A DNA stretch of 64,000 nucleotides from Pelobacter seleniigenes DSM 18267 (lineage in GTDB: Bacteria > Desulfobacterota > Desulfuromonadia > Desulfuromonadales > Geopsychrobacteraceae). The notes below the pieces were generated by a model. That model was not told the DNA's origin. It worked only from the letters and a program-made list of their open reading frames with translations, and did not search any database. Below are positions 1-64,000 of the stretch, piece by piece. Made by a program: the position numbers and the translations under genes. Position 1 is the stretch's first letter. Every line of letters begins with the position of its first letter. The DNA is taken from the NCBI RefSeq assembly GCF_000711225.1, contig NZ_JOMG01000002.1:2368501-2432500 (forward strand). Direction: 5' to 3'.

Positions 1-128
1 GGGGGCTGGGGCCGCGCTGCAGGTTTAATCCGCAGCTTTTAGCCCAGGACTCGAGAGGAACCCTGGCATATGCGGACAGTTGACAGCCGCTCTGTGGGCG
101 AGCTAGTTTGGCTGTGGTTCGGGCCTGT
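1..128 (-). ncRNA. ssrS: Probable 6S RNA (3' part beyond the window)
   Basis: Non-coding stretch downstream of the shikimate kinase gene. Read on the minus strand it follows the order of the E. coli 6S RNA middle: a GC-rich strand with GAGCGGCTG, then GCATATGCC, an apical hairpin CCAGG...TCCTGG, and then GGGCTAAAAGCTGCGG, which resembles the GCCUUAAAACUGCG after the E. coli apical hairpin. A possible -10 (TTATAG, complement of 132-137) would start the RNA near 125. The 3' strand of the closing stem lies outside the window, so the fold cannot be tested. The comparison is from memory; a covariance search would decide. Confidence 0.42.
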
Positions 129-169
129 TCTCTATAACTTTTGTGGGGAGTGAGACCAGAGCCGTCACG

Positions 170-697
170 TCAACAGCTCAGCAGCTCTGGCCAGTGAGTC
201 GATATCTGTTGTTCCACAGTGGCGGCGACCTGCTCTGCATTAAGTCCGCTACAGGAGACGGTCAAGTCCGCAAATTGCTCGTAAAGTGGAGTTCTTTCCT
301 GGAATAGCTGGGCAAAGGTCTGCCCTTTGGCCATCACCAGCCCACGCTGTCCCATGTCGGCGATGCGCTGTTGCAGATCGGGCAAGGAAACCTGCAGATA
401 GACCAGATGGCCGGTCATGGCCAGGCTGGTCAACCCTTCGCGATAGTAGACTACCGACCCGCCGGTCGCAATGACGCAGCGTTCCAGTTGCAGGTGATGC
501 AGGACCTGTTCTTCAACATAGCGAAAATAGGGCAACCCTTTGCTGTCGATGATATCCTGCAAACGTTTTTTTTCGCGACCTTGAATGATCAGGTCGGTAT
601 CGTAGAATTGAAAGCCGAGTCGTTTGGCCAGAATAACCCCGACGGTGCTCTTTCCAGCACCGGGCATGCCGATGAGGATGATATTGCTTTTATCCAT
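170..697 (-). CDS. aroK: Shikimate kinase (divergent)
   Basis: A 175-residue P-loop kinase expected to phosphorylate shikimate with ATP in the cytoplasmic chorismate pathway. Walker A is GMPGAGKST (residues 10-18), the acidic pair is D33/D35, R59 and E62 sit in the family's FR-x-x-E position, and RTPLYE (135-140) matches the family's substrate-lid motif. Length is normal. Two substrate-site positions are unusual: the GGG motif reads GGS (79-81), and the usual RPL reads RGL (118-120). No other aro gene lies beside it; the next minus-strand element downstream is the putative 6S RNA. Shikimate kinase is the best call, but a related small-molecule kinase cannot be excluded. Confidence 0.8.
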   Translation of the reverse strand: MDKSNIILIGMPGAGKSTVGVILAKRLGFQFYDTDLIIQGREKKRLQDIIDSKGLPYFRYVEEQVLHHLQLERCVIATGGSVVYYREGLTSLAMTGHLVYLQVSLPDLQQRIADMGQRGLVMAKGQTFAQLFQERTPLYEQFADLTVSCSGLNAEQVAATVEQQISTHWPELLSC

Positions 698-819
698 GAA
701 CCCTGTTGTCCTTTTGCTGAGTTGATTCCCACTGTGCCGAGAGTTTTTACGGCGGTTGGCTGTACCGGGTGCAGGTCTTGCCGGTTACCTTTTATATATC
801 AGATCAAGGAGAATGTTGA

Positions 820-1395
820 ATGAAAGTTATTGCGATTAATGGCAGCGCACGCAAAGATGGCAATACGGCAAGTCTGATTCAGCACGTTTTCGCCCCCCTG
901 CAGGAGGCTGGAATCGAAACGGAAATGATTCAGCTTGCCGGGCTGCAGATACGAGGCTGTACAGCCTGTATGCAGTGTTTTGCAAAGAAAGACGGGCGCT
1001 GTGTTCTGACCCGGGATCCGCTTAATGATATCGTGGAGAAGATGGTGGCGGCCGACGGTATTATTCTTGGCTCGCCGACCTATTTTGCGGATATTACGGC
1101 CGAGTTGAAAGCGCTCATCGATCGGAGCGGGATGGTGACCCGGGCCAATGGCGGTCAGTTGCGGCGCAAAGTCGGTGCCGGGGTCGCTGTGGCCAGGCGC
1201 GGCGGGGTCATGCATGCCCTGCAATCGATTCAGAATTATTTTCTGATCAATGAGATGATTATCCCCGGTTCCAATTACTGGAATCTCGCCTTCGGTCGTA
1301 ACAGTGGTGACGTGGACACCGATACGGAAGGGGTAGCGACGATGACCAGGCTGGGGGAAAATATGGCCTGGCTACTCGAGAAAATTGCCCGCTGA
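820..1395 (+). CDS. NADPH-dependent FMN reductase / iron-sulfur flavoprotein family
   Basis: A 191-residue flavodoxin-fold protein. The N-terminal strand and phosphate loop read INGSARKDGNT (6-16), the FMN-binding signature of this family, and GSPTYFADITAELKALIDR forms the second flavin loop. CTACMQC near residue 48 gives closely spaced cysteines, as in the NADPH-dependent FMN reductases and iron-sulfur flavoproteins of anaerobes. The start has a good AAGGAG site. It is a single gene running divergently from aroK, and a role in flavin or quinone electron transfer is inferred. The substrate is not predictable. Confidence 0.82.
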   Translation: MKVIAINGSARKDGNTASLIQHVFAPLQEAGIETEMIQLAGLQIRGCTACMQCFAKKDGRCVLTRDPLNDIVEKMVAADGIILGSPTYFADITAELKALIDRSGMVTRANGGQLRRKVGAGVAVARRGGVMHALQSIQNYFLINEMIIPGSNYWNLAFGRNSGDVDTDTEGVATMTRLGENMAWLLEKIAR

Positions 1396-1524
1396 AGCCT
1401 GTTGGAAAGGATTTTTCAGCCCGGACTTTATCATCAGGCCCGGAGGGCGGTAAAATTTGAATTTTATAAAAATTGAAAAAATAAAAAAAATGAACAGAAA
1501 ATCTCGATCTTGAAAGGTTTCTTT

Positions 1525-1776
1525 ATGGATGAGAAAGAAAAAGACTCCGCTATGCCGATAGCCTTGACTCTGGAGCCCGGCGTTTATTTTCGTTGCACCT
1601 GCGGTTGTTCGCAAAGCTTGCCGTTTTGTGACGGCCACCATCAGCAAGGCCAGAAGCTGCCGCTTCGCTTTGAGGTGAAGGAAAGGGAAAAGGTCTATTT
1701 GTGTACCTGCGGGCAAAGTCGGAATCTGCCACACTGTGATGGCAGTTGCGGAGTCGATGTTCCCGTAGCCGACTGA
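1525..1776 (+). CDS. Tandem CDGSH iron-sulfur domain protein
   Basis: An 83-residue protein with two CDGSH-type 2Fe-2S motifs. The first, CTCG...PFCDGHH, offers C24, C26, C35 and H39, the classical three-Cys/one-His set. The second, CTCG...PHCDGSC, offers C60, C62, C71 and C75, so the usual histidine is a cysteine. The ATG at 1525 is preferred over the TTG at 1510 because GAAAGG sits at normal distance from it. The upstream 80 bp is A-rich. Function is unknown for most bacterial members; electron transfer or cluster donation is likely. A hairpin at 1784-1822 follows. Confidence 0.85.
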   Translation: MDEKEKDSAMPIALTLEPGVYFRCTCGCSQSLPFCDGHHQQGQKLPLRFEVKEREKVYLCTCGQSRNLPHCDGSCGVDVPVAD

Positions 1777-1783
1777 CCAGCCG

Positions 1784-1822
1784 GGTTGAATCCGCGCCGT
1801 AACAATCGGGGCGGATTCAACC
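1784..1822. terminator. Hairpin between convergent genes
   Basis: GGTTGAATCCGC (1784-1795) pairs perfectly with GCGGATTCAACC (1811-1822) across a 15-base loop, and flanking CAGCCGG / CCGGGCTG can extend the stem. It lies between the CDGSH gene and the convergent peroxiredoxin gene. No long U-tract follows on either strand, so it may act as a bidirectional terminator without a strong U-run. Confidence 0.6.
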
Positions 1823-1872
1823 TGAGAATTGCCGGGCTGATCCGGTCAGCAATTTTGTCGGTGGCCTGAAAT

Positions 1873-2517
1873 TTATTTTTCCAACGGCTTATGGCAGAAC
1901 CACCAGTCGTAGCAGTCGTAGGTTTTCAATCTCGTTTCGGCGGTTTTTCGATCGGTGGCAGGCGGAACAATGATCCGGTCGCCGATCAGGTTGTTATGTG
2001 GCCAGTTGGCCGGAACCGCACCTTGCTGATCAGCGATTTGCAGAGCCTTGACCGCACGCAAAATTTCTTCGATATTACGGCCGATTTCCTGCGGATAATA
2101 AAGGATCAGCCGCACCTTTCCGGCAGGGTCGCCGATAAAAACCGCCCGAACCGTATTACTTCCCTTGCTTGGATGCAACATCCCGAGTTTGGCGGCAATG
2201 GTATCATTCGCCGCAATAATCGGGAATTCGATATTGACCTTTAATTCCTCTTTGATCCATTCGACCCATTTGATGTGGGAGAAGACCTGATCAACAGACA
2301 TTCCGATCAGTTCGCAGTTCAGTGCGCGAAATTCTTCATAACGATTTTGAAAAGCAACGAACTCGGTGGTGCAGACCGGGGTGAAGTCTGCCGGGTGGCT
2401 GAACAGAACAAACCAGCGGCCGTTCATGTCGCCGGGCAGGTTCAGGGGGCCAGTGGTGGTTTGTACGGCAAGTTCCGGAAAGCTGTCGCCAAGTAAGGGA
2501 AAAGTTGCAACGTCCAT
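1873..2517 (-). CDS. 1-Cys (Prx6-type) peroxiredoxin
   Basis: A 214-residue thiol peroxidase that reduces hydrogen peroxide and organic hydroperoxides in the cytoplasm. The active site is P42-x3-T46-x2-C49 within [12 protein letters not shown], with C49 the peroxidatic cysteine, and the long C-terminal region is typical of the Prx6 subfamily. The start has a strong AAGGAG site. The promoter region carries an inverted repeat overlapping a TTGACA box (2595-2611) that recurs upstream of the heme sensor gene at 12.6 kb. Confidence 0.93.
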
Positions 2518-2594
2518 GGTTGTCTCCTTTGCTTTAGTTTAAGGTCTGGTGCAATGAAAAGAATATGTAGGTTTCTATATCTTTTGTGGATTGT

Positions 2595-2611
2595 TGTCAA
2601 GAATTATTCTT
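2595..2611 (-). promoter_or_regulatory. Peroxiredoxin promoter -35 with overlapping inverted repeat
   Basis: On the minus strand TTGACA (complement of 2595-2600) is preceded by AAGAATAATTCTT (complement of 2599-2611), an AAGAAT-N-ATTCTT inverted repeat. TATAGA follows at 15 bp spacing. The same block, with one base changed, lies at 12717-12733 upstream of the DUF3365 sensor. An operator for a shared regulator is plausible. Confidence 0.5.
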
Positions 2612-2642
2612 AAGTAGGAAAAATTACTTCATTGCTGGAAAA

Positions 2643-2670
2643 GAAAAAGCGGAGAAGGAGGATCTCCGCT
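2643..2670 (-). terminator. Rho-independent terminator, minus strand
   Basis: AGCGGAGA (2648-2655) and TCTCCGCT (2663-2670) form a perfect 8-bp stem with a 7-base loop. Read on the minus strand the stem is followed by TTTTTCTTTT. No coding gene on that strand ends here, so the terminator suggests an unannotated minus-strand transcript. Confidence 0.6.
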
Positions 2671-3178
2671 GGAGTTGTGCCAAGGGTCCGAGTTGGACCC
2701 ATCTCAACCTGCCACAATCGAGAAGCACGGCAATCAAGATGTCTACACAGTGAATAACATTAATTTTTGCTGAGCGCAGGGTAGGGGAGAAAAATTGAAA
2801 ATTCAAATAGATAATATTAATTTAGGCGATTGATATTATTGGAAATTTCCATCTCAACTGGAAAATATCATGAAAAACAGTTGTTTGTAAAAAGCCAACC
2901 ACAATAAAATTCCGGATAAAAGAGTTTTATAAGTGCTTTTTTTGGGGCTATGGAGGCGACCCTGACCGCTGATCTGTGCTACTCTTTTTTGCATGACCAC
3001 AATTGCTCCCGGTCTTTGTTTGCATTTTTTAGCCGGTTTTATTCAAAAAAAGATTCTGCACCGGCAACAGACACCCGGGGGTTGATTCGTTTTTTGGCGG
3101 GACTGCTACGCGTTGCGCTGAAATAGATCGATTGCGTTGGTCAATATGCAGAATACAGTCAGCAGCAAAGGAAAGCAT

Positions 3179-4030
3179 ATGTATAAAATAGTCACCCATC
3201 CAGGCAGCGCTCATAAGGATGATTTTATGACCGTTTGTGTGCTTCTGGCGACCTTAGGCAAGGCCGAGGTCTATCGACGGGAGGCAACGGTGGAGGATAT
3301 CGCCGATCCGGACACCTATGTTGTCGATGTCGGCATGCATTACAATCCGCGGTTACATAATTTTGATCACCATCAGGATCGGAGCCTGCCCTGCGCTTTT
3401 CACCTGGTCATGCAGCATCTCGGCTATCATGAGGCGGCCATGCTGGTTTTCGGCTGGTATGTGCATATGAGCATGATGGATGTCAGGGGGCCCTATAAAA
3501 CGGCCAAGGCGCTCGGGGTCGATAGCAGTGTCCTGTTTGCGGCCTCGTCACCGATTGACGGCTATATCCTGTCCCACTTCTCCCGCTTGCGCGAGATCCA
3601 TGAACGCGATTTCTTTTATCGCTTCATGAAAGATTTCGGCACCGACATGATCAACATGATCGACATGAAGATGGAGCGGTTGGAGCGTCTCAAAACGGAA
3701 GCCAAGATTGTGCCGGTGGGAGATTATAAAGCCATCTTCAGCCCTATTGAAGATAATCCCAAGTTGTCCATGGAGTTGTATCTGCAGTTGTTGAACGACC
3801 CTGACATCGTCATGAGCATTACGCCCTCCAATCGCGGCAGCGGCTGGGAGTTGCTGCGCCTTGAAGATCATTATTTTGTCGATTTTCGCACGGTGGCCAA
3901 TGATCCGAATATCCGTTTCGTTCATGTCAACGGCTTTATCGCCAAAACCAGTCGCCTACTGCCGTTGGCGCAGGTCCTTGATATCGCGGCGCGCGCGGTG
4001 CCGCCGAAAGACTTGGCTGCCCATCAGTGA
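3179..4030 (+). CDS. MYG1 family (UPF0160) metal-dependent protein
   Basis: A 283-residue member of the MYG1/UPF0160 family, relatives of DHH phosphoesterases. Visible family features are an N-terminal THPGSAHKDD, VVDVGMHYNP and HNFDHHQD, all likely metal ligands. Eukaryotic MYG1 is described as a 3'-5' RNA exonuclease; bacterial members are uncharacterised. The ATG at 3179 follows AAGGAAAG and is preferred over the TTG at 3137. The stop codon lies exactly at the first base of a 73-bp direct repeat. Confidence 0.82.
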   Translation: MYKIVTHPGSAHKDDFMTVCVLLATLGKAEVYRREATVEDIADPDTYVVDVGMHYNPRLHNFDHHQDRSLPCAFHLVMQHLGYHEAAMLVFGWYVHMSMMDVRGPYKTAKALGVDSSVLFAASSPIDGYILSHFSRLREIHERDFFYRFMKDFGTDMINMIDMKMERLERLKTEAKIVPVGDYKAIFSPIEDNPKLSMELYLQLLNDPDIVMSITPSNRGSGWELLRLEDHYFVDFRTVANDPNIRFVHVNGFIAKTSRLLPLAQVLDIAARAVPPKDLAAHQ

Positions 4031-4100
4031 CGCTGGCCTGTTTGCGTGACTCTGCCCCCTTTGGGCGGAGGTGACGCTGCTCGATCGTTCCCCGTTGTCG
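4028..4100. repeat. 73-bp direct repeat, copy 1
   Basis: Begins TGACGCTGGCCTGTTTG and ends CCGTTGTCG. It matches 4188-4260 at roughly four positions in five. The first three bases are the stop codon of the MYG1 gene, so the upstream copy is fused to the gene end. Confidence 0.75.
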
Positions 4101-4187
4101 CAGCAAAACCGGGACTGTCCCCGCACGGGGGCTGTCCCAGGTCTTTGCGGTGCTAACCGCTACAGTTTCATGGCTCGCAAACTCTAA
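4101..4187. repeat. Palindromic dispersed repeat element, copy A
   Basis: Contains GGGACTGTCCCC-GCAC-GGGGGCTGTCCC followed by TTTGCGGTGCTAACCGCTACAG and CATGGCTCGCAAAC. The block from CTGTCCC to GCAAAC is the reverse complement of part of 43752-43870 with only about two mismatches over some 56 bp. It sits exactly between two direct repeats. The form is that of a REP/BIME-like intergenic element. Confidence 0.75.
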
Positions 4188-4260
4188 TGACGCTGGCTGG
4201 TTTGTGCGACTCTGCCCCCCTTGAGCGAAGGGGACGCTGCTGGGTCGTTCTCCGTTGTCG
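4188..4260. repeat. 73-bp direct repeat, copy 2
   Basis: Begins TGACGCTGGCTGGTTTG and ends CCGTTGTCG. It is the partner of 4028-4100 and lies just beyond the 3' end of the convergent Nudix gene. Confidence 0.75.
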
Positions 4261-4290
4261 TGGGCTTTAGCGTCGCCGAGTTCTTGTCTT

Positions 4291-4905
4291 TCATGGAGCA
4301 GGTTGCGCCGTTCGGGAATCCAACCTCTCGCCGTCGGGTCCGAAGCGGTGAAGAAACCAACTGAATGCGAACATGAGACCGGGGGTCTTGGCGTGGCTTT
4401 CATCATAGATGAAGTGTTCCGCGTCCTTGAAGGGAATGTACTCAAGAACAATCTCTTCGTTATGGATGCCGCCGCCGGCATGAACTTTTTCGGCGTCGTC
4501 CAGCAAAGCAAAAAACAAATGCTGGCGATTGCCGGTGATTCCGACATTGGTGAAGAAGGAACTGATCGGGATGATTTTTGACAAGGGAAGATCAAAGCCG
4601 CATTCCTCGAAAATTTCTTCTTTGGCAATCTGCTCCAGCGGCAATTTCTTATCGACAATCCCGGCGCAGAGTTCGTAAGTGTGGTTGAACTGCGGATAGT
4701 TCATATAGACTGCCGGACGAAACTGTTTGACCAGCAGGAAGGCCTGACGTTGGCGGTGATAGAGCAGGATTGCGACGCTGTCATGGGCCTGCACCGCCTC
4801 CCAGTCGCGGGGCTGGCCATTCTGGATGTAATGCAGGCGGACCGGTTTCACAAACCGGTTGTCTGCCAGGTTGGTGACGGTAAATGCGGAGATTTTGAAC
4901 GACAT
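4291..4905 (-). CDS. NUDT14-like Nudix hydrolase (nucleoside-diphosphate sugar pyrophosphatase)
   Basis: A 204-residue Nudix enzyme. The N-terminal half (HYIQNGQPRDWE, HDSVAILLYH, LVKQFRPAVY) follows human NUDT14, a UDP-glucose/ADP-ribose pyrophosphatase. Its Nudix box, ELCAGIVDKKLPLEQIAKEE followed by IFEECGF, has the lengthened G-to-E spacing of that subfamily. Hydrolysis of ADP-ribose or UDP-sugars to the nucleoside monophosphate and sugar phosphate is inferred. The ATG at 4905 follows GCGAGG and starts the conserved MSFKISAF segment. It lies 75 bp downstream of the quinone oxidoreductase gene on the same strand and may be cotranscribed. Confidence 0.87.
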   Translation of the reverse strand: MSFKISAFTVTNLADNRFVKPVRLHYIQNGQPRDWEAVQAHDSVAILLYHRQRQAFLLVKQFRPAVYMNYPQFNHTYELCAGIVDKKLPLEQIAKEEIFEECGFDLPLSKIIPISSFFTNVGITGNRQHLFFALLDDAEKVHAGGGIHNEEIVLEYIPFKDAEHFIYDESHAKTPGLMFAFSWFLHRFGPDGERLDSRTAQPAP

Positions 4906-4980
4906 GAGGACCTCGCGGCAGAGGCCCTTCTGGAAACAGAAAGGCCTCTGGTGGTCAGGCAAGAAGGATTCTCGGCGGGG

Positions 4981-5973
4981 TTATTCCGCGCTGATCTGCA
5001 GCACGATTTTTCCGAAATGGCTGTCTTCTTCCATCATTTGGTGGGCGGCAACGACCTCGTCCATGGGGAAAACCTGCTCGATGATCGGGACAATGCTGCG
5101 GTCGGCGAATTTCGGCAAGGCTCGCCGGGTAAACTCGGCAATAATCTTCCCTTTTTCAGCAACGGGACGGCTTCTGAGCACGGAACCGATAATCTGCTGG
5201 CGTTTGACCATCATCAAAGCCAGATTCAGTTCGGCTTTGATGCCGCTGATAACACCAATCACCACCAGTTTCCCTTTATATGCGAGGGAGTTCATGTTCG
5301 GCTTGAGGTATTTGGCACCAACATGGTCAAGGACCAGATCGACGCCCTTTTTACCGGTAAATTCTTTCACGGTATCGGTAAAATCCGGGGTTTGCGTAAA
5401 GTCGATGACCAGATCAACGCCAAGCTCTTTGACCCGCTCAATTTTGGTCGGATGGGCGGTCACAATCAGTTTGGCCGAGGGGGTCAGCGCTTTGGCCAGC
5501 TGAATGGCCGCCGTATTCACGCCGCCACCGCCGCCATGCAGGATTGCCGTTTGGCCGTCCTGCAGGTCGCCGATCATGAAGACATTGAGAAACGCGGTGA
5601 TGTAGCTTTCATTGACACAGGCCGCCTCCTGATAACTCATGCTGTCCGGGATCGGCATCAGATGGTTTGCATAAGCGACGGCATACTCGGCGTAGCCGCC
5701 GCCGCCAACCAAGGCCATCACCCGGTCCCCCGGCTGCCATTTGCTGACATTGGCGCCGACTTTGGTGATGGTGCCGGCAACTTCCAGACCGAGAATCTCG
5801 GAGTCCCCGGCCGGAGGAGGGTAATTGCCCATTCTTTGCACCAGGTCGGGGCGATTGATACTGGTGGCAATAACTTTTATCAGGACTTCATCCGCTTTGG
5901 GCTCAGGCGTATCGATCTCGCCAACTTTCATGACTTCAGGGCCGCCGAATTCGTCCATCAGGACTGCTTTCAT
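4981..5973 (-). CDS. Quinone oxidoreductase, PIG3-like MDR family
   Basis: A 330-residue zinc-free medium-chain dehydrogenase/reductase. MKAVLMDEFGGPEVMKVGE and INRPDLVQRMGNYPPP are typical of the PIG3/quinone oxidoreductase branch, and HGGGGGVNTAAIQLAK is the NADPH-binding glycine motif. The catalytic zinc ligands of alcohol dehydrogenases are absent. It probably reduces quinones or other electrophiles with NADPH. The start has a strong AAGGAG site. The Nudix gene follows on the same strand, so a small detoxification or repair operon is possible. Confidence 0.9.
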   Translation of the reverse strand: MKAVLMDEFGGPEVMKVGEIDTPEPKADEVLIKVIATSINRPDLVQRMGNYPPPAGDSEILGLEVAGTITKVGANVSKWQPGDRVMALVGGGGYAEYAVAYANHLMPIPDSMSYQEAACVNESYITAFLNVFMIGDLQDGQTAILHGGGGGVNTAAIQLAKALTPSAKLIVTAHPTKIERVKELGVDLVIDFTQTPDFTDTVKEFTGKKGVDLVLDHVGAKYLKPNMNSLAYKGKLVVIGVISGIKAELNLALMMVKRQQIIGSVLRSRPVAEKGKIIAEFTRRALPKFADRSIVPIIEQVFPMDEVVAAHQMMEEDSHFGKIVLQISAE

Positions 5974-6172
5974 GACTTTCTCCTTAATGCAGATAAGAAA
6001 TTAGATTGGAAAAAAAGAGTAGCTTGCTACAATGCCAGGATCCGGGCCGCTTCTTAACTTGCCAGCAGGAGCCGGAAAAGCGTGACGCTTTATTTATCAA
6101 ATCCGTCTATGGCGAGATTATAGACACAATCAGCAGACTATTCAAATTACATGTTCCACCGAAGGAGAAATC

Positions 6173-6763
6173 ATGGCAAAAGTTTGGCGTTGCACTGTTT
6201 GTGGCCATTTACATCAGGGTGAGACTCCTCCGGAGCAATGTCCGGTGTGCGGCATGGGCAGCGATTCTTTTGCCGCGGTGGCGGCGGAACCTGCCGCGAT
6301 GACCGCTACGGCGGCGGATGCGGGCCTGTTCAAAGAGCTGTTCGCGGTGTTTATGCCACATGCCGTTGCCGCTCACTTTCCCAATGCCTTGATCCCGACG
6401 ATCTGGCTGTTTCTGCTGCTGTTTGCGACGACCGCGCTCCCTTCTTTTGAAAGCACGGCTTTTTATCTGCTGGTTATGAGCCTGCTTGCGGTTCCGGTGA
6501 CCATGGCGACCGGACTGTATGACTGGAAGTCGCGTTTTGACGGGGTCATGACCCCGCTGTTCAGGAAAAAAATCTTCCTCTCCTGCCAGCTATTGATTTC
6601 CCTTGGCTTGGCCGTCGGATTGTATTGGTCTAATTCCGGAATTTTGCAGCAGCATGGTGGACTGTTCTGGCTGTTTCTGCTGCTCTTGGTGATCGCTTTA
6701 GCGAGTGTCGTTTTGCTGGGGCACTACGGTGCGGTTTTGGTCTTCGGAGCAAAGCGGGACTGA
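6173..6763 (+). CDS. Rubredoxin-like domain fused to DUF2231-type membrane domain
   Basis: A 196-residue protein. The N-terminal 35 residues hold two CxxC pairs, WRCTVCG and QCPVCG, in a short rubredoxin-like iron or zinc knuckle. After an Ala-rich linker come HFPNALIPTIWLFLLLF and three more hydrophobic helices, giving four membrane segments that resemble DUF2231 proteins. Such proteins may pass electrons at the membrane, but no function is established. The start follows AAGGAG. It converges with the response regulator gene 17 bp downstream. Confidence 0.78.
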   Translation: MAKVWRCTVCGHLHQGETPPEQCPVCGMGSDSFAAVAAEPAAMTATAADAGLFKELFAVFMPHAVAAHFPNALIPTIWLFLLLFATTALPSFESTAFYLLVMSLLAVPVTMATGLYDWKSRFDGVMTPLFRKKIFLSCQLLISLGLAVGLYWSNSGILQQHGGLFWLFLLLLVIALASVVLLGHYGAVLVFGAKRD

Positions 6764-6780
6764 ACTGGCAACCTGCAGTT

Positions 6781-7488
6781 TCAGGCTTCGGCCTTGCTGA
6801 CGAAACGGTAGCCGCGGCCGCGAACGGTCAGAAAAAACTGCGGCCGGGCGGGGTTCTCCTCAAAATATTTACGCAGCCGGACAATGAAATTATCCAGAGT
6901 CCGGGTTTCGGTCTTGGGTGAGACTCCCCAGACCTGCTGCAGGATCTCGCCACGGGACAAAACTTTCCCTTCGTTATTGAAAAACAAAGAGAGCATTTTA
7001 ATTTCCAGCTCGGTCAGTTCGATGGTGCCGTGGGCCGTCTCGGCCTGATGGGTCTGCCAGTCGATCCGGTTGCCGCCGAACCGGGAATCTTCCCGCTGGC
7101 GTTCGGTCGGCTGCCATTGGGCGCGGCGCAGCAGGGCGGCCACGCGCAGGAGGAATTCCTTGAGGTTGAAGGGTTTGGTCAGGTAATCGTCGGCCCCTTC
7201 ACTGAGTCCCCTGATCCGATCCTGTTCCGCCCCACGCGCAGTCAGCATGAGCACCGGGATCCGATTGCCGCGTGAGCGCAGGGTCCGGCACACTTCAAGG
7301 CCGCCAATGCCCGGGAGCATCAGGTCGAGAATCAGCAGCGCAAAGCTTTGGCCGGCTAACAGTTCAAGCGCTTCTTCACCGCTTTCAACCTGAGTAACGA
7401 GATAGCCCTCTTCCTGCAGATTGAAGACCAGGCCCTGGGCGATATGGGGTTCATCCTCGACCAGTAGCAACGGAACTTTTTCACTCAT
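6781..7488 (-). CDS. OmpR-family response regulator
   Basis: A 235-residue two-domain regulator. The receiver has acidic residues E11/D12 and the phospho-acceptor D55 in LLILDLMLPG, and the conserved YLTKPF lysine. The C-terminal winged helix ends RTLDNFIVRLRKYFEENP...VRGRGYRFV, typical of OmpR/PhoB DNA-binding domains. The gene overlaps the end of the kinase gene by 8 bp, so the pair is translationally coupled. Its signal and targets are not evident. Confidence 0.95.
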   Translation of the reverse strand: MSEKVPLLLVEDEPHIAQGLVFNLQEEGYLVTQVESGEEALELLAGQSFALLILDLMLPGIGGLEVCRTLRSRGNRIPVLMLTARGAEQDRIRGLSEGADDYLTKPFNLKEFLLRVAALLRRAQWQPTERQREDSRFGGNRIDWQTHQAETAHGTIELTELEIKMLSLFFNNEGKVLSRGEILQQVWGVSPKTETRTLDNFIVRLRKYFEENPARPQFFLTVRGRGYRFVSKAEA

Positions 7489-8437
7489 CGGCAGCCTCGT
7501 TGGAAATTAGTGGAATCATCAGATGAAAGGTGGTGCCCTGGTTGTTTCTCGCTCCGCCGATCCAGACCTTGCCACCATGGTTTTTGATGATGTTGCTGAC
7601 GATAAACAGGCCGAGCCCGGTCCCGCGAATGGTTTTCCCGCTCTGGCGAATCCGGTAAAACATGCGGAAGACCTTTTTGCGATCGCGGACCGGGATTCCT
7701 CTGCCCTGGTCTGCGAAGCGTAAATGGGCCATCCCCCGCTCACGTTTCAGGCTGATGGAGACAACCGGCGGTCCATCTGCATAAAGGATGGAGTTTTCCA
7801 GCAGGTTGCGCATGACGGTCGCCATGGCCTCCGGTTCGATCTTGGCAAGCAGACCGCTTTCTATCTCCCAGCCCAGGGTTCCTTCCGCAGGAAAACGCTC
7901 TTTTTCACGATACAGGTATTCTTCCAGCAGGCGCGACAGGTTATGGACCTCAAGGTTCAGCTGTGCCCCTTTATGCTCGATTTTACCGGCCGTCAGCAGA
8001 TTATTGATCAAAGTGTTCAGCCGTTTGGTGTCTTCCTGCATCAGCGCGGTGAATTTCTGCAGCTGTGCCGGGGTCGGTTGACGCAGTTGAATGGTTTCCA
8101 GGTGCAGCTGCAATGAGGCCAGCGGAGACTTCAACTCATGGCTGACCTGGTTGATGAAATGGCGCTGCGCCTTGTTCAATGAGGCCTGGCGACGCCAGTA
8201 GATGAAAATGACATAGATTCCGATCAGGATGGCGACCAGCAGCAGGATCCCTTCGGTCAGAATCAGCCAGTCGCTGGAACTGGGTAGCCACTCAGCCTGG
8301 TAACGGGTCGCCAGCTCCTTAAGCTGCTGATGTCGCCCCAGAAACCAGTAAATCCAGAACACCAGGACCAGGATCCAGAGGATCTGAATGCTGATAAAGG
8401 TGATCAGAGGATGGAATAGCCGACGAAACAGTTTCAT
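7481..8437 (-). CDS. Membrane sensor histidine kinase
   Basis: A 318-residue kinase partnered with the OmpR-type regulator. Two membrane helices (about 10-32 and 65-90) enclose a short periplasmic loop of about 30 residues, too small for a ligand-binding fold. Then come the H box FINQVSHELKSPLASLQLH, N box MRNLLENSILYA, G1 DQGRGIP and G2 GTGLGLFIV. ATG 8437 gives MKLFRRLF and a normal first helix; a TTG at 8473 would add 12 residues. Confidence 0.93.
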   Translation of the reverse strand: MKLFRRLFHPLITFISIQILWILVLVFWIYWFLGRHQQLKELATRYQAEWLPSSSDWLILTEGILLLVAILIGIYVIFIYWRRQASLNKAQRHFINQVSHELKSPLASLQLHLETIQLRQPTPAQLQKFTALMQEDTKRLNTLINNLLTAGKIEHKGAQLNLEVHNLSRLLEEYLYREKERFPAEGTLGWEIESGLLAKIEPEAMATVMRNLLENSILYADGPPVVSISLKRERGMAHLRFADQGRGIPVRDRKKVFRMFYRIRQSGKTIRGTGLGLFIVSNIIKNHGGKVWIGGARNNQGTTFHLMIPLISNEAADE

Positions 8438-8661
8438 AGCCCATCTATTACCATCGGATGAAGCGCCGGACAAGCTGGATTCATTGTCATAATCGTTATT
8501 TTTTGGAATTCACCGGCCTCAAGCCTGGTCCACCCCCCGGGTGGTGCACTGTTCTGACCGATTTCCTGAGTCGTTGTAGGTATTTTTACACAAGTATTAC
8601 ATTTCCAATGTTGGCTAACTGTTAAAATTCCTCATCACAGTTTCAAACAGGAGTTGTTTCT

Positions 8662-9741
8662 ATGGTGGAAGGTTTGACAATCGGAAGACACAGTGTTCCC
8701 TATCCCGTGATTCAGGGGGGGATGGGTGTGCGTATCTCTGGCCATCGCCTGGCTGGCCATGTCGCCTTGAACGGCGGGATCGGCATCATCGCTTCAGCGG
8801 GACTTGCCTTAGCGGATGGGAGTTACAACGGGCGGAATTTTTTCGCTGCGGATCGCCACGGCCTGTTGGAAGAACTACGTAAGGCCTACGAAATTGCTCC
8901 GGACGGGGTGATCGGGGTCAATTGCATGGTTGCGGTGAGCAACTATGACGATGTCGTGCGGACCGCTTGTGAAGGGGGCGCTAAGCTGATTATCAGCGGT
9001 GCGGGGCTGCCCATGAACCTGCCCGAGTTGACCCGGGATTTTCCGGAAGTCGCCCTGGTGCCGATTGTCTCCTCGGTTAAGGCTGCCGAACTGATCGCCC
9101 GTAAATGGCATAAAGTTTACAAGCGGTTACCCGATGCGGTCGTCGTTGAAGACCCCGATACGGCCGGTGGCCACCTCGGTGAAAAACTGGAGCGCATTGG
9201 AACCGGTGCGTACGATCAATATGCGACCGTCCGTGGGGTTAAAAATTATTTCAAAAATGACTGGAAACTAGACATCCCGGTCATTGCCGCAGGTGGAATT
9301 TGGGATCGCAAGGATCTGCAATACGCGTTGGCCCATGGGGCCGACGGGGTGCAGATGGGAACCCGCTTTGTCGTGACCGAAGAGTGCGATGCCGATGACG
9401 CTTTTAAACAGGCCTACCTGTCCTGCACCCGGGAAGATATCGGGCTGATCATGAGCCCGGCCGGGTTGCCGGGAAGGGCCATTAAGAAGAATATCGATCA
9501 GGTCCGGCAGCGCGATGTTGATCTTGACGTCTACTGCCCTTCGGGTTGTTTGAAAAAGTGTGCTTACAAAGCCAATAGAGAGCGGTTCTGTATTGTCCAT
9601 GCCCTGGATCGTGCCCAGCGTGGCGATACTGAGACCGGTTTGATCTTTTGCGGCAGTAACGCCTGGAAGGCGGATCACATCGGTACGGTCAAGGAAATTT
9701 TTGAAGAACTTTTTCCCGAGCGTGAACGCGCAGCTTGCTGA
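8662..9741 (+). CDS. Nitronate monooxygenase / FabK-like flavin oxidoreductase
   Basis: A 359-residue TIM-barrel FMN protein. PVIQGGMGVRISGHRLAG, GVNCMVAV, DPDTAGGHLGE and IPVIAAGGIWDRKDL...GADGVQMGTRF are the standard 2-nitropropane dioxygenase/FabK motifs. The C-terminal extension with CPSGCLKKC and CGSNAWKADHIG is found in a subset of anaerobe proteins. Either alkyl-nitronate oxidation or enoyl-ACP reduction is possible; sequence alone does not decide. It is monocistronic, with an AGGAG site and a clear terminator downstream. It diverges from the kinase gene. Confidence 0.85.
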   Translation: MVEGLTIGRHSVPYPVIQGGMGVRISGHRLAGHVALNGGIGIIASAGLALADGSYNGRNFFAADRHGLLEELRKAYEIAPDGVIGVNCMVAVSNYDDVVRTACEGGAKLIISGAGLPMNLPELTRDFPEVALVPIVSSVKAAELIARKWHKVYKRLPDAVVVEDPDTAGGHLGEKLERIGTGAYDQYATVRGVKNYFKNDWKLDIPVIAAGGIWDRKDLQYALAHGADGVQMGTRFVVTEECDADDAFKQAYLSCTREDIGLIMSPAGLPGRAIKKNIDQVRQRDVDLDVYCPSGCLKKCAYKANRERFCIVHALDRAQRGDTETGLIFCGSNAWKADHIGTVKEIFEELFPERERAAC

Positions 9742-9844
9742 ACCGCTCGTTCACGCTTGACCCGAAATCGCAACAGTAACGAAAAATCGGCCCAGCAGAG
9801 CGGGGCGGATTTTTGTGCCGCGGGCAGCCGGGGTAACAATAAAT

Positions 9845-9876
9845 AAAAAGCCGGGATTGAGAAATCCCGGCTTTTT
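9845..9876. terminator. Bidirectional Rho-independent terminator
   Basis: AAAAAGCCGGGATT / AATCCCGGCTTTTT forms a strong stem around GAGA, with A-tract before and T-tract after. It serves the nitronate monooxygenase gene on the plus strand and the roadblock-protein gene on the minus strand. Confidence 0.92.
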
Positions 9877-9919
9877 AATGTTCGGCCAACAAAGCCTTCC
9901 CGGAAGGGGGCTGAAACTA

Positions 9920-10564
9920 CTAAAGGTTCTTGCGAACTTCGTTGAGGAATCCGTCCTGAGCCTTTTCGTCGTCGATTTCTTCCAGCATGATGCGGGCGAG
10001 ATCTTCCAGCCCTGCACGATTCGGTTCGCCCTGTTGCAGCCATTGTCTCACTGCACTTTCCAGGGCCAGGTTAGCAACCGGGCCGATGCAGCGGGCCAGG
10101 GCTTTTTTCATCATGTCGAGCTGGGGCGCCAGAGGGCCGTTGATGATGTCCTGCGGACTTTGCGTCACGGCGACCGGTTTGGCCGGTTCTGCTGTAGCCC
10201 CACTCGGTTGGGTGGCCGCGCCGGATTCGATGGAATCGACCAGGTCAGAGGTCAGCATGCTGGTGGTCATATTAATCAGATGGATATTGGCGTCAGGCTC
10301 GCAAAGAACGACCAGTGAAGAGGTGTCGCCGAGTTTTTTGACCAGTACCAGAGCCTCATCATATTGGACTTCAAAAGAATTGACGTCCAGGCTGGCGGTT
10401 TCATTCAGTTTGAAGATCCGGTGCAGGACGCTGACGATACGTTTTTGCGTTTCCGCTTTGAAAATGGAAGGGAGATTTGACGCCAGTATCCCTTGTCTGC
10501 TGGTATACACACATGATCCCATAACCCCGGGCGACGCTTTGATTTCTTCCAGAAGTGCCTGCAT
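9920..10564 (-). CDS. Roadblock/LC7 domain protein with C-terminal helical domain
   Basis: A 214-residue protein. Residues 1 to about 110 look like a Roadblock/LC7 (MglB-type) fold: a helix LLEEIKASPGVMGSCVYTSRQGILASNLP, then alternating strands LVLVKKLGDTSSLVVLCEPDANIHLINMTT. A Pro/Ala-rich linker leads to a C-terminal helical domain. Roadblock proteins often regulate small GTPases such as MglA, but no GTPase gene is nearby. ATG 10564 follows AGAGG and begins directly with the domain. Confidence 0.65.
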   Translation of the reverse strand: MQALLEEIKASPGVMGSCVYTSRQGILASNLPSIFKAETQKRIVSVLHRIFKLNETASLDVNSFEVQYDEALVLVKKLGDTSSLVVLCEPDANIHLINMTTSMLTSDLVDSIESGAATQPSGATAEPAKPVAVTQSPQDIINGPLAPQLDMMKKALARCIGPVANLALESAVRQWLQQGEPNRAGLEDLARIMLEEIDDEKAQDGFLNEVRKNL

Positions 10565-10839
10565 AAATTGCCTCTTTAAATTTAAGGTTGATCGGTGAAA
10601 CAAGCTGACTCATTGTGAATCAACAGTCGCTGAAATGTCGAATGTAAGGATCTGCCTCTGCTCGAAAACAAGGGCCCCCCTGGTTTTCAGACCTATTATC
10701 CCGTCGCTTAACATCGCTGGCGCCAGGCTGCGGGTGGGGAAGAAGCGCCTTGCTAACACAACAAATTCCTGCGCAATCACACGAAGCTTAGAGACATACA
10801 GAGTACTCGAACAACGTTATCATAGCAAATCTCGCTTGA

Positions 10840-11697
10840 TCAGGGCACAACTTTTCTGAACTCGACCCTCCGGTTCAAGGCCCTGTTTTCACTGGACGTA
10901 TTCGGCACGGCAGGGCGAGTATCCCCATAATAGGCCACACTGAGTTTGTCCGCGACAATCGCAAAGTTGGTGAGCAGATAACTTCTGACCTGTTCGGCAC
11001 GCTCTTTGGACAACTGCAGGTTTGCCTCCGAACTGCCCGAGTCGTCCGTGTGCCCGGCAATTTCAAACGCCTGGCCGGCCAGGGCTTGGTCTTCCAGGGC
11101 CTGGCCCACGGTCTCCAGCTGCTCTTTGGCCTGCGGAGTCAAGTCTGCGGAAGACACCGCAAACTGAATCTGCAGGCGCAGCAAGGGTCCGTCGATGGCT
11201 CCTTCTGTTGTGCTCCGGGAATTACTCTCCTGCATGACCCGGATAAATTCGCCGGAGGAAATCCGGTCGCCGGACGCTGCTTTGTGCTTGATCCTGGCCA
11301 GCTCAAGGGAGGCCCTGGCTCGTGTATCAGCAGGCTCCAGCACCAGTCCCTGCTCATAAGCCCGGATTGCCGCTTCGGCATTGCCGAGCACCATATAGAT
11401 ATCGCCGAGTCCGAAGTATGCTTTACTGAAGCCGGAGTCGATGGTAATGGTTTCCAGATAGCTCTTCAGGGCATTATCGTACTTTCGCAAACGCTCCGCG
11501 CTGTACGCATACATGTAATGGAGCTCTGCGTCAGCGGGGCAACTGGCAATGGCTTGGGTTAGCATCTGCCGTTTTTTTAGCAAATTGCGCTCTTTGTGAA
11601 GCTGTTCTTTTAAGCTGGTGCAGTTCGCCTCCGCTGCAACAACCGCCGGCAGAGCCAGGATGATAAGGGCAAGCCCGAGCAGGCTTTTTACGAACAT
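10840..11697 (-). CDS. TPR-OmpA family envelope protein
   Basis: A 285-residue exported protein. A signal peptide (LLGLALIILALPAVVAAEA) is followed by tetratricopeptide-type helices (about 25-130: AELHYMYAYSAERLRKYDNA, AYFGLGDIYMVLGNAEAAIRAYEQGL). The C-terminal OmpA peptidoglycan-binding domain (about 175-285) contains IAGHTDDSGS and NLQLSKERAEQVRSYL. It should anchor to the cell wall. It starts 13 bp after the heme-sensor gene, so the two are probably one operon. Confidence 0.88.
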   Translation of the reverse strand: MFVKSLLGLALIILALPAVVAAEANCTSLKEQLHKERNLLKKRQMLTQAIASCPADAELHYMYAYSAERLRKYDNALKSYLETITIDSGFSKAYFGLGDIYMVLGNAEAAIRAYEQGLVLEPADTRARASLELARIKHKAASGDRISSGEFIRVMQESNSRSTTEGAIDGPLLRLQIQFAVSSADLTPQAKEQLETVGQALEDQALAGQAFEIAGHTDDSGSSEANLQLSKERAEQVRSYLLTNFAIVADKLSVAYYGDTRPAVPNTSSENRALNRRVEFRKVVP

Positions 11698-11709
11698 GAC
11701 GGCCCCCTG

Positions 11710-12588
11710 TTATTCAATTTTGAGTAATTTCACCAGACTGATTCTCAGCCGCTCGATCGCGCTGGCCAGGGTGCCGATTTCATCCTTGGTTCTGCGTTGA
11801 ATCGGCTCGGTCAGGTTTTCCCCAAGACTGAAATGTTCTGTCCGTTCAGCCAGGTTAACAATCGGTAGAACCACCGAACGGTCGAGGAAAACCCAGAGGA
11901 TAGCGAGGACCAGAATGATCCCGCCGGCGCCGATCAGTACCAGGGTCTGGGACAGTTTTTTTGCTGCAGCAATGGCCGCAGTGGTCGGAATATAGATAAC
12001 GAACGCGGCTACGGTGTCATTCATTGTCCAATGGTAACCGGCGTTTGCTCCGTAAATTTCTATCTGGTCCTTCGGGGCGTCAGCAGGATTGCCATGACAA
12101 TGAAGGCAGTTTTTGCTGTCGACTTTGATGGGTTGGGCAAAATAAAAGACTTCGGTACCGTCTTTGACAATATGTCCTTCTGACGATTTCAGGGCCGGAT
12201 TGGCCTGGAAATTTTTGATCAGCTCGACCTCGTTCGGATCGGCCTTGTTGTAGGGATTGAGAGGATCGAGGGTGGCTTGCTTGAAAATATAGCCCGGATA
12301 GCTCTTGTGGAAAATCTCAAAGGTTCCCCGGGCGCTGACGAAACCGGACATCAGTTCCGGGTAGAAGCGGTCCTCTTCGATCAGTTCCGTGACCAAGGGC
12401 TTCTGGACCTGCTTCATATAGGTTTTCGTGGCCATGGCGTAGTTCAGGATGATGTTGCTTTTGATCTTTGCTTCTTCCAGTGCATTGTTGACGCTGAGTT
12501 TATAACTGGTATAACCAATAACTCCTATTGCCAGTAAACCCAGAACCCCCATGACCAGAACTGACCTCAAGCGAATGCCCATGTGCAT
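11710..12588 (-). CDS. DUF3365 c-heme periplasmic sensor with HAMP domain
   Basis: A 292-residue membrane protein. An N-terminal helix (about 8-30) is followed by a periplasmic DUF3365/Tll0287-like domain with one c-type heme motif, CLHCH (161-165), in the context FYFAQPIKVDSKNCLHCHGNP. A second helix (about 222-245) leads to a HAMP domain, and the protein ends there without kinase or methyl-accepting module. It may sense redox state or a gas and signal through a partner. ATG 12588 follows AGGAAGGGAG. The promoter region has the same inverted repeat as the peroxiredoxin gene. Confidence 0.85.
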   Translation of the reverse strand: MHMGIRLRSVLVMGVLGLLAIGVIGYTSYKLSVNNALEEAKIKSNIILNYAMATKTYMKQVQKPLVTELIEEDRFYPELMSGFVSARGTFEIFHKSYPGYIFKQATLDPLNPYNKADPNEVELIKNFQANPALKSSEGHIVKDGTEVFYFAQPIKVDSKNCLHCHGNPADAPKDQIEIYGANAGYHWTMNDTVAAFVIYIPTTAAIAAAKKLSQTLVLIGAGGIILVLAILWVFLDRSVVLPIVNLAERTEHFSLGENLTEPIQRRTKDEIGTLASAIERLRISLVKLLKIE

Positions 12589-12929
12589 GCTCCCTTCCTG
12601 ACGTCCGGTAAAATATGAGTGATTTAGATCGTGCTGAACAAATTGAATTCGGTAAGCAAAAGCAACGGTCATTTGATGTGAATCATTAGATTAAAATTAA
12701 TACATTATTTGATTTTTGTCAAGAATTATCCTTGATGGTATACCTAGCGATTCAAAGATTGACTATTTGAATGTACGAATGTTTATATATCGCTGGAAAA
12801 TATAAGCTTCATATATTCCGGAAGCGACCGGTCAGGGCAGTGAAATGCAAGGTGACATCCCGGTTGATTCCGCTTTGCTGCGGGTCGCTTTGGCAGCATT
12901 TTTTATTAGCAGTACCAAAGGAGATAACC
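12589..12929. other. Divergent promoter region
   Basis: 341 bp between the DUF3365 sensor and the unknown exported gene. It holds the minus-strand promoter element at 12717-12733. Nothing else recognisable was seen; the stretch 12600-12800 is AT-rich. Confidence 0.5.
12717..12733 (-). promoter_or_regulatory. DUF3365 gene promoter -35 with inverted repeat
   Basis: On the minus strand AAGGATAATTCTT runs into TTGACA (complement of 12717-12722), then a 17-bp AT-rich spacer and TAATTT. It is the same arrangement as at 2595-2611, 10 kb away. Confidence 0.5.
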
Positions 12930-13655
12930 ATGTTACATTCTGTCGGCCGAATAGTTCTGAGCCTGTTGATGTTTGCTGTTTTATTGCAGGGGTTTCATGC
13001 CATCCCGGCTTTTGCGGATGAAAAAGCCGAGCGGATTCAGTCCTTGCAGGAAAAGATGGCCCGGCTGAAAGAGCTGCTGGCGGACATGCAGGAACAGGAA
13101 TTACGCAAACAACCACCTGGTGAAATCCCCTGGGAACCGATTCTGCAGCGCGGGCAAGAACGGCCGGCATATGCCCAATACGCCTATTTATTGGCCCCGC
13201 AGCTGGCTAAGGAGAATTTGGACAGTATTTTGCAACAAATCTATTTTCTGGCCGAGCAGGACCCGCTGAAGGAGCGCGGCAATCTGTTTGTTATCCCGGC
13301 CTTGCCCCTGGACCAGGGAGAGGCCTTCAGCGTTGCTCGCTATAATCGGGCTTTTGCCGGTGAGATGCTTCGGGATCTCGGAATTCCGACCGCCGTTGAG
13401 GGCGGACTGCTGCTCGCCCCTGAGCCGCTGGCCAAGGAGGGGACGCTGAGCGGACCGCTGCTGTATATTGATCTGCACGGCGTTGGGCGGATTTTACGGA
13501 CGCGGATCTTTGAACTGTTGCAACAGCAGCGCTTGTTTGTCGAAGATGGCAGCATCCAGGATTTTCTCTGGAAGCTGCTGAACAACGCCCAACCAGCCGT
13601 TTTTATGGTTCATCAGGAAAAAAATCTGACCTGGTTGGCGGTTGCTCCAGAGTGA
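12930..13655 (+). CDS. Exported protein of unknown function
   Basis: A 241-residue protein not recognised as a known family. It has a signal peptide ending FHAIPAFA-D, then a short coiled-coil stretch KAERIQSLQEKMARLKELLA (about 25-45), a Pro-rich linker (QPPGEIPWEPI), and a mixed domain with no cysteines. The mature protein should be periplasmic or outer-membrane associated. ATG 12930 follows AAAGGAG; the open frame extends further upstream but without a start that fits a signal peptide. Confidence 0.75.
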   Translation: MLHSVGRIVLSLLMFAVLLQGFHAIPAFADEKAERIQSLQEKMARLKELLADMQEQELRKQPPGEIPWEPILQRGQERPAYAQYAYLLAPQLAKENLDSILQQIYFLAEQDPLKERGNLFVIPALPLDQGEAFSVARYNRAFAGEMLRDLGIPTAVEGGLLLAPEPLAKEGTLSGPLLYIDLHGVGRILRTRIFELLQQQRLFVEDGSIQDFLWKLLNNAQPAVFMVHQEKNLTWLAVAPE

Positions 13656-13757
13656 AGGCTTCTTGATTGATGAGCGAATCAGTCGAGAATTCTTGAGCCT
13701 GGGAGGGGACTGTAGTACTCTGGCACAAATAACTCTGACCTGGAAACAGGAGTGAAT

Positions 13758-14867
13758 ATGACCTCGAAGCAGGAAGAATTTATTCCCAAATGGATTGCCT
13801 GGGAAACCACCCAGCGCTGCAATTTAAATTGTGTGCATTGTCGCTGCTCTTCAGACATGTCTGCCGCAGCTGGTGATTTCAATACCGAAGAAGCTTTCAA
13901 GCTGATTGATGATATCTGTGAAATCAGCAAGCCGGTCCTGGTTCTGTCCGGCGGTGAACCGTTGCTGCGCGAAGATATCTTCGATATCGCCCGCTACGGA
14001 ACCGGCAAAGGGCTGCGGATGTGCATGGCGACCAACGGCACACTGATTACCGACGCGGTCTGTGCGCAGATGAAAAGCGCCGATATCAAAATGGTGTCGC
14101 TGTCCCTGGATGGCTCAACAGCGGCCATTCATGACGACTTTCGTAACTCGGAAGGAGCCTACGCCGGAGTGATCCGCGGGGCCGAGACCCTCAAACGCAA
14201 CGGCATCCCGTTTCTTATCAACTCCTCTTTCACCAAACGTAATCAGCATGACGTCGGTGCAACCTTCAAGGTGGCTAAAGGGCTCGGCGCCACGGCCTGG
14301 TATATGTTCATGATTGTACCCACGGGGCGGGGGGAAGAGATCATGAACGAATTGATCACGCCGGAAGACTATGAAGAGATTCTGGCCTGGCACTATGAGC
14401 AGGAAAAGCACGAGGACGATATCCTCATGCGCCCGACCTGTGCGCCGCACTATTATCGCATTGTGCCGCAGATGGCCAAGGCCGAAGGGGTCGACTTCAA
14501 ACGCCGCAGCCTGACTTTTTCAACCGGCGGGGGCAAGGGGTGTATTGCCGCCCAGACCATCTGCCTGATCGACTGCTTCGGCAATCTCAAGCCCTGTTCC
14601 TATTTTCATTCCTCGGTCGGCAATGTCAAACAGGTGCCATTCAAAGAGCTTTGGTTCAATTCCAAGGTCTTTAACGATCTGCGGGATTTCAGCAAATATC
14701 AAGGCAAGTGCGGGGAGTGCGAGTTCATTAATGTCTGTGGCGGCTGCCGCGCCCGTGCCGATGCTGTGTATGGGGATTACATGGCGGAAGAACCGTTCTG
14801 CAGCTATATTCCGCGCCGGACGCGTAAGCGCATGGAACAGGAAGCTGCAGCACATAGCAGTGAATAA
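13758..14867 (+). CDS. Radical SAM/SPASM protein, AhbD/NirJ-like, probable porphyrin metabolism
   Basis: A 369-residue radical SAM enzyme. C21-x3-C25-x2-C28 binds the catalytic 4Fe-4S cluster, and [13 protein letters not shown] is the SAM-binding GGEP motif. The C-terminal SPASM region ([33 protein letters not shown]) supplies cysteines for auxiliary clusters. This layout fits the NirJ/AhbC/AhbD/PqqE group. Position directly before hemE and hemH suggests a tetrapyrrole step. Because protoporphyrin-route hemH and hemG are present, its role may differ from the alternative-heme decarboxylase. The ATG at 13758 follows AGGAG. Confidence 0.8.
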
Positions 14868-14946
14868 CGACAGCCCGGATGCGGGTCCGCACCTGGTGCG
14901 GTTATGACAATCTTCAGGTCAGCATTCCAGAGGAGGCCAAAACTTT

Positions 14947-15984
14947 ATGTCTGATGATTACAATTTTCTCAAAGCCTGCTGGTGCCAGCCGGTCGATCGG
15001 GTCCCGGTCTGGCTGATGCGGCAGGCCGGGCGTTATCTGCCCCAGTATAAGGCTGTTCGAGCGCAGGGTGGCGGCACTTTTCTGGATCTCTGCAAGGATC
15101 CGGCCCGGGCTGCTGAAGTGACGATTCAGCCCATCGACATCCTGGGTGCCGATGCCGCGATCTTGTTTTCCGATATTCTGACCCCCATCGAGCCGATGGG
15201 GTTGGAGCTGGATTTCGTGCCCGGCCCGGTCTTTGCCAATCCGGTGCGGACCGCGGCTGATGTCGAAGCACTGGTGGTGCCCGAGGATATGGCCCAGGCC
15301 GTACCCTATGTCCCGGAGATCATCAAGCGGCTGCGGGCAGCCTTCACCGGGCGGGTGCCGCTGATCGGCTTCGGCGGGGCTCCCTTTACTCTGGCCTGCT
15401 ATATGGTTGAAGGGAAGGGGAGTAAGGACTTTGCCGCCCTCAAACAGATGATGTATGCCGATTTCCCCCTTTATGATGCTTTGATGCAGAAAATCACCGA
15501 GATGGACCGGCGCTATCTGAATATGCAGATTCAAGCCGGAGCCCAGGCCATTCAGATTTTCGATACCTGGGGCGGGTTGCTGGCACCGCACGATTTTGAG
15601 CGCTATATTCTGCCCTATGTCAAGCAATTGATCGATGGCCTGGAGCGGGACGGTATCCCGGTGATTTATTTCGTCAAAAACGGCGGGACCATGCTAGAAC
15701 TGGTCAAGGCAGCTGGCAGCGACGTGATCGGCCTCGACTGGCATGTCAACCTGGGCAAGGCGCGTGATATCCTGGGGGACGATGTCGCAGTCCAGGGGAA
15801 TCTCGATCCGACGGTGCTCTATGCGCCCAAGGACTATATTGAAAAGGAAGTCAGGCGTATTCTTGCCGAGAATGATGACCGGCCAGGATTTATCTTTAAT
15901 CTGGGGCATGGTATCCTGCCCACAGTTCCACCTGAAAATGCCATTTTTATGGTTGACTGTGTCCATCGACTCAGTCAAAAGTAA
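14947..15984 (+). CDS. hemE: Uroporphyrinogen decarboxylase
   Basis: 345 residues, the usual length. It decarboxylates the four acetate side chains of uroporphyrinogen III to give coproporphyrinogen III. Both family signatures are present: PVWLMRQAGRYLPQYK near residue 20 and GFGGAPFTLACYMVEG near 140. The start has an AGAGGAGG site. The radical SAM gene lies 79 bp upstream and hemH 86 bp downstream on the same strand, with a hairpin between hemE and hemH. Confidence 0.96.
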   Translation: MSDDYNFLKACWCQPVDRVPVWLMRQAGRYLPQYKAVRAQGGGTFLDLCKDPARAAEVTIQPIDILGADAAILFSDILTPIEPMGLELDFVPGPVFANPVRTAADVEALVVPEDMAQAVPYVPEIIKRLRAAFTGRVPLIGFGGAPFTLACYMVEGKGSKDFAALKQMMYADFPLYDALMQKITEMDRRYLNMQIQAGAQAIQIFDTWGGLLAPHDFERYILPYVKQLIDGLERDGIPVIYFVKNGGTMLELVKAAGSDVIGLDWHVNLGKARDILGDDVAVQGNLDPTVLYAPKDYIEKEVRRILAENDDRPGFIFNLGHGILPTVPPENAIFMVDCVHRLSQK

Positions 15985-16000
15985 TTGCTCAGGATCGACC

Positions 16001-16034
16001 ACGGGGGACAGAAACCGCATCTGTCCCCCGTTTT
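16001..16034 (+). terminator. Terminator or attenuator between hemE and hemH
   Basis: ACGGGGGACAG (16001-16011) pairs perfectly with CTGTCCCCCGT (16021-16031), followed by TTT. It lies inside an otherwise continuous hem cluster, so it may only partly terminate and set a lower level of hemH. Confidence 0.75.
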
Positions 16035-16070
16035 GTATGATCCCCTTCTGCTGCGGAGAGAATATGCGTT

Positions 16071-17042
16071 ATGCCTGCTGACCAACCTGTTGCGCTGATT
16101 CTTCTGAATATGGGCGGCCCAGATTCCCTGGCGGCGGTGGAGCCGTTTCTGTTTAATTTGTTTGCCGACCGGGAATTGATTCAATTGCCGGCCGGGGGCT
16201 TGCTGCAGAAACCCTTTGCCCGATTGATTTCCCATTTTCGCGCCAAGAAGGTGGTGGAAAATTATCGCCAGATCGGCGGTCGCTCCCCACTGCTCGAGTG
16301 GACAAATAAGCAGGCTGTCGGTATCGCTGAACGACTTGGTGAACGTTTTCGGCCCTATGTCATCATGCGTTACTGGCAGCCGCGCGCCGAGCAGGTGCTG
16401 GCAGACATCAAAGCGGCCGGGATCCAGACCGCGGTGGTCGTTTCCCTTTACCCGCATTATACCGGAGCGACCACCGGCAGCAGCGTCAATGACTTTAAAA
16501 AAGCGGCGGCCGCAGTTCACCCCGAGCTGGAATACCGGCTGATCGAAGAATGGTACGACTGGCCGGGTTACCTGGACGCGCTGGCCAACCGGGTCAACGA
16601 AGGGCTGGACGCATTTCATGATCTGCTTCGCGACGAGGTACAGATCCTTTTTTCCGCCCATGCCTTGCCACAAAAATTCATCGATCGGGGAGATCCCTAT
16701 CAACAGCATGTCGAGGCAACGGTTGAGCAGGTGATGGAGCGGGTTGGCTATTATGACTGGTCCATCGCCTACCAGAGCAGGAGCGGGCCAGTCAAATGGA
16801 TGGAACCCGGGACCGAGGAAACCATCGCCCAATTGGCGGCGGCCGGGCACCGGGCACTGCTCATGGTCCCGGTCTCTTTTGTGTCCGATCACATTGAAAC
16901 CCTGCAGGAAATAGATATCGAGTATCGTGAACTGGCGGTCCGGCAGGGGATTGTCAATTTCCAGCGCGCTCCCTCCCTGAACGATCACGCCGATTTTCTT
17001 GATGCCATGGCAGCGCTGGTTCGCGAGCATCTGCGCCGATGA
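16071..17042 (+). CDS. hemH: Ferrochelatase
   Basis: 323 residues. It inserts ferrous iron into protoporphyrin IX (or coproporphyrin III). LILLNMGGPDSLAAVEPFLFNLF is the N-terminal family signature, FSAHALPQKFIDRGDPY carries the metal-binding histidine, and SRSGPVKWMEPGTEE matches the substrate-site loop. The stop overlaps the start of a small CxxC gene by four bases (ATGA). Together with hemG at 32.4 kb it indicates a protoporphyrin-type route. Confidence 0.95.
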   Translation: MPADQPVALILLNMGGPDSLAAVEPFLFNLFADRELIQLPAGGLLQKPFARLISHFRAKKVVENYRQIGGRSPLLEWTNKQAVGIAERLGERFRPYVIMRYWQPRAEQVLADIKAAGIQTAVVVSLYPHYTGATTGSSVNDFKKAAAAVHPELEYRLIEEWYDWPGYLDALANRVNEGLDAFHDLLRDEVQILFSAHALPQKFIDRGDPYQQHVEATVEQVMERVGYYDWSIAYQSRSGPVKWMEPGTEETIAQLAAAGHRALLMVPVSFVSDHIETLQEIDIEYRELAVRQGIVNFQRAPSLNDHADFLDAMAALVREHLRR

Positions 17043-17221
17043 TGACCTGTGCCCTATGTTCCCGGGAGTTTTCTGCGGACGAGCCGCTGACCGAACCGGC
17101 CCAGCTGGCCGGTCAGTTGTTGGCGGAACAGGAGTACGGCGATGCCGGAGCGATCTGCCCCGCCTGTCTGCTCAGTCGGGGGACATTGGCCATGATGTAT
17201 CGTCCGGACTGCTTCGATTGA
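17039..17221 (+). CDS. CxxC microprotein coupled to hemH
   Basis: A 60-residue protein whose ATG overlaps the hemH stop as ATGA. It has two CxxC pairs, CALC (4-7) and CPAC (41-44), separated by a Gln/Ala/Leu-rich helix, and one further cysteine near the C-terminus. This is a zinc-ribbon-like or metal-binding layout. Overlap with hemH argues that it is translated and works with heme or iron handling. No known family was recognised. Confidence 0.6.
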   Translation: MMTCALCSREFSADEPLTEPAQLAGQLLAEQEYGDAGAICPACLLSRGTLAMMYRPDCFD

Positions 17222-17255
17222 CCCGTTGGTGAGGCGGGTCTGTCTGGCTGATCAA

Positions 17256-20200
17256 TCAGCGCCGGTGGTCCAGGACCGTGCGGACCGTTGTCAATAATTC
17301 CGCCATATCCAGAGGTTTCATGCAATACGCGCAGGGCTCGTCCAGGTCCATCTCATCACCGGCGGCTTTGTCGCTGTAGCCGGTGCAGAGAATGATCGGC
17401 AGGTTCGGGTCGATCTGGCGGGCGAGGCGGGCGAGTTCAATGCCGGTGAGCCCCGGCATGATCTGATCCGTGATCAGCAGGTCAAAACGTTTCCGGGGAT
17501 CGGTGAGCCGCTTCAGGGCTTGGCGACTGCTGGTTTCAACCTCGACCCGGTAGCCCATTTCACCGAGCATGGCACTGTTGACCAGGGCCAGGCTTGCTTC
17601 GTCGTCAACCAGCAATATCCGCTCCACTCCTCCGGGCAGACTGAGCGGCTCCTGGTGTTCCGAGCTGTCGTGTTGCTGTGCTTCCGTCACCGGAAAGAAC
17701 AAAGCAAAGGAAGATCCCTGGCCGGGGCTGCTGTGGACGTTGATCAGCCCGGCATGCTGCTCGACGATTCCCTGCACTGTCGCCAGCCCCATACCGGTTC
17801 CCTGATCAACCTCCTTGGTGGTAAAAAACGGATCGAAAACCTTTTCCAGGGTGGCTCGGTTCATTCCCATTCCTAAATCCTGCACCTCGATGCGGGCATA
17901 GATGCCCGGCTGGCAATTGTATTGGGCCGGGATGTCCTGTTGCGCCAATTCAACTTTGTCCAGCGAGATCGTCAGCAGGCCTTTGTCGTGCATGGCATGG
18001 ACGGCATTGGTGCAAAGGTTGATCAGGGCTTCCTGAATTGCGGTGGGATCGGCGTTGATACTGATGCTGTCCTGTGTGGGCGGCAGTTGACAGCGCAGTT
18101 CAACCGAGCTAGGAACCGTCGAGCGTAGCAGTTTGAGGGTTTCTTCGATAATCAGCGCAGGTTGGACGACGGTTCGTGTCCTGGATTCCTGGCGGCTGTA
18201 AGTCATGATTTGCTGGATCAGTTCGCGTGATCTGCGGATACCGATGGTCGCATTGTGCAGATATTCCCTGATCGTGGCATCAGCCGGCAGGTTTATTTTG
18301 ATCAGCTCCAGATTGCCGAGAATGATCGCCAGATTATTGTTGAAATTATGGGCAATTCCTGCCGCCATCAAACCAACGGCTTCCATCTTGTATTTCTGGC
18401 GCAGCTGCTGCTCCAGTTTCAGGCGTTCATTCTCTTCGATCTTCTGTACCGTCAGGTCCTGCTCTATGGAGAACAGCAAGGGCTGGTTGTCCATTTGGAT
18501 CAACCTGACCAGTGCTTGCACCGGGAAGGTCGTGCCGTCTTTGCGCCGGTGAAGCGTTTCGCGACAGACTGTCTGGCCGGCCTTGAGCCGTTCCATATCG
18601 CCCCGGAGCCCTGCAAAAACATGATCAGCCGGATCGACAAGGCGAATCGACTGGCCAAGGAGTTCCTCACGGGTAAAGCCGTGGGAAGCGCAGGCGGAGT
18701 CACTGAGGTCCGCAATGATCAGATCGTCCTGCTCCGGTTTGAGGACCAGCGCGTAGTCAGGGACATGTTCGAACAGGGTGCGGAATTTGTCCTTTTCCAA
18801 TTGGAGGGCTTGCTCCGCCCTTTTTCGCGCGGAAATGTCACGGGTAACACCGAGCAGGCCGGTCGGCGTTCCGTCTTTATCCCGCAGAAACCGGGCCAGG
18901 ATTTCCGTATCGATGATGGAGCCGTCTCTGTGGTATTCCTGAAGTTCAATCAGCCCGTATTGCCAGGAATCTTCAAGGGGATCAAAGGGCTGTGCGCTGA
19001 TCTCGGCGATGCGCTGGCGAGCCCGTTGACAGGATTCCGCTGTCAGCGTTTCGGTTAACGACATCTGCAACGCTTCTGCGGGGGTGTAGCCGCGCAACAA
19101 TTCGACGGAAGGGCTGAAATAGGTGAATTTCTCGCTGGCCAGATCCATAGTCCAGACCACGTCGGTGACGTTTTCAGAGATCAGCCGGTAACGCTGCTGC
19201 GCTTCGCGCAATTCCTGTTGGGCATGCTTTCTTGCCGAGATATCCTGGATGATGGCAAGCATGACCTCCCGGTTTTCGAGGGTGAATTTCTGGGCATGGA
19301 TTTCAACATCCAATGGCCGGCCTGTTTTGGTGAGCAGCCGGTCTTCCAGGACGCTGCCGGGAAGCTGGTCCCGGTGGCGGATGAAATTGCGGCTCAGATG
19401 ACCGGCCGCCACCTTTTCGGCATGGAGAATGGCTTGGGGCTGACCGATCAGTTCTGCGGGAGAGCGTTCGAGCATATCGGCCAGTGCTTTGTTGCACTCG
19501 AGAATGATCCCGGTCTTGGCGTCGGCCAGGGAAATAGCAAAGTGCGCTTCTTCGAGCAGAGTCCAGTATTTGCGTTCTGAAAACTCTCTAAAAGCGCGGG
19601 GTGCCGCGGTCTGGGCAAGAGCTTCGTCCAGCTGCTGCCGGACCTGGACGAGTTCGTCCTCACTCTGCTGGCGGGCGATAATGTCCCAGCTGACATCGGC
19701 CAGTCCGTGGAGCAGATCGATGTCGTTGCTGTCGTAGCCAGAAGGTTTGTTCCCGACGCCGAGGATGGCAACAATTCTATCCTTACGGATAATCGGCACG
19801 ATCAACTCCGTCAAGATGGGAGCATGCCCCGGAGGCAGGGGCTGACGGCCGAGGTTGGGGAAGCTATTGTGGACGACCGGCCGCCGGGTCTGCACGCATT
19901 CCGCCCAGATCCCGGCCTGATCGATGGCCGCATGCGCCAGGTGCGGGCCGGCCTGACAACGATTCTGCAGCGTGTTGGTTGACCACGTTTGCAGGGCGAT
20001 GCGGTTTTGGTCTTCTTCCAGGCAACAAAAAAAACCGATTCGGCTGTCGGTCAGTTTTTCGGCCTCATCAAGAAAAGCCTGCAGCAAGGCTCGGCCGCTC
20101 CGTTTTTCCGAAAGGCGACATAACTTAGTGCGGGCACTGAGTATTTTGTTTAAGGTCCGGCATCCGGGACCCCCAGGGCTGTTGGACATATGCCGTTCCA

Positions 20201-20297
20201 TCTGGAAAACCTGCTCAAGTTGGTGTCTGGGCTGCCACAGTGTTGCGTCGGCAGCTGCATGAAATGAGGACTGTGCTGGTTTTTGCGGTCGTCTCAA
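17256..20297 (-). CDS. Hybrid histidine kinase (GAF-PAS-PAS-PAS-HK-REC)
   Basis: A 1013-residue soluble kinase without membrane helices. A GAF domain (about 60-205) is followed by three PAS domains (about 240-360, 365-495, 500-625). The H box is MAAGIAHNFNNNLAIILGN, then the ATPase domain with TGMGLATVQGIVEQHAG and a C-terminal receiver with DLLITDQIMPGLTG. A TTG at 20297 overlaps the stop of the upstream regulator gene (TTGA), consistent with coupling; ATG 20201 is an alternative. It is the last gene of a four-gene signalling operon. The signal is likely cytoplasmic. Confidence 0.9.
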   Translation of the reverse strand: MRRPQKPAQSSFHAAADATLWQPRHQLEQVFQMERHMSNSPGGPGCRTLNKILSARTKLCRLSEKRSGRALLQAFLDEAEKLTDSRIGFFCCLEEDQNRIALQTWSTNTLQNRCQAGPHLAHAAIDQAGIWAECVQTRRPVVHNSFPNLGRQPLPPGHAPILTELIVPIIRKDRIVAILGVGNKPSGYDSNDIDLLHGLADVSWDIIARQQSEDELVQVRQQLDEALAQTAAPRAFREFSERKYWTLLEEAHFAISLADAKTGIILECNKALADMLERSPAELIGQPQAILHAEKVAAGHLSRNFIRHRDQLPGSVLEDRLLTKTGRPLDVEIHAQKFTLENREVMLAIIQDISARKHAQQELREAQQRYRLISENVTDVVWTMDLASEKFTYFSPSVELLRGYTPAEALQMSLTETLTAESCQRARQRIAEISAQPFDPLEDSWQYGLIELQEYHRDGSIIDTEILARFLRDKDGTPTGLLGVTRDISARKRAEQALQLEKDKFRTLFEHVPDYALVLKPEQDDLIIADLSDSACASHGFTREELLGQSIRLVDPADHVFAGLRGDMERLKAGQTVCRETLHRRKDGTTFPVQALVRLIQMDNQPLLFSIEQDLTVQKIEENERLKLEQQLRQKYKMEAVGLMAAGIAHNFNNNLAIILGNLELIKINLPADATIREYLHNATIGIRRSRELIQQIMTYSRQESRTRTVVQPALIIEETLKLLRSTVPSSVELRCQLPPTQDSISINADPTAIQEALINLCTNAVHAMHDKGLLTISLDKVELAQQDIPAQYNCQPGIYARIEVQDLGMGMNRATLEKVFDPFFTTKEVDQGTGMGLATVQGIVEQHAGLINVHSSPGQGSSFALFFPVTEAQQHDSSEHQEPLSLPGGVERILLVDDEASLALVNSAMLGEMGYRVEVETSSRQALKRLTDPRKRFDLLITDQIMPGLTGIELARLARQIDPNLPIILCTGYSDKAAGDEMDLDEPCAYCMKPLDMAELLTTVRTVLDHRR

Positions 20298-21718
20298 TCC
20301 TCCATTTTTTTCAGGCGCTGATTTAAGGCCTGATGAGTAATGCCGAGCATTCTGGCCGCAATGGATTGGTTGCCCTGCGCCCGTTGCATGGCTTCCTCAA
20401 TCAGTAACCGGCTGACCTCCTTCAGGGTTGGCAGGGTGTCGCTGAAGCGGACCTTGACCTGTTGGCCAACCGGGGTGACTACACTTGGACCATGTTCCGG
20501 GAGCTCCTGGCCGATGGCTTCCTTGAACCTCTGCATGGAGAGCACCCCTTTGCCGTGAACACTGACGGCGTCGTGAACCATGGCCCGCAACTCACGAATA
20601 TTGCCGGGAAAATGATAGGTTGCCAGAAGCGTGATCAGTTCCGCCGGATACGTCGGCACGGGTTTGCCCAGGATTGTTGCCGCTTCCTGCAGGAAATGCT
20701 CAAGGAGCAGCGGGAGATCTTCTTTCCGCTCGCGCAGCGGTGGCAGCTCGACGCGATGGGCATGCAGGCGATAGAGCAGATCCCTGCGAAAGCTTCCCTC
20801 TGCTTCTTTCTGCGCCAGCTTCTGATTGGTTGCCACCAGGATGCGTGCTTTGCTCAGTCGGGGTTGATCGCTGCCGAGGGGATAATATTCACCTTCCTGC
20901 AGCAGTCTCAGCAATTTGACCTGCGAAGCCATGGAGAGATCGCCGATTTCGTCAAGAAACAGGATACCGTTGGCGGCTTTTTCGATCATCCCCAGCCGGG
21001 TTTGTTCGGCGCCGGTGAACGCCCCCCTGATATGGCCGAACAGGGTATCGCTGAACATCATATCGTCAAGGCCGGCGACGTTGACGGCGATCAGCGGCTT
21101 GTCTGGATGACAGAGCTGGTGCAAGGATTTAGTAATCAGTTCTTTGCCGGTGCCGCTCTCCCCACCGATCAGAATCGGCTCCACACTGTTGGCAACCGCC
21201 TGTAGATAGTTGAAGATACTATGCATCTTGGAACTTCTAGTGACGATTGAAGCGAACGCGGGGTGTTGTTGTCGTTTGCCCTGGAGCAGCGAATCCGAGA
21301 GCTGCCGGATTTCCTGCTCCAGGCGATTCTGTTTCAGGACTTTCTGGATGCCGTTGATGATACGTTCCCGCTCATCGGTCTTGACATAGAAATCTTCAGC
21401 GCCCTCCTTGACACAGCGGATCGCGGTTTCGATCTGGTTCATTCCGCTGATGATGATGACCGGTGTTTGCGGGTAGGTCTCCCGGATTCGTCTGAGCAGC
21501 TCTTCTCCGCTGGTATGGGGCATGGTCAGATCCAACAGCACCAGGCTGTAGCTGTCCTGGGTCAGCAGGTTCAAAGCCTTGCGACTGTCCTGGCATTGGT
21601 GGATATTGGTGATCCCGGCTACGGATTTCAAGGACATGGTCATGCTGCGCAGCCAGGGTAACTCATCATCAATCATCAACACGGGCCGCTCAGGGTAGAG
21701 CGCTTTAGTCTTCGCCAT
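20294..21718 (-). CDS. Sigma-54-dependent NtrC-type response regulator
   Basis: A 474-residue activator. The receiver has the phospho-acceptor in LVLLDLTMPHTSG; its lysine loop reads YVKTDE rather than the usual KP. The AAA+ domain has Walker A GESGTGKE, GAFTGA (sigma-54 contact) and Walker B ILFLDEIGD, and the C-terminal Fis-type helix-turn-helix is SIAARMLGITHQALNQRLKK. ATG 21718 follows AGGAG and overlaps the upstream kinase gene by 14 bp. It is a paralogue of the regulator at 40.6 kb. Confidence 0.94.
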   Translation of the reverse strand: MAKTKALYPERPVLMIDDELPWLRSMTMSLKSVAGITNIHQCQDSRKALNLLTQDSYSLVLLDLTMPHTSGEELLRRIRETYPQTPVIIISGMNQIETAIRCVKEGAEDFYVKTDERERIINGIQKVLKQNRLEQEIRQLSDSLLQGKRQQHPAFASIVTRSSKMHSIFNYLQAVANSVEPILIGGESGTGKELITKSLHQLCHPDKPLIAVNVAGLDDMMFSDTLFGHIRGAFTGAEQTRLGMIEKAANGILFLDEIGDLSMASQVKLLRLLQEGEYYPLGSDQPRLSKARILVATNQKLAQKEAEGSFRRDLLYRLHAHRVELPPLRERKEDLPLLLEHFLQEAATILGKPVPTYPAELITLLATYHFPGNIRELRAMVHDAVSVHGKGVLSMQRFKEAIGQELPEHGPSVVTPVGQQVKVRFSDTLPTLKEVSRLLIEEAMQRAQGNQSIAARMLGITHQALNQRLKKMED

Positions 21719-23684
21719 GAAGGTTTTCTCCTGCGGGTAGTTCGACAATGGCTATGGTGCCTTTCTGCTGGTTGGGAACAAAACGCAACTTGCCGTTATG
21801 GGCTTTGATAATCCGAGTGGAGACAGACAGACCGAGTCCGGCGCCGCCTTTTTGGCGTTTGGTGGTGACAAAGGGCTCGCAGATGTGGTCACGCAATTCG
21901 CTCGGAATGCCGCTGCCGGTATCCCTGACCAGAACCCGCACCAGCTCCTGGGGCCGATCGTATTCGGTGGCGATGGAAATACTGTCCATGGGGCTTTCCA
22001 GGGCCTGGGAGGCATTGATGAGCAGGTTGATGATGACCTGTTCCAACCGGGTCGGAATACCGCGGGTGGTTGGCAGATCAGGGGCCAACTCGACCTTGAA
22101 GTCGGCGGTTGCCTGCTTGAGAGTGTTTTTCACCAGGTGTACCGAAGAGCGCACGACCTGATTCAGATCGACCATATTCAGCGGGTCATTGTTGTCGTAA
22201 GAGGAGAAGTCCCGCAACTCGGTGACAATATGTTTGATCCGGCGTGATGCGCCGTGAATATCGTCGAGCATCTGCGGAACCGAAGAGAAAATATCTTCCC
22301 TGTCCAGTCCGCCGAGAGACAGCTCTTTTTCCTCGGGCAGCTGTTTTTCCAGGACCGGCAGCAGGTCCCGGTAAACATCCATAACCAGGCGGCTGTTGTG
22401 GAGAATCAGGCCGTTCGGGTTGTTAATCTCATGGGCGACACCTGCCGCCAGTTCGCCGATTGACGCCAAACGGTTGGCCCGGTTGACCTCTTCCTGCAAC
22501 CGGCTGTGTTCGGTGACGTCGCGGGCGACATGAATCAGGTAGGATGGCCCGCCTGCTTCCCCTTCCAGCAGGGAGCAGGAAATATCGAAGGTTTTCTCCA
22601 GATAGTCGTGGGTCCGCGTTTGTGAACAGACCGTAAATTCCTGCAGGGTGGTAACGGCCGGACAGTCGTTGCAGATTGTATCCGTACCGCTGAACAGCTC
22701 GTGGCACTTTTTCCCGGTGAGGCTGTTGTAGGGGGCTGCAAACAGATCGTGGGTCGCTTTGTTGGCTCGGATGATGCGCAGGTCGCTGTCCAGGATGGTG
22801 ACGCAGTCAGCCATGGCGTCGAAGGTTTTTTCCCACTCTTCTTTGGCCTGGATGATCTTGGCTTCAATCTCCTTGCGTTTGGTGATGTCGTCGAAAATAC
22901 CGACCACCTGGCCGGAAGGGAGTTTGTAAAGATAGCTGTCGATCCACAGGTTCCGTTGCCCGGACTGGTAGCGCTTGGCCGGCAGCCGTTCCGCGCTTCC
23001 TGAGGTCCAGACCCGGCGCATTGCGAGCAACAGGCCGACTTTTTCAGCATCCGGGATCAGTTCGCTTAACCTGTTGCCGATGACCTCCGTCAACTGTTTG
23101 CGAAAAACGCTGACGCCAGAGCGATTCAGGTTACGAACGATGAATTCGGCACCGCTGTCCAGGGCGTCACAGACGACCACTGCATTGCCCATGTTATTAA
23201 ACAATTCCCGGTAGAGGGCCTCCTGCTGCAAGGCGTGCTGTTCAGCCTGCTTGAGTTTCTGGGTTTTTTCCGCAACCAGCAACTGCAGTTTGACCCGGTA
23301 GCTTTTCAGTTCCAGGTGCAACTTGATCCGTTGCAGCAAAATTGCCGGCTGGAACGGCTTGCCGATATAATCGGCCGCGCCGAGTTGCAGGCCCAGGGCC
23401 TCGTCCTCTTCCTTATCCAGGGCGGACAGGAAGATGAACGGTACCCCGTTGAGTTCTTCCCGGGTTTTGAAGTGTTGACAGAGTTCATAGCCGTCCATGC
23501 CCGGCATGAGGATATCGAGCAGGATCAGATCCGGAATAAAGCCTTTATCAATCAGCGCCAGGGCTGATTTCCCGTCGCTGGCCACGCGCAGATCATAGTC
23601 GGCGCCAAGCAGGCCGAGCAGTGCTTCAAGGTTAACCGGGTTGTCATCGACCGCCAGAATCTGACTTTTCAAGGTATCTTCCAT
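21705..23684 (-). CDS. Receiver-PAS-PAS histidine kinase
   Basis: A 659-residue soluble kinase. An N-terminal receiver (1-120; DLILLDILMPGMDG) is followed by a short coiled coil, two PAS domains (about 150-280 and 285-405; the second has CNDC and related cysteines), then H box LAAGVAHEINNPNGLILHN and an ATPase domain ending GGAGLGLSVSTRIIKAHNG. A receiver at the N-terminus means the kinase is itself controlled by phosphorylation. It lies between the REC-Hpt gene and the NtrC-type gene on one strand. Confidence 0.92.
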   Translation of the reverse strand: MEDTLKSQILAVDDNPVNLEALLGLLGADYDLRVASDGKSALALIDKGFIPDLILLDILMPGMDGYELCQHFKTREELNGVPFIFLSALDKEEDEALGLQLGAADYIGKPFQPAILLQRIKLHLELKSYRVKLQLLVAEKTQKLKQAEQHALQQEALYRELFNNMGNAVVVCDALDSGAEFIVRNLNRSGVSVFRKQLTEVIGNRLSELIPDAEKVGLLLAMRRVWTSGSAERLPAKRYQSGQRNLWIDSYLYKLPSGQVVGIFDDITKRKEIEAKIIQAKEEWEKTFDAMADCVTILDSDLRIIRANKATHDLFAAPYNSLTGKKCHELFSGTDTICNDCPAVTTLQEFTVCSQTRTHDYLEKTFDISCSLLEGEAGGPSYLIHVARDVTEHSRLQEEVNRANRLASIGELAAGVAHEINNPNGLILHNSRLVMDVYRDLLPVLEKQLPEEKELSLGGLDREDIFSSVPQMLDDIHGASRRIKHIVTELRDFSSYDNNDPLNMVDLNQVVRSSVHLVKNTLKQATADFKVELAPDLPTTRGIPTRLEQVIINLLINASQALESPMDSISIATEYDRPQELVRVLVRDTGSGIPSELRDHICEPFVTTKRQKGGAGLGLSVSTRIIKAHNGKLRFVPNQQKGTIAIVELPAGENLHGED

Positions 23685-23699
23685 AACGCCCGCAGAACC

Positions 23700-25163
23700 T
23701 CACTGAGGTTTGTGCTGTTTCTGTTCCCCATGTTTATCATCCGGCCAGCTGTGGAAAAGAGTATTGATCATATCTGTCGCGGCAGAATATTGGAAGGTTT
23801 CTAATTGCCGTTGCAGTTCCTGGAGCTGTTCCACGTAGCAGGGGGGCCAGCTTTTCTGCTGCAACTGGCCGAGGCATTCCTTCACCTGTCGCGCTTGATG
23901 GTTAAGGGCCAGTGCTTTTATCTGCGTCAGCAGGGCGTGCAGTTCAGCGGAGGTTCCGGCCGGTAATGAGCTCGCCGACGGAGTTGCTGCCAACGTGGGG
24001 AGTTGATCGATCCGGGTACAGAGCTCCCGGTGCTCCTGCAACAGCGCTTCCAGTCCAGCCGGTTTTGCTGACGTGCTCAGCTGCTTCTCGAACTGGCGGG
24101 ATAAATCATACAGCCTGGTTGCCCCCAGTGTTCCGGCAACTCCTTTCAGATTGTGAATTCTCCGCCTGGCATCGCTCAATTCGCCGGCCTGCAGCTCCTG
24201 GCGCAGCGCGGGTTCAAAGCTGTCGAAATGTTCGCGATAACTATGCAGCATGCGCAGGTAGACCGACAGTTTTCCGCCGGCCCTGTTCAGTCCGGTTGTG
24301 ATGGCGAGGTGATCTGCCAGTAGCTCCAGCGGGGGATAGGTGGGAGGCGCTGGGTCCGTTGTGACGGATTCGGGCAGGTTGATCCATTTGCCCAGCTCCC
24401 GGCGCAAGGTTTCTATTGCAAAGGGTTTGACCAGATAGCCGTCGGCACCGGCGTGAAAACTGTTGCTCCAGCTGCTGTCGGCATTGGCGGACATGGCGAC
24501 AATGGGCAGCGCTGCCGGTTTGAGTTTGCGGATACGGCTGATCGCCTCAATTCCGCCCATGACCGGCATGAGAATATCGGTCAGCAGCAGGTCGAAATCC
24601 TCCTGCTCGGCCCGGGTGACTGCTTCGGCACCATTTCTGGCTTCAACGACCGTACAGCCGAGTTTTTCCAGCAGCGTTCTGGCCATAAGCCGGCCGATGT
24701 CATTGTCTTCGACCAGCAGGACGCGGGGCTGCGGCCGGAGCTGCCCACCTGCTGCTCGTTCAGCTTTGGCGATGATTTGATAGAGGGTCGAGCCGAGGAC
24801 CGCGCTGTTCATCGTATCGCTGACCGGAACCGCGTAGGCGTTGGCGATACCCAGGTTCGAAAAGCGTTCAATGTCGAGCTGGTGGTGGAAGAAGATAACC
24901 CTGAAACGGTCTGCCTGCTGTGCCTGCAGGAGTGTTTCCTGGAGGAAGTCGGAGAGATCTTGGGCGTTGCTGTTGATGAGCAGCCAGGAATAAGTCAGTG
25001 AAATTCTTCGACCGGCAGCCAGCATCATGCTTGCGGTTTGGAGCGATTTACAGGAGTGGACCTCAAAGCCGCAGGCTTCAAGGTTTTGTTTGAGCAGTTC
25101 GGATTGTTGCGGGTTGTGGAAAATAAGCAGTATTTTTTTTTCCTGACCTGGCAGGTTTGCCAC
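23700..25163 (-). CDS. Pseudo-receiver / receiver / Hpt phosphotransfer protein
   Basis: A 487-residue protein. Residues about 8-135 look like a degenerate receiver without the phospho-acceptor motif. A canonical receiver follows (about 145-265: RVLLVEDNDIG, DLLLTDILMPVMGG, YLVKPF), then an Hpt domain (about 300-400) with the phospho-histidine in RRRIHNLKGVAGTLGA, and a helical tail. A GTG at 25163 follows AAGGGG and is preferred over the TTG at 25193. As the only Hpt protein in the cluster it is the likely relay between the hybrid kinases. Confidence 0.88.
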   Translation of the reverse strand: MANLPGQEKKILLIFHNPQQSELLKQNLEACGFEVHSCKSLQTASMMLAAGRRISLTYSWLLINSNAQDLSDFLQETLLQAQQADRFRVIFFHHQLDIERFSNLGIANAYAVPVSDTMNSAVLGSTLYQIIAKAERAAGGQLRPQPRVLLVEDNDIGRLMARTLLEKLGCTVVEARNGAEAVTRAEQEDFDLLLTDILMPVMGGIEAISRIRKLKPAALPIVAMSANADSSWSNSFHAGADGYLVKPFAIETLRRELGKWINLPESVTTDPAPPTYPPLELLADHLAITTGLNRAGGKLSVYLRMLHSYREHFDSFEPALRQELQAGELSDARRRIHNLKGVAGTLGATRLYDLSRQFEKQLSTSAKPAGLEALLQEHRELCTRIDQLPTLAATPSASSLPAGTSAELHALLTQIKALALNHQARQVKECLGQLQQKSWPPCYVEQLQELQRQLETFQYSAATDMINTLFHSWPDDKHGEQKQHKPQ

Positions 25164-25234
25164 TGAGTGCCCCTTGGGAATACTTGTCGTCAATAGTGTC
25201 TTGATAGACAGTTTTTGAAAAAACTAATGATATC

Positions 25235-25263
25235 AGCTTATCCGGAAACCGCATCCAGGTCAA
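25235..25263 (-). promoter_or_regulatory. Sigma-70-type promoter of the phosphorelay operon
   Basis: On the minus strand TTGACC (complement of 25258-25263) and TAAGCT (complement of 25235-25240) are 17 bp apart, about 70 bp before the GTG of the REC-Hpt gene. Confidence 0.5.
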
Positions 25264-25269
25264 TCAGTT

Positions 25270-25304
25270 CCCTGTTCAGATCGATGCAGCTGATCTGAAC
25301 AGGG
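25270..25304. repeat. 13-bp perfect inverted repeat after the chemoreceptor gene
   Basis: CCCTGTTCAGATC (25270-25282) and GATCTGAACAGGG (25292-25304) are perfect complements with a 9-base loop. There is no U-tract on either strand. It lies between the chemoreceptor stop and the phosphorelay promoter, and may be a terminator or an operator. Confidence 0.7.
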
Positions 25305-25321
25305 ATAAAGCAGGTCAAGGC

Positions 25322-27142
25322 TCAGAATCTGCCGAAATCATCATCGTCCAGGGAGATCTGTGGTGCCGCCGAGCGCGTCGCGCGGGGCTGCGGAGCGGGG
25401 CTTCCCCAGCCGGTCGGTGCGGGCGTTGCCATTCTGCTCGGTACGGACGCCGGTTTCAAAGTTGAGCGGTTCAATTTGAACTGTGCCAACATGGTGTGTA
25501 GCTGTTGCGCCTGACTGGCGAGTTCTTCTGCCGCTGCCGCACTCTCTTCGGCACTGGCCGTGTTCTGCTGGGTGACCTGATCGATCTGGGTCAGGCCTGT
25601 GGTGACCTGGCTGATCCCTTGCGCCTGTTCGTTGGACGCCAGCGCGATCTCTTCCAGGATATCGGAGACTTTGGTGGTTCCTTGCATGATGTTCTTGAGC
25701 GCTTCTGCGGTTTGCCGCGCTGTTTGTGAACCCCGCGCGGTGAGGGCGACCGAGCCTTCAATGAGTTCGGCGGTCTCCTCCGCAGCCTTGGCGCTGCGGG
25801 CGGCAAGGTTGCGAACCTCTTCAGCAACCACGGCGAAGCCCTTGCCGTGCTGACCGGCCCGGGCGGCCTCGACTGCAGCATTGAGCGCCAACAGATTGGT
25901 CTGGAAGGCGATTTCATCAATAACCTTGATGATTTTGGAGATGTTTTGGCCGGCACTGTTGATTTCGTCCATGGCCCCGACCATTTCCGCCATTTGCCGG
26001 TTTCCTTGTTCAGCGGCCAGTTTCGATTCGCTGGCAAGCTGGTTGGCTGCCGAGGCATTTTCCGAGTTGACGCGAACCTGTTCCGTGAGTTGATTCATGG
26101 ACGCGGAGACTTCCTCCAGGGAACTGGCCGATTCGGTAGCCCCCTGGGAAAGGCTTTGACTGGAGTCGGCCACCTGGCCGGCACCGGAGGCAATCTGCTC
26201 CCCGGCGAGTTGAATCCCGCCGACGATCTCACGCAGATTCTCCACCATGGTCTTGAGGGCATGGCCCAGTCGATCCTGCTTGGAAGCGACCTTGACGTCC
26301 CGGGTCAAATCACCTTCGGCAAGAGCTTCGGCCATATCCGCCGAGGAATTCAAGCTGTCGACCATCCGGTCGAGGGCGAGGCCGAGCTGGCCCACTTCAT
26401 CTTTCTGATTGAGGTTAAGTCGCTGGCGCAGGTCACCCAGAGCGATCTGCTCGGCCAGGGCGACCCCTTTTCTGATCGGAGCCGCGATCGAACGGTTCAT
26501 GAAGAAAGCCAGCGCCAGAGCCGCCAGAAGGGCTAGGGACACCAGGATCAGGACGTTGACAAGAATGCTGTGGTGAACTTCAGCGGCGCGGTCTTTGGTT
26601 GCGACGATGACCGCATCGTTGATATCTTGTACTGTATTGATATGCTCACGCATGGTTTCAAAGGCGCTGCCTGCCGCACCCATGGAGAGTGCAATGGCTT
26701 GCTGCCGATCGCTGTCCGTTCCGGCTTGGCAATAATTGATAACCTGGCTGGAAAGTTTCTCCCAGGCCACCCAGTCTTGGGCAAAGGTTTTGACCAGGGC
26801 TTTGCTATCAGTCTGAGTAAACAGCGCAGCAGCCTTGTCCCAGCGTTGTTTGGCCTGTTCTTTGTTCTCCTGATAGTCCTTCAACTGGGCTTTGAACTGT
26901 TCGGAACCGGGCGTGGAAAAAACCAGCGACCTTTCGGCGACCAGCATCTGTTGAAGGTCGCGGTCAGCCGACAGGATCAGGTTGGTGATCTGTAGCCTGG
27001 TCTGCAGGGTTTCTTCAAGTAAACTCTCAATTTTTTCGACGCTGTAATAACCGTCCATGGCAAGGCCGACCATGAGTAGGATCATAACCACGAAACCCAC
27101 CGCAAGTTTGAGACCGATCTTTAAATTTTTAAACCAGTTCAT
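25322..27142 (-). CDS. Methyl-accepting chemotaxis protein
   Basis: A 606-residue chemoreceptor. Membrane helices at about 10-32 and 190-212 enclose a four-helix-bundle periplasmic sensor. HAMP follows (about 212-265), then a long signalling domain with the conserved tip [23 protein letters not shown] Pro/Ala-rich tail ends [11 protein letters not shown]. The start follows AAGGAG. It precedes the phosphorelay operon on the same strand; a sigma-54-like promoter lies about 115 bp upstream. No che genes are in the window, so it must use a distant array. Confidence 0.95.
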
Positions 27143-27255
27143 TCTTTCTCCTTCTCCCTGATGTGCTCACAGGGTTGTCTGCCCCCCGACGCTGTTTGTC
27201 CGTGGTGCGACTTCGGTCCGCACTTTTCCAATGAGATAATCTTGATCCCAACGTG

Positions 27256-27272
27256 AAGCACAATAAGTGCCA
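27256..27272 (-). promoter_or_regulatory. Sigma-54-like promoter of the chemoreceptor gene
   Basis: On the minus strand TTGGCACTTATTGTGCTT has GG and GC exactly 10 bases apart (complements of 27270-27271 and 27258-27259). The -24 half is perfect; the -12 half is GTGCT instead of TTGCT. The same bases form a GCAC-N5-GTGC inverted repeat, so chance cannot be excluded. Confidence 0.45.
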
Positions 27273-27424
27273 ATTAATAAATTTGATCTAAGTGTTGGAT
27301 TTAAAGGATTTTGGGTGGAGTTTATACGGAATTGTTTTGAACCAGCGGTTGCAAGTAAAATTGAGCCTACAAATAGGAGGCAGAGCTTAACACTTTGAAA
27401 TTAATGCAGGATTGACAGCGCAAT

Positions 27425-27464
27425 GAAACTTGCAGTTGCAATTTATATTGCAACTGCAAGTTTC
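27425..27464. repeat. 18-bp perfect inverted repeat
   Basis: GAAACTTGCAGTTGCAAT (27425-27442) is followed after TTAT by its exact reverse complement (27447-27464). No U-run follows on either strand. The structure is unusually long and perfect for an operator; it may be an RNA hairpin or a cruciform-forming site. Confidence 0.85.
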
Positions 27465-27520
27465 GGGACTCAGGCAGTTCCCGGTGCAGATCGCTAGTGG
27501 CAACAAGGGTTGGCGGGCAT

Positions 27521-27569
27521 AAAAATCAGCGGCACAGAACAGTTACGGCTGAACTGAGCTGTGCCGCTG
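27521..27569 (-). terminator. Rho-independent terminator of the resB-ccsB operon
   Basis: CAGCGGCACAG (27527-27537) pairs with CTGTGCCGCTG (27559-27569), with an inner AGTT/AACT pairing. On the minus strand it is followed by ATTTTT. It lies 19 bp after the ccsB stop. Confidence 0.88.
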
Positions 27570-27587
27570 GATGTCGCTAGGCTGAGT

Positions 27588-28448
27588 CTAGGCACCACCG
27601 TAAGAGTGGAGACCGGAAAGGACCAGATTGACCCCTAGATAACAGAACAGGGTTGCGGCAAAACCGAACACTGATAACCAGGCGGCGCGGCGGCCAACCC
27701 AGCCGCGGGTAAAGCGGGCATGGATGAAGGCGGCATAAATGAACCAGACGATCAGACTCCAGGTTTCTTTGGGGTCCCAGCTCCAGTACGTGCCCCAGGC
27801 ATAGTTGGCCCAGGCCGCACCGGTAATGATGCCGAGGGTGAGCAAGGGAAAGCCAACCATGATCGCTTTGTAATTGAGGTCGTCCAGAACTTTGGTCGGC
27901 GGAAACATGCCGAGGATTCCTCCCAGTGGTTTATCCCCTTGCTGTTTTTCCTCCTTGCCGATTTTCAGCAGGTACATCACTGAAACTCCAAAGGCGATGG
28001 CAAAGCCGGCGTAGCCGAGGAAGCAGGTGATGACGTGGTAGGTCAGCCAGTTGCTCTGCAATGCCGGGACCAGCGGGTCAATGCTGGAGTTTAGGCTCAT
28101 CTGGGCCCAGAGCATGCTGAACAGAGCGATCGGCATGACAAAGGCGCCGATGGTCCGCTGCTTATATTTCCAGTCAATAATCAGGTAGATCAAGACCGTC
28201 GACCAGGCGAAAAACACCACCGATTCATACAGGTTCGACAAGGGCGCGCGGCCGTCGCTGCCGAGGATCTGGTAGGATTCATACCAGCGCAAACCGAGGG
28301 CCGTGGTCTGCAGCACGAACCCGGCCAGGGCAGTAAGGGTCGCGATCAGGGCCACGGTTTTGTTCTTGGTTGCGATATAGGCAAAAAACAGCACCATTGC
28401 GGAAAAGTAGGCAACGGTTGTCAGATTAAGTAATTGTCCGCTATCCAT
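27588..28448 (-). CDS. ccsB: Cytochrome c biogenesis protein CcsB/CcsA
   Basis: A 286-residue integral membrane protein of the heme-handling family of System II cytochrome c maturation. It has about eight hydrophobic helices and the tryptophan-rich motif NYAWGTYWSWDPKETWSL, which binds heme at the outer face. With ResB it exports heme and attaches it to CxxCH motifs of apocytochromes. The start lies 3 bp from the ResB stop, with a GGAGGG site, so the two are coupled. Confidence 0.95.
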   Translation of the reverse strand: MDSGQLLNLTTVAYFSAMVLFFAYIATKNKTVALIATLTALAGFVLQTTALGLRWYESYQILGSDGRAPLSNLYESVVFFAWSTVLIYLIIDWKYKQRTIGAFVMPIALFSMLWAQMSLNSSIDPLVPALQSNWLTYHVITCFLGYAGFAIAFGVSVMYLLKIGKEEKQQGDKPLGGILGMFPPTKVLDDLNYKAIMVGFPLLTLGIITGAAWANYAWGTYWSWDPKETWSLIVWFIYAAFIHARFTRGWVGRRAAWLSVFGFAATLFCYLGVNLVLSGLHSYGGA

Positions 28449-28451
28449 GGA

Positions 28452-29831
28452 TTATCCCTCCTTCTTTTGGGATTCGTTTTTGACGGCTGATTCAAATTTC
28501 TGCTGCAACTCCTCAAAGGCCAGCGAAAAGCCGGGCTGGTTGCGGTGGGCGTTACCGGCCATTTGGACTTTGGTCTTGCCGCTTTCCTCCCGCAGACAAA
28601 CCCAGAGGCGTTTGTGGGAGAAGAAGAAGGCGGTCAATGAGCCGAAGACCATCAGGAAACAGCCCGCCCAGACGATATTGACGCCCGGGTCTTTGGCGAC
28701 CTGTAGCCCGGTGAACTGCGGCTGGTCAAAACCGAGCAGGGCGAAACTGAAGGTGCCGCCGCGTTTGACATCGAATTCAGGAAAGTTCTGCCAGACCACG
28801 AAGGGAGAGCCGTGTTTGCCATCCGGGGTGTTGACATGCAGCTGCATGGCCGGGCCGAAGTTGCGGTCATTGTCGGTAAAGTTGGTCACCGCAAAAGAAT
28901 AGCCGTTAGGCAGGTTGATATGCTGTCCTTGTTTGGCATTGACCGTTATGGTTTCGCCGCTGCCGTTATCGGTGACCCGAACCTTGAAAACAGCCGTTCC
29001 CGCGGGACCGTAACTGGATTGATAGAAAGTGATTCCCTTGTAGGTCAGCGGATCGTTGACTTCAATTCTCTTTTTAAGAACTTCCTTGCCGTTTTCGAGA
29101 ATGACCAGATCGCTGTTGTAATCCTTGGGGCGGTTGCTGCCGGGGTAATAGCTGACGTTGAAATCGTCACAGCGCACCGTGAAGCCAAGATCAATCTCTC
29201 CGCCACTGCGCAGCTGAACCTTATTGACAGAGGTTCCTTCGACAATATTGACCCAGGCTTTGTAGCCCCAGAAATTGCCAATAATGGCACCGGCCATGAT
29301 GATCAGAATGGAAACATGAGTCACGTAGGCGCCGAAGCGAGAATAGATTCCTTTCTGGGCAAAAAAGCACAGCTGACCGTCTTTTTCGGTCATGGTCGGT
29401 TTGGCAAATTCCTTTTTCAGGAATTCGGTCACTCGCTGGGCAACCTGCTGCCGGTCTGCCTTGACGGTAAACTCGGTGCTGTTCGCCGAGTTTTTGAACA
29501 GCCCGGGGCCGGGAACCAGGGTGGGTTCCTTGATAAAGCGCCAGGCCCGGGGGAAGTTTTTGATGGAACAGCAGATCAGATTAACGCTGAACAGGGCCAG
29601 AATGCCGATAAACCAGGTCGAATGATACATGTCGATAAACTGGAGTCTTTTGAACAACTCATAGTTGCTCTGCCCATATTCCTGGATGTATTCGGCGGCA
29701 GGGGCGTTCTGCTGCAGTATGGTGCCGATGATGGAGGTGACCGCCAGCAGCAGCAGCAGGATGATGGTCAGTTTCAGGGAACAGAGGAAGTCCCAGACGC
29801 GGTCGGTAAAATCTTTTTGTCTCTCAGCCAA
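28452..29831 (-). CDS. resB: ResB-like cytochrome c biogenesis protein
   Basis: 459 residues. Three N-terminal membrane helices (LKLTIILLLLLAVTSIIGT, STWFIGILALFSVNLICC, THVSILIIMAGAIIGNFWG), a large periplasmic domain (about 195-390) and a final helix (VNIVWAGCFLMVFGSLTAFFF) match the ResB/Ccs1 fold. It partners CcsB in System II heme delivery. Translation begins at TTG 29831, with AGGAG at good distance and no nearby ATG. Confidence 0.94.
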   Translation of the reverse strand: MAERQKDFTDRVWDFLCSLKLTIILLLLLAVTSIIGTILQQNAPAAEYIQEYGQSNYELFKRLQFIDMYHSTWFIGILALFSVNLICCSIKNFPRAWRFIKEPTLVPGPGLFKNSANSTEFTVKADRQQVAQRVTEFLKKEFAKPTMTEKDGQLCFFAQKGIYSRFGAYVTHVSILIIMAGAIIGNFWGYKAWVNIVEGTSVNKVQLRSGGEIDLGFTVRCDDFNVSYYPGSNRPKDYNSDLVILENGKEVLKKRIEVNDPLTYKGITFYQSSYGPAGTAVFKVRVTDNGSGETITVNAKQGQHINLPNGYSFAVTNFTDNDRNFGPAMQLHVNTPDGKHGSPFVVWQNFPEFDVKRGGTFSFALLGFDQPQFTGLQVAKDPGVNIVWAGCFLMVFGSLTAFFFSHKRLWVCLREESGKTKVQMAGNAHRNQPGFSLAFEELQQKFESAVKNESQKKEG

Positions 29832-29935
29832 AGTTGAAATCTCCTACACAGAATTGATCTGTCAGATAAATATGACAGATTCGGTCAATATAGCCAGTCG
29901 TCCTGGCCCGGTCAACCGGTGCTTGAGCAGGAGAT

Positions 29936-30406
29936 TCAATGCCGCAGGACGACAGTGCGTAGGTTGCTGAGGGATTGCAGGGGGGCGAGTGATGCGGTCA
30001 GGTAAAAAAGCCGCGGTTCGGGCATAACCCTCAAGCTTGCCAGGTCTGCAGCGGTGCGGAGCTGCGGTGTCAGCGGCCGGGAATCGTGGATGAGCAGATG
30101 GGCGTTGGCGGATTGAGTCCGGTATTCCGGGCCACCCAGCGCACGCGGCAAACCGGCCGACCTGTGGCAGGATTCACTCTGACAACAGAACGAAGAGCCG
30201 AGCTTCCGGAATGTCTCCGGATGACAATCATTGACCCGCGTTGCTACGGTCGAACATTGCCGGAGGCAGGCGTTACCGGTCTGCAGACAGGCTGAGGCAT
30301 TGGTCAGCCCGCCGACCACCAGCAGGGCTAACAGCGTCAACAAGGTCAGGAGCAGGTTTTTGCTTGAGCAATACTGTGACACGTTCGGCTCGCTTCCGAA
30401 AGTCAT
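29936..30406 (-). CDS. Cysteine-rich exported protein, unknown
   Basis: A possible 156-residue protein. After MTFGSEPNVSQYCSSKN a strong hydrophobic segment (LLLTLLTLLALLVVGGLTNASA) acts as signal peptide or anchor. The next 50 residues carry six cysteines (CLQTGNACLRQC, DC, CCQSESC), and the rest is unremarkable. It precedes resB on the same strand by about 105 bp, so a role in heme or thiol chemistry outside the membrane is conceivable. ATG 30406 follows CAGGG. No family was recognised and coding status is uncertain. Confidence 0.45.
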   Translation of the reverse strand: MTFGSEPNVSQYCSSKNLLLTLLTLLALLVVGGLTNASACLQTGNACLRQCSTVATRVNDCHPETFRKLGSSFCCQSESCHRSAGLPRALGGPEYRTQSANAHLLIHDSRPLTPQLRTAADLASLRVMPEPRLFYLTASLAPLQSLSNLRTVVLRH

Positions 30407-30745
30407 TGACCGGGACCCTGCGTGGGCCATGAACGGTTCGGGCTCCGGTTATGGGCAGTTATTGCAAACAAAATGCCGATATCGGCATTCCTTCTGTGGC
30501 CGGCAACTCTCCGGCTACAAAGCGGCTCTATACTATTCCAAAGCTGCTCTCTGCGCCTAGTAAAAAATGCGCTGGCCAAGGCGGGCCCGGGGGGCTTATT
30601 GCGCCGCTCCGGACTGAAGCTTGTGCGGGTGTCGCCGGGAAAAACGTGCTTTTCCCGGCTTTTATGAAATCAATGCCTGGCGCAAAATGGTGTTGGCTTT
30701 GTCCATTGACGCAGTGGCTTTGCCGGACGGAATTGACAAAGGCTG
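30407..30745. other. Intergenic region without a clear gene
   Basis: 339 bp between the cysteine-rich open frame and dnaJ/cbpA. It holds GCCGG/CCGGC and a stronger hairpin at 30634-30663. Short open frames on the plus strand have no family features. Confidence 0.5.
30634..30663 (+). terminator. Terminator-like hairpin
   Basis: GCCGGGAAAA (30634-30643) pairs with TTTTCCCGGC (30650-30659), followed by TTTT. On the plus strand no annotated gene precedes it; on the minus strand it lies about 90 bp after the cbpA stop without a U-tract. Confidence 0.55.
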
Positions 30746-31612
30746 CTAAAGGTCGACCTCCTGCAAACGTTCCAGCAGTTCCTTTTGCTCTGGGCTCAAT
30801 TTGCGGGGAACGGATACTTCGATAACGGCATAGAGATCACCAGCTGGTCTTTTCCCCGCAGCGGCTACGCCATATCCCCGCAATCTGATTTTTTGTCCGG
30901 GTTGGATCCCGGCCGGAACCTTGACGCGTTTGGGGGTGTCCAGAGTCGGGACCTCAATCGAGGTTCCCAGGCAGACGCCGCTGAACGGGACCTCGGCTCT
31001 GACCAGCAAATCATTGCCGTCGCGGGTAAAGACCGGGTCCGGTTCAATATCGATATGCAGGAACAGGTCGCCGGGGGGGCCGCCGGCCGGGTTCGCCCCG
31101 CCTTTACCGGAAACCCTGAGTTTGCTGCCACTTTCGATTCCTGCCGGAATCCGCACTTTGATCTGTTCGACCTTCCCTTCGGAGTGATAGTCGATGCGGC
31201 GTTCTCCGCCCTGCACGGCCAACCGAAACGGAATGCTGATTTGCATCGAATAATCCTGGCCTTTGACCGGTCTTCTGGACCTGCGGCCGCCGCCGAACAG
31301 CTGACTGAACAGATCTTCCCCGTTGAAGCCATTGCCGAAAATATCGCCGGGGTTGATATTGCGGAAAATATCCTCCTGGCTGTAGCGCTGCTGAAATCCC
31401 GCTGCCCCGAACTGATCATACTGGCGGCGCTTGTCAGGATCGGAGAGAACAGCATAAGCTTCGGTGATTTTTTTAAACTGGTCCTCGGCTTTTTTATCGC
31501 CCGGATTCTTGTCCGGGTGATATTTCTGGGCCAGTTTGCGGTAGGCCTTTTTTATTTCTGCGCTCTCGGCGTTTCGTGCGACACCGAGGGTGTGATAATA
31601 GTCTTCTGCCAT
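30746..31612 (-). CDS. cbpA: DnaJ-class co-chaperone, CbpA type
   Basis: 288 residues. The J domain (1-70) has the HPD motif in [11 protein letters not shown], then a Gly/Phe-rich linker ([18 protein letters not shown]), and two C-terminal substrate-binding domains. The zinc-finger cysteines of DnaJ are missing, which makes it a type II/CbpA protein. It stimulates DnaK. The start follows AGGAG, and an excellent sigma-70 promoter lies 37 bp upstream of the ATG. A heat-shock-type promoter was not seen. Confidence 0.94.
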
Positions 31613-31648
31613 GGGTATGGATCTCCTGGAAATGACTGAACAGCGTTA

Positions 31649-31677
31649 ATATAAAAGTGGCTATTTAAAGCGTCAAG
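31649..31677 (-). promoter_or_regulatory. Sigma-70-type promoter of cbpA
   Basis: On the minus strand TTGACG (complement of 31672-31677) and TATATT (complement of 31649-31654) are separated by exactly 17 bp. Confidence 0.75.
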
Positions 31678-31818
31678 AGTCTGCCGAGGATAAAATTTAA
31701 ATAAATACGGGAGAGGGCAAAACTTATACACAAAATACACTTGAAAATGGTGAAAAAGAAAATAAACTACATTGTTGCGTAGAAAACCCACCTAAAATGA
31801 AAAGTAGGAGTACCCCAC

Positions 31819-32271
31819 ATGTTTGTACAAGACCACCCGGCAGCGGTCGAGAACGCCAGCATTGCCGAAGGGATTGCTGCTGTTGAACAGGGCAATACCG
31901 CTTTGGCCATGAACCTGTTCAGTCGGCTCAAGGCTGCCGAAATGACCCCGTTACTGTTGTCTTATCAGGCCTATTGCCTGGCCTGCGAACGAAAAACCAT
32001 GCAAAAGGCGCTTAACCTGGCGTTGCGAGCACTCAAAGCTGATCGGACGCATCCGCTGATTTATTTGAACCTGGGGCGGATTTACCAGGTGGCCGGGTAT
32101 GAAGGGAAAGCCCTGCACTTCTATCAACAGGGCCTGCATTATCAGCGCCATCCGCTGCTGCTGCGCAAGATGGAACTGCTCTGCCCGCGCCGCCGTTGTC
32201 TCTTTCCGTTTCTGAGTCGTTCCAATCCCCTGAATGTGTTGGCCGGCAAAATTCTTTCCAAAATCTTTTAA
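31819..32271 (+). CDS. Small TPR protein
   Basis: A 150-residue soluble protein made of helical pairs like tetratricopeptide repeats: NTALAMNLFSRLKAAEMTPLLLSYQAYCLACER, KALNLALRALKADRTHPLIYLNLGRIYQVAGYEGKALHFYQQGL. The C-terminus is basic (CPRRRCLFPFLSRSN). It has a strong AGGAG start and diverges from cbpA. Partner unknown; hemG lies 130 bp downstream and may be separately transcribed. Confidence 0.75.
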   Translation: MFVQDHPAAVENASIAEGIAAVEQGNTALAMNLFSRLKAAEMTPLLLSYQAYCLACERKTMQKALNLALRALKADRTHPLIYLNLGRIYQVAGYEGKALHFYQQGLHYQRHPLLLRKMELLCPRRRCLFPFLSRSNPLNVLAGKILSKIF

Positions 32272-32313
32272 CCATTCGATTTCATGTGTTAAAAATCTAT
32301 GGTATGGTCTAGC

Positions 32314-32345
32314 GCGGACGGCAGCTGAAAAATCAGCCCGTCCGC
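32314..32345 (+). promoter_or_regulatory. Stable hairpin in the hemG leader
   Basis: GCGGACGG (32314-32321) pairs with CCGTCCGC (32338-32345) and an inner GCTGA/TCAGC pair closes an A-rich loop. There is no U-tract, so it is more likely a leader structure than a terminator. TTTCAT-N17-TATGGT just upstream is a possible promoter. Confidence 0.5.
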
Positions 32346-32403
32346 GAGTCGCAGGTAAAGCGGCACAAATAGAGTCTATGAACTGCTTTTTTCTGGAGCT
32401 TTT

Positions 32404-33816
32404 ATGACCCGTATTGCTGTAATCGGAGCCGGTATTTCCGGATTGGCGACGGCTTACGCCATTGAACAACAGGCGCTAAGTGCCGGCTTGACCGTGGAAA
32501 CCCGTGTGTTTGAAAAAGACTCTCGCAGCGGTGGGAAAATCTGGTCGATTCATGAGGATGGTTTTATTTGTGAGTGGGGACCGAACGGTTTTCTCGATAA
32601 TAAACCGATGACCCTGGATCTCTGCCGACAGCTGGGGGTTGATAACCTGCTCCTCCGCTCGGATGACAATGCACGGAAGCGGTTTATTTATTCGGGACAA
32701 GAGCTGCATCGCCTGCCGGAGAACGGTCCCTCGTTTCTGAAGTCGGGATTGATCTCGTGGCCGGGGAAATTACGCCTGGCCGGAGAAATGCTGATTCCCA
32801 AGCGCAAGGACCAGGGGGATGAAACTCTTGCTGAATTCGGGCGCCGGCGCCTGGGCAGCGAGGCCCTGGACAAACTGATTGCGCCGATGGTGTCCGGCAT
32901 TTTTGCCGGTGACCCGGAAACCATGAGTCTGAAAAGCTGTTTCCCGCGGATTTACGAACTGGAACAACAATACGGCGGTTTGCTGAAGGCGATGCTGAAA
33001 TTGGCCAAACAGAAGCGGGCCGAACAAAAGGCCGGTAAAGTGGTGGCCAGTGCCGCTGGTCCGGGCGGCGTTTTGACCTCTTTTAACGGCGGCATCCAGG
33101 ACCTGACCAACGCGGCTGCCGCGGCTCTTCAGGGCGAGCTGTTGCTGGGCTGCACGATCAGTGAGTTGGTGCCCAAAGATGGCGGCTTTATCCTGACCGC
33201 TGCCGGGGGAGAGCAGTACGATGCTGAGATCGTGGTCACCGCGGCTCCGGCTTTTGCCGTTGCGGCGATGTTGGAGCGGTCTTGTGGTGCTGCTGCTGAG
33301 TTGCTTAAAGAGATTCCCTACGCCACGATGAATGTCGTTTGCTTCGGCTACGAACGAGAGCGGATTGAACGTGATCTGGACGGTTTCGGCTATCTGATTC
33401 CCAAGGCCGAAGGGAAAAGTATTCTTGGCACCCTGTGGGATTCAAGTATCTTCCCCAATCGCGCTCCAGCCGGTAAGGTGTTGCTGCGGTCAATGATGGG
33501 GGGCGCGACCAATCCAGCGGCCATCGAGTTGAGTGAGGAAGAAGTCAAGAGCAAAACCATGACCGATCTGCGGCAGATCATGGGGATCACCTGTGAGCCG
33601 GAATTCGTGCGGATCTTTCGCCATCGCCATGCCATACCCCAGTATACGCGGGGGCATGCCGCCCGGGTTGGCGCGATCAGGGAACGGCTGGCGACCATGC
33701 CCGAGCTGATTTTGACCGGGAATGCCTTTGGGGGTGTCGGTCTTAATGATTGCGTCAATGCGGCCAACCAGGCTGCTGCCACAGTCATTGAGCGGGTTCG
33801 CAAAAGATCCGGCTGA
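32404..33816 (+). CDS. hemG: Protoporphyrinogen oxidase (HemY/PPOX type)
   Basis: 470 residues. It oxidises protoporphyrinogen IX (or coproporphyrinogen III) with FAD. The FAD-binding motif is IAVIGAGISGLATAYAI (4-20); EWGPNGFLDN, RHRHAIPQYTRGH and the C-terminal LTGNAFGGVGLNDCVNAA are typical PPOX segments. The start follows GGAG. It is 15 kb from hemE/hemH, so the late heme pathway is split over two loci here. This is the oxygen-linked type of enzyme family; anaerobic bacteria use other acceptors. Confidence 0.93.
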   Translation: MTRIAVIGAGISGLATAYAIEQQALSAGLTVETRVFEKDSRSGGKIWSIHEDGFICEWGPNGFLDNKPMTLDLCRQLGVDNLLLRSDDNARKRFIYSGQELHRLPENGPSFLKSGLISWPGKLRLAGEMLIPKRKDQGDETLAEFGRRRLGSEALDKLIAPMVSGIFAGDPETMSLKSCFPRIYELEQQYGGLLKAMLKLAKQKRAEQKAGKVVASAAGPGGVLTSFNGGIQDLTNAAAAALQGELLLGCTISELVPKDGGFILTAAGGEQYDAEIVVTAAPAFAVAAMLERSCGAAAELLKEIPYATMNVVCFGYERERIERDLDGFGYLIPKAEGKSILGTLWDSSIFPNRAPAGKVLLRSMMGGATNPAAIELSEEEVKSKTMTDLRQIMGITCEPEFVRIFRHRHAIPQYTRGHAARVGAIRERLATMPELILTGNAFGGVGLNDCVNAANQAAATVIERVRKRSG

Positions 33817-33833
33817 AAGAACTCCCGCCGGGA

Positions 33834-35348
33834 TCAGGTTGTTTCCGACTCTTCTTCCAGCAGCTTCTCAGCCGAAACTTTGAGGGGGGAATAGGTCAGG
33901 AAGCGCAGCCCGCCGGCACTGGTGTTCTCGATGATGGAGGTGGGGCCGGAAACCTCCATGGTCGATTCCTCGCTGCTCTCGCCGAGGTTGATCACCACGC
34001 GTTCTTTCAGCGAACCGAGGATATTGATCTTGGGATTAGCGGTCTTATGTTCCGTCACTTGAAAGCTTAACAGCTCTTCGGAGAGATCTTCGCGTTCCTC
34101 GTCCAGGTTGACCTGGCGCTGAGTCAGAATACCGATGCGCAGTTCGATGGCTTCGCGCAAGGCATTGCGCAGCCCGGACAGGGGTTTTTTGTTCAGGGCG
34201 GTCAGGGTTTCACCGATTTTTTTGATCTGTTCGATGACGCTTTTGATGCGGGTTCTGAGAAATTTCAGCCGGTCAGTTTCAGGGAAATAAACGCCTGAGG
34301 TGACATAGGTTTTCGCCCCGGCCCGGGCACCGAGGATTTTTACCTCGATGCCTTCCAGCGCGACCGCTTCACCTCCGGAAAGCAAACCTTTCGGGCACTG
34401 GATACTGCCTGTCGCTTTCAAAATGGAGTTGCGGACTTCATGCTCGACATGAATGTCGCCCCAGCATTCGATCTGGACCTGGTTGAGGTAGCGGCTGCGG
34501 AACGTCCCTTTGCAGGTGACCTTGCCGATGCCCTTGCCGGCCATGCTGCCGAGGGTGACCGGCCCATCCGCTTGAATCTGACAGGCGCCGACGGTTCCGG
34601 TGACATTGATCCCTTTGGTGGCCGTGATATGGAAATCATCCAGCACGTCACCTTTGATATCGACGAAGCCGTTAAAGGTAATATGGCCGACCGTCAAGTC
34701 GACGTCGCCGGTGACCACCATCTCTTCAGCGATGCTGAGGACATGATTATCCAGCACGGCCCGCCCGGCTCGTTCCGCGATGACCTGGGTGCCGTCGTCA
34801 CTGATCTTGATGCCGTTGCCCGCAATCAAACGACTGGGTTGACCGGCTTTGGCCGGGATCGGTTTCCCGATGACTGTGAACCCGGCTACGCCCGGGGTCG
34901 GCGGATAGATGACCCCGATCTTTTGACCCGGTTCAATATTTGAGAAACTCTGGACGGACTTGAAATCGACCCGGCCGGTCTCATCTTCGACCAGGTCGCT
35001 TTTTTCCTTGCCGGTATTGACGATCAGTTCGAACCAGCCATCTTCGCCGGGGGTGGGCGCCTGCCCTTGGGCCAGGGGAAAATACTCCAGTTTTTGTCCC
35101 TGGGCGGCCTGGGAGCAAAAGATGGCGACCTGTTCCAGGTCGACTGTTGTGGTGATACCGTGTTTTTGCAGGATGGTGATCAGTTCGGCGGGGGGGAGGC
35201 TGTTGTTCGTTTCATAGACAGTGATCGACGCACTACACTCGAGTTCGCTGTTGCGCAGATAAAGGTTCAGGGCATAGGCGTCGGTGACAAATTCACCGAG
35301 CTGCTTGGTACCGACCTCAACGCGTTGTTCGACTTTCTGGGAACCCAA
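33834..35348 (-). CDS. FapA family (DUF342) polymer-forming protein
   Basis: 504 residues. An N-terminal region with strand pairs and GWFELIVNTGKE is followed by a central right-handed beta-helix (about 160-330; repeated VTGDVDLTVGHITFNGFVDIKGDV, GTVGACQIQADGPVTLG) and a C-terminal coiled coil (about 345-420). This is the FapA/DUF342 architecture; Vibrio FapA links glucose signalling to flagellar polarity, and other members are uncharacterised. Translation appears to start at TTG 35348. It stands alone on its strand. Confidence 0.85.
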   Translation of the reverse strand: MGSQKVEQRVEVGTKQLGEFVTDAYALNLYLRNSELECSASITVYETNNSLPPAELITILQKHGITTTVDLEQVAIFCSQAAQGQKLEYFPLAQGQAPTPGEDGWFELIVNTGKEKSDLVEDETGRVDFKSVQSFSNIEPGQKIGVIYPPTPGVAGFTVIGKPIPAKAGQPSRLIAGNGIKISDDGTQVIAERAGRAVLDNHVLSIAEEMVVTGDVDLTVGHITFNGFVDIKGDVLDDFHITATKGINVTGTVGACQIQADGPVTLGSMAGKGIGKVTCKGTFRSRYLNQVQIECWGDIHVEHEVRNSILKATGSIQCPKGLLSGGEAVALEGIEVKILGARAGAKTYVTSGVYFPETDRLKFLRTRIKSVIEQIKKIGETLTALNKKPLSGLRNALREAIELRIGILTQRQVNLDEEREDLSEELLSFQVTEHKTANPKINILGSLKERVVINLGESSEESTMEVSGPTSIIENTSAGGLRFLTYSPLKVSAEKLLEEESETT

Positions 35349-35553
35349 TTTATTATCCGCTCAGATGGAAATAGTCATTGTTTCGTTTTGTCCCGGCATA
35401 TCGTGAAGGTAGTATTTAGCTCATATCGGATTTTGGGCCAGTTTCTTTAGTCCTTTTCTGGGGTTCTGCTTTGCTCTGATCCATTGGCTCCGCACATGTT
35501 GCTGTTTTTTTCAGAGATTGATAATTAAAATATTGTTTTTGTTGTGAGTGTTT

Positions 35554-35850
35554 ATGACAAATTTGCACCATAATTTCAAGCGTGATCTGGCCGAGGTGTC
35601 CTGGCGGGAGTTGCGCATCCACCTGCAGCGCGATGCTCTTATCCTGGTTGCGACCGAACTGGACCTGGTCACGGCGGCGGTTGGCGTTGCCGAAGATGAC
35701 ACCGCGCAGGTCCAGCAATGGATCGCCACCGGGCTGCTCGGCAAGCCCTCGGCCGAGCAACTGCAGGACTGGGAACGGGAGAGCTCCCGGCCGTTTCGGA
35801 TGTTGATCGTCAAACCATTTATTTTGATTCAGGATGTCTGTCATGCCTGA
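35554..35850 (+). CDS. DUF2288 family protein
   Basis: A 98-residue protein with the DUF2288 pattern: EVSWRELRIHLQRDALILVATELDLVTAAVGVAEDDTAQVQQWI and a C-terminal FRMLIVKPFILIQD. Function is unknown. The ATG at 35554 is preferred over a GTG two codons earlier. Its end overlaps the start of the uracil-DNA glycosylase gene, which suggests cotranslation. Confidence 0.82.
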   Translation: MTNLHHNFKRDLAEVSWRELRIHLQRDALILVATELDLVTAAVGVAEDDTAQVQQWIATGLLGKPSAEQLQDWERESSRPFRMLIVKPFILIQDVCHA

Positions 35851-36517
35851 CCGATTTGTGGCCTCGCTGGCCGATTACCGCGGACCGGCGGTGTTCAATC
35901 CCTGGGGTGAAAGCGACCCGCTGTACGATCTTGGTCCGCAGGGAGTCGAGATTCGTCGGCGCCAACTGCACTGCTATCTGCAGGAGCGGATCGGGGTTGC
36001 AGACAGTCTGCTCTGTGCCGAAGCGATCGGTTACCAAGGGGGGCATTTCAGTGGGATACCGATGACCTCCGAGCGGTTATTGCTGGGCGGGTTGCAGTCC
36101 AAAAACCTGCAACCCGAGATGGTGTTCAAGGGGATTGCGGCGCAACGCACCAGTACCCCGGAGATTCGCCCATTGGGCTTTACCGAACCGACCGCCACCA
36201 TTGTCTGGGGCTTTTTTGCCGACCAGAGGATCGATCCGCGTCGGGCGGTGCTCTGGAACGCTTTCCCCTGGCATCCCTATCATCCGCAGCGGGGGATGCT
36301 CAGCAACCGGACCCCGACCGATGACGAACTCGCCGCCGGGCACAGAGTATTGCGGCAGTTGCTTGAGCTGGGCAGCTTCAGGCAGGTGATCGCCATTGGT
36401 GAAAAGTCAGCGACCCAGTTGGAACGCCTGGGGATTAGCGCCACCAAGGTCCGCCACCCGGCCAATGGCGGCGCCGGTAAATTCAGATCTCAGATGCACG
36501 CATTGTTCGCCAGATAA
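35843..36517 (+). CDS. Uracil-DNA glycosylase family protein
   Basis: A 224-residue member of the uracil-DNA glycosylase superfamily. VFNPWGESDPLYDLGP, LLCAEAIGYQGGHFSGIPMTSERLLLGG, VLWNAFPWHPYHP and the C-terminal KVRHPANGG follow the group annotated as uracil-DNA glycosylase, with the HPANGG loop in the place of the DNA-intercalating motif. It should remove uracil from DNA. The ATG at 35843 has AGGATG upstream; ATG 35834 is an alternative. It overlaps the DUF2288 gene and ends before a strong terminator. Confidence 0.82.
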   Translation: MPDRFVASLADYRGPAVFNPWGESDPLYDLGPQGVEIRRRQLHCYLQERIGVADSLLCAEAIGYQGGHFSGIPMTSERLLLGGLQSKNLQPEMVFKGIAAQRTSTPEIRPLGFTEPTATIVWGFFADQRIDPRRAVLWNAFPWHPYHPQRGMLSNRTPTDDELAAGHRVLRQLLELGSFRQVIAIGEKSATQLERLGISATKVRHPANGGAGKFRSQMHALFAR

Positions 36518-36529
36518 TTCCGAATCATA

Positions 36530-36563
36530 GCCGGTCCTCCTTTCCAAAGGGGGGCCGGCTTTT
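36530..36563 (+). terminator. Rho-independent terminator
   Basis: GCCGG (36530-36534) and CCGGC (36555-36559) frame an inner CCTTT/AAAGG pairing, followed by TTTT. It closes the DUF2288-glycosylase unit and separates it from the NTPase gene. Confidence 0.82.
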
Positions 36564-36609
36564 CCGGCTGCCAGCAAAGCCCGGCAGCTGCATGAATTGA
36601 TGAGGTGTT

Positions 36610-38286
36610 ATGTCGATTGAGGTCATTCAGCAGCAGATCAGGCGTTTCCTGGCCAGCGAAGCGCCCGAAGTCATGTCGATCAAAGGGGCCTGGGGGGTCG
36701 GTAAGACCTATGCCTGGAACACCTATCTGCTCCAGGCGAAAAATCAGCAGAAGGTCGCCTTACACAAGTACTCCTACGTTTCCCTGTTCGGGATCAACAG
36801 CCTGAGCGACTTGAAATTTTCCATTTTTGAAAACCTGGTCGAAGAAAAAATGATCGGTCGCAAACCGACCATCGAAACATTTCGAAACAATGCCGACGCA
36901 TTAGCGCGCAGTATTGGGCAGAATGTCCTCCCCCTTATCCCCGCCCGACGGACCCCGGAAGCCTACCACAACATCTTCTCTTCTCTGCTGTTTCTTTCCT
37001 TGGAAAAAGCGCTTATCTGTATCGATGATTTTGAACGCAAGGGGCACGGTATTGCCGCGCAGGATATCCTGGGGCTGATCAGCCAGCTGAAAGAACAAAA
37101 AAAATGCAAGGTTATTCTGATTCTCAATGACGAAAGCTTAAGCGGCGACTCTTCCCTCGACTATGTCAAGCTGCGCGAAAAAGTGATCGATACCGAGCTG
37201 CGTTTTGCGCCGACCGCCAGAGAGTGTGTCGCCATCGCCCTGACCCGGGATCGGGTGGCCAGGCTATTGGGGGATGACATCGTCACGCTCGGCATCAACA
37301 ATATCCGTGTTATCAAAAAGATCGAAAAACTGGCGTTGACCGTCATTCCTGTCCTGAAGGATTACGAGGAGCAGGTCCTTAAGCGAGCCCTGCATTCCCT
37401 GGCCCTGCTGGCCTGGTGTTATTACAGTCGGGCACAGGATATTCCGGATTATCAGTTTGTGCTCGGCCGGAACAGCAGCTTCAGCGACCTTGACGATACC
37501 GCCTTGACTACCCAGCAGCAGAGCTGGTGCGCCGTCTTACGCCGTTACGATAATTATTCCTTCGACGATTTTGATGCCCCGATGGCCCGCTTCGTGGAAA
37601 ACGGTTACCTCGATGAAGCCTGGTTGCGGAAGGAGGCGGAGGTCTTTAACGAAAAGTTACGGGCCGACCGGTCGCAAAGTTCCTTTCAGGCGGCCTGGCG
37701 CAAATTTAATGAGTCCTTTGCAGACAACAGCCGCGAGGTGATCGGCTGTCTTTCCGAAAGTTTCAAAGACAACGCCAGGTTTATCAGCCCGGCCAACCTG
37801 GACGGTGCGGTCCGCCTGTTGCGCAATCTGGGCAAGGATGCCCTGGCGACCAGGATCATTGATCTGTATATCGAAAAAAGAAAAGCGGAGGTGGAACTGT
37901 TCAATCTCGATTCCAGATTGTGGGCGGGAGCGATCAAAGACGCCGAGGTGATCACCAAGTTCGAGCAGACTTTCCAGGCCCGCAAAGGACTCCGTTCGCT
38001 GGAGGAGACCTGCCGCCTCCTGCTGGCCGGAGAGGCCCCTGCCGATGAGGATGAAGCGCTGCTGGCGCAGGGTTCGGTGGCCGAATATGTGGCGCTGTTC
38101 AAAAAGCTCAAGGAACCGGAGTTGTCGCGGATCATCGACCTTTGCCTGCAATTCAGTCGGCTTGGTGGCACCACCGCCTGTCAGGAGGCGATTGCCGACC
38201 GCGCCGCCGAGGCGCTTCGCCGGATCGGTCGTGAGAATAAGCTCAACGCCAGTCGGGTTTTGCGTTTCGGCATCAAAGTCGATTAA
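36610..38286 (+). CDS. Orphan P-loop NTPase, KAP/STAND-like, unknown function
   Basis: A 558-residue soluble protein. Walker A is GAWGVGKT (26-33), Walker B is ALICIDDFERK (134-143, D139/D140), and a sensor strand follows, KVILILNDES (N173). The D-D-x-E/D-R form and the YVSLFGINSLSDLK segment fit KAP or STAND-like NTPases. There are no membrane helices, unlike classical KAP proteins. Residues 220-558 are all-helical without recognisable repeats and could be a sensor or effector. Similar lone NTPases occur in defence islands, but no partner gene is adjacent here. The start follows GAGG. Confidence 0.75.
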   Translation: MSIEVIQQQIRRFLASEAPEVMSIKGAWGVGKTYAWNTYLLQAKNQQKVALHKYSYVSLFGINSLSDLKFSIFENLVEEKMIGRKPTIETFRNNADALARSIGQNVLPLIPARRTPEAYHNIFSSLLFLSLEKALICIDDFERKGHGIAAQDILGLISQLKEQKKCKVILILNDESLSGDSSLDYVKLREKVIDTELRFAPTARECVAIALTRDRVARLLGDDIVTLGINNIRVIKKIEKLALTVIPVLKDYEEQVLKRALHSLALLAWCYYSRAQDIPDYQFVLGRNSSFSDLDDTALTTQQQSWCAVLRRYDNYSFDDFDAPMARFVENGYLDEAWLRKEAEVFNEKLRADRSQSSFQAAWRKFNESFADNSREVIGCLSESFKDNARFISPANLDGAVRLLRNLGKDALATRIIDLYIEKRKAEVELFNLDSRLWAGAIKDAEVITKFEQTFQARKGLRSLEETCRLLLAGEAPADEDEALLAQGSVAEYVALFKKLKEPELSRIIDLCLQFSRLGGTTACQEAIADRAAEALRRIGRENKLNASRVLRFGIKVD

Positions 38287-38350
38287 CCGGACCGTCCCCT
38301 GCCCAGAGCAGTTGTTGTGGTGTTCGTTCTTTTCCGTCCCTTGGCGGCGG

Positions 38351-38368
38351 TTGGAATATTTTTTGCTG
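38351..38368 (+). promoter_or_regulatory. Sigma-54-like promoter of the kinase-regulator operon
   Basis: TTGGAATATTTTTTGCTG has GG (38353-38354) and GC (38365-38366) exactly 10 bases apart. The -12 part TTTGCT is perfect; the -24 part is TTGGAA instead of TGGCAC. It lies about 90 bp before the kinase start and would allow autoregulation. Confidence 0.5.
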
Positions 38369-38454
38369 TCGCTGCTGAGTGATGTTCAGCAAGGTTCTCT
38401 GACGGCGTTCTTCTGACCGGTGCAAATTTCATCGCTTCGGGGCGGATAGTGGTT

Positions 38455-40566
38455 ATGAAAATTAAACTGAGAAATGTCTTGCTGCTGACGGTTGTCCCGT
38501 TGGCGGTCTTCCTGCTGCTGTTCTGGGTCATCTATGCGACGACCAGGACCATTGCGGAAGAAACGATCCTTGATCACCAGCGTAATATCGTTGCCCATGC
38601 CGCGGCCACGACCGACATGTGGCTGCAGTTGCAAAAAAAGGTCATGCGTTCGGTTATCGAGGAAATCGACCGGATCGATAGCCATGATAACGCAGCGGTC
38701 CTCAGGGTTCTGGAACAGGCGCTCAAGGCCGGCGAGTTCAGTGATGTTTATCTCGGCCTGGATGACGGGACCATGATCGACGGTGCCGGCTGGCTTCCCC
38801 CGACCGGGTATGATCCGCGCAATCGTCCCTGGTATCTCCATGGCATGGTCAATAGCGAAATCTCGCTATCGTCGCCCTACGTTGACATGACGACCGGGCA
38901 GATGGTGATTGCCATGACCTCGCCGTTGTTGCGAAACGGCCAGCTGTACGGCGTGGTCAGTGGGGATATCATCCTCGATTCCCTGGTCAATAATGTCATT
39001 AATTTGAAAGTCGGTGATAAAGGGTACTCTTTTATTATCTCCGCCAATGGAACCATTGTCGTTCACCCCGACCAGAGCCTGCTGATGACTCATAAACTGC
39101 AGGATCTCGATGGCAGCCTGAAGGGGGTCATTGCCGCGTTCCAGCGCAATGCCCAGGGGACCTACAAATATTTCCTGCATGGTAAGGAGAACATCCTCGC
39201 CTACCAGTTTCTCGACGATGTCGATTGGTATCTCTGCACCACGATGAGCACGGCGGAAGCCTATGCACTGTCGGGGAAAACCTCAATGCTGTCGGCCATG
39301 GAAGCCGTGTTGAAGCTGCTCGGGGTGTTCGCCGGAATCGCCTTGCTCGGAGTCGGCGGCAGCGCCCTGGGGCTGCTGTTTTTCAATAAGCGCTTTCAGT
39401 TCACCGTCAAGCAGCATCAGGATGTGATCAACGGCATGAACGAGGACCTGAAGTGGAATATCACCCGCAGAAAGGCCATTGAAACCCATTACCAGACCCT
39501 CTTTCACGTCGCCAATGATGCGATCATGGTCAGCAAGGGGACGGTTTTTGTCGAATGCAACGAGCGGGCCCGGGAGATGCTGGGGGCCAGGGAGTACGGC
39601 ATCATCGGTAACAACATGCTCGATATATCACCGGCTTACCAGGCCGATGGCAAGAGCAGCTACCAGCATCTGCAAAAAATCATCGATGCCGCCGGGTTGG
39701 GAAAACAGCAGTTCTTCCAGTGGACGTTTTTGCGCAGTAACGGCTCGGAGTTCCCCGCCGAAGTCAGTCTCAAAAAACTCCATCTGAACAACGAGCAGCT
39801 GATCCTGATGAGTATCCGCGATATCTCCAAGCGCGCCACTGCCGAGCAACAGCTGCGCCAGGCTCAGAAAATGGCGGCCATGGGGGAGATGCTCGGGGCT
39901 ATCGCTCATCAGTGGCGGCAGCCTTTGAACACCCTCTCGACCTATGTCTCCAGTTTGCAGTCGGCTTTTTACAATCAGCTGATCAACCGCGAATTTGTCG
40001 ACAAGCTGGTGCAGAATGCTGATACCCAGATCCAGTTCATGTCGAAAACCATCGATGACTTTCGCCAGTTTTTCAAACCGTCCAAGACCAAGGAGCGTTT
40101 TTCCCTGATCAAGTCGGTGGAGAATGCCATCAAGCTGGTCGAGCCGAGTTTTCGCCAGACCGATGTCGCCATTCGCGTACAGCAACCGCAGGCGGTCGAG
40201 GATTTTCTTGTTTACGGCTATCAGAGCGAATTCAGTCACGTTATCGTGAATATCCTTTCCAACGCCAAGGATGCCGTGAATGGCGCGGGGGCGAGCGACG
40301 ACAAACTCATTGAAATCGCTTTCGAGGTGGATGAGGAAAATGTTAAGGTCACGATCAGCGACAGCGGTCCCGGGATTCCCGAACCTATTCTCGGGCAGAT
40401 TTTTACCCCCTATTTCACCACCAAGGGGACCGCGTCCGGAACCGGCCTTGGCCTCTACATGGCCAAGGTTATTGTTGAAAATGAAATGAACGGACGCCTG
40501 GTCGCCGAGAATTGTCGGACCGGAGCCCGTTTCACCATCCTGCTGCCGAAGGCCGAAACCGTCTGA
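38455..40566 (+). CDS. dCache-PAS sensor histidine kinase with amino-acid-binding motif
   Basis: A 703-residue membrane kinase. TM1 (about 8-30), a dCache_1 periplasmic domain (32-280), TM2 (about 285-312), a PAS domain (about 340-460), H box MLGAIAHQWRQPLNTLSTY and an ATPase domain with GTGLGLYMAKVIVE. In the sensor Y119, R124, W126, Y127 and D171 match the residues and spacing of the amino-acid motif of PctA (Y121, R126, W128, Y129, D173, recalled from the literature). This predicts binding of an amino acid or amine. The HQWRQPLN box is the HisKA subtype often paired with NtrC-type regulators. The regulator follows 29 bp downstream. Confidence 0.93.
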   Translation: MKIKLRNVLLLTVVPLAVFLLLFWVIYATTRTIAEETILDHQRNIVAHAAATTDMWLQLQKKVMRSVIEEIDRIDSHDNAAVLRVLEQALKAGEFSDVYLGLDDGTMIDGAGWLPPTGYDPRNRPWYLHGMVNSEISLSSPYVDMTTGQMVIAMTSPLLRNGQLYGVVSGDIILDSLVNNVINLKVGDKGYSFIISANGTIVVHPDQSLLMTHKLQDLDGSLKGVIAAFQRNAQGTYKYFLHGKENILAYQFLDDVDWYLCTTMSTAEAYALSGKTSMLSAMEAVLKLLGVFAGIALLGVGGSALGLLFFNKRFQFTVKQHQDVINGMNEDLKWNITRRKAIETHYQTLFHVANDAIMVSKGTVFVECNERAREMLGAREYGIIGNNMLDISPAYQADGKSSYQHLQKIIDAAGLGKQQFFQWTFLRSNGSEFPAEVSLKKLHLNNEQLILMSIRDISKRATAEQQLRQAQKMAAMGEMLGAIAHQWRQPLNTLSTYVSSLQSAFYNQLINREFVDKLVQNADTQIQFMSKTIDDFRQFFKPSKTKERFSLIKSVENAIKLVEPSFRQTDVAIRVQQPQAVEDFLVYGYQSEFSHVIVNILSNAKDAVNGAGASDDKLIEIAFEVDEENVKVTISDSGPGIPEPILGQIFTPYFTTKGTASGTGLGLYMAKVIVENEMNGRLVAENCRTGARFTILLPKAETV

Positions 40567-40595
40567 CTAACGGCTTTAATAATGAGGGACCGCCG

Positions 40596-42020
40596 ATGTT
40601 TGATTTCAAGAACGGCCAGCCGACTATTCTGCTGGTGGATGACGAACCGGACGAACTCGAAGCGTACCGTTTTTTGCTGCTGTCCATGGGATTGCAGAAG
40701 GTCGAGACCCTGCAGGACAGCCGCCAGGTCATGGCGCGGCTGCCGCAGCTTGATCAGCCGATCGTGTTTCTCGATCTGAACATGCCGCACAAATCAGGCC
40801 TTGAGCTGCTGGGCGAGATCAAGGACGCCCTGCCTCAGGTGCCGGTGGTGATCTGTACCGCCAACTCGGAGATCGAAACCGCCGTTGAATGTCTTCGCCG
40901 GGGGGCTCACGATTATCTGGTTAAACCGATCAACGCCAACTCCTTCGGGTCGGCGTTGCGCAGCGCTGCGGAGATTCAGGCCCTGCGCTCCGAGGTTTTC
41001 GCCTTGAAAGGGATTGGCCTGGGCGGGGACCTTAAACAGCCCGAGGCTTTTCGTTCCATTGTCACCGGCAACTCGCAGATGCTCAACATGTTCAGGTATC
41101 TGGAAGCGATTGCCGGGACCGGCCAACCGCTGCTGATCCTTGGGGAGACCGGGACCGGCAAGGAACTGGTCGCCCGGGCGGTGCACCAGGCCAGCGGGCT
41201 GGCCGGCGAGTTCGTCGCCGTGGATGTCTCGGGGCTGGACGATATGCTGTTTTCCGACGCCCTGTTCGGCCATGTCCGAGGCGCTTACACCGGCGCCGAC
41301 AACCTGCGGCCGGGGTTGATCGAAAAGGCAAAAGGCGGAACCCTCTTTCTGGATGAAATCGGCGATCTCGGGGAAGCATCGCAGGTCAAGCTGCTGCGCC
41401 TGCTGCAGGAAAAAACCTATTATCCACTGGGTTCGGATACGCCCAAGCACAGTGCCGCCCGGATCATCGCGGCGGCCAATAAAAGTCAGCCGGCGCTGGC
41501 CGGCGGGGAGGAAGGTTTCCGGCAGGATCTCTATTATCGCCTCAGCACCCATCTGGTCAAACTTGCGCCGCTGCGGGAGCGCCGTGAAGATATTGCGTTG
41601 CTGGCCGAAACCATGATTCGGGAAGCCGCCGTCAGTATGGGGCGGGATATTCCGCAGCTCAGCCCGCAGGCGCTCCGGCTGCTGCAGGCCCATGATTTTC
41701 CCGGCAACATCAGGGAGCTGAAGACCTATCTGTTCGACAGCGTTGCCCGTGCTTTTACCGGGGAGATCACCCCGGAACTGATCAGTGAACGACTGCACGG
41801 GATAGCCCCCGCCGTAGCGCGGACGAGTGGGGAAGCACAGGGTCTCGAAGCCCTGTTCGGTTATTTTCCCACCCTGGATCAGCTCGGCGAATTTGCCGTT
41901 GACAGCGCGTTGCAGCGAACCGGCTTCAATCAGAGTCAGGCCGCCCGATTGCTGGGGATTTCCAAGCAGGCTCTTCACAAACGGCTGAAAAAAAGGGAAC
42001 AGGGGACCGCCCCTTCCTGA
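40596..42020 (+). CDS. Sigma-54-dependent NtrC-type response regulator
   Basis: A 474-residue activator. The receiver has VFLDLNMPHKSG and YLVKPI; the AAA+ domain has LGETGTGKE and TLFLDEIGD. The sigma-54 contact loop reads GAYTGA rather than GAFTGA; Tyr occurs naturally in some activators. The C-terminal helix-turn-helix is SQAARLLGISKQALHKRLKK. ATG 40596 follows GAGGG. It forms a pair with the dCache kinase and lies just before two sigma-54 promoters, its probable targets. Confidence 0.95.
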   Translation: MFDFKNGQPTILLVDDEPDELEAYRFLLLSMGLQKVETLQDSRQVMARLPQLDQPIVFLDLNMPHKSGLELLGEIKDALPQVPVVICTANSEIETAVECLRRGAHDYLVKPINANSFGSALRSAAEIQALRSEVFALKGIGLGGDLKQPEAFRSIVTGNSQMLNMFRYLEAIAGTGQPLLILGETGTGKELVARAVHQASGLAGEFVAVDVSGLDDMLFSDALFGHVRGAYTGADNLRPGLIEKAKGGTLFLDEIGDLGEASQVKLLRLLQEKTYYPLGSDTPKHSAARIIAAANKSQPALAGGEEGFRQDLYYRLSTHLVKLAPLRERREDIALLAETMIREAAVSMGRDIPQLSPQALRLLQAHDFPGNIRELKTYLFDSVARAFTGEITPELISERLHGIAPAVARTSGEAQGLEALFGYFPTLDQLGEFAVDSALQRTGFNQSQAARLLGISKQALHKRLKKREQGTAPS

Positions 42021-42051
42021 ACCATGACCTTTTGGTCCGGCTGCATTTCTC

Positions 42052-42090
42052 GTCAACCATTCGCGTCAACCATTGTCCCCGTGGTCAACC
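42052..42090 (+). promoter_or_regulatory. Upstream activator site cluster (GTCAACC x3)
   Basis: GTCAACC occurs at 42052-42058, 42065-42071 and 42084-42090, about 65-100 bp upstream of the -24/-12 promoter of the aldehyde dehydrogenase gene. The same heptamer forms a palindrome upstream of gabT. Likely binding sites of the adjacent NtrC-type regulator. Confidence 0.6.
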
Positions 42091-42152
42091 TAGGGGAACC
42101 GTTTTTCCAACTGTTTTGCCCTGTTTCGCCCCGCTCCGCTCGAATTCTGATC

Positions 42153-42168
42153 TGGCATTGCATTTGCT
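42153..42168 (+). promoter_or_regulatory. Sigma-54 promoter of the aldehyde dehydrogenase gene
   Basis: TGGCATTGCATTTGCT has GG (42154-42155) and GC (42166-42167) exactly 10 bases apart and is nearly identical to consensus TGGCAC-N5-TTGCW. The gene starts about 95 bp downstream. Confidence 0.8.
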
Positions 42169-42261
42169 GTTCCCCGCTGAAACATTTTTTCGTAACCCAG
42201 CGTTGTCGCCAACCGCACCCCGCGCTTGGCGACAGGCCCTTATTTCAGCGGGAGGAAGACT

Positions 42262-43689
42262 ATGGCAACAGCTTACCGGACCTATATCAACGGCGAATGG
42301 CTCGACACCGGCAGGTCCCTGGAGGTCCACAATAAATTCAGCGGCGCAGTGTTCGCAACGGTGGCGACGGTCGATGCCGCCCAGACCGCAGCCGCCATTG
42401 ACGCGGCGGCCGCGGCGTTTGCGACCTTTCGTAAATATCCGGCCCACCGGCGGGCGCAGATCCTCGAGCGGACCGCGGAACTGATCCTGGAGCGGGGGGA
42501 GGAGATCGCCGCGATCATCTGCCAGGAAGCGGGCAAGGCCTGGAAATTCTCCATGAACGAAGTCCAGCGCAGCGCCGAAACCTTTAAATTCGCAGCCGAG
42601 GAGGCCAAGCGCCTGCACGGCGAGACCATTCCGGTCGATGCCAGTTGTTTCGGCGAGAATCGGGTCGGCTATTTCATCAAGGAGCCGATCGGAGTGATCG
42701 GGGCGATTACCCCCTTCAATTTCCCCCTCAACCTGGTCGCCCACAAGGTTGCTCCGGCCATTGCCGCCGGTAACACGGTGGTGCTCAAACCCGCCTCCAG
42801 TACCCCGATTTCGTCCATCATCCTGGCCGAGATCATGGCCCTGGCCGGGCTGCCCAAAGGGGTCCTCAATGTGACCGTCGGCTCCGGCGGTACGGTCGGC
42901 GACGCCATCGTGCTCAATCCCAAGTGCAAGAAAATCACCTTTACCGGCTCCCCGGGAGTCGGCGAACAGATCATGAAAAAGGCCGGCATCAAAAAGGTCA
43001 CCCTGGAGCTGGGGAACAACTCGGCGACCCTGATCGAAGCCGACGCCGACCTTGAAAAAGCTGCCGCCCGCTGCGTGGTCAGCGCCTTTTCCAACTCCGG
43101 GCAGGTCTGTATCTCCCTGCAGCGGATCTACGTCAACCGGGCTTGCCTGGAACGCTTCACGGAACTGTTTCTTGCCAAGGTCAAGCAGCTCAAAGTCGGA
43201 GACCCCCTCGATCGGGACTGCGATGTCGGGCCGATGATCGACGCCGGTGAACTTGCGCGCATCGACGGCTGGGTAAAGGAAGCTGTCGCCCAGGGCGCGG
43301 TGCTGGCCTGCGGCGGCCAGGCGGACGGTATGGTCTATCCGCCGACGGTGCTCACCAATGTCACTGAAGAGATGAAAGTCATGTGTCTGGAGACTTTCGC
43401 TCCGGTGGTCTCCATCGTCCCCTATGACGATTTTACGACCGCCCTGGAGTGCGTCAATTCCTCGGATTTCGGGCTCCAGGCCGGGGTGTATACCAACGAC
43501 ATCAACAAGGCCCTGCAGGCGGTTGACGATCTTGATGTCGGCGGGGTCATGATCAACGACACCGCCACCTTCCGGGTTGACCACCTGCCGTACGGCGGCA
43601 ACAAGCTGTCCGGTCTCGGGCGCGAGGGGGTGCGGTTTGCCTTGGAGGATATGACCAACATCAAGATGGTAATGATCAATCGAAACTGA
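42262..43689 (+). CDS. NAD(P)-dependent aldehyde dehydrogenase
   Basis: 475 residues. It oxidises an aldehyde to the acid. Catalytic C283 in SGQVCISLQRIYV, general base E249 in TLELGNNS, N153 in PFNFPLNL and K176 in VLKPASSTP are all in place. ELGNN in place of the common ELGGN and the overall pattern resemble lactaldehyde/succinate-semialdehyde-type enzymes of anaerobes. The start follows GGAGG. Between a sigma-54 promoter and a terminator it is its own unit. Next to a GabT-type aminotransferase it probably oxidises the resulting semialdehyde. Confidence 0.9.
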   Translation: MATAYRTYINGEWLDTGRSLEVHNKFSGAVFATVATVDAAQTAAAIDAAAAAFATFRKYPAHRRAQILERTAELILERGEEIAAIICQEAGKAWKFSMNEVQRSAETFKFAAEEAKRLHGETIPVDASCFGENRVGYFIKEPIGVIGAITPFNFPLNLVAHKVAPAIAAGNTVVLKPASSTPISSIILAEIMALAGLPKGVLNVTVGSGGTVGDAIVLNPKCKKITFTGSPGVGEQIMKKAGIKKVTLELGNNSATLIEADADLEKAAARCVVSAFSNSGQVCISLQRIYVNRACLERFTELFLAKVKQLKVGDPLDRDCDVGPMIDAGELARIDGWVKEAVAQGAVLACGGQADGMVYPPTVLTNVTEEMKVMCLETFAPVVSIVPYDDFTTALECVNSSDFGLQAGVYTNDINKALQAVDDLDVGGVMINDTATFRVDHLPYGGNKLSGLGREGVRFALEDMTNIKMVMINRN

Positions 43690-43751
43690 TGATTGCGGCC
43701 TTTTCGTGGTCAAGCCAGAAGGGAGCTAATTTAAGCAACTCTGCAGTAAAC

Positions 43752-43870
43752 TCGGGACTGTCCCCAGGGTCATCGGGGGCTGTCCCAAGAGTTTGCGAGC
43801 CATGGAACTGTAGCGGTTAGCACCGCAAAGCCCTGGGACAGCCCCCGGGCAGGGCCAGTCCCAGGGCTTT
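43752..43870. repeat. Palindromic dispersed repeat element, copy B
   Basis: Two outer arms built from GGGACTGTCCCC...GGGGGCTGTCCC and CTGGGACAGCCCCC...CCAGTCCCAGG flank a central GTTTGCGAGCCATGGAACTG and TAGCGGTTAGCACCGCAAAG. The centre is the reverse complement of the 4.1-kb copy with about two mismatches over 56 bp. Here there are no flanking direct repeats of the 73-bp type. Confidence 0.78.
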
Positions 43871-43911
43871 GCTGCTATCGACTCTTACCCTAGCGCCATT
43901 CTGATCAAGCC

Positions 43912-43938
43912 CCGGGTTTTACCGCCCGGTTTTTTTTT
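43912..43938 (+). terminator. Rho-independent terminator of the aldehyde dehydrogenase gene
   Basis: CCGGG (43912-43916) pairs with CCCGG (43925-43929) and is followed by nine T residues. Confidence 0.85.
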
Positions 43939-43977
43939 GCCGCAGGGGATCAACCAGGACTGACGAGCGCGTCTCCA

Positions 43978-43993
43978 GTCAACCCAGGTTGAC
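43978..43993 (+). promoter_or_regulatory. Activator-site palindrome upstream of gabT
   Basis: GTCAACC-CA-GGTTGAC is a perfect inverted repeat, 80 bp before the -24 element. A TCAACC half-site lies nearby at 43950-43955. The heptamer is the one repeated three times upstream of the aldehyde dehydrogenase promoter. Confidence 0.65.
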
Positions 43994-44071
43994 GGAGGCA
44001 ACAGGGGGATGAGTGCGTGGGGTACGCTTAAGTCCCTGGAAAACAGGCAAATATCACTCGCTTGTCGGAGC

Positions 44072-44087
44072 TGGCACAGGGGTTGCT
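44072..44087 (+). promoter_or_regulatory. Sigma-54 promoter of the gabT-liv operon
   Basis: TGGCACAGGGGTTGCT matches consensus TGGCAC-N5-TTGCW at every scored base, with GG (44073-44074) and GC (44085-44086) 10 apart. Transcription should start near 44098, about 42 bp before gabT. Confidence 0.88.
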
Positions 44088-44139
44088 CTTAAGGTGGGTC
44101 CAGCAACCCAACCAGTCCCTGACGTGGAGGATAAAAGAG

Positions 44140-45483
44140 ATGTTGAACAGCACCGAACTGGCAGAAGTCAAACATGCGCCGAGCGAACGGAGCAAAGCCC
44201 TGCTCCAGGAAAAATCAACCTATGTGGCTGCCGGCATCACCCATGCCGCGCCAATTTTTATCAAGGAAGCCAAAGGGGCGGTGATCGAGGATATCGACGG
44301 CAACCGCTACCTGGACTTTTATACCGGCATCGGCGTCACCACGGCCGGGCATTGCCCGGCACCGGTGGTCGCGGCGATCAAGGAGCAGGCCGACCGGCTG
44401 TTGCACTCCTGTTTCATGGTGAGCATGTACGAACCCTACGTCCAACTGGCCAAAAAGCTCACCGAAATCACCCCGGGCAGCCATCAGAAAAAAGCCATGT
44501 TCGTCAACAGCGGGGCCGAGGCGGTGGAGAACGCCATCAAGATCGCCCGGGCCTATACCGGCCGTCAGGGCGTGATCTGCTTCGAGTCCGGTTTTCACGG
44601 CCGCACTCTGCTGACCATGTCCCTGACCAGCAAAGTCAAGCCTTACAAACACGGCTTCGGCCCCTATGCCCCGGAAATCTACAAGGTGCCGTTCCCCAAC
44701 CTGTATCGCAGCCAGCTGCACACCACGCAGGAAGAAAGCTGCCAGGCTTATCTCGATTACTTCGAGCGCTTTTTCATCGCCGAGGTCGATCCGTCTCATA
44801 TCGCCGCCATCATCCTCGAACCGGTCCAGGGGGAAGGCGGGTTCAACATCCCGCCGCAGGGTTACTGGCAGGGGTTGCGGAAGATCTGTGACAAACACGG
44901 CATCGTGCTGATCGCCGACGAAGTCCAGACCGGTTTCACCCGGACTGGCAAGATGTTCGCGGTGGAGCACTTTGACGTGGTGCCGGACCTGATGACAGTC
45001 GCCAAGTCGATTGCTTCCGGCATGCCCCTGTCCGCAGTGGTCGGCCGCAGCGAGATCATGGACGCCCCCGGCGCCGGGCAGATCGGCGGCACCTATGGCG
45101 GTAACCCGGTGGCTTGCGCCGCCGCCCTGGCCACCATCGAGCTGCTGGAACGCGACAACCTGGCTGACAAGGCCATGGCACTGGGGGAGACCGTGGTCAC
45201 CCGGTTGCGGCAATTGCAGAAAAAATACCCCCGTATCGGGGATGTCAGAAATCTCGGGGCAATGATCGCCCTTGAGTTCGTCACCGACCCGCAGAGCCGG
45301 GAACCGGATAAAGCCACCGCCAGCGCCGTGATTGCCGAATGCGTCAAGCATGGCCTGCTGGTGATCGGTGCCGGTATCTACGGCAACGTACTCCGGTTGC
45401 TGCCGCCCCTGGTGGTGAGTGACGAACAGCTAGCGCAGGCGCTGCAGATTATTGAGGACGCCGTCGACGTCGTTCTGGGTTAG
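44140..45483 (+). CDS. gabT: GabT-type omega-amino acid:2-oxoglutarate aminotransferase
   Basis: A 447-residue class III PLP aminotransferase. AMFVNSGAEAVENAIKIAR, FHGRTLL, VLIADEVQTGFTRTGKMFA and the PLP-lysine segment TVAKSIASGMPLSAVVG are the 4-aminobutyrate aminotransferase motifs. It should move the amino group of GABA, 5-aminovalerate or beta-alanine to 2-oxoglutarate, leaving a semialdehyde for the neighbouring dehydrogenase. The ATG at 44140 follows GGAGG. It is the first gene after a sigma-54 promoter and leads into the Liv transporter genes, 110 bp downstream. Confidence 0.93.
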   Translation: MLNSTELAEVKHAPSERSKALLQEKSTYVAAGITHAAPIFIKEAKGAVIEDIDGNRYLDFYTGIGVTTAGHCPAPVVAAIKEQADRLLHSCFMVSMYEPYVQLAKKLTEITPGSHQKKAMFVNSGAEAVENAIKIARAYTGRQGVICFESGFHGRTLLTMSLTSKVKPYKHGFGPYAPEIYKVPFPNLYRSQLHTTQEESCQAYLDYFERFFIAEVDPSHIAAIILEPVQGEGGFNIPPQGYWQGLRKICDKHGIVLIADEVQTGFTRTGKMFAVEHFDVVPDLMTVAKSIASGMPLSAVVGRSEIMDAPGAGQIGGTYGGNPVACAAALATIELLERDNLADKAMALGETVVTRLRQLQKKYPRIGDVRNLGAMIALEFVTDPQSREPDKATASAVIAECVKHGLLVIGAGIYGNVLRLLPPLVVSDEQLAQALQIIEDAVDVVLG

Positions 45484-45593
45484 GTATCCGGAGGCGAGTC
45501 AGGATCGCTTCAGGACAGGCGTAGAGAGATCGGGAGCGTTTATCAGCGCCCTGATCAAACCACCAATCAATTCGCATGGAAAAAGGAGACCCT

Positions 45594-46829
45594 ATGAAGA
45601 TCGACAGAAAAATCATGCCCCTGCTGCTGACGGTGTTGCTGGTTGCGTTTCTGGGCACCGCCACGGCGGCCGAAACCATCCGTATCGGCAATATCATCCC
45701 CCTCTCCGGGCCCTCGGCCTCGGTCGGTATTCAGGGGAAAAAGGCCCGTGAGATGGCGGTGGCCGAAATCAATGAAGCGGGCGGCATCAAAGCCCTGGGC
45801 GGCGCCAAGCTGGAACTCGACTTTGCCGATAGCAAAAGCGACCCGACCACCGGCGTGACCGAGGCCGAGCGGCTGATCAACAACGACAAGGTGGATCTGC
45901 TGACCGGTTGCTGGAACTCGGCGGTAACCTATCCGACCACCCAGGTCGCCGAGCGCTACGGCATCCCCTTTATCGTCCCGGTTTCGGTGCGTGACACCAT
46001 CACCGAGCGCGGCTTCAAGAACGTCTTTCGGATTGCGGCTAAGGATTCCTGGTGGGCGCGGGATCAGTTCAGTTTCCTGGCTGATATGGAAAAGGAATTC
46101 GGCACCTCGGTCAAGAAGGTCGCTTTTGTCTACGAGAACGGCGACTGGGGGACCGGTTTTGCCGAGCAGTGGCGGACCCTGGCGGAAAAAGCCGGTTACC
46201 AGGTGGTGCTGGACGAAGCCTATCCGAGCACCGCTTCGGATCTGACCCCGGTGGTCATCAAGCTTAAACGCGCCAAGCCGGATGTGGTGTTCATGACCTC
46301 CAACGCGGCTGACGCCATCCTGCTGACCAACACCATGGCGGAAATGAAGGTTAACGTGAAAGCCATCATTACCAGCGGTGGCGGCCATGCCGATCCGTCC
46401 TTTCTGGAAGCGGCCGGTCAGAATGCCGATTACATTTTCGATATCGTCGAATGGGAAGCCGACCTCAACCGGATCGGTCTGAAAGAGACCAATGCCAAGT
46501 TCAAATCCCTCTATGGTCACAATCTGACCGGTGAGGCGGTTGACGCCTATGCCGCCATGTATGTCATCAAGGACGCCCTGGAAAAAGCCGGCTCCACCGA
46601 CCCGGCCGCCCTGCGCAAAGCGTTGAGCGAAAACAAATTCTGTGACGGCAACCTGCAGATGTTGGCCTATGACTGCGTCGATTTCGACAGCACCGGCCAG
46701 AATAAAAACGCCAATCTGGTCATTGTGCAGATCCGCAAAACCGATCACGGCATGGACCGCATCACCGTCTGGCCAAAATCGGTGCGCCGGGCCGGCTACA
46801 CCCCGGTTTTCCCGCAGCCGGCCAAGTAA
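45594..46829 (+). CDS. Liv-type ABC transporter substrate-binding protein
   Basis: 411 residues with a signal peptide cleaved after VAFLGTATAA. The mature part begins ETIRIGNIIPLSGPSASVGIQGKKAREMAVAEINEAGG, the type I periplasmic-binding fold of the branched-chain/aliphatic amino acid family (LivJ-like). It delivers substrate to the LivHMGF complex encoded next. Given gabT, the ligand may be an omega-amino acid rather than leucine. ATG 45594 follows AAAGGAG. Confidence 0.93.
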   Translation: MKIDRKIMPLLLTVLLVAFLGTATAAETIRIGNIIPLSGPSASVGIQGKKAREMAVAEINEAGGIKALGGAKLELDFADSKSDPTTGVTEAERLINNDKVDLLTGCWNSAVTYPTTQVAERYGIPFIVPVSVRDTITERGFKNVFRIAAKDSWWARDQFSFLADMEKEFGTSVKKVAFVYENGDWGTGFAEQWRTLAEKAGYQVVLDEAYPSTASDLTPVVIKLKRAKPDVVFMTSNAADAILLTNTMAEMKVNVKAIITSGGGHADPSFLEAAGQNADYIFDIVEWEADLNRIGLKETNAKFKSLYGHNLTGEAVDAYAAMYVIKDALEKAGSTDPAALRKALSENKFCDGNLQMLAYDCVDFDSTGQNKNANLVIVQIRKTDHGMDRITVWPKSVRRAGYTPVFPQPAK

Positions 46830-46899
46830 TTGTTGAACCGCAACGCAGCTGCAGAAGGGACCGCGCTTTCTGCAGCTGCGCAAGATCAGGAGAAAACCA

Positions 46900-47784
46900 A
46901 TGATCGGCTATGTCGAATCCCTGCTTAACGGAATCCTGATGGGTTCAATTTACGGCCTGACCGCCGTCGGCCTGACACTGATTTTCGGGGTCATGAAGGT
47001 GGTCAACTTTGCCCATGGCTCCATCCTGATGGTGGGGATGTTTGCCGCGTATTTCTTTGTCACTTTGACCGGCGTCAACCCGTACCTGGCGTTGCCCGTG
47101 GTGGTGCCGCTGCTGTTTGTGTTCGGTTTCGCCATGCAGAAATTCATCATCAAGCCGATTTTCGAGGCGGAAAAGGATGTTCGTGAGCCGATCACGGTCA
47201 TTATCGTCACCACCGGGATCTGGTATGTCCTCGATAACCTCGCCCTGCTCCTGTTCGGTGCCCAGTTCCGCGTTGCCAAGACCTCGGTGACCGGGAAAAT
47301 GCTGGAGATTTTCGACATGTATTTTCTCTGGCCCAAGATCATCGGCGCCGGCATTACTCTGCTGCTCGGTCTTTACCTGTACTGGTTCCTCAAATATTCG
47401 CGGATGGGCAAGGCCGTTCGTGCCACCTCTCTGGATCGCGAGGCCGCGACCCTGATGGGGATCAAGCAGAATCGTATTTACAATATTGTCTTCGGCCTCG
47501 GTTGCGCCTGTTGCGGCGTTGCCGCCTGCGTGCTGGTGCCCTTTTACTATGTCTATCCGACGGTCGGGGTGCCCTTCGACATCAAGGCCTTCATCATTGT
47601 TGTGCTCGGCGGGCTTGGCAGTATTCCCGGTGCCATCCTCGGCGGGATCATTCTCGGAGTCATCGAGACCCTGGGCGCCCAGTTCATGGCGGCCACCTGG
47701 ACCGAAATGCTCATCTATGTCTTTTTCCTTCTGGTTCTGTTTGTCAAGCCGTCAGGACTGTTTGGATTGAAACAGGACTATTAA
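46900..47784 (+). CDS. livH: Liv-type ABC transporter permease LivH
   Basis: 294 residues with about eight membrane helices. IYGLTAVGLTLIFGVMKVVNFAHGSILMVG at the N-terminus and GGLGSIPGAILGGIILGVIETLG near the C-terminus are the LivH signatures. First membrane subunit of the importer; it lies 70 bp after the binding-protein gene and 12 bp before livM. The start has AGGAG. Confidence 0.95.
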   Translation: MIGYVESLLNGILMGSIYGLTAVGLTLIFGVMKVVNFAHGSILMVGMFAAYFFVTLTGVNPYLALPVVVPLLFVFGFAMQKFIIKPIFEAEKDVREPITVIIVTTGIWYVLDNLALLLFGAQFRVAKTSVTGKMLEIFDMYFLWPKIIGAGITLLLGLYLYWFLKYSRMGKAVRATSLDREAATLMGIKQNRIYNIVFGLGCACCGVAACVLVPFYYVYPTVGVPFDIKAFIIVVLGGLGSIPGAILGGIILGVIETLGAQFMAATWTEMLIYVFFLLVLFVKPSGLFGLKQDY

Positions 47785-47796
47785 GGGGACGTACCA

Positions 47797-48849
47797 ATGA
47801 AACTGCTTACAGACCAGTCACCATTCCATAAAATAGCGACCCTGCTGATTATCGCCGGCCTGCTGGCCCTGCCGCTGGTGGTCAGTAATCCGTCGGTGAT
47901 GCAGATCTTTATCCTGATCATCTTTTACGCCTACCTGACCTCATGCTGGAACTTTGTCGGCGGGTTTGCCGGGGTGCTGCCGTTGGGGCACTCGGCCTTT
48001 GTCGGGATCGGCGCCTACACTTCGACCACCCTCTACCTGACCTATGGGGTCAGCCCCTGGTTCGGTATGCTGGTCGGCGGGGTGCTGGCGGCGATCATGG
48101 GGATTCTCATCGGTCTGCCGACTCTCAAGTTGCGCGGCGCCTACTTTGCCCTGGCGACCATCGCCTTTGGTGAAGCGACTCGGGTGCTGGTGGAAAACGT
48201 CGAGAAGATCGGGCCTTTCGAAATCCGCGGGCCGAAAGGGTTGCTCATCAACCTGGCCGGCAATTCCCTGGCGGATTTTCAGTTTTCGAGCAAAGCACCC
48301 TATTACTACATTATTCTGTTCATGCTGCTGCTGGTGCTGTTACTGACCTTCGTCATGATGAATTCCAAGGTCGGCTACTACCTGGCCGCCGGTGGCGAAG
48401 AGCCGGAAGCGGCCGAGGCCTTGGGGATCAAGGTGTCCAAATACAAACTGATCGCCATGGCGATCAGCTGCTTCCTGACCGCCCTGGGCGGAACCTTTTA
48501 CGCCCAACTGGTGCTGTACTTTTATCCCAAATCGATCCTCGGTCTCGATCTGTCCTATGAAATTGCCTTCATCGCTCTGATCGGCGGGCGTGGCACCATT
48601 CTTGGGCCGATCCTCGGCGCGTTGCTGCTGCGCCCGGTCGGGGAACTGACCCGGATCTATCTGTCCGATTCCCTGCCCGGGCTGCATCTGATTATCTTCG
48701 GACTGGTGCTGATCATTGTCATGCGCTATCAGCCCAAAGGCCTGGTGGAGCCGGTGTCACGTTGGTTCAACCGGCTGGCGAGGCGGGTTGACCAGGGGGA
48801 CAACAATCGCAAGCAAGAGGAGGACTGTCATGGCGTTGCTGACAGTTGA
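47797..48849 (+). CDS. livM: Liv-type ABC transporter permease LivM
   Basis: 350 residues with about nine membrane helices. GFAGVLPLGHSAFVGIGAYTS and ALIGGRGTILGPILGALLLRPVGE are LivM motifs. Second membrane subunit. The last 20 bp overlap livG, which implies coupled translation. Confidence 0.95.
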   Translation: MKLLTDQSPFHKIATLLIIAGLLALPLVVSNPSVMQIFILIIFYAYLTSCWNFVGGFAGVLPLGHSAFVGIGAYTSTTLYLTYGVSPWFGMLVGGVLAAIMGILIGLPTLKLRGAYFALATIAFGEATRVLVENVEKIGPFEIRGPKGLLINLAGNSLADFQFSSKAPYYYIILFMLLLVLLLTFVMMNSKVGYYLAAGGEEPEAAEALGIKVSKYKLIAMAISCFLTALGGTFYAQLVLYFYPKSILGLDLSYEIAFIALIGGRGTILGPILGALLLRPVGELTRIYLSDSLPGLHLIIFGLVLIIVMRYQPKGLVEPVSRWFNRLARRVDQGDNNRKQEEDCHGVADS

Positions 48850-49561
48850 AAAAGTGGTCAAACAGTTCGGCGGGCTGACCGCGGTCAATGCCGTCGACAT
48901 GTGCGTGGAAAAAAATCAAATCGTCGGGGTGATCGGACCCAACGGGGCCGGCAAAACCACCCTGTTCAACTGCATCGCCGGGGCTTTTCCGCTGACCAGC
49001 GGCAGCATCCTTTTTGAAGGGCAGGAGATGGCCGGCAAGAAACCCTATGAGATCTGTCAGCTGGGTATTACCCGGACCTTTCAGGTGGTGAAACCCTTTG
49101 CCTCGAAAACAGTACTCTATAACACCATGGTCGGTGCCTTCGCCAATACCAATGTTCTGGGCGAAGCCCGCTCCAAAGCGTTGGAGGTGCTGAAAATTCT
49201 TGATCTGTATGAAAAAAAGGATGTGGTTTCCAAAAACCTGACCCTTCCCGAACGGAAACGCCTGGAACTGGCCCGGGCTCTGGCCACCGAGCCGAAATTG
49301 CTGCTCCTTGATGAAGTCATGGCCGGGCTGCGGCCGTCGGAAGTGACCGAAATGCTGCCGGTGATCCGGCGCATCAACCAGGTCGGGGTCAGCATCATCA
49401 TTGTCGAGCACATCATGCAGGCGATCATGAATCTGTCCGAGCGGGTCTATGTCATCAACTTCGGCAAGAAGATCGCCGAAGGCACCCCCCATGAGGTCCT
49501 CGCCGATGCGGAGGTTGTCAAAGCATACCTTGGAGAGCAATATGTCGTTGATCAACATTAA
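48830..49561 (+). CDS. livG: Liv-type ABC transporter ATPase LivG
   Basis: 243 residues. Walker A is GPNGAGKTT, Walker B LLLLDEVMAGL, with the Q-loop in GITRTFQVV. The signature region reads LTLPERKRLELARAL, so the usual LSGGQ serine-glycine core is altered to LPERKR; LivG proteins commonly carry LSYGQQ-type variants, but this one lacks the glycines. ATG 48830 follows AGGAGG inside the end of livM. It overlaps livF by 20 bp. Confidence 0.94.
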   Translation: MALLTVEKVVKQFGGLTAVNAVDMCVEKNQIVGVIGPNGAGKTTLFNCIAGAFPLTSGSILFEGQEMAGKKPYEICQLGITRTFQVVKPFASKTVLYNTMVGAFANTNVLGEARSKALEVLKILDLYEKKDVVSKNLTLPERKRLELARALATEPKLLLLDEVMAGLRPSEVTEMLPVIRRINQVGVSIIIVEHIMQAIMNLSERVYVINFGKKIAEGTPHEVLADAEVVKAYLGEQYVVDQH

Positions 49562-50255
49562 CAATATCAGTGTCGGCTATGGCGAAATCCAGGTGCTGTT
49601 CGATGTTTCGCTGGAGGTGCGGGAAGGGGAGATCCTGAGTATTGTCGGTGCCAACGGCGCCGGTAAGTCGACCCTGCTCAAAACCATCTCCGGGCTGCTG
49701 ACTCCAAGCCAAGGGGAAATTGTTTTTGCCGGGGAGACGATTTCGCGCCAACCCGCTGACGAGATCGTTGGAAAAGGGCTGATTCATGTCCCGGAAGGAC
49801 GGCGCCTGTTTTCGCTGATGACCGTGCTGGAGAATCTGGAACTCGGTGCCTTCAGCCCCAACGCCCGCCACCGCTTTGAGCAGAACCTGACAGAGGTCTA
49901 TGCCCTGTTTCCCCGCCTGGCCGAACGGAAAACCCAGTTGGCCGGGACCCTGTCCGGGGGGGAACAGCAGATGGTCGCCATCGGCCGGGGGATCATGGCC
50001 CAACCGAAGGTGATGATGCTCGACGAACCTTCCCTGGGCTTGGCACCGGTGTTGAAAAAAGATATTTTCGCGGCCATCAGGAAGATCGCCAGGGAATACG
50101 GGGTCACCATAATCCTGGTGGAGCAGGATCTGATCAACTCCATGGCGATCAGCGATCGGGCTTACGTGATGGAGCAGGGGCAAATTGTCCTTGAAGGGAG
50201 CAGCGGTGATCTGCTCAATGATCCCCATGTCAAGGCGGCCTATCTGGGCGTCTGA
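49542..50255 (+). CDS. livF: Liv-type ABC transporter ATPase LivF
   Basis: 237 residues. Walker A GANGAGKST, signature LSGGEQQMVAIGRGI and Walker B VMMLDEPSLGLAP are complete. It is the second ATPase of the importer and has an intact signature, so it can compensate the atypical one in LivG. ATG 49542 follows GGAGAG within the end of livG. No strong terminator was seen downstream. Confidence 0.95.
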   Translation: MSLININNISVGYGEIQVLFDVSLEVREGEILSIVGANGAGKSTLLKTISGLLTPSQGEIVFAGETISRQPADEIVGKGLIHVPEGRRLFSLMTVLENLELGAFSPNARHRFEQNLTEVYALFPRLAERKTQLAGTLSGGEQQMVAIGRGIMAQPKVMMLDEPSLGLAPVLKKDIFAAIRKIAREYGVTIILVEQDLINSMAISDRAYVMEQGQIVLEGSSGDLLNDPHVKAAYLGV

Positions 50256-50548
50256 ATCTTTTTGCCGTTGCCGTGGGAAAGTCAGCAACAATCGGCTTTT
50301 CTACGGTAACGGGCAGCGAACAACCCCGCTGTTCAGCCTCTTCTTCCGTCCGCCACGCTCCGTTCTGCCTGACCACCACTCCTTTTTAAACTCCGGATCT
50401 GGGTGTTCTGGCAGCCCCTTATGAACAGTTGGAACACTACGGTTCCGGGCTGTTTGATGTTTCCTTTGTCTCTTTCCCCCCTTTTGTGAGACAATTCCAC
50501 AAATTTTTAACATCTTTTTATCAGTACCCCTGCCTGTGAGGTGATCTC

Positions 50549-51664
50549 ATGAAAGCAGCCGCGTTTCTGACTTTGATCGTAGGGGCGGTGAGCCTGTTTC
50601 TGCTGCCTTCATGTGAGCGGAAGGAGCCGATCAAGATCGGTTTTATCGGGGGGCTTTCCGGCCGGGTTGCCGATTTGGGTGTCGGTGGCCGCAACGGCGT
50701 TCAACTGGCGGTGGAGAAGGTCAATGCGGGAGGAGGTATTGGCGGCAGATTGATTGAGCTGGTGGTGAAAGATGATCAGCAGAATCCAGCGACGGCGAGG
50801 CAGGCTGTCACCGATTTGCTCGACCAAAAGGTCGAACTGATCATCGGCCCGATGACCAGCGCCATGGCCATGGCGGTCTTGCCGCAGATAAACAAGGCCC
50901 GGACAGTCCTGCTCAGCCCCACGGTGACCACGACGGAGCTGTTCGGGATCGATGATTTTTTTGTGCGGGTGACCGCCACCACCCGGGAGTATGCCGCGAA
51001 AAGTGCCCGCTACCAGTTTCAGCAGCGAGGGGCCAAGACGGTCGCGGCCATTTATGACCGCAGCAATCTTGCTTACACGGCAAGCTGGCTGGACGATTTT
51101 CGGACGACGTTTGAAGGCCTGGGCGGCAAGCTGGTCGATATCCGGCCCTTTGACTCGGGGCAGGACACGGTTTTTTTACCGTTGGCGAAGGATCTGGTGA
51201 CTGCTAACGCCGATCTGGTGCTGATTATCGCCAATGCCATGGATGCCGCGCTGATCTGCCAGCAGGTGAATAAGCTCGCTCCTGGCCAGAAAATCGCCAT
51301 GTCCGAGTGGGCTTCGACGGAACGTTTTATCGAACTGGCGGGCAAAGCTTCCGAAGACGTTGTGGTTTCCCAATTCATGGATACCACGGATCGTTCCCAG
51401 GCCTTTATTGATTTTCAGGCCGCCTATCTTGAGCGTTTCCACCACCCGATCGGTTTTGCCGCCCTTGCCGGGTATGATGCTGCCCAGGTGGCCCTTGCCG
51501 CCATCAAAGCGCGTGCTGACGGGGAATCTTTAAAAGATACCATCTTGAGAAAAAGACGGTTTCAAGGGGTTCAGCAAGAGTTTGAAATTGATCGTTTCGG
51601 AGATTCAGAACGGAAAGTCATTATTTCCGTGATCCGTAATTATCACTTTGCCAAGCTGGAGTAG
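50549..51664 (+). CDS. Periplasmic binding lipoprotein, Liv family, partner of hybrid kinase
   Basis: 371 residues. An N-terminal hydrophobic segment ends FLLPSCERKE, a lipobox with the cysteine at residue 22, so it should be membrane anchored. KIGFIGGLSGRVADLGVGGRNGVQLAVEKVNAGGGIGGR is the Liv-type binding fold. There is no permease or ATPase after it; instead the hybrid kinase starts 3 bp after the stop. This suggests a sensory rather than transport job, like the LuxP/LuxQ or TorT/TorS pairs. Confidence 0.88.
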   Translation: MKAAAFLTLIVGAVSLFLLPSCERKEPIKIGFIGGLSGRVADLGVGGRNGVQLAVEKVNAGGGIGGRLIELVVKDDQQNPATARQAVTDLLDQKVELIIGPMTSAMAMAVLPQINKARTVLLSPTVTTTELFGIDDFFVRVTATTREYAAKSARYQFQQRGAKTVAAIYDRSNLAYTASWLDDFRTTFEGLGGKLVDIRPFDSGQDTVFLPLAKDLVTANADLVLIIANAMDAALICQQVNKLAPGQKIAMSEWASTERFIELAGKASEDVVVSQFMDTTDRSQAFIDFQAAYLERFHHPIGFAALAGYDAAQVALAAIKARADGESLKDTILRKRRFQGVQQEFEIDRFGDSERKVIISVIRNYHFAKLE

Positions 51665-51667
51665 CCG

Positions 51668-54604
51668 ATGGCCAGCCATTCCTTGCGCAGGATCCTGGCC
51701 GGCTATCTGCTGGTCGCCATCTTCCTGCCTTCCGTCGTTCTGGTGGTTTTTGGAGGCATCTGGATTCCTCCCCAGGTTCGTGCCGATATTGAACAGCGCC
51801 AGGCCGAATTGGCCCGGGCGGTGAGCAAGCAGGTGGACAGTTATCTGCAGGAAGGCACCTCCATGGTTCAGCTGGCCGCAGCCATGCATCGGGATTTTGA
51901 CGCGGGCTCCGGGCACTGGCGGCAGTTGGACTATCTGCTTGATACGACGAAGAGCATCAACAGCATTTATCTGATTGATGCGGACGGAACGGTCATTGAC
52001 GTGGCTCTGAAAGGGGAAGGAAAAAAACACCGCCAGGACCTGGCTGCCCTCGATCTTTCGGCCAATCCACTGTTCCGTGAATTGGCGCAGGACGGTCACC
52101 CGCATTGGTCGAAAACCTTTCTTTCCGTTATCCACGGTGGACTGGTTTCCGCTTATGGCCTGCGCAGGGACGGGGTGACCTTTATCGGCGAAGTCGATTT
52201 GGATTTTCTCACCCGATTCCTGCGCCAAATCAGTCAGAGTGACGATAGTCTGATTTTTCTGGTCGATCATTACGGTCAGATCGTCGCGGATAATAACGGG
52301 ATCTATACCGCGCAGCAGCACAACGTTGCCAATCTGCAGCTGGTGAAATCCAGCATCGCTACTGAAGGCCAGGTGACCGGACTGTTCAGGTTTGCTGGCA
52401 GAGACATGATCGGCACCGTGCTCCCGATTCCCGGAGTCGATTGGCATATTCTGGTCGCCAGGCCGACGGCGGTCGCTTATCGCACCATCTGGAACCTCGC
52501 CAAAATAGTGTTCAGCGGGGTGGTTGCCGCTTTTGTGGCCGGGTTGCTGGCGTCGTTTCTGCTCTCTCGCAAACTGGCCCTGCGCTTCGCGGCATTGACC
52601 GATCATGCCCGGAAAGTGGCAAAAGGGGATCAAGGCGGAGAGTGGCCTGGTTCTTCCATCGATGAGATCAACCGCCTGTCGGAAAACCTGCAAGAAATGG
52701 CCCGCCGCATCCAGGACTCGGAGCTGCTCTACCGGTCTCTGTTCGAGCAGTTGCCCGATGGGGTGGTCCTGTTTGAGCAGGACAGCCTCAAACCGTTTCA
52801 GTTTAATGCCGCCGCTTGCAGCCAGTTAGGGTACAGCCGTGAGGAATTCGCCAAATTGTCGGTGCCGGACTTTTTTGTGGCTGGTGCTGCGACCGATGCT
52901 GAGCGCTATCGGGCCATTCTGCGCAAAGAGGGCAGGGTGCGTTTTGAAGCGGTGCATCGGAGCAAGACCGGGGAACGACGGCATATCTTTGTGTCTCTGC
53001 AGCGGATCGAACTGCAGGCCCAGCAACCGTTGATCCTGGCCATTCATCATGATGTCACCGATTTGAAAATGGCGGAAACCGAGCGGAAAAACACCCATCT
53101 TCTCCTCGATACATTCATGAAATATTCCCCTGTCTACACCTTTATCAAGGAAGTGACTCAGACCGAAAGTCGGGTTTTGCGCGCCAGCGATAACTGCAAA
53201 GAAGTGTTTGGGTTGAGCAGCGCCGAGGTGGTCGGGAAAACCATGCCCGAACTGCTGCCGGCGGAGGTGGCGGCCAAGGTGACCGCGGACGATTGGCTGG
53301 TTGTTTCTGAAAACAGGGTCCTTGAGCTTGAAGAAGAATATCAGGGGCGGACCTACACCTCCATCAAATTTCCTATTCCCCAGGAATCGGGTAACCTGCT
53401 GGCGGGATATAATATCGATATTACTGATCGGATCGAGGCGGAAAAAAACCGCCTGCAGCTGGAAAAACAGCTACTGCATGCGCAGAAACTGGAAAGCCTC
53501 GGGGTGCTGGCCGGAGGGATTGCCCATGATTTCAACAATATCCTGATGGCAATCACCGGTAACACCGAGATGGCGTTGCGGCGGATTCAGAAAAATGCTT
53601 CACCGGTTGACCATTTAGAGCGCATCAAGCAGGCTGCCGACCGAGCCGCCGCGTTGATTCGGCAGCTGCTGGATTATACCGGGAAGGGGCAATTCCGGGC
53701 GGAAACTCTGGACCTGAATCATCTGCTGGAAGACAGTTTGAACATCCTTGAGGTTTCCATCGGCAAAAAAGCCGAGTTGCGGGTCGATCTGCAACGACCG
53801 TTGCCACTGATTTCCGCGGATGCCGCCCAAATCAGGCAAATCATCATGAACCTGGTGATTAATGCTGCGGAGGCGATCGGTGATGCCGGGGGGGTGATCA
53901 GTATGACAACCGCCAGTCTTTACTGTGACAAAGCCGAGCTGGCCAGCGATTTAATCGATGCTGAGCCCCAGGCCGGTGATTATGTCAGCCTGGAGGTGGC
54001 TGATTCCGGCTGCGGAATGGACGCGCTGACCATGTCCAAACTGTTCGACCCCTTCTTCAGTACCAAATTTACCGGGCGTGGCCTGGGCCTGGCGGCCGTA
54101 CTGGGGATTATCCGCAGTCACCGCGGAGTGATCAACGTGACCAGTGCTCCGGGGGAGGGGACGCTGTTCAGGGTCCTCTTGCCCGTCGCGGAAAAGCTGC
54201 CGCTGCTCCGATCCGGACCAGTACGACAGGCCGACTGGCAGGGGCGGGGCAAGGTCCTGCTGGTTGATGATGAAGAGGCTATTCGCAATATCGGCGCGGA
54301 GATGCTCAGGGAACTTGGGTTCTCCGTTCTGACCTGCAACGACGGCAAAGAGGCCCTGCAGACCTACCGCAGGGAAGAGGATATCGATTTTGTTATCCTT
54401 GATCTGACCATGCCGAAGATGGGCGGCGAACAATGCCTGCAGGAGCTGAAAAAAATCAACGAAAATGTCAAAGTGATTATTTCCAGCGGCTACAATGAGC
54501 TGGCCATTGCCAGGAAATTGGCGGATCATCGCGCCGGCGCTTTCCTGCAGAAACCCTACTTGCTGGAGTCGCTGAGCGAGTCCATCCGCAATCTGCTGGG
54601 CTGA
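51668..54604 (+). CDS. dCache-HAMP-PAS-PAS hybrid histidine kinase
   Basis: A 978-residue kinase. TM1 (about 10-32), an extracytoplasmic dCache-like domain (35-280), TM2 (about 285-310), HAMP (310-355), PAS (about 360-475), PAS (480-595), H box LAGGIAHDFNNILMAITGN, an ATPase domain with GRGLGLAAVLGIIRSH and a C-terminal receiver (VLLVDDEEAIR, DFVILDLTMPKMGG). The amino-acid motif seen in the kinase at 38.5 kb is absent here, so ligand information may come from the binding lipoprotein encoded just upstream. Confidence 0.94.
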   Translation: MASHSLRRILAGYLLVAIFLPSVVLVVFGGIWIPPQVRADIEQRQAELARAVSKQVDSYLQEGTSMVQLAAAMHRDFDAGSGHWRQLDYLLDTTKSINSIYLIDADGTVIDVALKGEGKKHRQDLAALDLSANPLFRELAQDGHPHWSKTFLSVIHGGLVSAYGLRRDGVTFIGEVDLDFLTRFLRQISQSDDSLIFLVDHYGQIVADNNGIYTAQQHNVANLQLVKSSIATEGQVTGLFRFAGRDMIGTVLPIPGVDWHILVARPTAVAYRTIWNLAKIVFSGVVAAFVAGLLASFLLSRKLALRFAALTDHARKVAKGDQGGEWPGSSIDEINRLSENLQEMARRIQDSELLYRSLFEQLPDGVVLFEQDSLKPFQFNAAACSQLGYSREEFAKLSVPDFFVAGAATDAERYRAILRKEGRVRFEAVHRSKTGERRHIFVSLQRIELQAQQPLILAIHHDVTDLKMAETERKNTHLLLDTFMKYSPVYTFIKEVTQTESRVLRASDNCKEVFGLSSAEVVGKTMPELLPAEVAAKVTADDWLVVSENRVLELEEEYQGRTYTSIKFPIPQESGNLLAGYNIDITDRIEAEKNRLQLEKQLLHAQKLESLGVLAGGIAHDFNNILMAITGNTEMALRRIQKNASPVDHLERIKQAADRAAALIRQLLDYTGKGQFRAETLDLNHLLEDSLNILEVSIGKKAELRVDLQRPLPLISADAAQIRQIIMNLVINAAEAIGDAGGVISMTTASLYCDKAELASDLIDAEPQAGDYVSLEVADSGCGMDALTMSKLFDPFFSTKFTGRGLGLAAVLGIIRSHRGVINVTSAPGEGTLFRVLLPVAEKLPLLRSGPVRQADWQGRGKVLLVDDEEAIRNIGAEMLRELGFSVLTCNDGKEALQTYRREEDIDFVILDLTMPKMGGEQCLQELKKINENVKVIISSGYNELAIARKLADHRAGAFLQKPYLLESLSESIRNLLG

Positions 54605-54606
54605 CT

Positions 54607-54837
54607 CTATTCCGGGATGAACAGGATGTTGTCCAGATCGATCAGTTTGTCCTGAATGAAGGTCTGGGCATCAGCAATCGCTTGGTTGTAGATTTGCGGG
54701 CCAAGCTGTTCCACGAAAAAATCGATCAGCAGCTCCGCCTTCAATTCGCCAATCGGGTCGTCGAATTCAGTACGGAAATAGGCCTGGATCTTGTCTGTCA
54801 AAAGCTTCCGGCGTTGTTCATGCAGTTCGATTTTCAT
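54607..54837 (-). CDS. DUF2164 family protein
   Basis: 76 residues, all helical. IQAYFRTEFDDPIGELKAELLIDFFVEQLGPQIYNQAIADAQ follows the DUF2164 pattern. Function unknown. It ends 2 bp from the stop of the convergent hybrid kinase. Confidence 0.88.
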   Translation of the reverse strand: MKIELHEQRRKLLTDKIQAYFRTEFDDPIGELKAELLIDFFVEQLGPQIYNQAIADAQTFIQDKLIDLDNILFIPE

Positions 54838-54889
54838 GGATATTCTCTGTTCTCTCGGTTGAAAAGTTCAAGCCAGGGCCGTTCCGGAG

Positions 54890-55405
54890 TCAGGGGATAT
54901 GGACGACCGCATATCCCTGCATCTGATAGCCGATGATGGAGACGAAACCGTTGTCGACCTGGTTGATCTCCGGCATAAGCTTAGCCTTGTCCAGGCCCGC
55001 AAGTTTGACAGCATACAAGCAAACCTCCAGGGTCACGCCTGCCTTTTTCATCTGTCGGAGCGTTGCCTGGAATTTATCCACGGCTTCCTGCTGGTCGGGG
55101 TCAACGGTATTACGCTCGGTGGAGAGCAGTTTTGCGGCCGGCCCGCGGAAGACGACGGCAACCTGTGGCGGTGTTGCCAATTTATTGACTGACGCATTCT
55201 CATAGGAATTCCTGACCGCCCAAAAAACCGCTTCGGCAGCACGCGGATTCCCTTGGCTGACATCATACACGGCCGTGAAGCTGTTGACACCGTGCAGGGA
55301 GTTTTCATAACCCTGCGCTCCGGCATGTGTCGGCATGATCCCGGAAAAAATCGTGATAGCTATGAACATGACCAGGGCGTGGCGCAGCTGTTGACGGGTG
55401 ATCAT
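54890..55405 (-). CDS. Exported DsrE-like protein
   Basis: 171 residues. A signal peptide (LVMFIAITIFSGIMPTHAGAQG) precedes a DsrE/DsrF-like domain: SFTAVYDVSQGNPRAAEAVFWAVRNS, VAVVFRGPAAKLLS, LRQMKKAGVTLEVCLYAVKLAGL and VSIIGYQMQGYAVVHIP. One cysteine, in LEVCLYA, sits where many DsrE proteins have their functional cysteine. A periplasmic sulfur-carrier role is possible. ATG 55405 follows AAGGAG. Confidence 0.82.
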   Translation of the reverse strand: MITRQQLRHALVMFIAITIFSGIMPTHAGAQGYENSLHGVNSFTAVYDVSQGNPRAAEAVFWAVRNSYENASVNKLATPPQVAVVFRGPAAKLLSTERNTVDPDQQEAVDKFQATLRQMKKAGVTLEVCLYAVKLAGLDKAKLMPEINQVDNGFVSIIGYQMQGYAVVHIP

Positions 55406-55832
55406 AAGGCTCTCCTTTCCGCAGGGATGGAATTTTTCAGTTAATCGGTCCAAAAAATGAGTTGCTGCTGTTTTCCGCGGACAATTTCGAACAGCTCGGC
55501 AGCTTAGAGAAAGGCCAGGGGGAGAGCTGTTATAGTCTTCCCGCTATTCCGCTATTATAGCGCAATAACGGGAAGTGTTCGAAGTGAGAGGGAGTGCTCA
55601 TCTTGCTGACTGTGCTTGCCCGTTTCCGCCCGGGGGGGGGCCGGAGCTGCGTCGGCGGGTCTTCGCTGGCAAAATGACTGCCCGCTTAAGACTGGGGCCT
55701 TGGGACCAAAGTACAAATGCATTTTGACGTGCTCGGCAAAAAAGGGGGTGTAAAAAAGTTGAGTTTTCGATAAATATAATATAATTTTTAAAATCTAAGC
55801 TTAGATTTGCTTTATTTTTCTTGAGGTCAGTC
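55406..55832. other. Intergenic region with inverted repeats
   Basis: 427 bp without a gene. CTTCCCG (55537-55543) and CGGGAAG (55569-55575) enclose CGCTAT-T-ATAGCG (55550-55562). A perfect 18-bp palindrome lies at 55791-55808, and an AT-rich stretch with TATAAT copies (55775-55785) probably holds the PilZ gene promoter. Confidence 0.65.
55791..55808. promoter_or_regulatory. 18-bp perfect palindrome before the PilZ gene
   Basis: AAATCTAAGCTTAGATTT is its own reverse complement over all 18 bases. It lies just downstream of likely -10 sequences and 25 bp before the ATG, a position suited to a repressor operator. Confidence 0.6.
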
Positions 55833-56585
55833 ATGGCGGTTCCCCAAAGCAAACTGAAGGTGCGTGTCGACATGGCACGAAACCGGTTATACTGCATCAT
55901 CGGCGGCGACATCACCAAGGCTGATCTGGAGGGTTTTTTTACCGATGTGCGCTTCGGGGTCGCGGATCTCAAGCCAGGCTTCGGGGTTATCACGGATCTT
56001 ACCAACTGTCATCTTAGCCATCTGGCGGCTATTCCCACTTTCCGCAGGGTGATGCATTACCTTGCCGGCAGCAATGTCGGAAAAGTCATCCGGGTCGTTA
56101 ATACCAAGAACCTGATTTATCAGCAGGCCATCAATCTTGCCTCCCGCCTGCCCGGGTACAGCAGTGTTTATGTCAAGACGATGGCGGAGGCCGAAGAGTT
56201 TCTGGATGGGGCCTGTCAACGGGATGGTCTCCGTTATATATTGCTGGACAAATCGATCGAGCTGCGTACGGAGAGTGGCTCTTTGAGCGGGACAATCATC
56301 AATATTTCCGTGAGCGGCTGTGCGATAAAATGGTTGGAAACGCCTCCCGTTGTCGGGCAGGCGGGGACGGTGGCGTTCACCTTGGCCGATAAAAAATCGG
56401 CGCAGAGGGATTTTGAAATCGAGGCGCGGGTTGTTCGCTTGTTTGAGGACGGCTTCGCTGTCGCCTATCAGAATATCACCGATGCTGATAAAAGTGATTT
56501 GCAGAAGTGTCTGGTGCAGGAATCAAAACTTGACGTCTCGTCCGATCGCCTCATGGAAAAGATTTTTTCTCCGCCGGCAGCTTAA
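55833..56585 (+). CDS. PilZ domain protein with N-terminal STAS-like domain
   Basis: 250 residues. Residues 1 to about 130 alternate strands and helices (KVRVDMARNRLYCIIGGDITKADLEGFFTDV, FGVITDLTNCHLSHLAAIPT) and resemble a STAS/SpoIIAA-like fold. The C-terminal part (about 140-240) looks like PilZ: the usual arginine pair is weak (ELRTESG), but IINISVSGCAIKW matches the D/N-x-S-x-x-G strand. It may bind cyclic di-GMP or be a degenerate form. The ATG at 55833 follows GAGG. Confidence 0.7.
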   Translation: MAVPQSKLKVRVDMARNRLYCIIGGDITKADLEGFFTDVRFGVADLKPGFGVITDLTNCHLSHLAAIPTFRRVMHYLAGSNVGKVIRVVNTKNLIYQQAINLASRLPGYSSVYVKTMAEAEEFLDGACQRDGLRYILLDKSIELRTESGSLSGTIINISVSGCAIKWLETPPVVGQAGTVAFTLADKKSAQRDFEIEARVVRLFEDGFAVAYQNITDADKSDLQKCLVQESKLDVSSDRLMEKIFSPPAA

Positions 56586-56690
56586 CGCCATCCCCCTTGG
56601 CGCAGGAATAGATTCCTTCCTGCAGTCATCCTACTCATTTTTTTCGCCAGTTGGCCCTGCAGTATTAGATTCTCCAGGTATTCCGAAAGG

Positions 56691-57467
56691 TTATACATTG
56701 CCCAGTAGATGGGAAATTTTTTCGGCTGTGTGCAGGAGCTTGGTCAGGATATTCTTTTGATAGTCTAAGGTGAAACGATAGGCCGGGCCAGCGACAGCCA
56801 GAGCCGCAGACAGCTTATTCTCGTAATCGAAGATCGGTGCCGCAATAGCGGCTATGCCATCCTCCAACTCCTGATCATCAATACCGTAACCTTGTTTCCT
56901 GATCTGCTGGAGATCCTTTTTGATATCTTCAATCTTGGTTTTGGTCCGCGACGTAAAGGGCGTTTTCGGAGCCGTGGCCAGAATCCGGTCAACGATGGCA
57001 GAATCGGAAAATGCCAATAGAACTCGGCCGGCGGCGGTTGGGGTGGGTTCTGAATAATCTCCTTCGTTGATGGAAAAGATCAGGCGGGAGGCTCCCATTT
57101 CACGGGCAAGGCACATGCACTTGTAATTATCCAGCAGATAGAGGACCGTTGATTCACCCGTTTCTTCGGACAGCTGTTTCATATGGAAAGACGCAACCGA
57201 GCGCAGGGAATTGGTCTTTTCGTAGGTTTTACCCAAGGCCAGGACCTTGGGCCCCAGGCAATAGTTGGTGCGTGACGACCTGACCAGATAGCCTGCTTTG
57301 AGCAGGGTCGCACAGAGCCGGTGGACCCGACTTTTATAGAGGCCGGTTTGAAGACACAATTCTTTCAGCGGCAGCTCGGCGGTTCTACTGGTAAAACAAT
57401 CTAGGATTTGCAGCGCTTTGCTGACGGAATCGACCTGGGGCACGGATATTGATGGCTGTTTCGGCAT
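56691..57467 (-). CDS. IclR family transcriptional regulator
   Basis: 258 residues. An N-terminal winged helix (SVSKALQILDCFTSRTAELPLKELCLQTGLYKSRVHRLCATLLKAGYL) is followed by the IclR ligand-binding domain (GESTVLYLLDNYKCMCLAREMG, PTAAGRVLLAF, GYGIDDQELEDGIAAIAAPIFD). Such regulators control catabolic and uptake operons. The dehydrogenase remnant lies upstream on the same strand and the Tct transporter genes run the other way; both are candidate targets. Confidence 0.93.
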   Translation of the reverse strand: MPKQPSISVPQVDSVSKALQILDCFTSRTAELPLKELCLQTGLYKSRVHRLCATLLKAGYLVRSSRTNYCLGPKVLALGKTYEKTNSLRSVASFHMKQLSEETGESTVLYLLDNYKCMCLAREMGASRLIFSINEGDYSEPTPTAAGRVLLAFSDSAIVDRILATAPKTPFTSRTKTKIEDIKKDLQQIRKQGYGIDDQELEDGIAAIAAPIFDYENKLSAALAVAGPAYRFTLDYQKNILTKLLHTAEKISHLLGNV

Positions 57468-57520
57468 GATTTGTCCGTTCTATTTGTATTCGCACAGGGA
57501 TGCTGGCGGGTTACGTAGGG

Positions 57521-57950
57521 TCAGACGGTGCTGCTGCTTATCCTGACCAGGGTTTTCATTCGGTACGGATCGCTGAAGTTTTCAAGCGTTGTCTGTAACT
57601 GCTCCAGGGAGATCAGCCCGGACGGCAATGGTTCGGTTTGCAGAACAGATGTTGCGCAGGCCCTGTTGATAGAGAGCACATTCGCCACAGGAGTAGTTGG
57701 GATGAATGGTCACCCTTTGCCCAAACTCGAATCTGTTTGCGACGGATCCGGTTGCAAGCACTCTGTCGACGGCTTCATGGCCTGGAATAATGGGGCAGGG
57801 CTTGTCATATTTGCCGTGGAAGATAGACCCGTCCGAGCCGCATATGCCGGCTAATTCGGCCGCGACGAGGACTTCACCTGCCTTGATCTGGGGCCGTTGG
57901 ACTTCTTTGATTTGAATGGCCGGCTGAGTGGTTAAGACCGCTGCCTTCAT
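57521..57950 (-). pseudogene. Zinc alcohol dehydrogenase remnant with internal deletion
   Basis: The first 105 residues or so are a normal N-terminus of a threonine dehydrogenase-like enzyme: GEVLVAAELAGICGSDGSIFHGKYD, PCPIIPGHEAVDRV, and the structural-zinc cysteines CGECALYQQGLRNIC. The frame then changes, and the last bases in another frame read ISLEQLQTTLENFSDPYRMK and TLVRISSSTV-stop, a typical C-terminus of the same family. About 200 residues including the NAD-binding fold are missing. The gene was intact once and has lost its core. The original start keeps a GGAG site. Confidence 0.82.
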
Positions 57951-58745
57951 TTCTGCTCCGTCATTCTGGTTATGCTTGAAGCTTGATGCGGCCCGGGGTG
58001 AGGCCGATTACTGCTACCCAAAGCCGACGCAGCGCCTTTTAAGCGCGTCCGATGAGCGGGCACTTCGGGAGTGGAGTTGAGCTAACTGTGTCCTTTTAGC
58101 AGATATGCAATATCTTCTGGTAGGATTTTTTCGCTATGTTAAACTTTGCCTTGCGAAAAGACAAGGAGGAAAATAAAAATGCCGAACCAGGTCTGCGTGC
58201 CTTGCCACCAAGAGTGTGCTCTCCACATTTTACCCATGAGAACTTGAGTTGTGAGTAGATGAGAGCCTGCCCGGCGGACTGGATTTGACCGCGACTTCTG
58301 GACTTGATCGATCCAAGTCGTTATCTTCTTGACATTTTTACTCCAAACAAATATCCTTTCTGTAAGTTTGTATGTCCTACTAAGGAGGATTTTAAATCTG
58401 CGAGAAAGGTTCAATCGGTATTCATCGAGAAGATTTATAAAGATATGCAATCAGCGACAACCTGTTGTCGTCACAGCCTTATCTGGAACATAATACACAC
58501 GCCCCCCCGTGCGGATAAGGCGGCTACGTTTAATGTTGAATTTTACTGCTGAAGTCTGCTACGCCAGCCTCTGGCAGTCAAATGAAGGTCAAAACGTTCA
58601 CGATAGTTGAGAGCTGAGAAAAATTTCTATCAGGAGTCTTTGACTGGTTTTTGTCGAATAGGTATTGTCTCTATTCCGGCTTGGCTGCTTAGGATGATTT
58701 TGGGGATTTTTTCTCGCCTCTCCTGCATTTTGTAAAGGATGAAAC
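57951..58745. other. Gene-free region with tct promoter
   Basis: About 795 bp without a convincing gene, more AT-rich than its flanks. AGATATGCAATATCT at 58101-58115 is an inverted repeat (AGATAT-N3-ATATCT), and AGATATGCAAT recurs near 58442. A sigma-70-type promoter for tctB lies at 58640-58668. Short open frames here show no family features. Confidence 0.6.
58640..58668 (+). promoter_or_regulatory. Sigma-70-type promoter of the tct operon
   Basis: TTGACT (58640-58645) and TATTGT (58663-58668) are 17 bp apart, about 78 bp before the tctB ATG. Confidence 0.6.
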
Positions 58746-59234
58746 ATGACCGAACATGGACAAGACGGCTCGATAATCTCTGATCACGAACGCCCCAAAG
58801 GCGAGTATAAAATGATGCTGGTGCTGTTTATTATCAGCGCGGCATTGTTCGGTGATTCGTTATACAGCGAAGGATTTTTCCAGGGGGTGAGTGCAGGGCC
58901 GGGCAGTATCCCTCAGCTTGCCGGAGCGATGACTTTGCTGATGATTGCCGGGCTGGCCATCCAATTTTTCCGCAAAGGCTACAAGGAGGGGACTTTTGCT
59001 GATCTGATGCATCACCTGTTTGATCGCGAAGTCGTTATCCTGCTGGTAACCCTCACCATTTACGGCTTCATTGTCGAGACTATTCATTTTGTCCCCGCAA
59101 CATTTTTATTCCTCGTCGTCACCATGTATCTGCTTGAACCGAAGAAACTGCTGCTGAAAATCGTGGTTTCGGCCGGGGTTCTTGCTGTTCTGTATCTGAT
59201 ATTTTCAACTTTGTTCCAGGTCGTTCTGCCGTAA
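58746..59234 (+). CDS. tctB: Tripartite tricarboxylate transporter TctB
   Basis: 162 residues with four hydrophobic helices (MLVLFIISAALFGDSLY, AGAMTLLMIAGLAIQFF, VVILLVTLTIYGFIVET, TFLFLVVTMYLLE plus a C-terminal helix). This matches the small membrane subunit of tripartite tricarboxylate transporters. The start follows AAAGGATG. It is the first gene of the operon, 22 bp before tctA. Confidence 0.9.
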   Translation: MTEHGQDGSIISDHERPKGEYKMMLVLFIISAALFGDSLYSEGFFQGVSAGPGSIPQLAGAMTLLMIAGLAIQFFRKGYKEGTFADLMHHLFDREVVILLVTLTIYGFIVETIHFVPATFLFLVVTMYLLEPKKLLLKIVVSAGVLAVLYLIFSTLFQVVLP

Positions 59235-59256
59235 GCGTTACAGGAGGAACTGTATT

Positions 59257-60768
59257 ATGTACACAGGGTTGGAAGGCCTTCTGCAGCCTTTCATGAGTTT
59301 GAGCCTGGTTGGCTGGATTGCTGGGGGGACATTGGTCGGCCTCTATGTCGGGGCAATCCCCGGCTTGTCTGTCACCATGGCGGTGTCGATCCTGATTTCT
59401 TTTACTTTTTCATGGGATGTTTTGCCTGCTCTTGCCGTGATGGTTGGGATCTATACCGGTGGGGTTTATGGTGGAGCACGGGCTGGGATCCTGCTCAATA
59501 TTCCCGGAGCTCCAGCCGCTGTCGCCTCAACCTTTGACGGTTATCCTCTGGCGAAGATGGGGATGGCAGGTCAGGCTATGGGGCTCTCTACAACTCAGGC
59601 GGTTATCGGTAATTTTCTCGGGATTTTGATCCTGGCCCTGTGTGCACCACTGATTTCGAATCTGGCCCTGGTTTTTCAGGCCCGGGATTACTTCCTGCTG
59701 GCGTTCATGGCGCTATTTCTGGTCGGTAATCTGTCTGAAGGCAGCATGGTCAAGGCCCTGATAGCAGCGTTTATAGGGATTGTGGTCGGTTTGATCGGGA
59801 TGGATCCGGAAACCGGACAGGGGCGGATGACTTTCGGAACCCTGAATCTGCTGGGTGGTATTCATTTCGTCATTGTTATGATCGGCACTTTCGGGATTTC
59901 CGAAGCGCTGATGCAATTGCAGACCAAAGCCGTTGCGGTTAAACAGAGTATCTCACGAATTACCCCGGAATGGACGGCGGTCTGGGATAACATGTTTCTG
60001 ACGTTGCGTGCCTCAGCCATTGGTGTCATTGTCGGTGCCCTGCCGGGAACCGGTGGCGATATCGCCGCGCTGATGGCTTATGATCATGCTAAACGGACAG
60101 TCAAGAACCCTTATCCCAAGCCATTCGGCCAGGGTGCCTATCAGGGCTTGATCGCCCCGGAAGCGGCTGCCAATGCGGCCATTGGCGGTGCTTTCGTGCC
60201 GATGATGACGTTGGGCATTCCGGGCGATTCAGTGACGGCGGTGTTGATCGGGGCGCTGATTATCCATGGCCTGAGGCCTGGCCCGATGTTGATGCGTGAG
60301 CAACCCCAGTTTTTCTGGTTTGTTGTCGGTTCGCTGCTTATTGCCAATGTTTTTCTCTATGTCTGGGGCATGACCGGTATTCGCGCCTTCAGCAAAATCG
60401 TCGAAATTCCAAAACCCTATATCATCCCCATTATCGTGGTGCTGACCTTTGTCGGCGGCTATTCCATCCAGAACAACATCACTGATATCTATTGGATGAT
60501 CGCTTTTGGTATCCTCGGCTACTTTATGAAGCGCTATGACTACCCGGTGGCACCATTGGTGCTGGGGGTCATTTTAACGCCAATCATCGATGAAAACTTT
60601 CGTCGGGGTATCCAACTGGCCCACGGCAGTGCCCCCCAGTTTTTCCTCGGCATGGTGAGTAACGTTGTTCCTCTGGTCATTCTTGCGATCATGATATTGA
60701 CGGTCATTGTTTCGAGCCCGAAGCTTATGGTCCGGATCAAGAGCCTTTGGGGAAAAACAGACGCCTGA
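59257..60768 (+). CDS. tctA: Tripartite tricarboxylate transporter TctA
   Basis: 503 residues with about 11-12 membrane helices. GGTLVGLYVGAIPGLSVTMAVSIL, GIYTGGVYGGARAGILLNIPGAPAAVASTFDGYPLA and VGALPGTGGDIAALMAYDHAKR are family signatures. Large membrane subunit that moves a carboxylate with cations. Strong AGGAGG start. Confidence 0.96.
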   Translation: MYTGLEGLLQPFMSLSLVGWIAGGTLVGLYVGAIPGLSVTMAVSILISFTFSWDVLPALAVMVGIYTGGVYGGARAGILLNIPGAPAAVASTFDGYPLAKMGMAGQAMGLSTTQAVIGNFLGILILALCAPLISNLALVFQARDYFLLAFMALFLVGNLSEGSMVKALIAAFIGIVVGLIGMDPETGQGRMTFGTLNLLGGIHFVIVMIGTFGISEALMQLQTKAVAVKQSISRITPEWTAVWDNMFLTLRASAIGVIVGALPGTGGDIAALMAYDHAKRTVKNPYPKPFGQGAYQGLIAPEAAANAAIGGAFVPMMTLGIPGDSVTAVLIGALIIHGLRPGPMLMREQPQFFWFVVGSLLIANVFLYVWGMTGIRAFSKIVEIPKPYIIPIIVVLTFVGGYSIQNNITDIYWMIAFGILGYFMKRYDYPVAPLVLGVILTPIIDENFRRGIQLAHGSAPQFFLGMVSNVVPLVILAIMILTVIVSSPKLMVRIKSLWGKTDA

Positions 60769-60787
60769 CCTTATTTCAGGAGAACAT

Positions 60788-61363
60788 GTGAACCTGCATA
60801 TTTCTTGGTTTTTAGGCTTCGGCTGGAGCTCGGTTCTGATCCTTGTTGGCTGTGCTGTCGGTATCAACCTGTTGAGTGGCCCGGTGGTGTGGCTGCTCTA
60901 TATACCGTTTTTGGTTATCTCTATTTACATGACGGTCCGCTTTCGTCTTTACACCATGCATCCCTGGCGACGCGTGCACAGCAAAGCCATGATCTCTTTC
61001 GCCCGGTTTGCTGCAACGGAGTATGACGAGGCGAAAAAAGCCGGCCGGGAATACGATGTCACCGTGCCTTGTCAGGAACTGGCCCGGGTGATGTTCAGTG
61101 CTGACAATGGCAATGCCAGTCACTTACTGACGGATGCGGGACGCAAAGACTACTACCGGGAATTGGTTAAGGAGTTCCCGCAGGTTTTTCTTAAGGGGCT
61201 TGCAGCAGAGCAACAGGAGATCGTGTTTGAAAAAATTCGACGGGATATTGACGCCAGCAAGCTTGGCCCCGATATCCTTATTGCCAGGGATATCGAATTG
61301 AGGTATTCGCGCAAGGAAGCCGCTGTCTACCTTCAATCGCTGATGCTTGGTGCGGTTCGCTAG
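60788..61363 (+). CDS. Unknown membrane protein inside the tct operon
   Basis: 191 residues, not recognised. Two N-terminal hydrophobic segments (about 5-50: FLGFGWSSVLILVGCAVGINLLSGPVVWLLYIPFLVISIYMTVRF) anchor a charged soluble part. That part includes EYDVTVPCQELARVMFSADNG and LVKEFPQVFLKGLAAEQQEIVFEKIRRDID. It is translated from GTG 60788, with AGGAG overlapping the tctA end region (19 bp gap). Placement between tctA and tctC suggests an accessory or regulatory part of this transporter, or an enzyme tied to it. Confidence 0.75.
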   Translation: MNLHISWFLGFGWSSVLILVGCAVGINLLSGPVVWLLYIPFLVISIYMTVRFRLYTMHPWRRVHSKAMISFARFAATEYDEAKKAGREYDVTVPCQELARVMFSADNGNASHLLTDAGRKDYYRELVKEFPQVFLKGLAAEQQEIVFEKIRRDIDASKLGPDILIARDIELRYSRKEAAVYLQSLMLGAVR

Positions 61364-61435
61364 CCGTACCAATTAATGGACTAACTTGGTTGTTGCGTGT
61401 TTCATCGGGTGTTTTTTCATCAAAGGAGATCGAAC

Positions 61436-62440
61436 ATGAAGAGTTTGAAATGGTTAGCACTGGTTCTGGTTGCGGGACTTTTGTGGACTGGCACGGTCAG
61501 CGCGGCAGACTATCCTTCTCACCCTATCAACGGGTACATTGCCTGGGGCGCCGGCGGTGGTACTGACACGGTTTCACGGCTGGTCACGCCGCTGGCCGAG
61601 AAAGCCTTAGGCCAATCAATCGTTTTGGCAAATAGAACCGGAGCGACCGGCGCCATTGCCACTCAGGCTGCTTATGCCGCTAAAGCCGACGGTTATACGC
61701 TGCTGTTTCACGCCGAAAACCCGCAGCTGTATCAAGTCCTTGGTCTGTCGACCTTGAGCTATGACGAATTTTATCCAATCATGCTTTTCGTGCAGGGTTC
61801 AACGGTCATTGTTGTGCCGAAGGACTCTCCGATCAAAACTTATGCTGACCTGATTGCCGCTGCTAAAGCAAAACCCAGCCAGCTGTCAATCGGCATCAGT
61901 GGTGTCGGTGGGCAACCTTGGGTGACCTCAAAACTGATCAAAAAAGTTGAAGGTGTTGATTTCAACCCTGTTGCTTTTAACGGTGACGGCCCCCTGATCA
62001 CGGCCTTACTTGGAAAGCAGCTTGATGTGAGTGGTCTGGCTGTCGGGGCTGCGGTTCAATATGTCAAAAATGGCGATTTGCGGGCACTGGCAATCATGAA
62101 AAACTCGCCCAATGATACGCTGAAAGAGGTTCCCTATATCACCGAACTGAATCCGGCTTTTAATGACATCATGAAAGCGTCCGGATTTTTCTATGGCGTG
62201 TTCGTGAAAAAAGGAACGCCACAACCGATTATCGATACCCTGACCAAGGCTTACCAGCAGGCCATAACCGATCAAAAGTTCATTGACTATGCCAACCTTA
62301 ACGGCCTTTCAATTCTCGGCCTGACGGGAGCAAAAGCCCAAGAGTTTATGAACAACTGGCGTTCACAAATGTCATGGCTGATCTGGGATTCAGGTGCCGG
62401 TAAAAACAATCCTGCAGATTTTGGCATTCCGAAGCCCTAA
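61436..62440 (+). CDS. tctC: Tripartite tricarboxylate transporter substrate-binding protein TctC (Bug family)
   Basis: 334 residues. A signal peptide ends GTVSAA; the mature protein begins DYPSHPINGYIAWGAGGGTDTVSRLVTPLAEKALGQSIVLANRTGATGAIATQ, the Bug/TctC pattern. LSIGISGVGGQPWVTSKL lies at the ligand loop. Binds a carboxylate and hands it to TctA/TctB. Strong AAAGGAG start; followed by a clear terminator. The order B-A-X-C differs from the common C-B-A. Confidence 0.93.
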   Translation: MKSLKWLALVLVAGLLWTGTVSAADYPSHPINGYIAWGAGGGTDTVSRLVTPLAEKALGQSIVLANRTGATGAIATQAAYAAKADGYTLLFHAENPQLYQVLGLSTLSYDEFYPIMLFVQGSTVIVVPKDSPIKTYADLIAAAKAKPSQLSIGISGVGGQPWVTSKLIKKVEGVDFNPVAFNGDGPLITALLGKQLDVSGLAVGAAVQYVKNGDLRALAIMKNSPNDTLKEVPYITELNPAFNDIMKASGFFYGVFVKKGTPQPIIDTLTKAYQQAITDQKFIDYANLNGLSILGLTGAKAQEFMNNWRSQMSWLIWDSGAGKNNPADFGIPKP

Positions 62441-62474
62441 GGCTTAGTTAAGGTTTTTAGTTTCAGATTAAGAC

Positions 62475-62508
62475 ACAAAAGCGAGCGGTTGAAACCGCTC
62501 GCTTTTGT
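62475..62508. terminator. Bidirectional Rho-independent terminator
   Basis: ACAAAAGCGAGCGGTT / AACCGCTCGCTTTTGT forms a perfect stem around GA. It ends the tct operon and faces the convergent regulator gene. Confidence 0.93.
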
Positions 62509-62649
62509 ATTATTGACAGTCCTTCCGGCGCTGAGACCGGCTCGTTCGGGTTTCTCGTCCTGGCCATTATTGACCTGCGGGGCGCACTTCTGGATGAATC
62601 GTAGCGGCAAAAGTTTTTTACGCCTTGGCGAGCCAAGGCGTTCGTCATT

Positions 62650-64000
62650 TCAGGCTGATTCCCCGTAACTGCTCAGCTTGCGGTAGAGGGTGGTGATGCC
62701 GATGCCGAGGACTTCCGCCGCCTTGGTCTTGTTCCCACCGGCACACTTCAGGGTTGCAAGGATATGCTGCTTTTCGACCTCTTCCAGGGAGTATCTGTGG
62801 TTCCCGGCTAAGGCTTCTTGGCATTTTTTGTCGCAGAGGTCTTCCGGCAGATCCTCGATATCGATCCGTTCCCCCGGGCTCAGCGCTACGGCGAATTCAA
62901 TGACATTCTGCAGCTCACGAACATTGCCCGGCCAGGTATGACAGAGCAGGTGATCGGCGGCTTTGGTGGTGAAGCCGGTGATCCGTCGGTTACTGCGGGC
63001 CGCGGTTTCATCGAGGAACTTTCTGGCCAGGGGGAGAATGTCCTCCCGCCGCTCCCGTAACGGTGGCATTTTCAGCTCGATAACCCGCAGGCGGTAATAC
63101 AGATCCTGGCGAAAGTTGCCCTGGGCGACTTCTTCGGCCAGATTGCGGTTGGTTGCGGCAAGCAGCCGAAAATCGACCGGTCGCGAGTTGCTGTCGCCAA
63201 CCCGCCTGATTTCCCTTTCCTGCAGAACCCGCAGGATTTTGACCTGCATCCCCTGGGAAATCTCGCCGATTTCATCAAGGAACAGGGTCCCGCCGTTAAC
63301 CGCCTCGAAAAAGCCGGCGGTATTTTTATAGGCCCCGGTAAACGCACCTTTGACATAGCCGAACAGTTCGCTTTCCAGCAGACTCTCGGTCACCGCGCCA
63401 CAGTTGATGGCAATGAACGGCCGATCCGCCCGGGTCGATTCGCGATGAATCAGGCTGGCGATCTTCTCTTTGCCGACCCCGGTTTCTCCACTGATCACGA
63501 TGGACGAGTCGACCTTGGCTATCCGCTTGGCAATGTTGACCGTTTTGCGCATGACCTGGCTATGGCAGACCAGGCCGGTCTGTTCCTCGCTGTCTTCCAG
63601 GCTGGAGAGCTGTTTCTGTTTTGCTTTCAGGTTGCTCTCAACCGACTTCAATTTTGCGGTGAGCTCGGACAGGACCTTGTCCGGTGATTTCAGCTCGTAG
63701 TAGGGGAGCAGCTCTTCTATCTCGGGTCCCCAGTCCTCCTTGTAGCGACCTTCCACCTGACAGATCGGGTCGCCTTTGGCGCAGCACTGGACTTCCCGAA
63801 AGAACACATCCCGACCGGTTCGCTTTGATACATAACCGCTGGCAAAACCGGTCAGAGTCCAGCACACCGGCTCATCGGTCTTGCCGAAATGTAGGGTATG
63901 TTGCTCGGCTTCATAGGAGTCCTTCCAGGAGCCGGAGACCAGTGGATTATTACCCTTTCCATCCATGCGGATATTACTGAGAGGGGTCATCAGCCCATGC
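62650..64000 (-). CDS. Sigma-54-dependent activator with V4R domain (5' end beyond the window)
   Basis: At least 446 residues; the frame stays open to the right edge, so the true start is outside. The visible N-terminus holds the end of a V4R/XylR_N-type sensor: CWTLTGFASGYVSKRTGRDVFFREVQCCAKGDPICQVEG. A coiled-coil linker follows (about 105-135), then AAA+ motifs GETGVGKE, GAFTGA and TLFLDEIGE, and a C-terminal Fis helix-turn-helix KTKAAEVLGIGITTLYRKLS. XylR/DmpR relatives bind aromatic effectors directly. It is convergent with the tct operon. Confidence 0.92.
   Translation of the reverse strand, partial: HGLMTPLSNIRMDGKGNNPLVSGSWKDSYEAEQHTLHFGKTDEPVCWTLTGFASGYVSKRTGRDVFFREVQCCAKGDPICQVEGRYKEDWGPEIEELLPYYELKSPDKVLSELTAKLKSVESNLKAKQKQLSSLEDSEEQTGLVCHSQVMRKTVNIAKRIAKVDSSIVISGETGVGKEKIASLIHRESTRADRPFIAINCGAVTESLLESELFGYVKGAFTGAYKNTAGFFEAVNGGTLFLDEIGEISQGMQVKILRVLQEREIRRVGDSNSRPVDFRLLAATNRNLAEEVAQGNFRQDLYYRLRVIELKMPPLRERREDILPLARKFLDETAARSNRRITGFTTKAADHLLCHTWPGNVRELQNVIEFAVALSPGERIDIEDLPEDLCDKKCQEALAGNHRYSLEEVEKQHILATLKCAGGNKTKAAEVLGIGITTLYRKLSSYGESA

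Follow-up and report, generated by a model that had tools for sequence, protein, structure and literature searches.

A PctA-type sensor kinase and a candidate sigma-54 circuit for omega-amino-acid use in Pelobacter seleniigenes

The signal is unknown for most sensor kinases. What such a kinase perceives, and which genes it controls, are the questions raised by a locus of Pelobacter seleniigenes DSM 18267 that lies in a stretch of 64,000 nucleotides (hereafter, the window; contig NZ_JOMG01000002.1, positions 2,368,501 to 2,432,500). All the features described below are on its forward strand. The original prediction held that a kinase encoded there carries the complete amino-acid motif of PctA in its sensor domain and, judging by the genes downstream, that its ligand could be GABA, 5-aminovalerate or a related amino acid. 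The reading favored here, with a probability of about 0.55, is that of a circuit similar to AauSR and DctBD but equipped with a PctA-type sensor, which would control the use of an omega-amino acid, probably GABA, as suggested by sequence comparisons and fold prediction.

The amino-acid site of the sensor domain

The kinase reading frame is present where it had been placed, from the ATG at 38455 to the stop at 40566 (703 residues; a GTG lies two codons upstream of this ATG). Its product consists of a transmembrane segment, a dCache_1 domain (residues 34-262; 38554..39240), a second transmembrane segment, a PAS domain (345-458), a HisKA domain (476-541) containing H485, and a HATPase_c domain (590-700). 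The dCache_1 domain, of the PctA (dCache_1AA) type, scores 81.2 bits against a Pfam cut-off of 45 and is one of 25 dCache_1 places in the genome, distributed in 24 reading frames (two in one frame).

The five residues proposed to form the motif, Y119, R124, W126, Y127 and D171, are found in the kinase with the claimed spacings of 5, 2, 1 and 44 residues. Additionally, Y142 and D144 match two further residues of the published site (Y144 and D146 of PctA), and all seven kinase residues keep the same offset of 2 from PctA. Their codons span 38809..38967, within the ungapped PctA alignment, and start at 38809 (Y119), 38824 (R124), 38830 (W126), 38833 (Y127), 38878 (Y142), 38884 (D144) and 38965 (D171). 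The motif takes the form Y119-x4-R124-x-W126-Y127-x14-Y142-x28-D171; its first gap is x4 both here and in PctA itself, while the published motif prints xxx at that place. In the fetched part of each frame, the full published motif occurs at a single dCache_1 place out of 25, that of this kinase; shuffling the sensor region 10,000 times yielded it 14 times. L024 (YDPRKRQWY) comes close but lacks the full motif.

PctA is also the best solved relative of the sensor by sequence, with an E value of 1.3e-29 and no gaps across the site (phmmer), followed by PctC, a GABA receptor (3.9e-28), and PctB (4.5e-28); it is likewise the best one with a 16-sequence profile (4.6e-39). Together with the counts given above, the E value rules out a chance motif. 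The original prediction named structure prediction and comparison with PctA as a check, and at the level of the fold the outcome was favorable. An AlphaFold2 model of the sensor (mean pLDDT 86.3, pTM 0.79) has its top fold matches in the group of Mlp24, PctA, PctB and CtaA, with Mlp24 ranked first and PctA sixth by Foldseek, and superimposes on PctA (5ltx_A) with a Z score of 26.3 and an rmsd of 2.1 Å over 239 residues (31% identity in the alignment). In this fold comparison, CtaA, Mlp24 and PctB are within one Z unit of PctA and must be considered tied with it; PctC with bound GABA (5ltv_A) gives a Z score of 23.7 and an rmsd of 2.0 Å over 210 residues. As judged from the sequence E value and the modeled fold, the likeness of the motif to that of PctA is homology, and the proposed amino-acid site is well supported. 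DctB-type chains are absent from the closest solved chains listed by sequence, fold or profile, although the sensor may be akin to them.

The cited part of a study on the Pct receptors (PMC6974571) describes bonds from Y121, R126 and W128 of PctA to the ligand carboxylate, while D149 and D176 of PctC, which correspond to D144 and D171 of the kinase, hold the amino group, including that of GABA. By analogy with these contacts and through the PctA alignment, we infer that the motif residues line the membrane-distal pocket. All 16 aligned kinases, whose sensors share 36-46% identity with that of the window, retain them, except for Y127, which is replaced by F in L040 and L051. Such invariance across 16 diverged kinases implies selection, so it is scarcely credible that the distal pocket is a relic and that the kinase answers mainly to another cue, for instance through its cytoplasmic PAS domain, which could carry a second input. 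An amine sensor (dCache_1AM) was also considered and rejected, as R124 is present and invariant in the 16 kinases and the PctA alignment is ungapped over the site; in dCache_1AM domains, according to the portion of PMC10104139 cited here, the motif arginine is not conserved, and PctD has an insertion with R103/D133. Regarding the dCache_1AA family, six domains from gut bacteria have been studied by thermal shift (three of them also by calorimetry), and their authors, in the cited section, call all of them amino-acid sensors (PMC11237719).

Relatives and the genes beside the kinase

Seventeen loci besides the window were compared, 15 obtained from a scan of genome contigs and two, L022 (genome G017) and L084 (G105), from whole-genome searches. 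The 15 scanned loci were obtained at 36-45% identity. Two of these loci are from Seleniivibrio (Deferribacterota) and the other 13 from Malonomonas, Desulfuromusa, Desulfuromonadales, Geobacteraceae, Desulfoprunum, Desulfopila, Desulfosediminicola, Desulfogranum, Desulfobacterales and an uncultured delta proteobacterium; L040 is a contig of G030 and L045 a contig of G011. The sensor is found at E <= 1e-20 in four of the 44 genomes of the family, that of P. seleniigenes included. In the class, 25 of 277 genomes have a profile match at E <= 1e-25 and seven of them contain members of the kinase clade (E < 1e-110), the other 18 contributing 23 rows that are mostly chemoreceptor-like, as judged by eye from the protein tails.

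In all 17 loci, the kinase gene is directly followed by a homologue of the window regulator, an NtrC-type response regulator (40596..42020) with a receiver domain (D60), a sigma-54 AAA+ domain bearing GAYTGA at residues 229-234 and a Fis-type HTH. The kinase-regulator pair is adjoined by a Liv transporter in 14 of these loci (including L041 and L044, where LivJ alone is reached before the contig end) and by a TRAP transporter in three (L040, L047 and L052). The best solved relative of the TRAP binding protein of L040 (7.8e-27) was uninformative. As the kinase and LivJ-type genes share a cluster here and in those 14 loci, the kinase might be activated by contact with the ligand-loaded LivJ-type protein and not by the free ligand. 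This is very improbable: the direct-binding site is complete, a TRAP binding protein replaces LivJ in three relatives with the same kinase pocket and, in the experiments described in the cited part of PMC11113362, no interaction was seen between the AgtS/AruS sensor domain and a neighboring binding protein.

Downstream of the regulator, the window encodes an aldehyde dehydrogenase (42262..43689; PF00171), which is a candidate semialdehyde dehydrogenase, GabT, a predicted 4-aminobutyrate aminotransferase (44140..45483), a LivJ-type solute-binding protein (45594..46829), the permeases LivH (46900..47784) and LivM (47797..48849), and the ATPases LivG (48830..49561) and LivF (49542..50255, with its ATG at 49542). 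GabT reaches 601 bits with TIGR00700 (cut-off 507; measured on 44143-45480), and the window copy and those of all five relatives scanned are above the GABA-transaminase equivalog cut-off; the copy of L022, for instance, scores 599 bits with this model and 267 with the ornithine one. The gabT copies at 45-52% identity may be of other subtypes. Among the best 25 models, the aldehyde dehydrogenase stays below every equivalog cut-off, the top one being NF040648, lactaldehyde dehydrogenase (524 versus 650 bits), and it scores 391 bits with the SSADH model (cut-off 646). The closest solved relatives of LivJ include PDB 3ip5-3ipa (4.2e-30), which we take to be Atu2422-type GABA-binding proteins of the Liv family; these are not the closest, as 8wch and 4n0q score higher.

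A gabT homologue is present in the fetched flank of 11 of the 17 loci (L038, L039, L042, L043, L045, L047, L050, L051, L052, L022 and L084), and none was seen in the fetched flanks of L040, L041, L044, L046, L048 and L049; in L041, L044 and L048 the contig ends close to the cluster, and a gabT is found on another contig of the L040 genome. As far as they reach, L038 and L039 show the window order (kinase-regulator-aldehyde dehydrogenase-gabT-livJHMG), and their downstream genes are 71-87% identical to those of the window. Additionally, gabT is adjoined by an aldehyde:ferredoxin oxidoreductase gene in L047, L051, L052 and L084 and by a glutamate dehydrogenase gene in L043. Transamination with 2-oxoglutarate, oxidation of the semialdehyde and regeneration of 2-oxoglutarate make up GABA-type catabolism, and the enzyme set matches these steps. 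A taurine or sulfonate reading of a gene of 585-603 residues beside gabT in three relatives was discarded, as this gene is the aldehyde:ferredoxin oxidoreductase one.

In a tree of 18 kinases, that of the window groups with those of Seleniivibrio, which belongs to another phylum (support 100/99). This grouping and the shared gene order hint at transfer between phyla.

Promoter elements and an upstream palindrome

Two sigma-54 -24/-12 elements are predicted downstream of the regulator gene. The first one, TGGCATTGCATTTGCT (42153..42168), has one mismatch and precedes the aldehyde dehydrogenase gene by 93 bases; the second one, TGGCACAGGGGTTGCT (44072..44087), is located 52 bases before gabT and is the only exact match to TGGCACN5TTGCW in the window, where 0.15 would be expected and 13 of 100 shuffles reach one. 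Sites with one mismatch are weakly enriched (six versus 2.5 expected; five of 100 shuffles reach six), and those with two mismatches show no excess over the whole window (32 versus 37.6 expected). Consequently, the sigma-54 argument rests on exact or one-mismatch sites at conserved places. In fact, the first gap after the regulator contains a site with at most one mismatch in 14 of 17 loci, the window included (in L052, the gap tested was the one before DctP), and a site with two mismatches in L040, L048 and L050, while L084, fetched later, has an exact one. Over the 28 gaps analyzed, sites with at most one mismatch are found in 17 on the gene strand and in none on the opposite strand. The three gabT-livJ gaps lack a sigma-54 site (5 mismatches), which is what a joint transcript of gabT and liv would predict. 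A sigma-54-like site before the window kinase itself is weak, with two mismatches.

Upstream of gabT there is also a perfect palindrome, GTCAACCCAGGTTGAC (43978..43993), with the pattern GTCAACC-N2-GGTTGAC, which is proposed to be an enhancer site of the regulator. It is the only place with at most one mismatch in the 5.09-Mb genome. The pattern was read from the window gabT promoter and then tested on other gaps; copies with at most one mismatch appear in 14 of 20 gaps (that of the window included), and L049 adds another one if the search extends into the end of its regulator gene. The remaining five gaps, namely the window gap before the aldehyde dehydrogenase gene and four of Seleniivibrio, contain a degenerate palindrome with three mismatches. 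In the former, it coincides with three GTCAACC half-sites (starting at 42052, 42065 and 42084; 42052..42090), the last two being 19 bp apart. In 13 of 21 gaps, a second copy with at most two mismatches lies at a distance of exactly 19 bp, and neither window gap is among these. Throughout the window and 16 loci (351,304 bases), copies with at most one mismatch are confined to the tested gaps with two exceptions, at the end of the regulator gene of L049 and at a contig end (L040:9103).

The exact palindrome is present in seven of the 277 class genomes, corresponding to six of the seven with the kinase and one of the 270 others (Fisher 8e-11, a value that is partly in-sample, as it includes the genome of P. 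seleniigenes and, G105 apart, every kinase genome matches loci of the pattern test, and that treats related genomes as separate). The remaining kinase genome, G011, has a copy with one mismatch, and the exact palindrome of G194, outside the kinase genomes, is located within a gene that, on visual inspection, seems flagellar. As a control, the reversed pattern was found in three of the 277 genomes. In G030, where the kinase pair is beside a TRAP transporter, the exact palindrome appears at the contig end and also on another contig with genes for GabT, glutamate dehydrogenase and aldehyde:ferredoxin oxidoreductase. There, a pair of palindromes 19 bp apart (one exact, one with two mismatches) precedes a gabT that is 61% identical to that of the window (TIGR00700 599 bits, cut-off 507); its gap has no sigma-54 site with at most one mismatch, and one with two mismatches is seen by eye. 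As this contig was not picked by gene content, it is, at the sequence level, the best independent support for a regulon of GABA-type transamination.

The same half-sites, GTCAACC/GGTTGAC, are part of BirA operators in related bacteria, with a spacing of N14-15 in the cited portion of PMC545781. Nevertheless, a BirA (biotin) operator was rejected, as the spacing here is N2 and the exact N2 palindrome occurs in only seven of the 277 genomes; the third half-site in some arrays may mimic the BirA spacing. Among the literature matches listed, no regulator known for GTCAACC-N2-GGTTGAC was found.

The palindrome also bears on whether the kinase is a broad-range sensor, similar to PctA, that reports the general amino-acid supply, with the operon as one of several uses. 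Liv-type transporters are often broad, which would fit such a role. PctA itself, the closest solved relative by sequence, has a broad range according to the cited part of PMC6974571. However, the palindrome is nearly private to the cluster, and the transporter type varies among the loci while the pocket does not, the invariance of four of its residues (see below) suggesting one conserved ligand. We consequently consider a broad-range sensor quite unlikely.

The proposed circuit, its ligand and known systems

Sequence and fold comparisons show what type of sensor this is and which motif it carries, as well as the gene neighborhood, the promoter elements and a palindrome that co-occurs with the kinase. 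The motif, the fold, the operon content, the promoter and the regulator site all point to one small ligand class. In the circuit that we favor, the membrane-distal module of the periplasmic dCache domain would bind a free amino acid, with its carboxylate on Y119/R124/W126 and its amino group on Y142/D144/D171. Binding would alter the autophosphorylation of H485 and, with it, phosphotransfer to D60 of the regulator, which would bind GTCAACC-N2-GGTTGAC sites, usually paired, and activate the sigma-54 promoters of the aldehyde dehydrogenase gene and of gabT-livJHMGF. The products of these genes would take up an omega-amino acid, for which GABA is the most likely candidate and 5-aminovalerate or beta-alanine a possible one, and convert it to the semialdehyde by transamination and to the diacid by oxidation. 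Of this scheme, we infer ligand binding, ligand identity, phosphotransfer, regulator-DNA binding and activation rather than repression.

The ligand had been guessed from the downstream genes. The link of the kinase to GabT, the dehydrogenase and Liv now goes beyond adjacency, owing to the conserved neighborhood, the sigma-54 sites and the palindrome, but GABA or 5-aminovalerate as the ligand is still a guess from context, and a basic amino acid could also fit. The main tension derives from D97 (38743-38745) and D109 (38779-38781), which occupy the positions of F99 and M111 of PctA. Together with G110 and A111, they are conserved without exception in the 19 rows of the kinase clade (about 17 of them distinct, as L054 and L055 appear to repeat L044 and L042). 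None of the 23 nearest sensors compared from outside this clade has D97 or D109; in these, position 97 is T, K or A, and position 109 is mostly S, Y, F or W. In PctA, F99, Y101 and segment 109-118 touch the ligand side chains (PMC6974571, in the part cited), and acidic residues at 97 and 109 would suit a second positive charge on the ligand. By analogy with PctC, where the amine of GABA occupies the alpha-amino site, GABA held in the same way would not need D97 and D109, and this counts against GABA.

These residues, along with the retention of the whole alpha-amino-acid site, suggest that, in the same circuit, the sensor could instead be adapted to a basic (diamino) amino acid (L-lysine, L-ornithine or L-arginine, for example), and the aminotransferase and dehydrogenase could serve that amino acid or its omega-amino-acid product. 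We regard this as unlikely, because neither a decarboxylase, nor a monooxygenase, nor an ornithine aminotransferase is found among the scanned window genes adjoining the kinase, the GabT of L022 scores far better with the GABA model than with the ornithine one (see above), and D97 and D109 could have structural roles. Returning to GABA, a more specific version of the favored circuit can be advanced tentatively, at slightly worse than even odds: the kinase would directly sense extracellular GABA, or an omega-amino acid close to it, by means of a dCache_1AA domain whose side-chain pocket has been re-tuned (D97, D109). Together with a sigma-54 regulator and a dedicated enhancer of two palindromes, it would control a regulon for burning GABA in anaerobes of the Desulfuromonadia, Desulfobulbales and Deferribacterota, partly spread by transfer between phyla. 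If this is right, the locus would provide a kinase that senses an amino acid directly, with its regulon, in anaerobes, a compact biosensor for GABA or omega-amino acids, and a means of testing how specificity in dCache_1AA domains depends on positions 97 and 109.

The original prediction also presented the kinase as belonging to a little-studied type. This point is less well supported, as the motif class in kinases and the control of amino-acid transport by two-component systems (AauSR, AgtSR) are known, which makes the combination a variant of something familiar; in fact, dCache_1AA domains in sensor kinases have already been reported as a class (cited part of PMC9452764). No GABA-sensing kinase with sigma-54 was found among the literature matches listed, which is weak evidence, as most subscription journals were outside their scope.

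Among known amino-acid sensors, PctA, PctB and PctC of Pseudomonas aeruginosa, CtaA and Mlp24/Mlp37 share the fold and the full motif at PctA spacing, and PctC binds GABA (PMC6974571, in the part cited). By contrast with these proteins, which are chemoreceptors with, in PctA, F99 and M111 in the side-chain pocket, the domain studied here would drive a histidine kinase and has D97 and D109 at those positions. AgtS-AgtR of P. aeruginosa adjoins a GABA/5-aminovalerate transporter, as the pair described here adjoins one of predicted substrate. However, according to the portion of PMC11113362 cited, the ligand-binding domain of AgtS is annotated as SBP_bac_3, and the search for a small molecule that binds it was unsuccessful, while the kinase here has a dCache_1AA domain; the binding proteins are SBP_bac_8 there and LivJ-type here.

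The closest parallel in circuit design is found in AauS-AauR and DctB-DctD (MifS-MifR), where, in the cited sections of PMC7962211 and PMC8694187, a dCache kinase and a sigma-54 enhancer-binding regulator act on a transporter gene, and AauR acts at a -12/-24 promoter preceded by two palindromic regulator sites. At the sequence level, the locus likewise combines a kinase with an adjacent NtrC-type regulator and a sigma-54 transporter operon with upstream sites, and we propose that it works like these systems, not that it is a member of them. The dCache domains of these systems have been assigned to the DctB carboxylate type (PMC8694187, in the part cited), whereas the nearest solved relatives here are those of the PctA group, and the AauR site is TTCGG-N4-CCGAA instead of GTCAACC-N2-GGTTGAC. 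Thus, the sensor class and the circuit type are known, while their combination and the DNA switch look new.

Probable shared history with Seleniivibrio

In two loci of Seleniivibrio (L038 and L039), a genus of the phylum Deferribacterota, the gene order is the same as that of the cluster at 38455-50255 of the window, and the kinase of the window branches with those of Seleniivibrio; in both respects the cluster goes with this genus and not with relatives from its own family. The cluster was likely transferred horizontally.

Genes flanking the cluster

Directly downstream of the cluster (50549-54604), another binding protein gene of the Liv type (Peripla_BP_6) lies 3 bases ahead of the gene for a hybrid kinase of 978 aa, which contains two PAS domains as well as a receiver; the two products are possibly a binding-protein/kinase pair. 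The dCache domain of this kinase is weak (44.7 bits, against a cut-off of 45), and the PctA-type amino-acid motif, when looked for in it, was absent. Further on, the stretch 58746-63990 holds genes of the tripartite tricarboxylate transporter type (TctA, PF01970) next to a V4R-domain sigma-54 regulator gene on the opposite strand. Just 5′ of the cluster's kinase there is a KAP-type P-loop NTPase gene (36610-38286; 23.1 bits, cut-off 20).

Possible sigma-54 control in relatives

Sigma-54-type sites with at most one mismatch are found a short distance 5′ of the kinase gene at L038:9945, L039:9945, L042:9934, L044:7986, L040:2005, L049:9843 and L050:9746, where autoregulation is possible. Additionally, a second sigma-54 regulator homologue, this one of the PAS type, is present near gabT or the cluster in L022, L043, L047, L050, L051, L052 and L084, and in the first four a one-mismatch sigma-54-type site adjoins the gabT start. 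This arrangement could provide a second control layer.

The GAYTGA loop of NtrC-type regulators contacts sigma-54. It is found in the regulators that belong to the kinase clusters of the window, L021 and L022, while that of L023 (on one Desulfuromusa MAG contig with L045) carries GAYSSA at that place. Despite this variant, the L023/L045 promoter has kept both its -24/-12 element and the palindromic upstream site, with one mismatch each.
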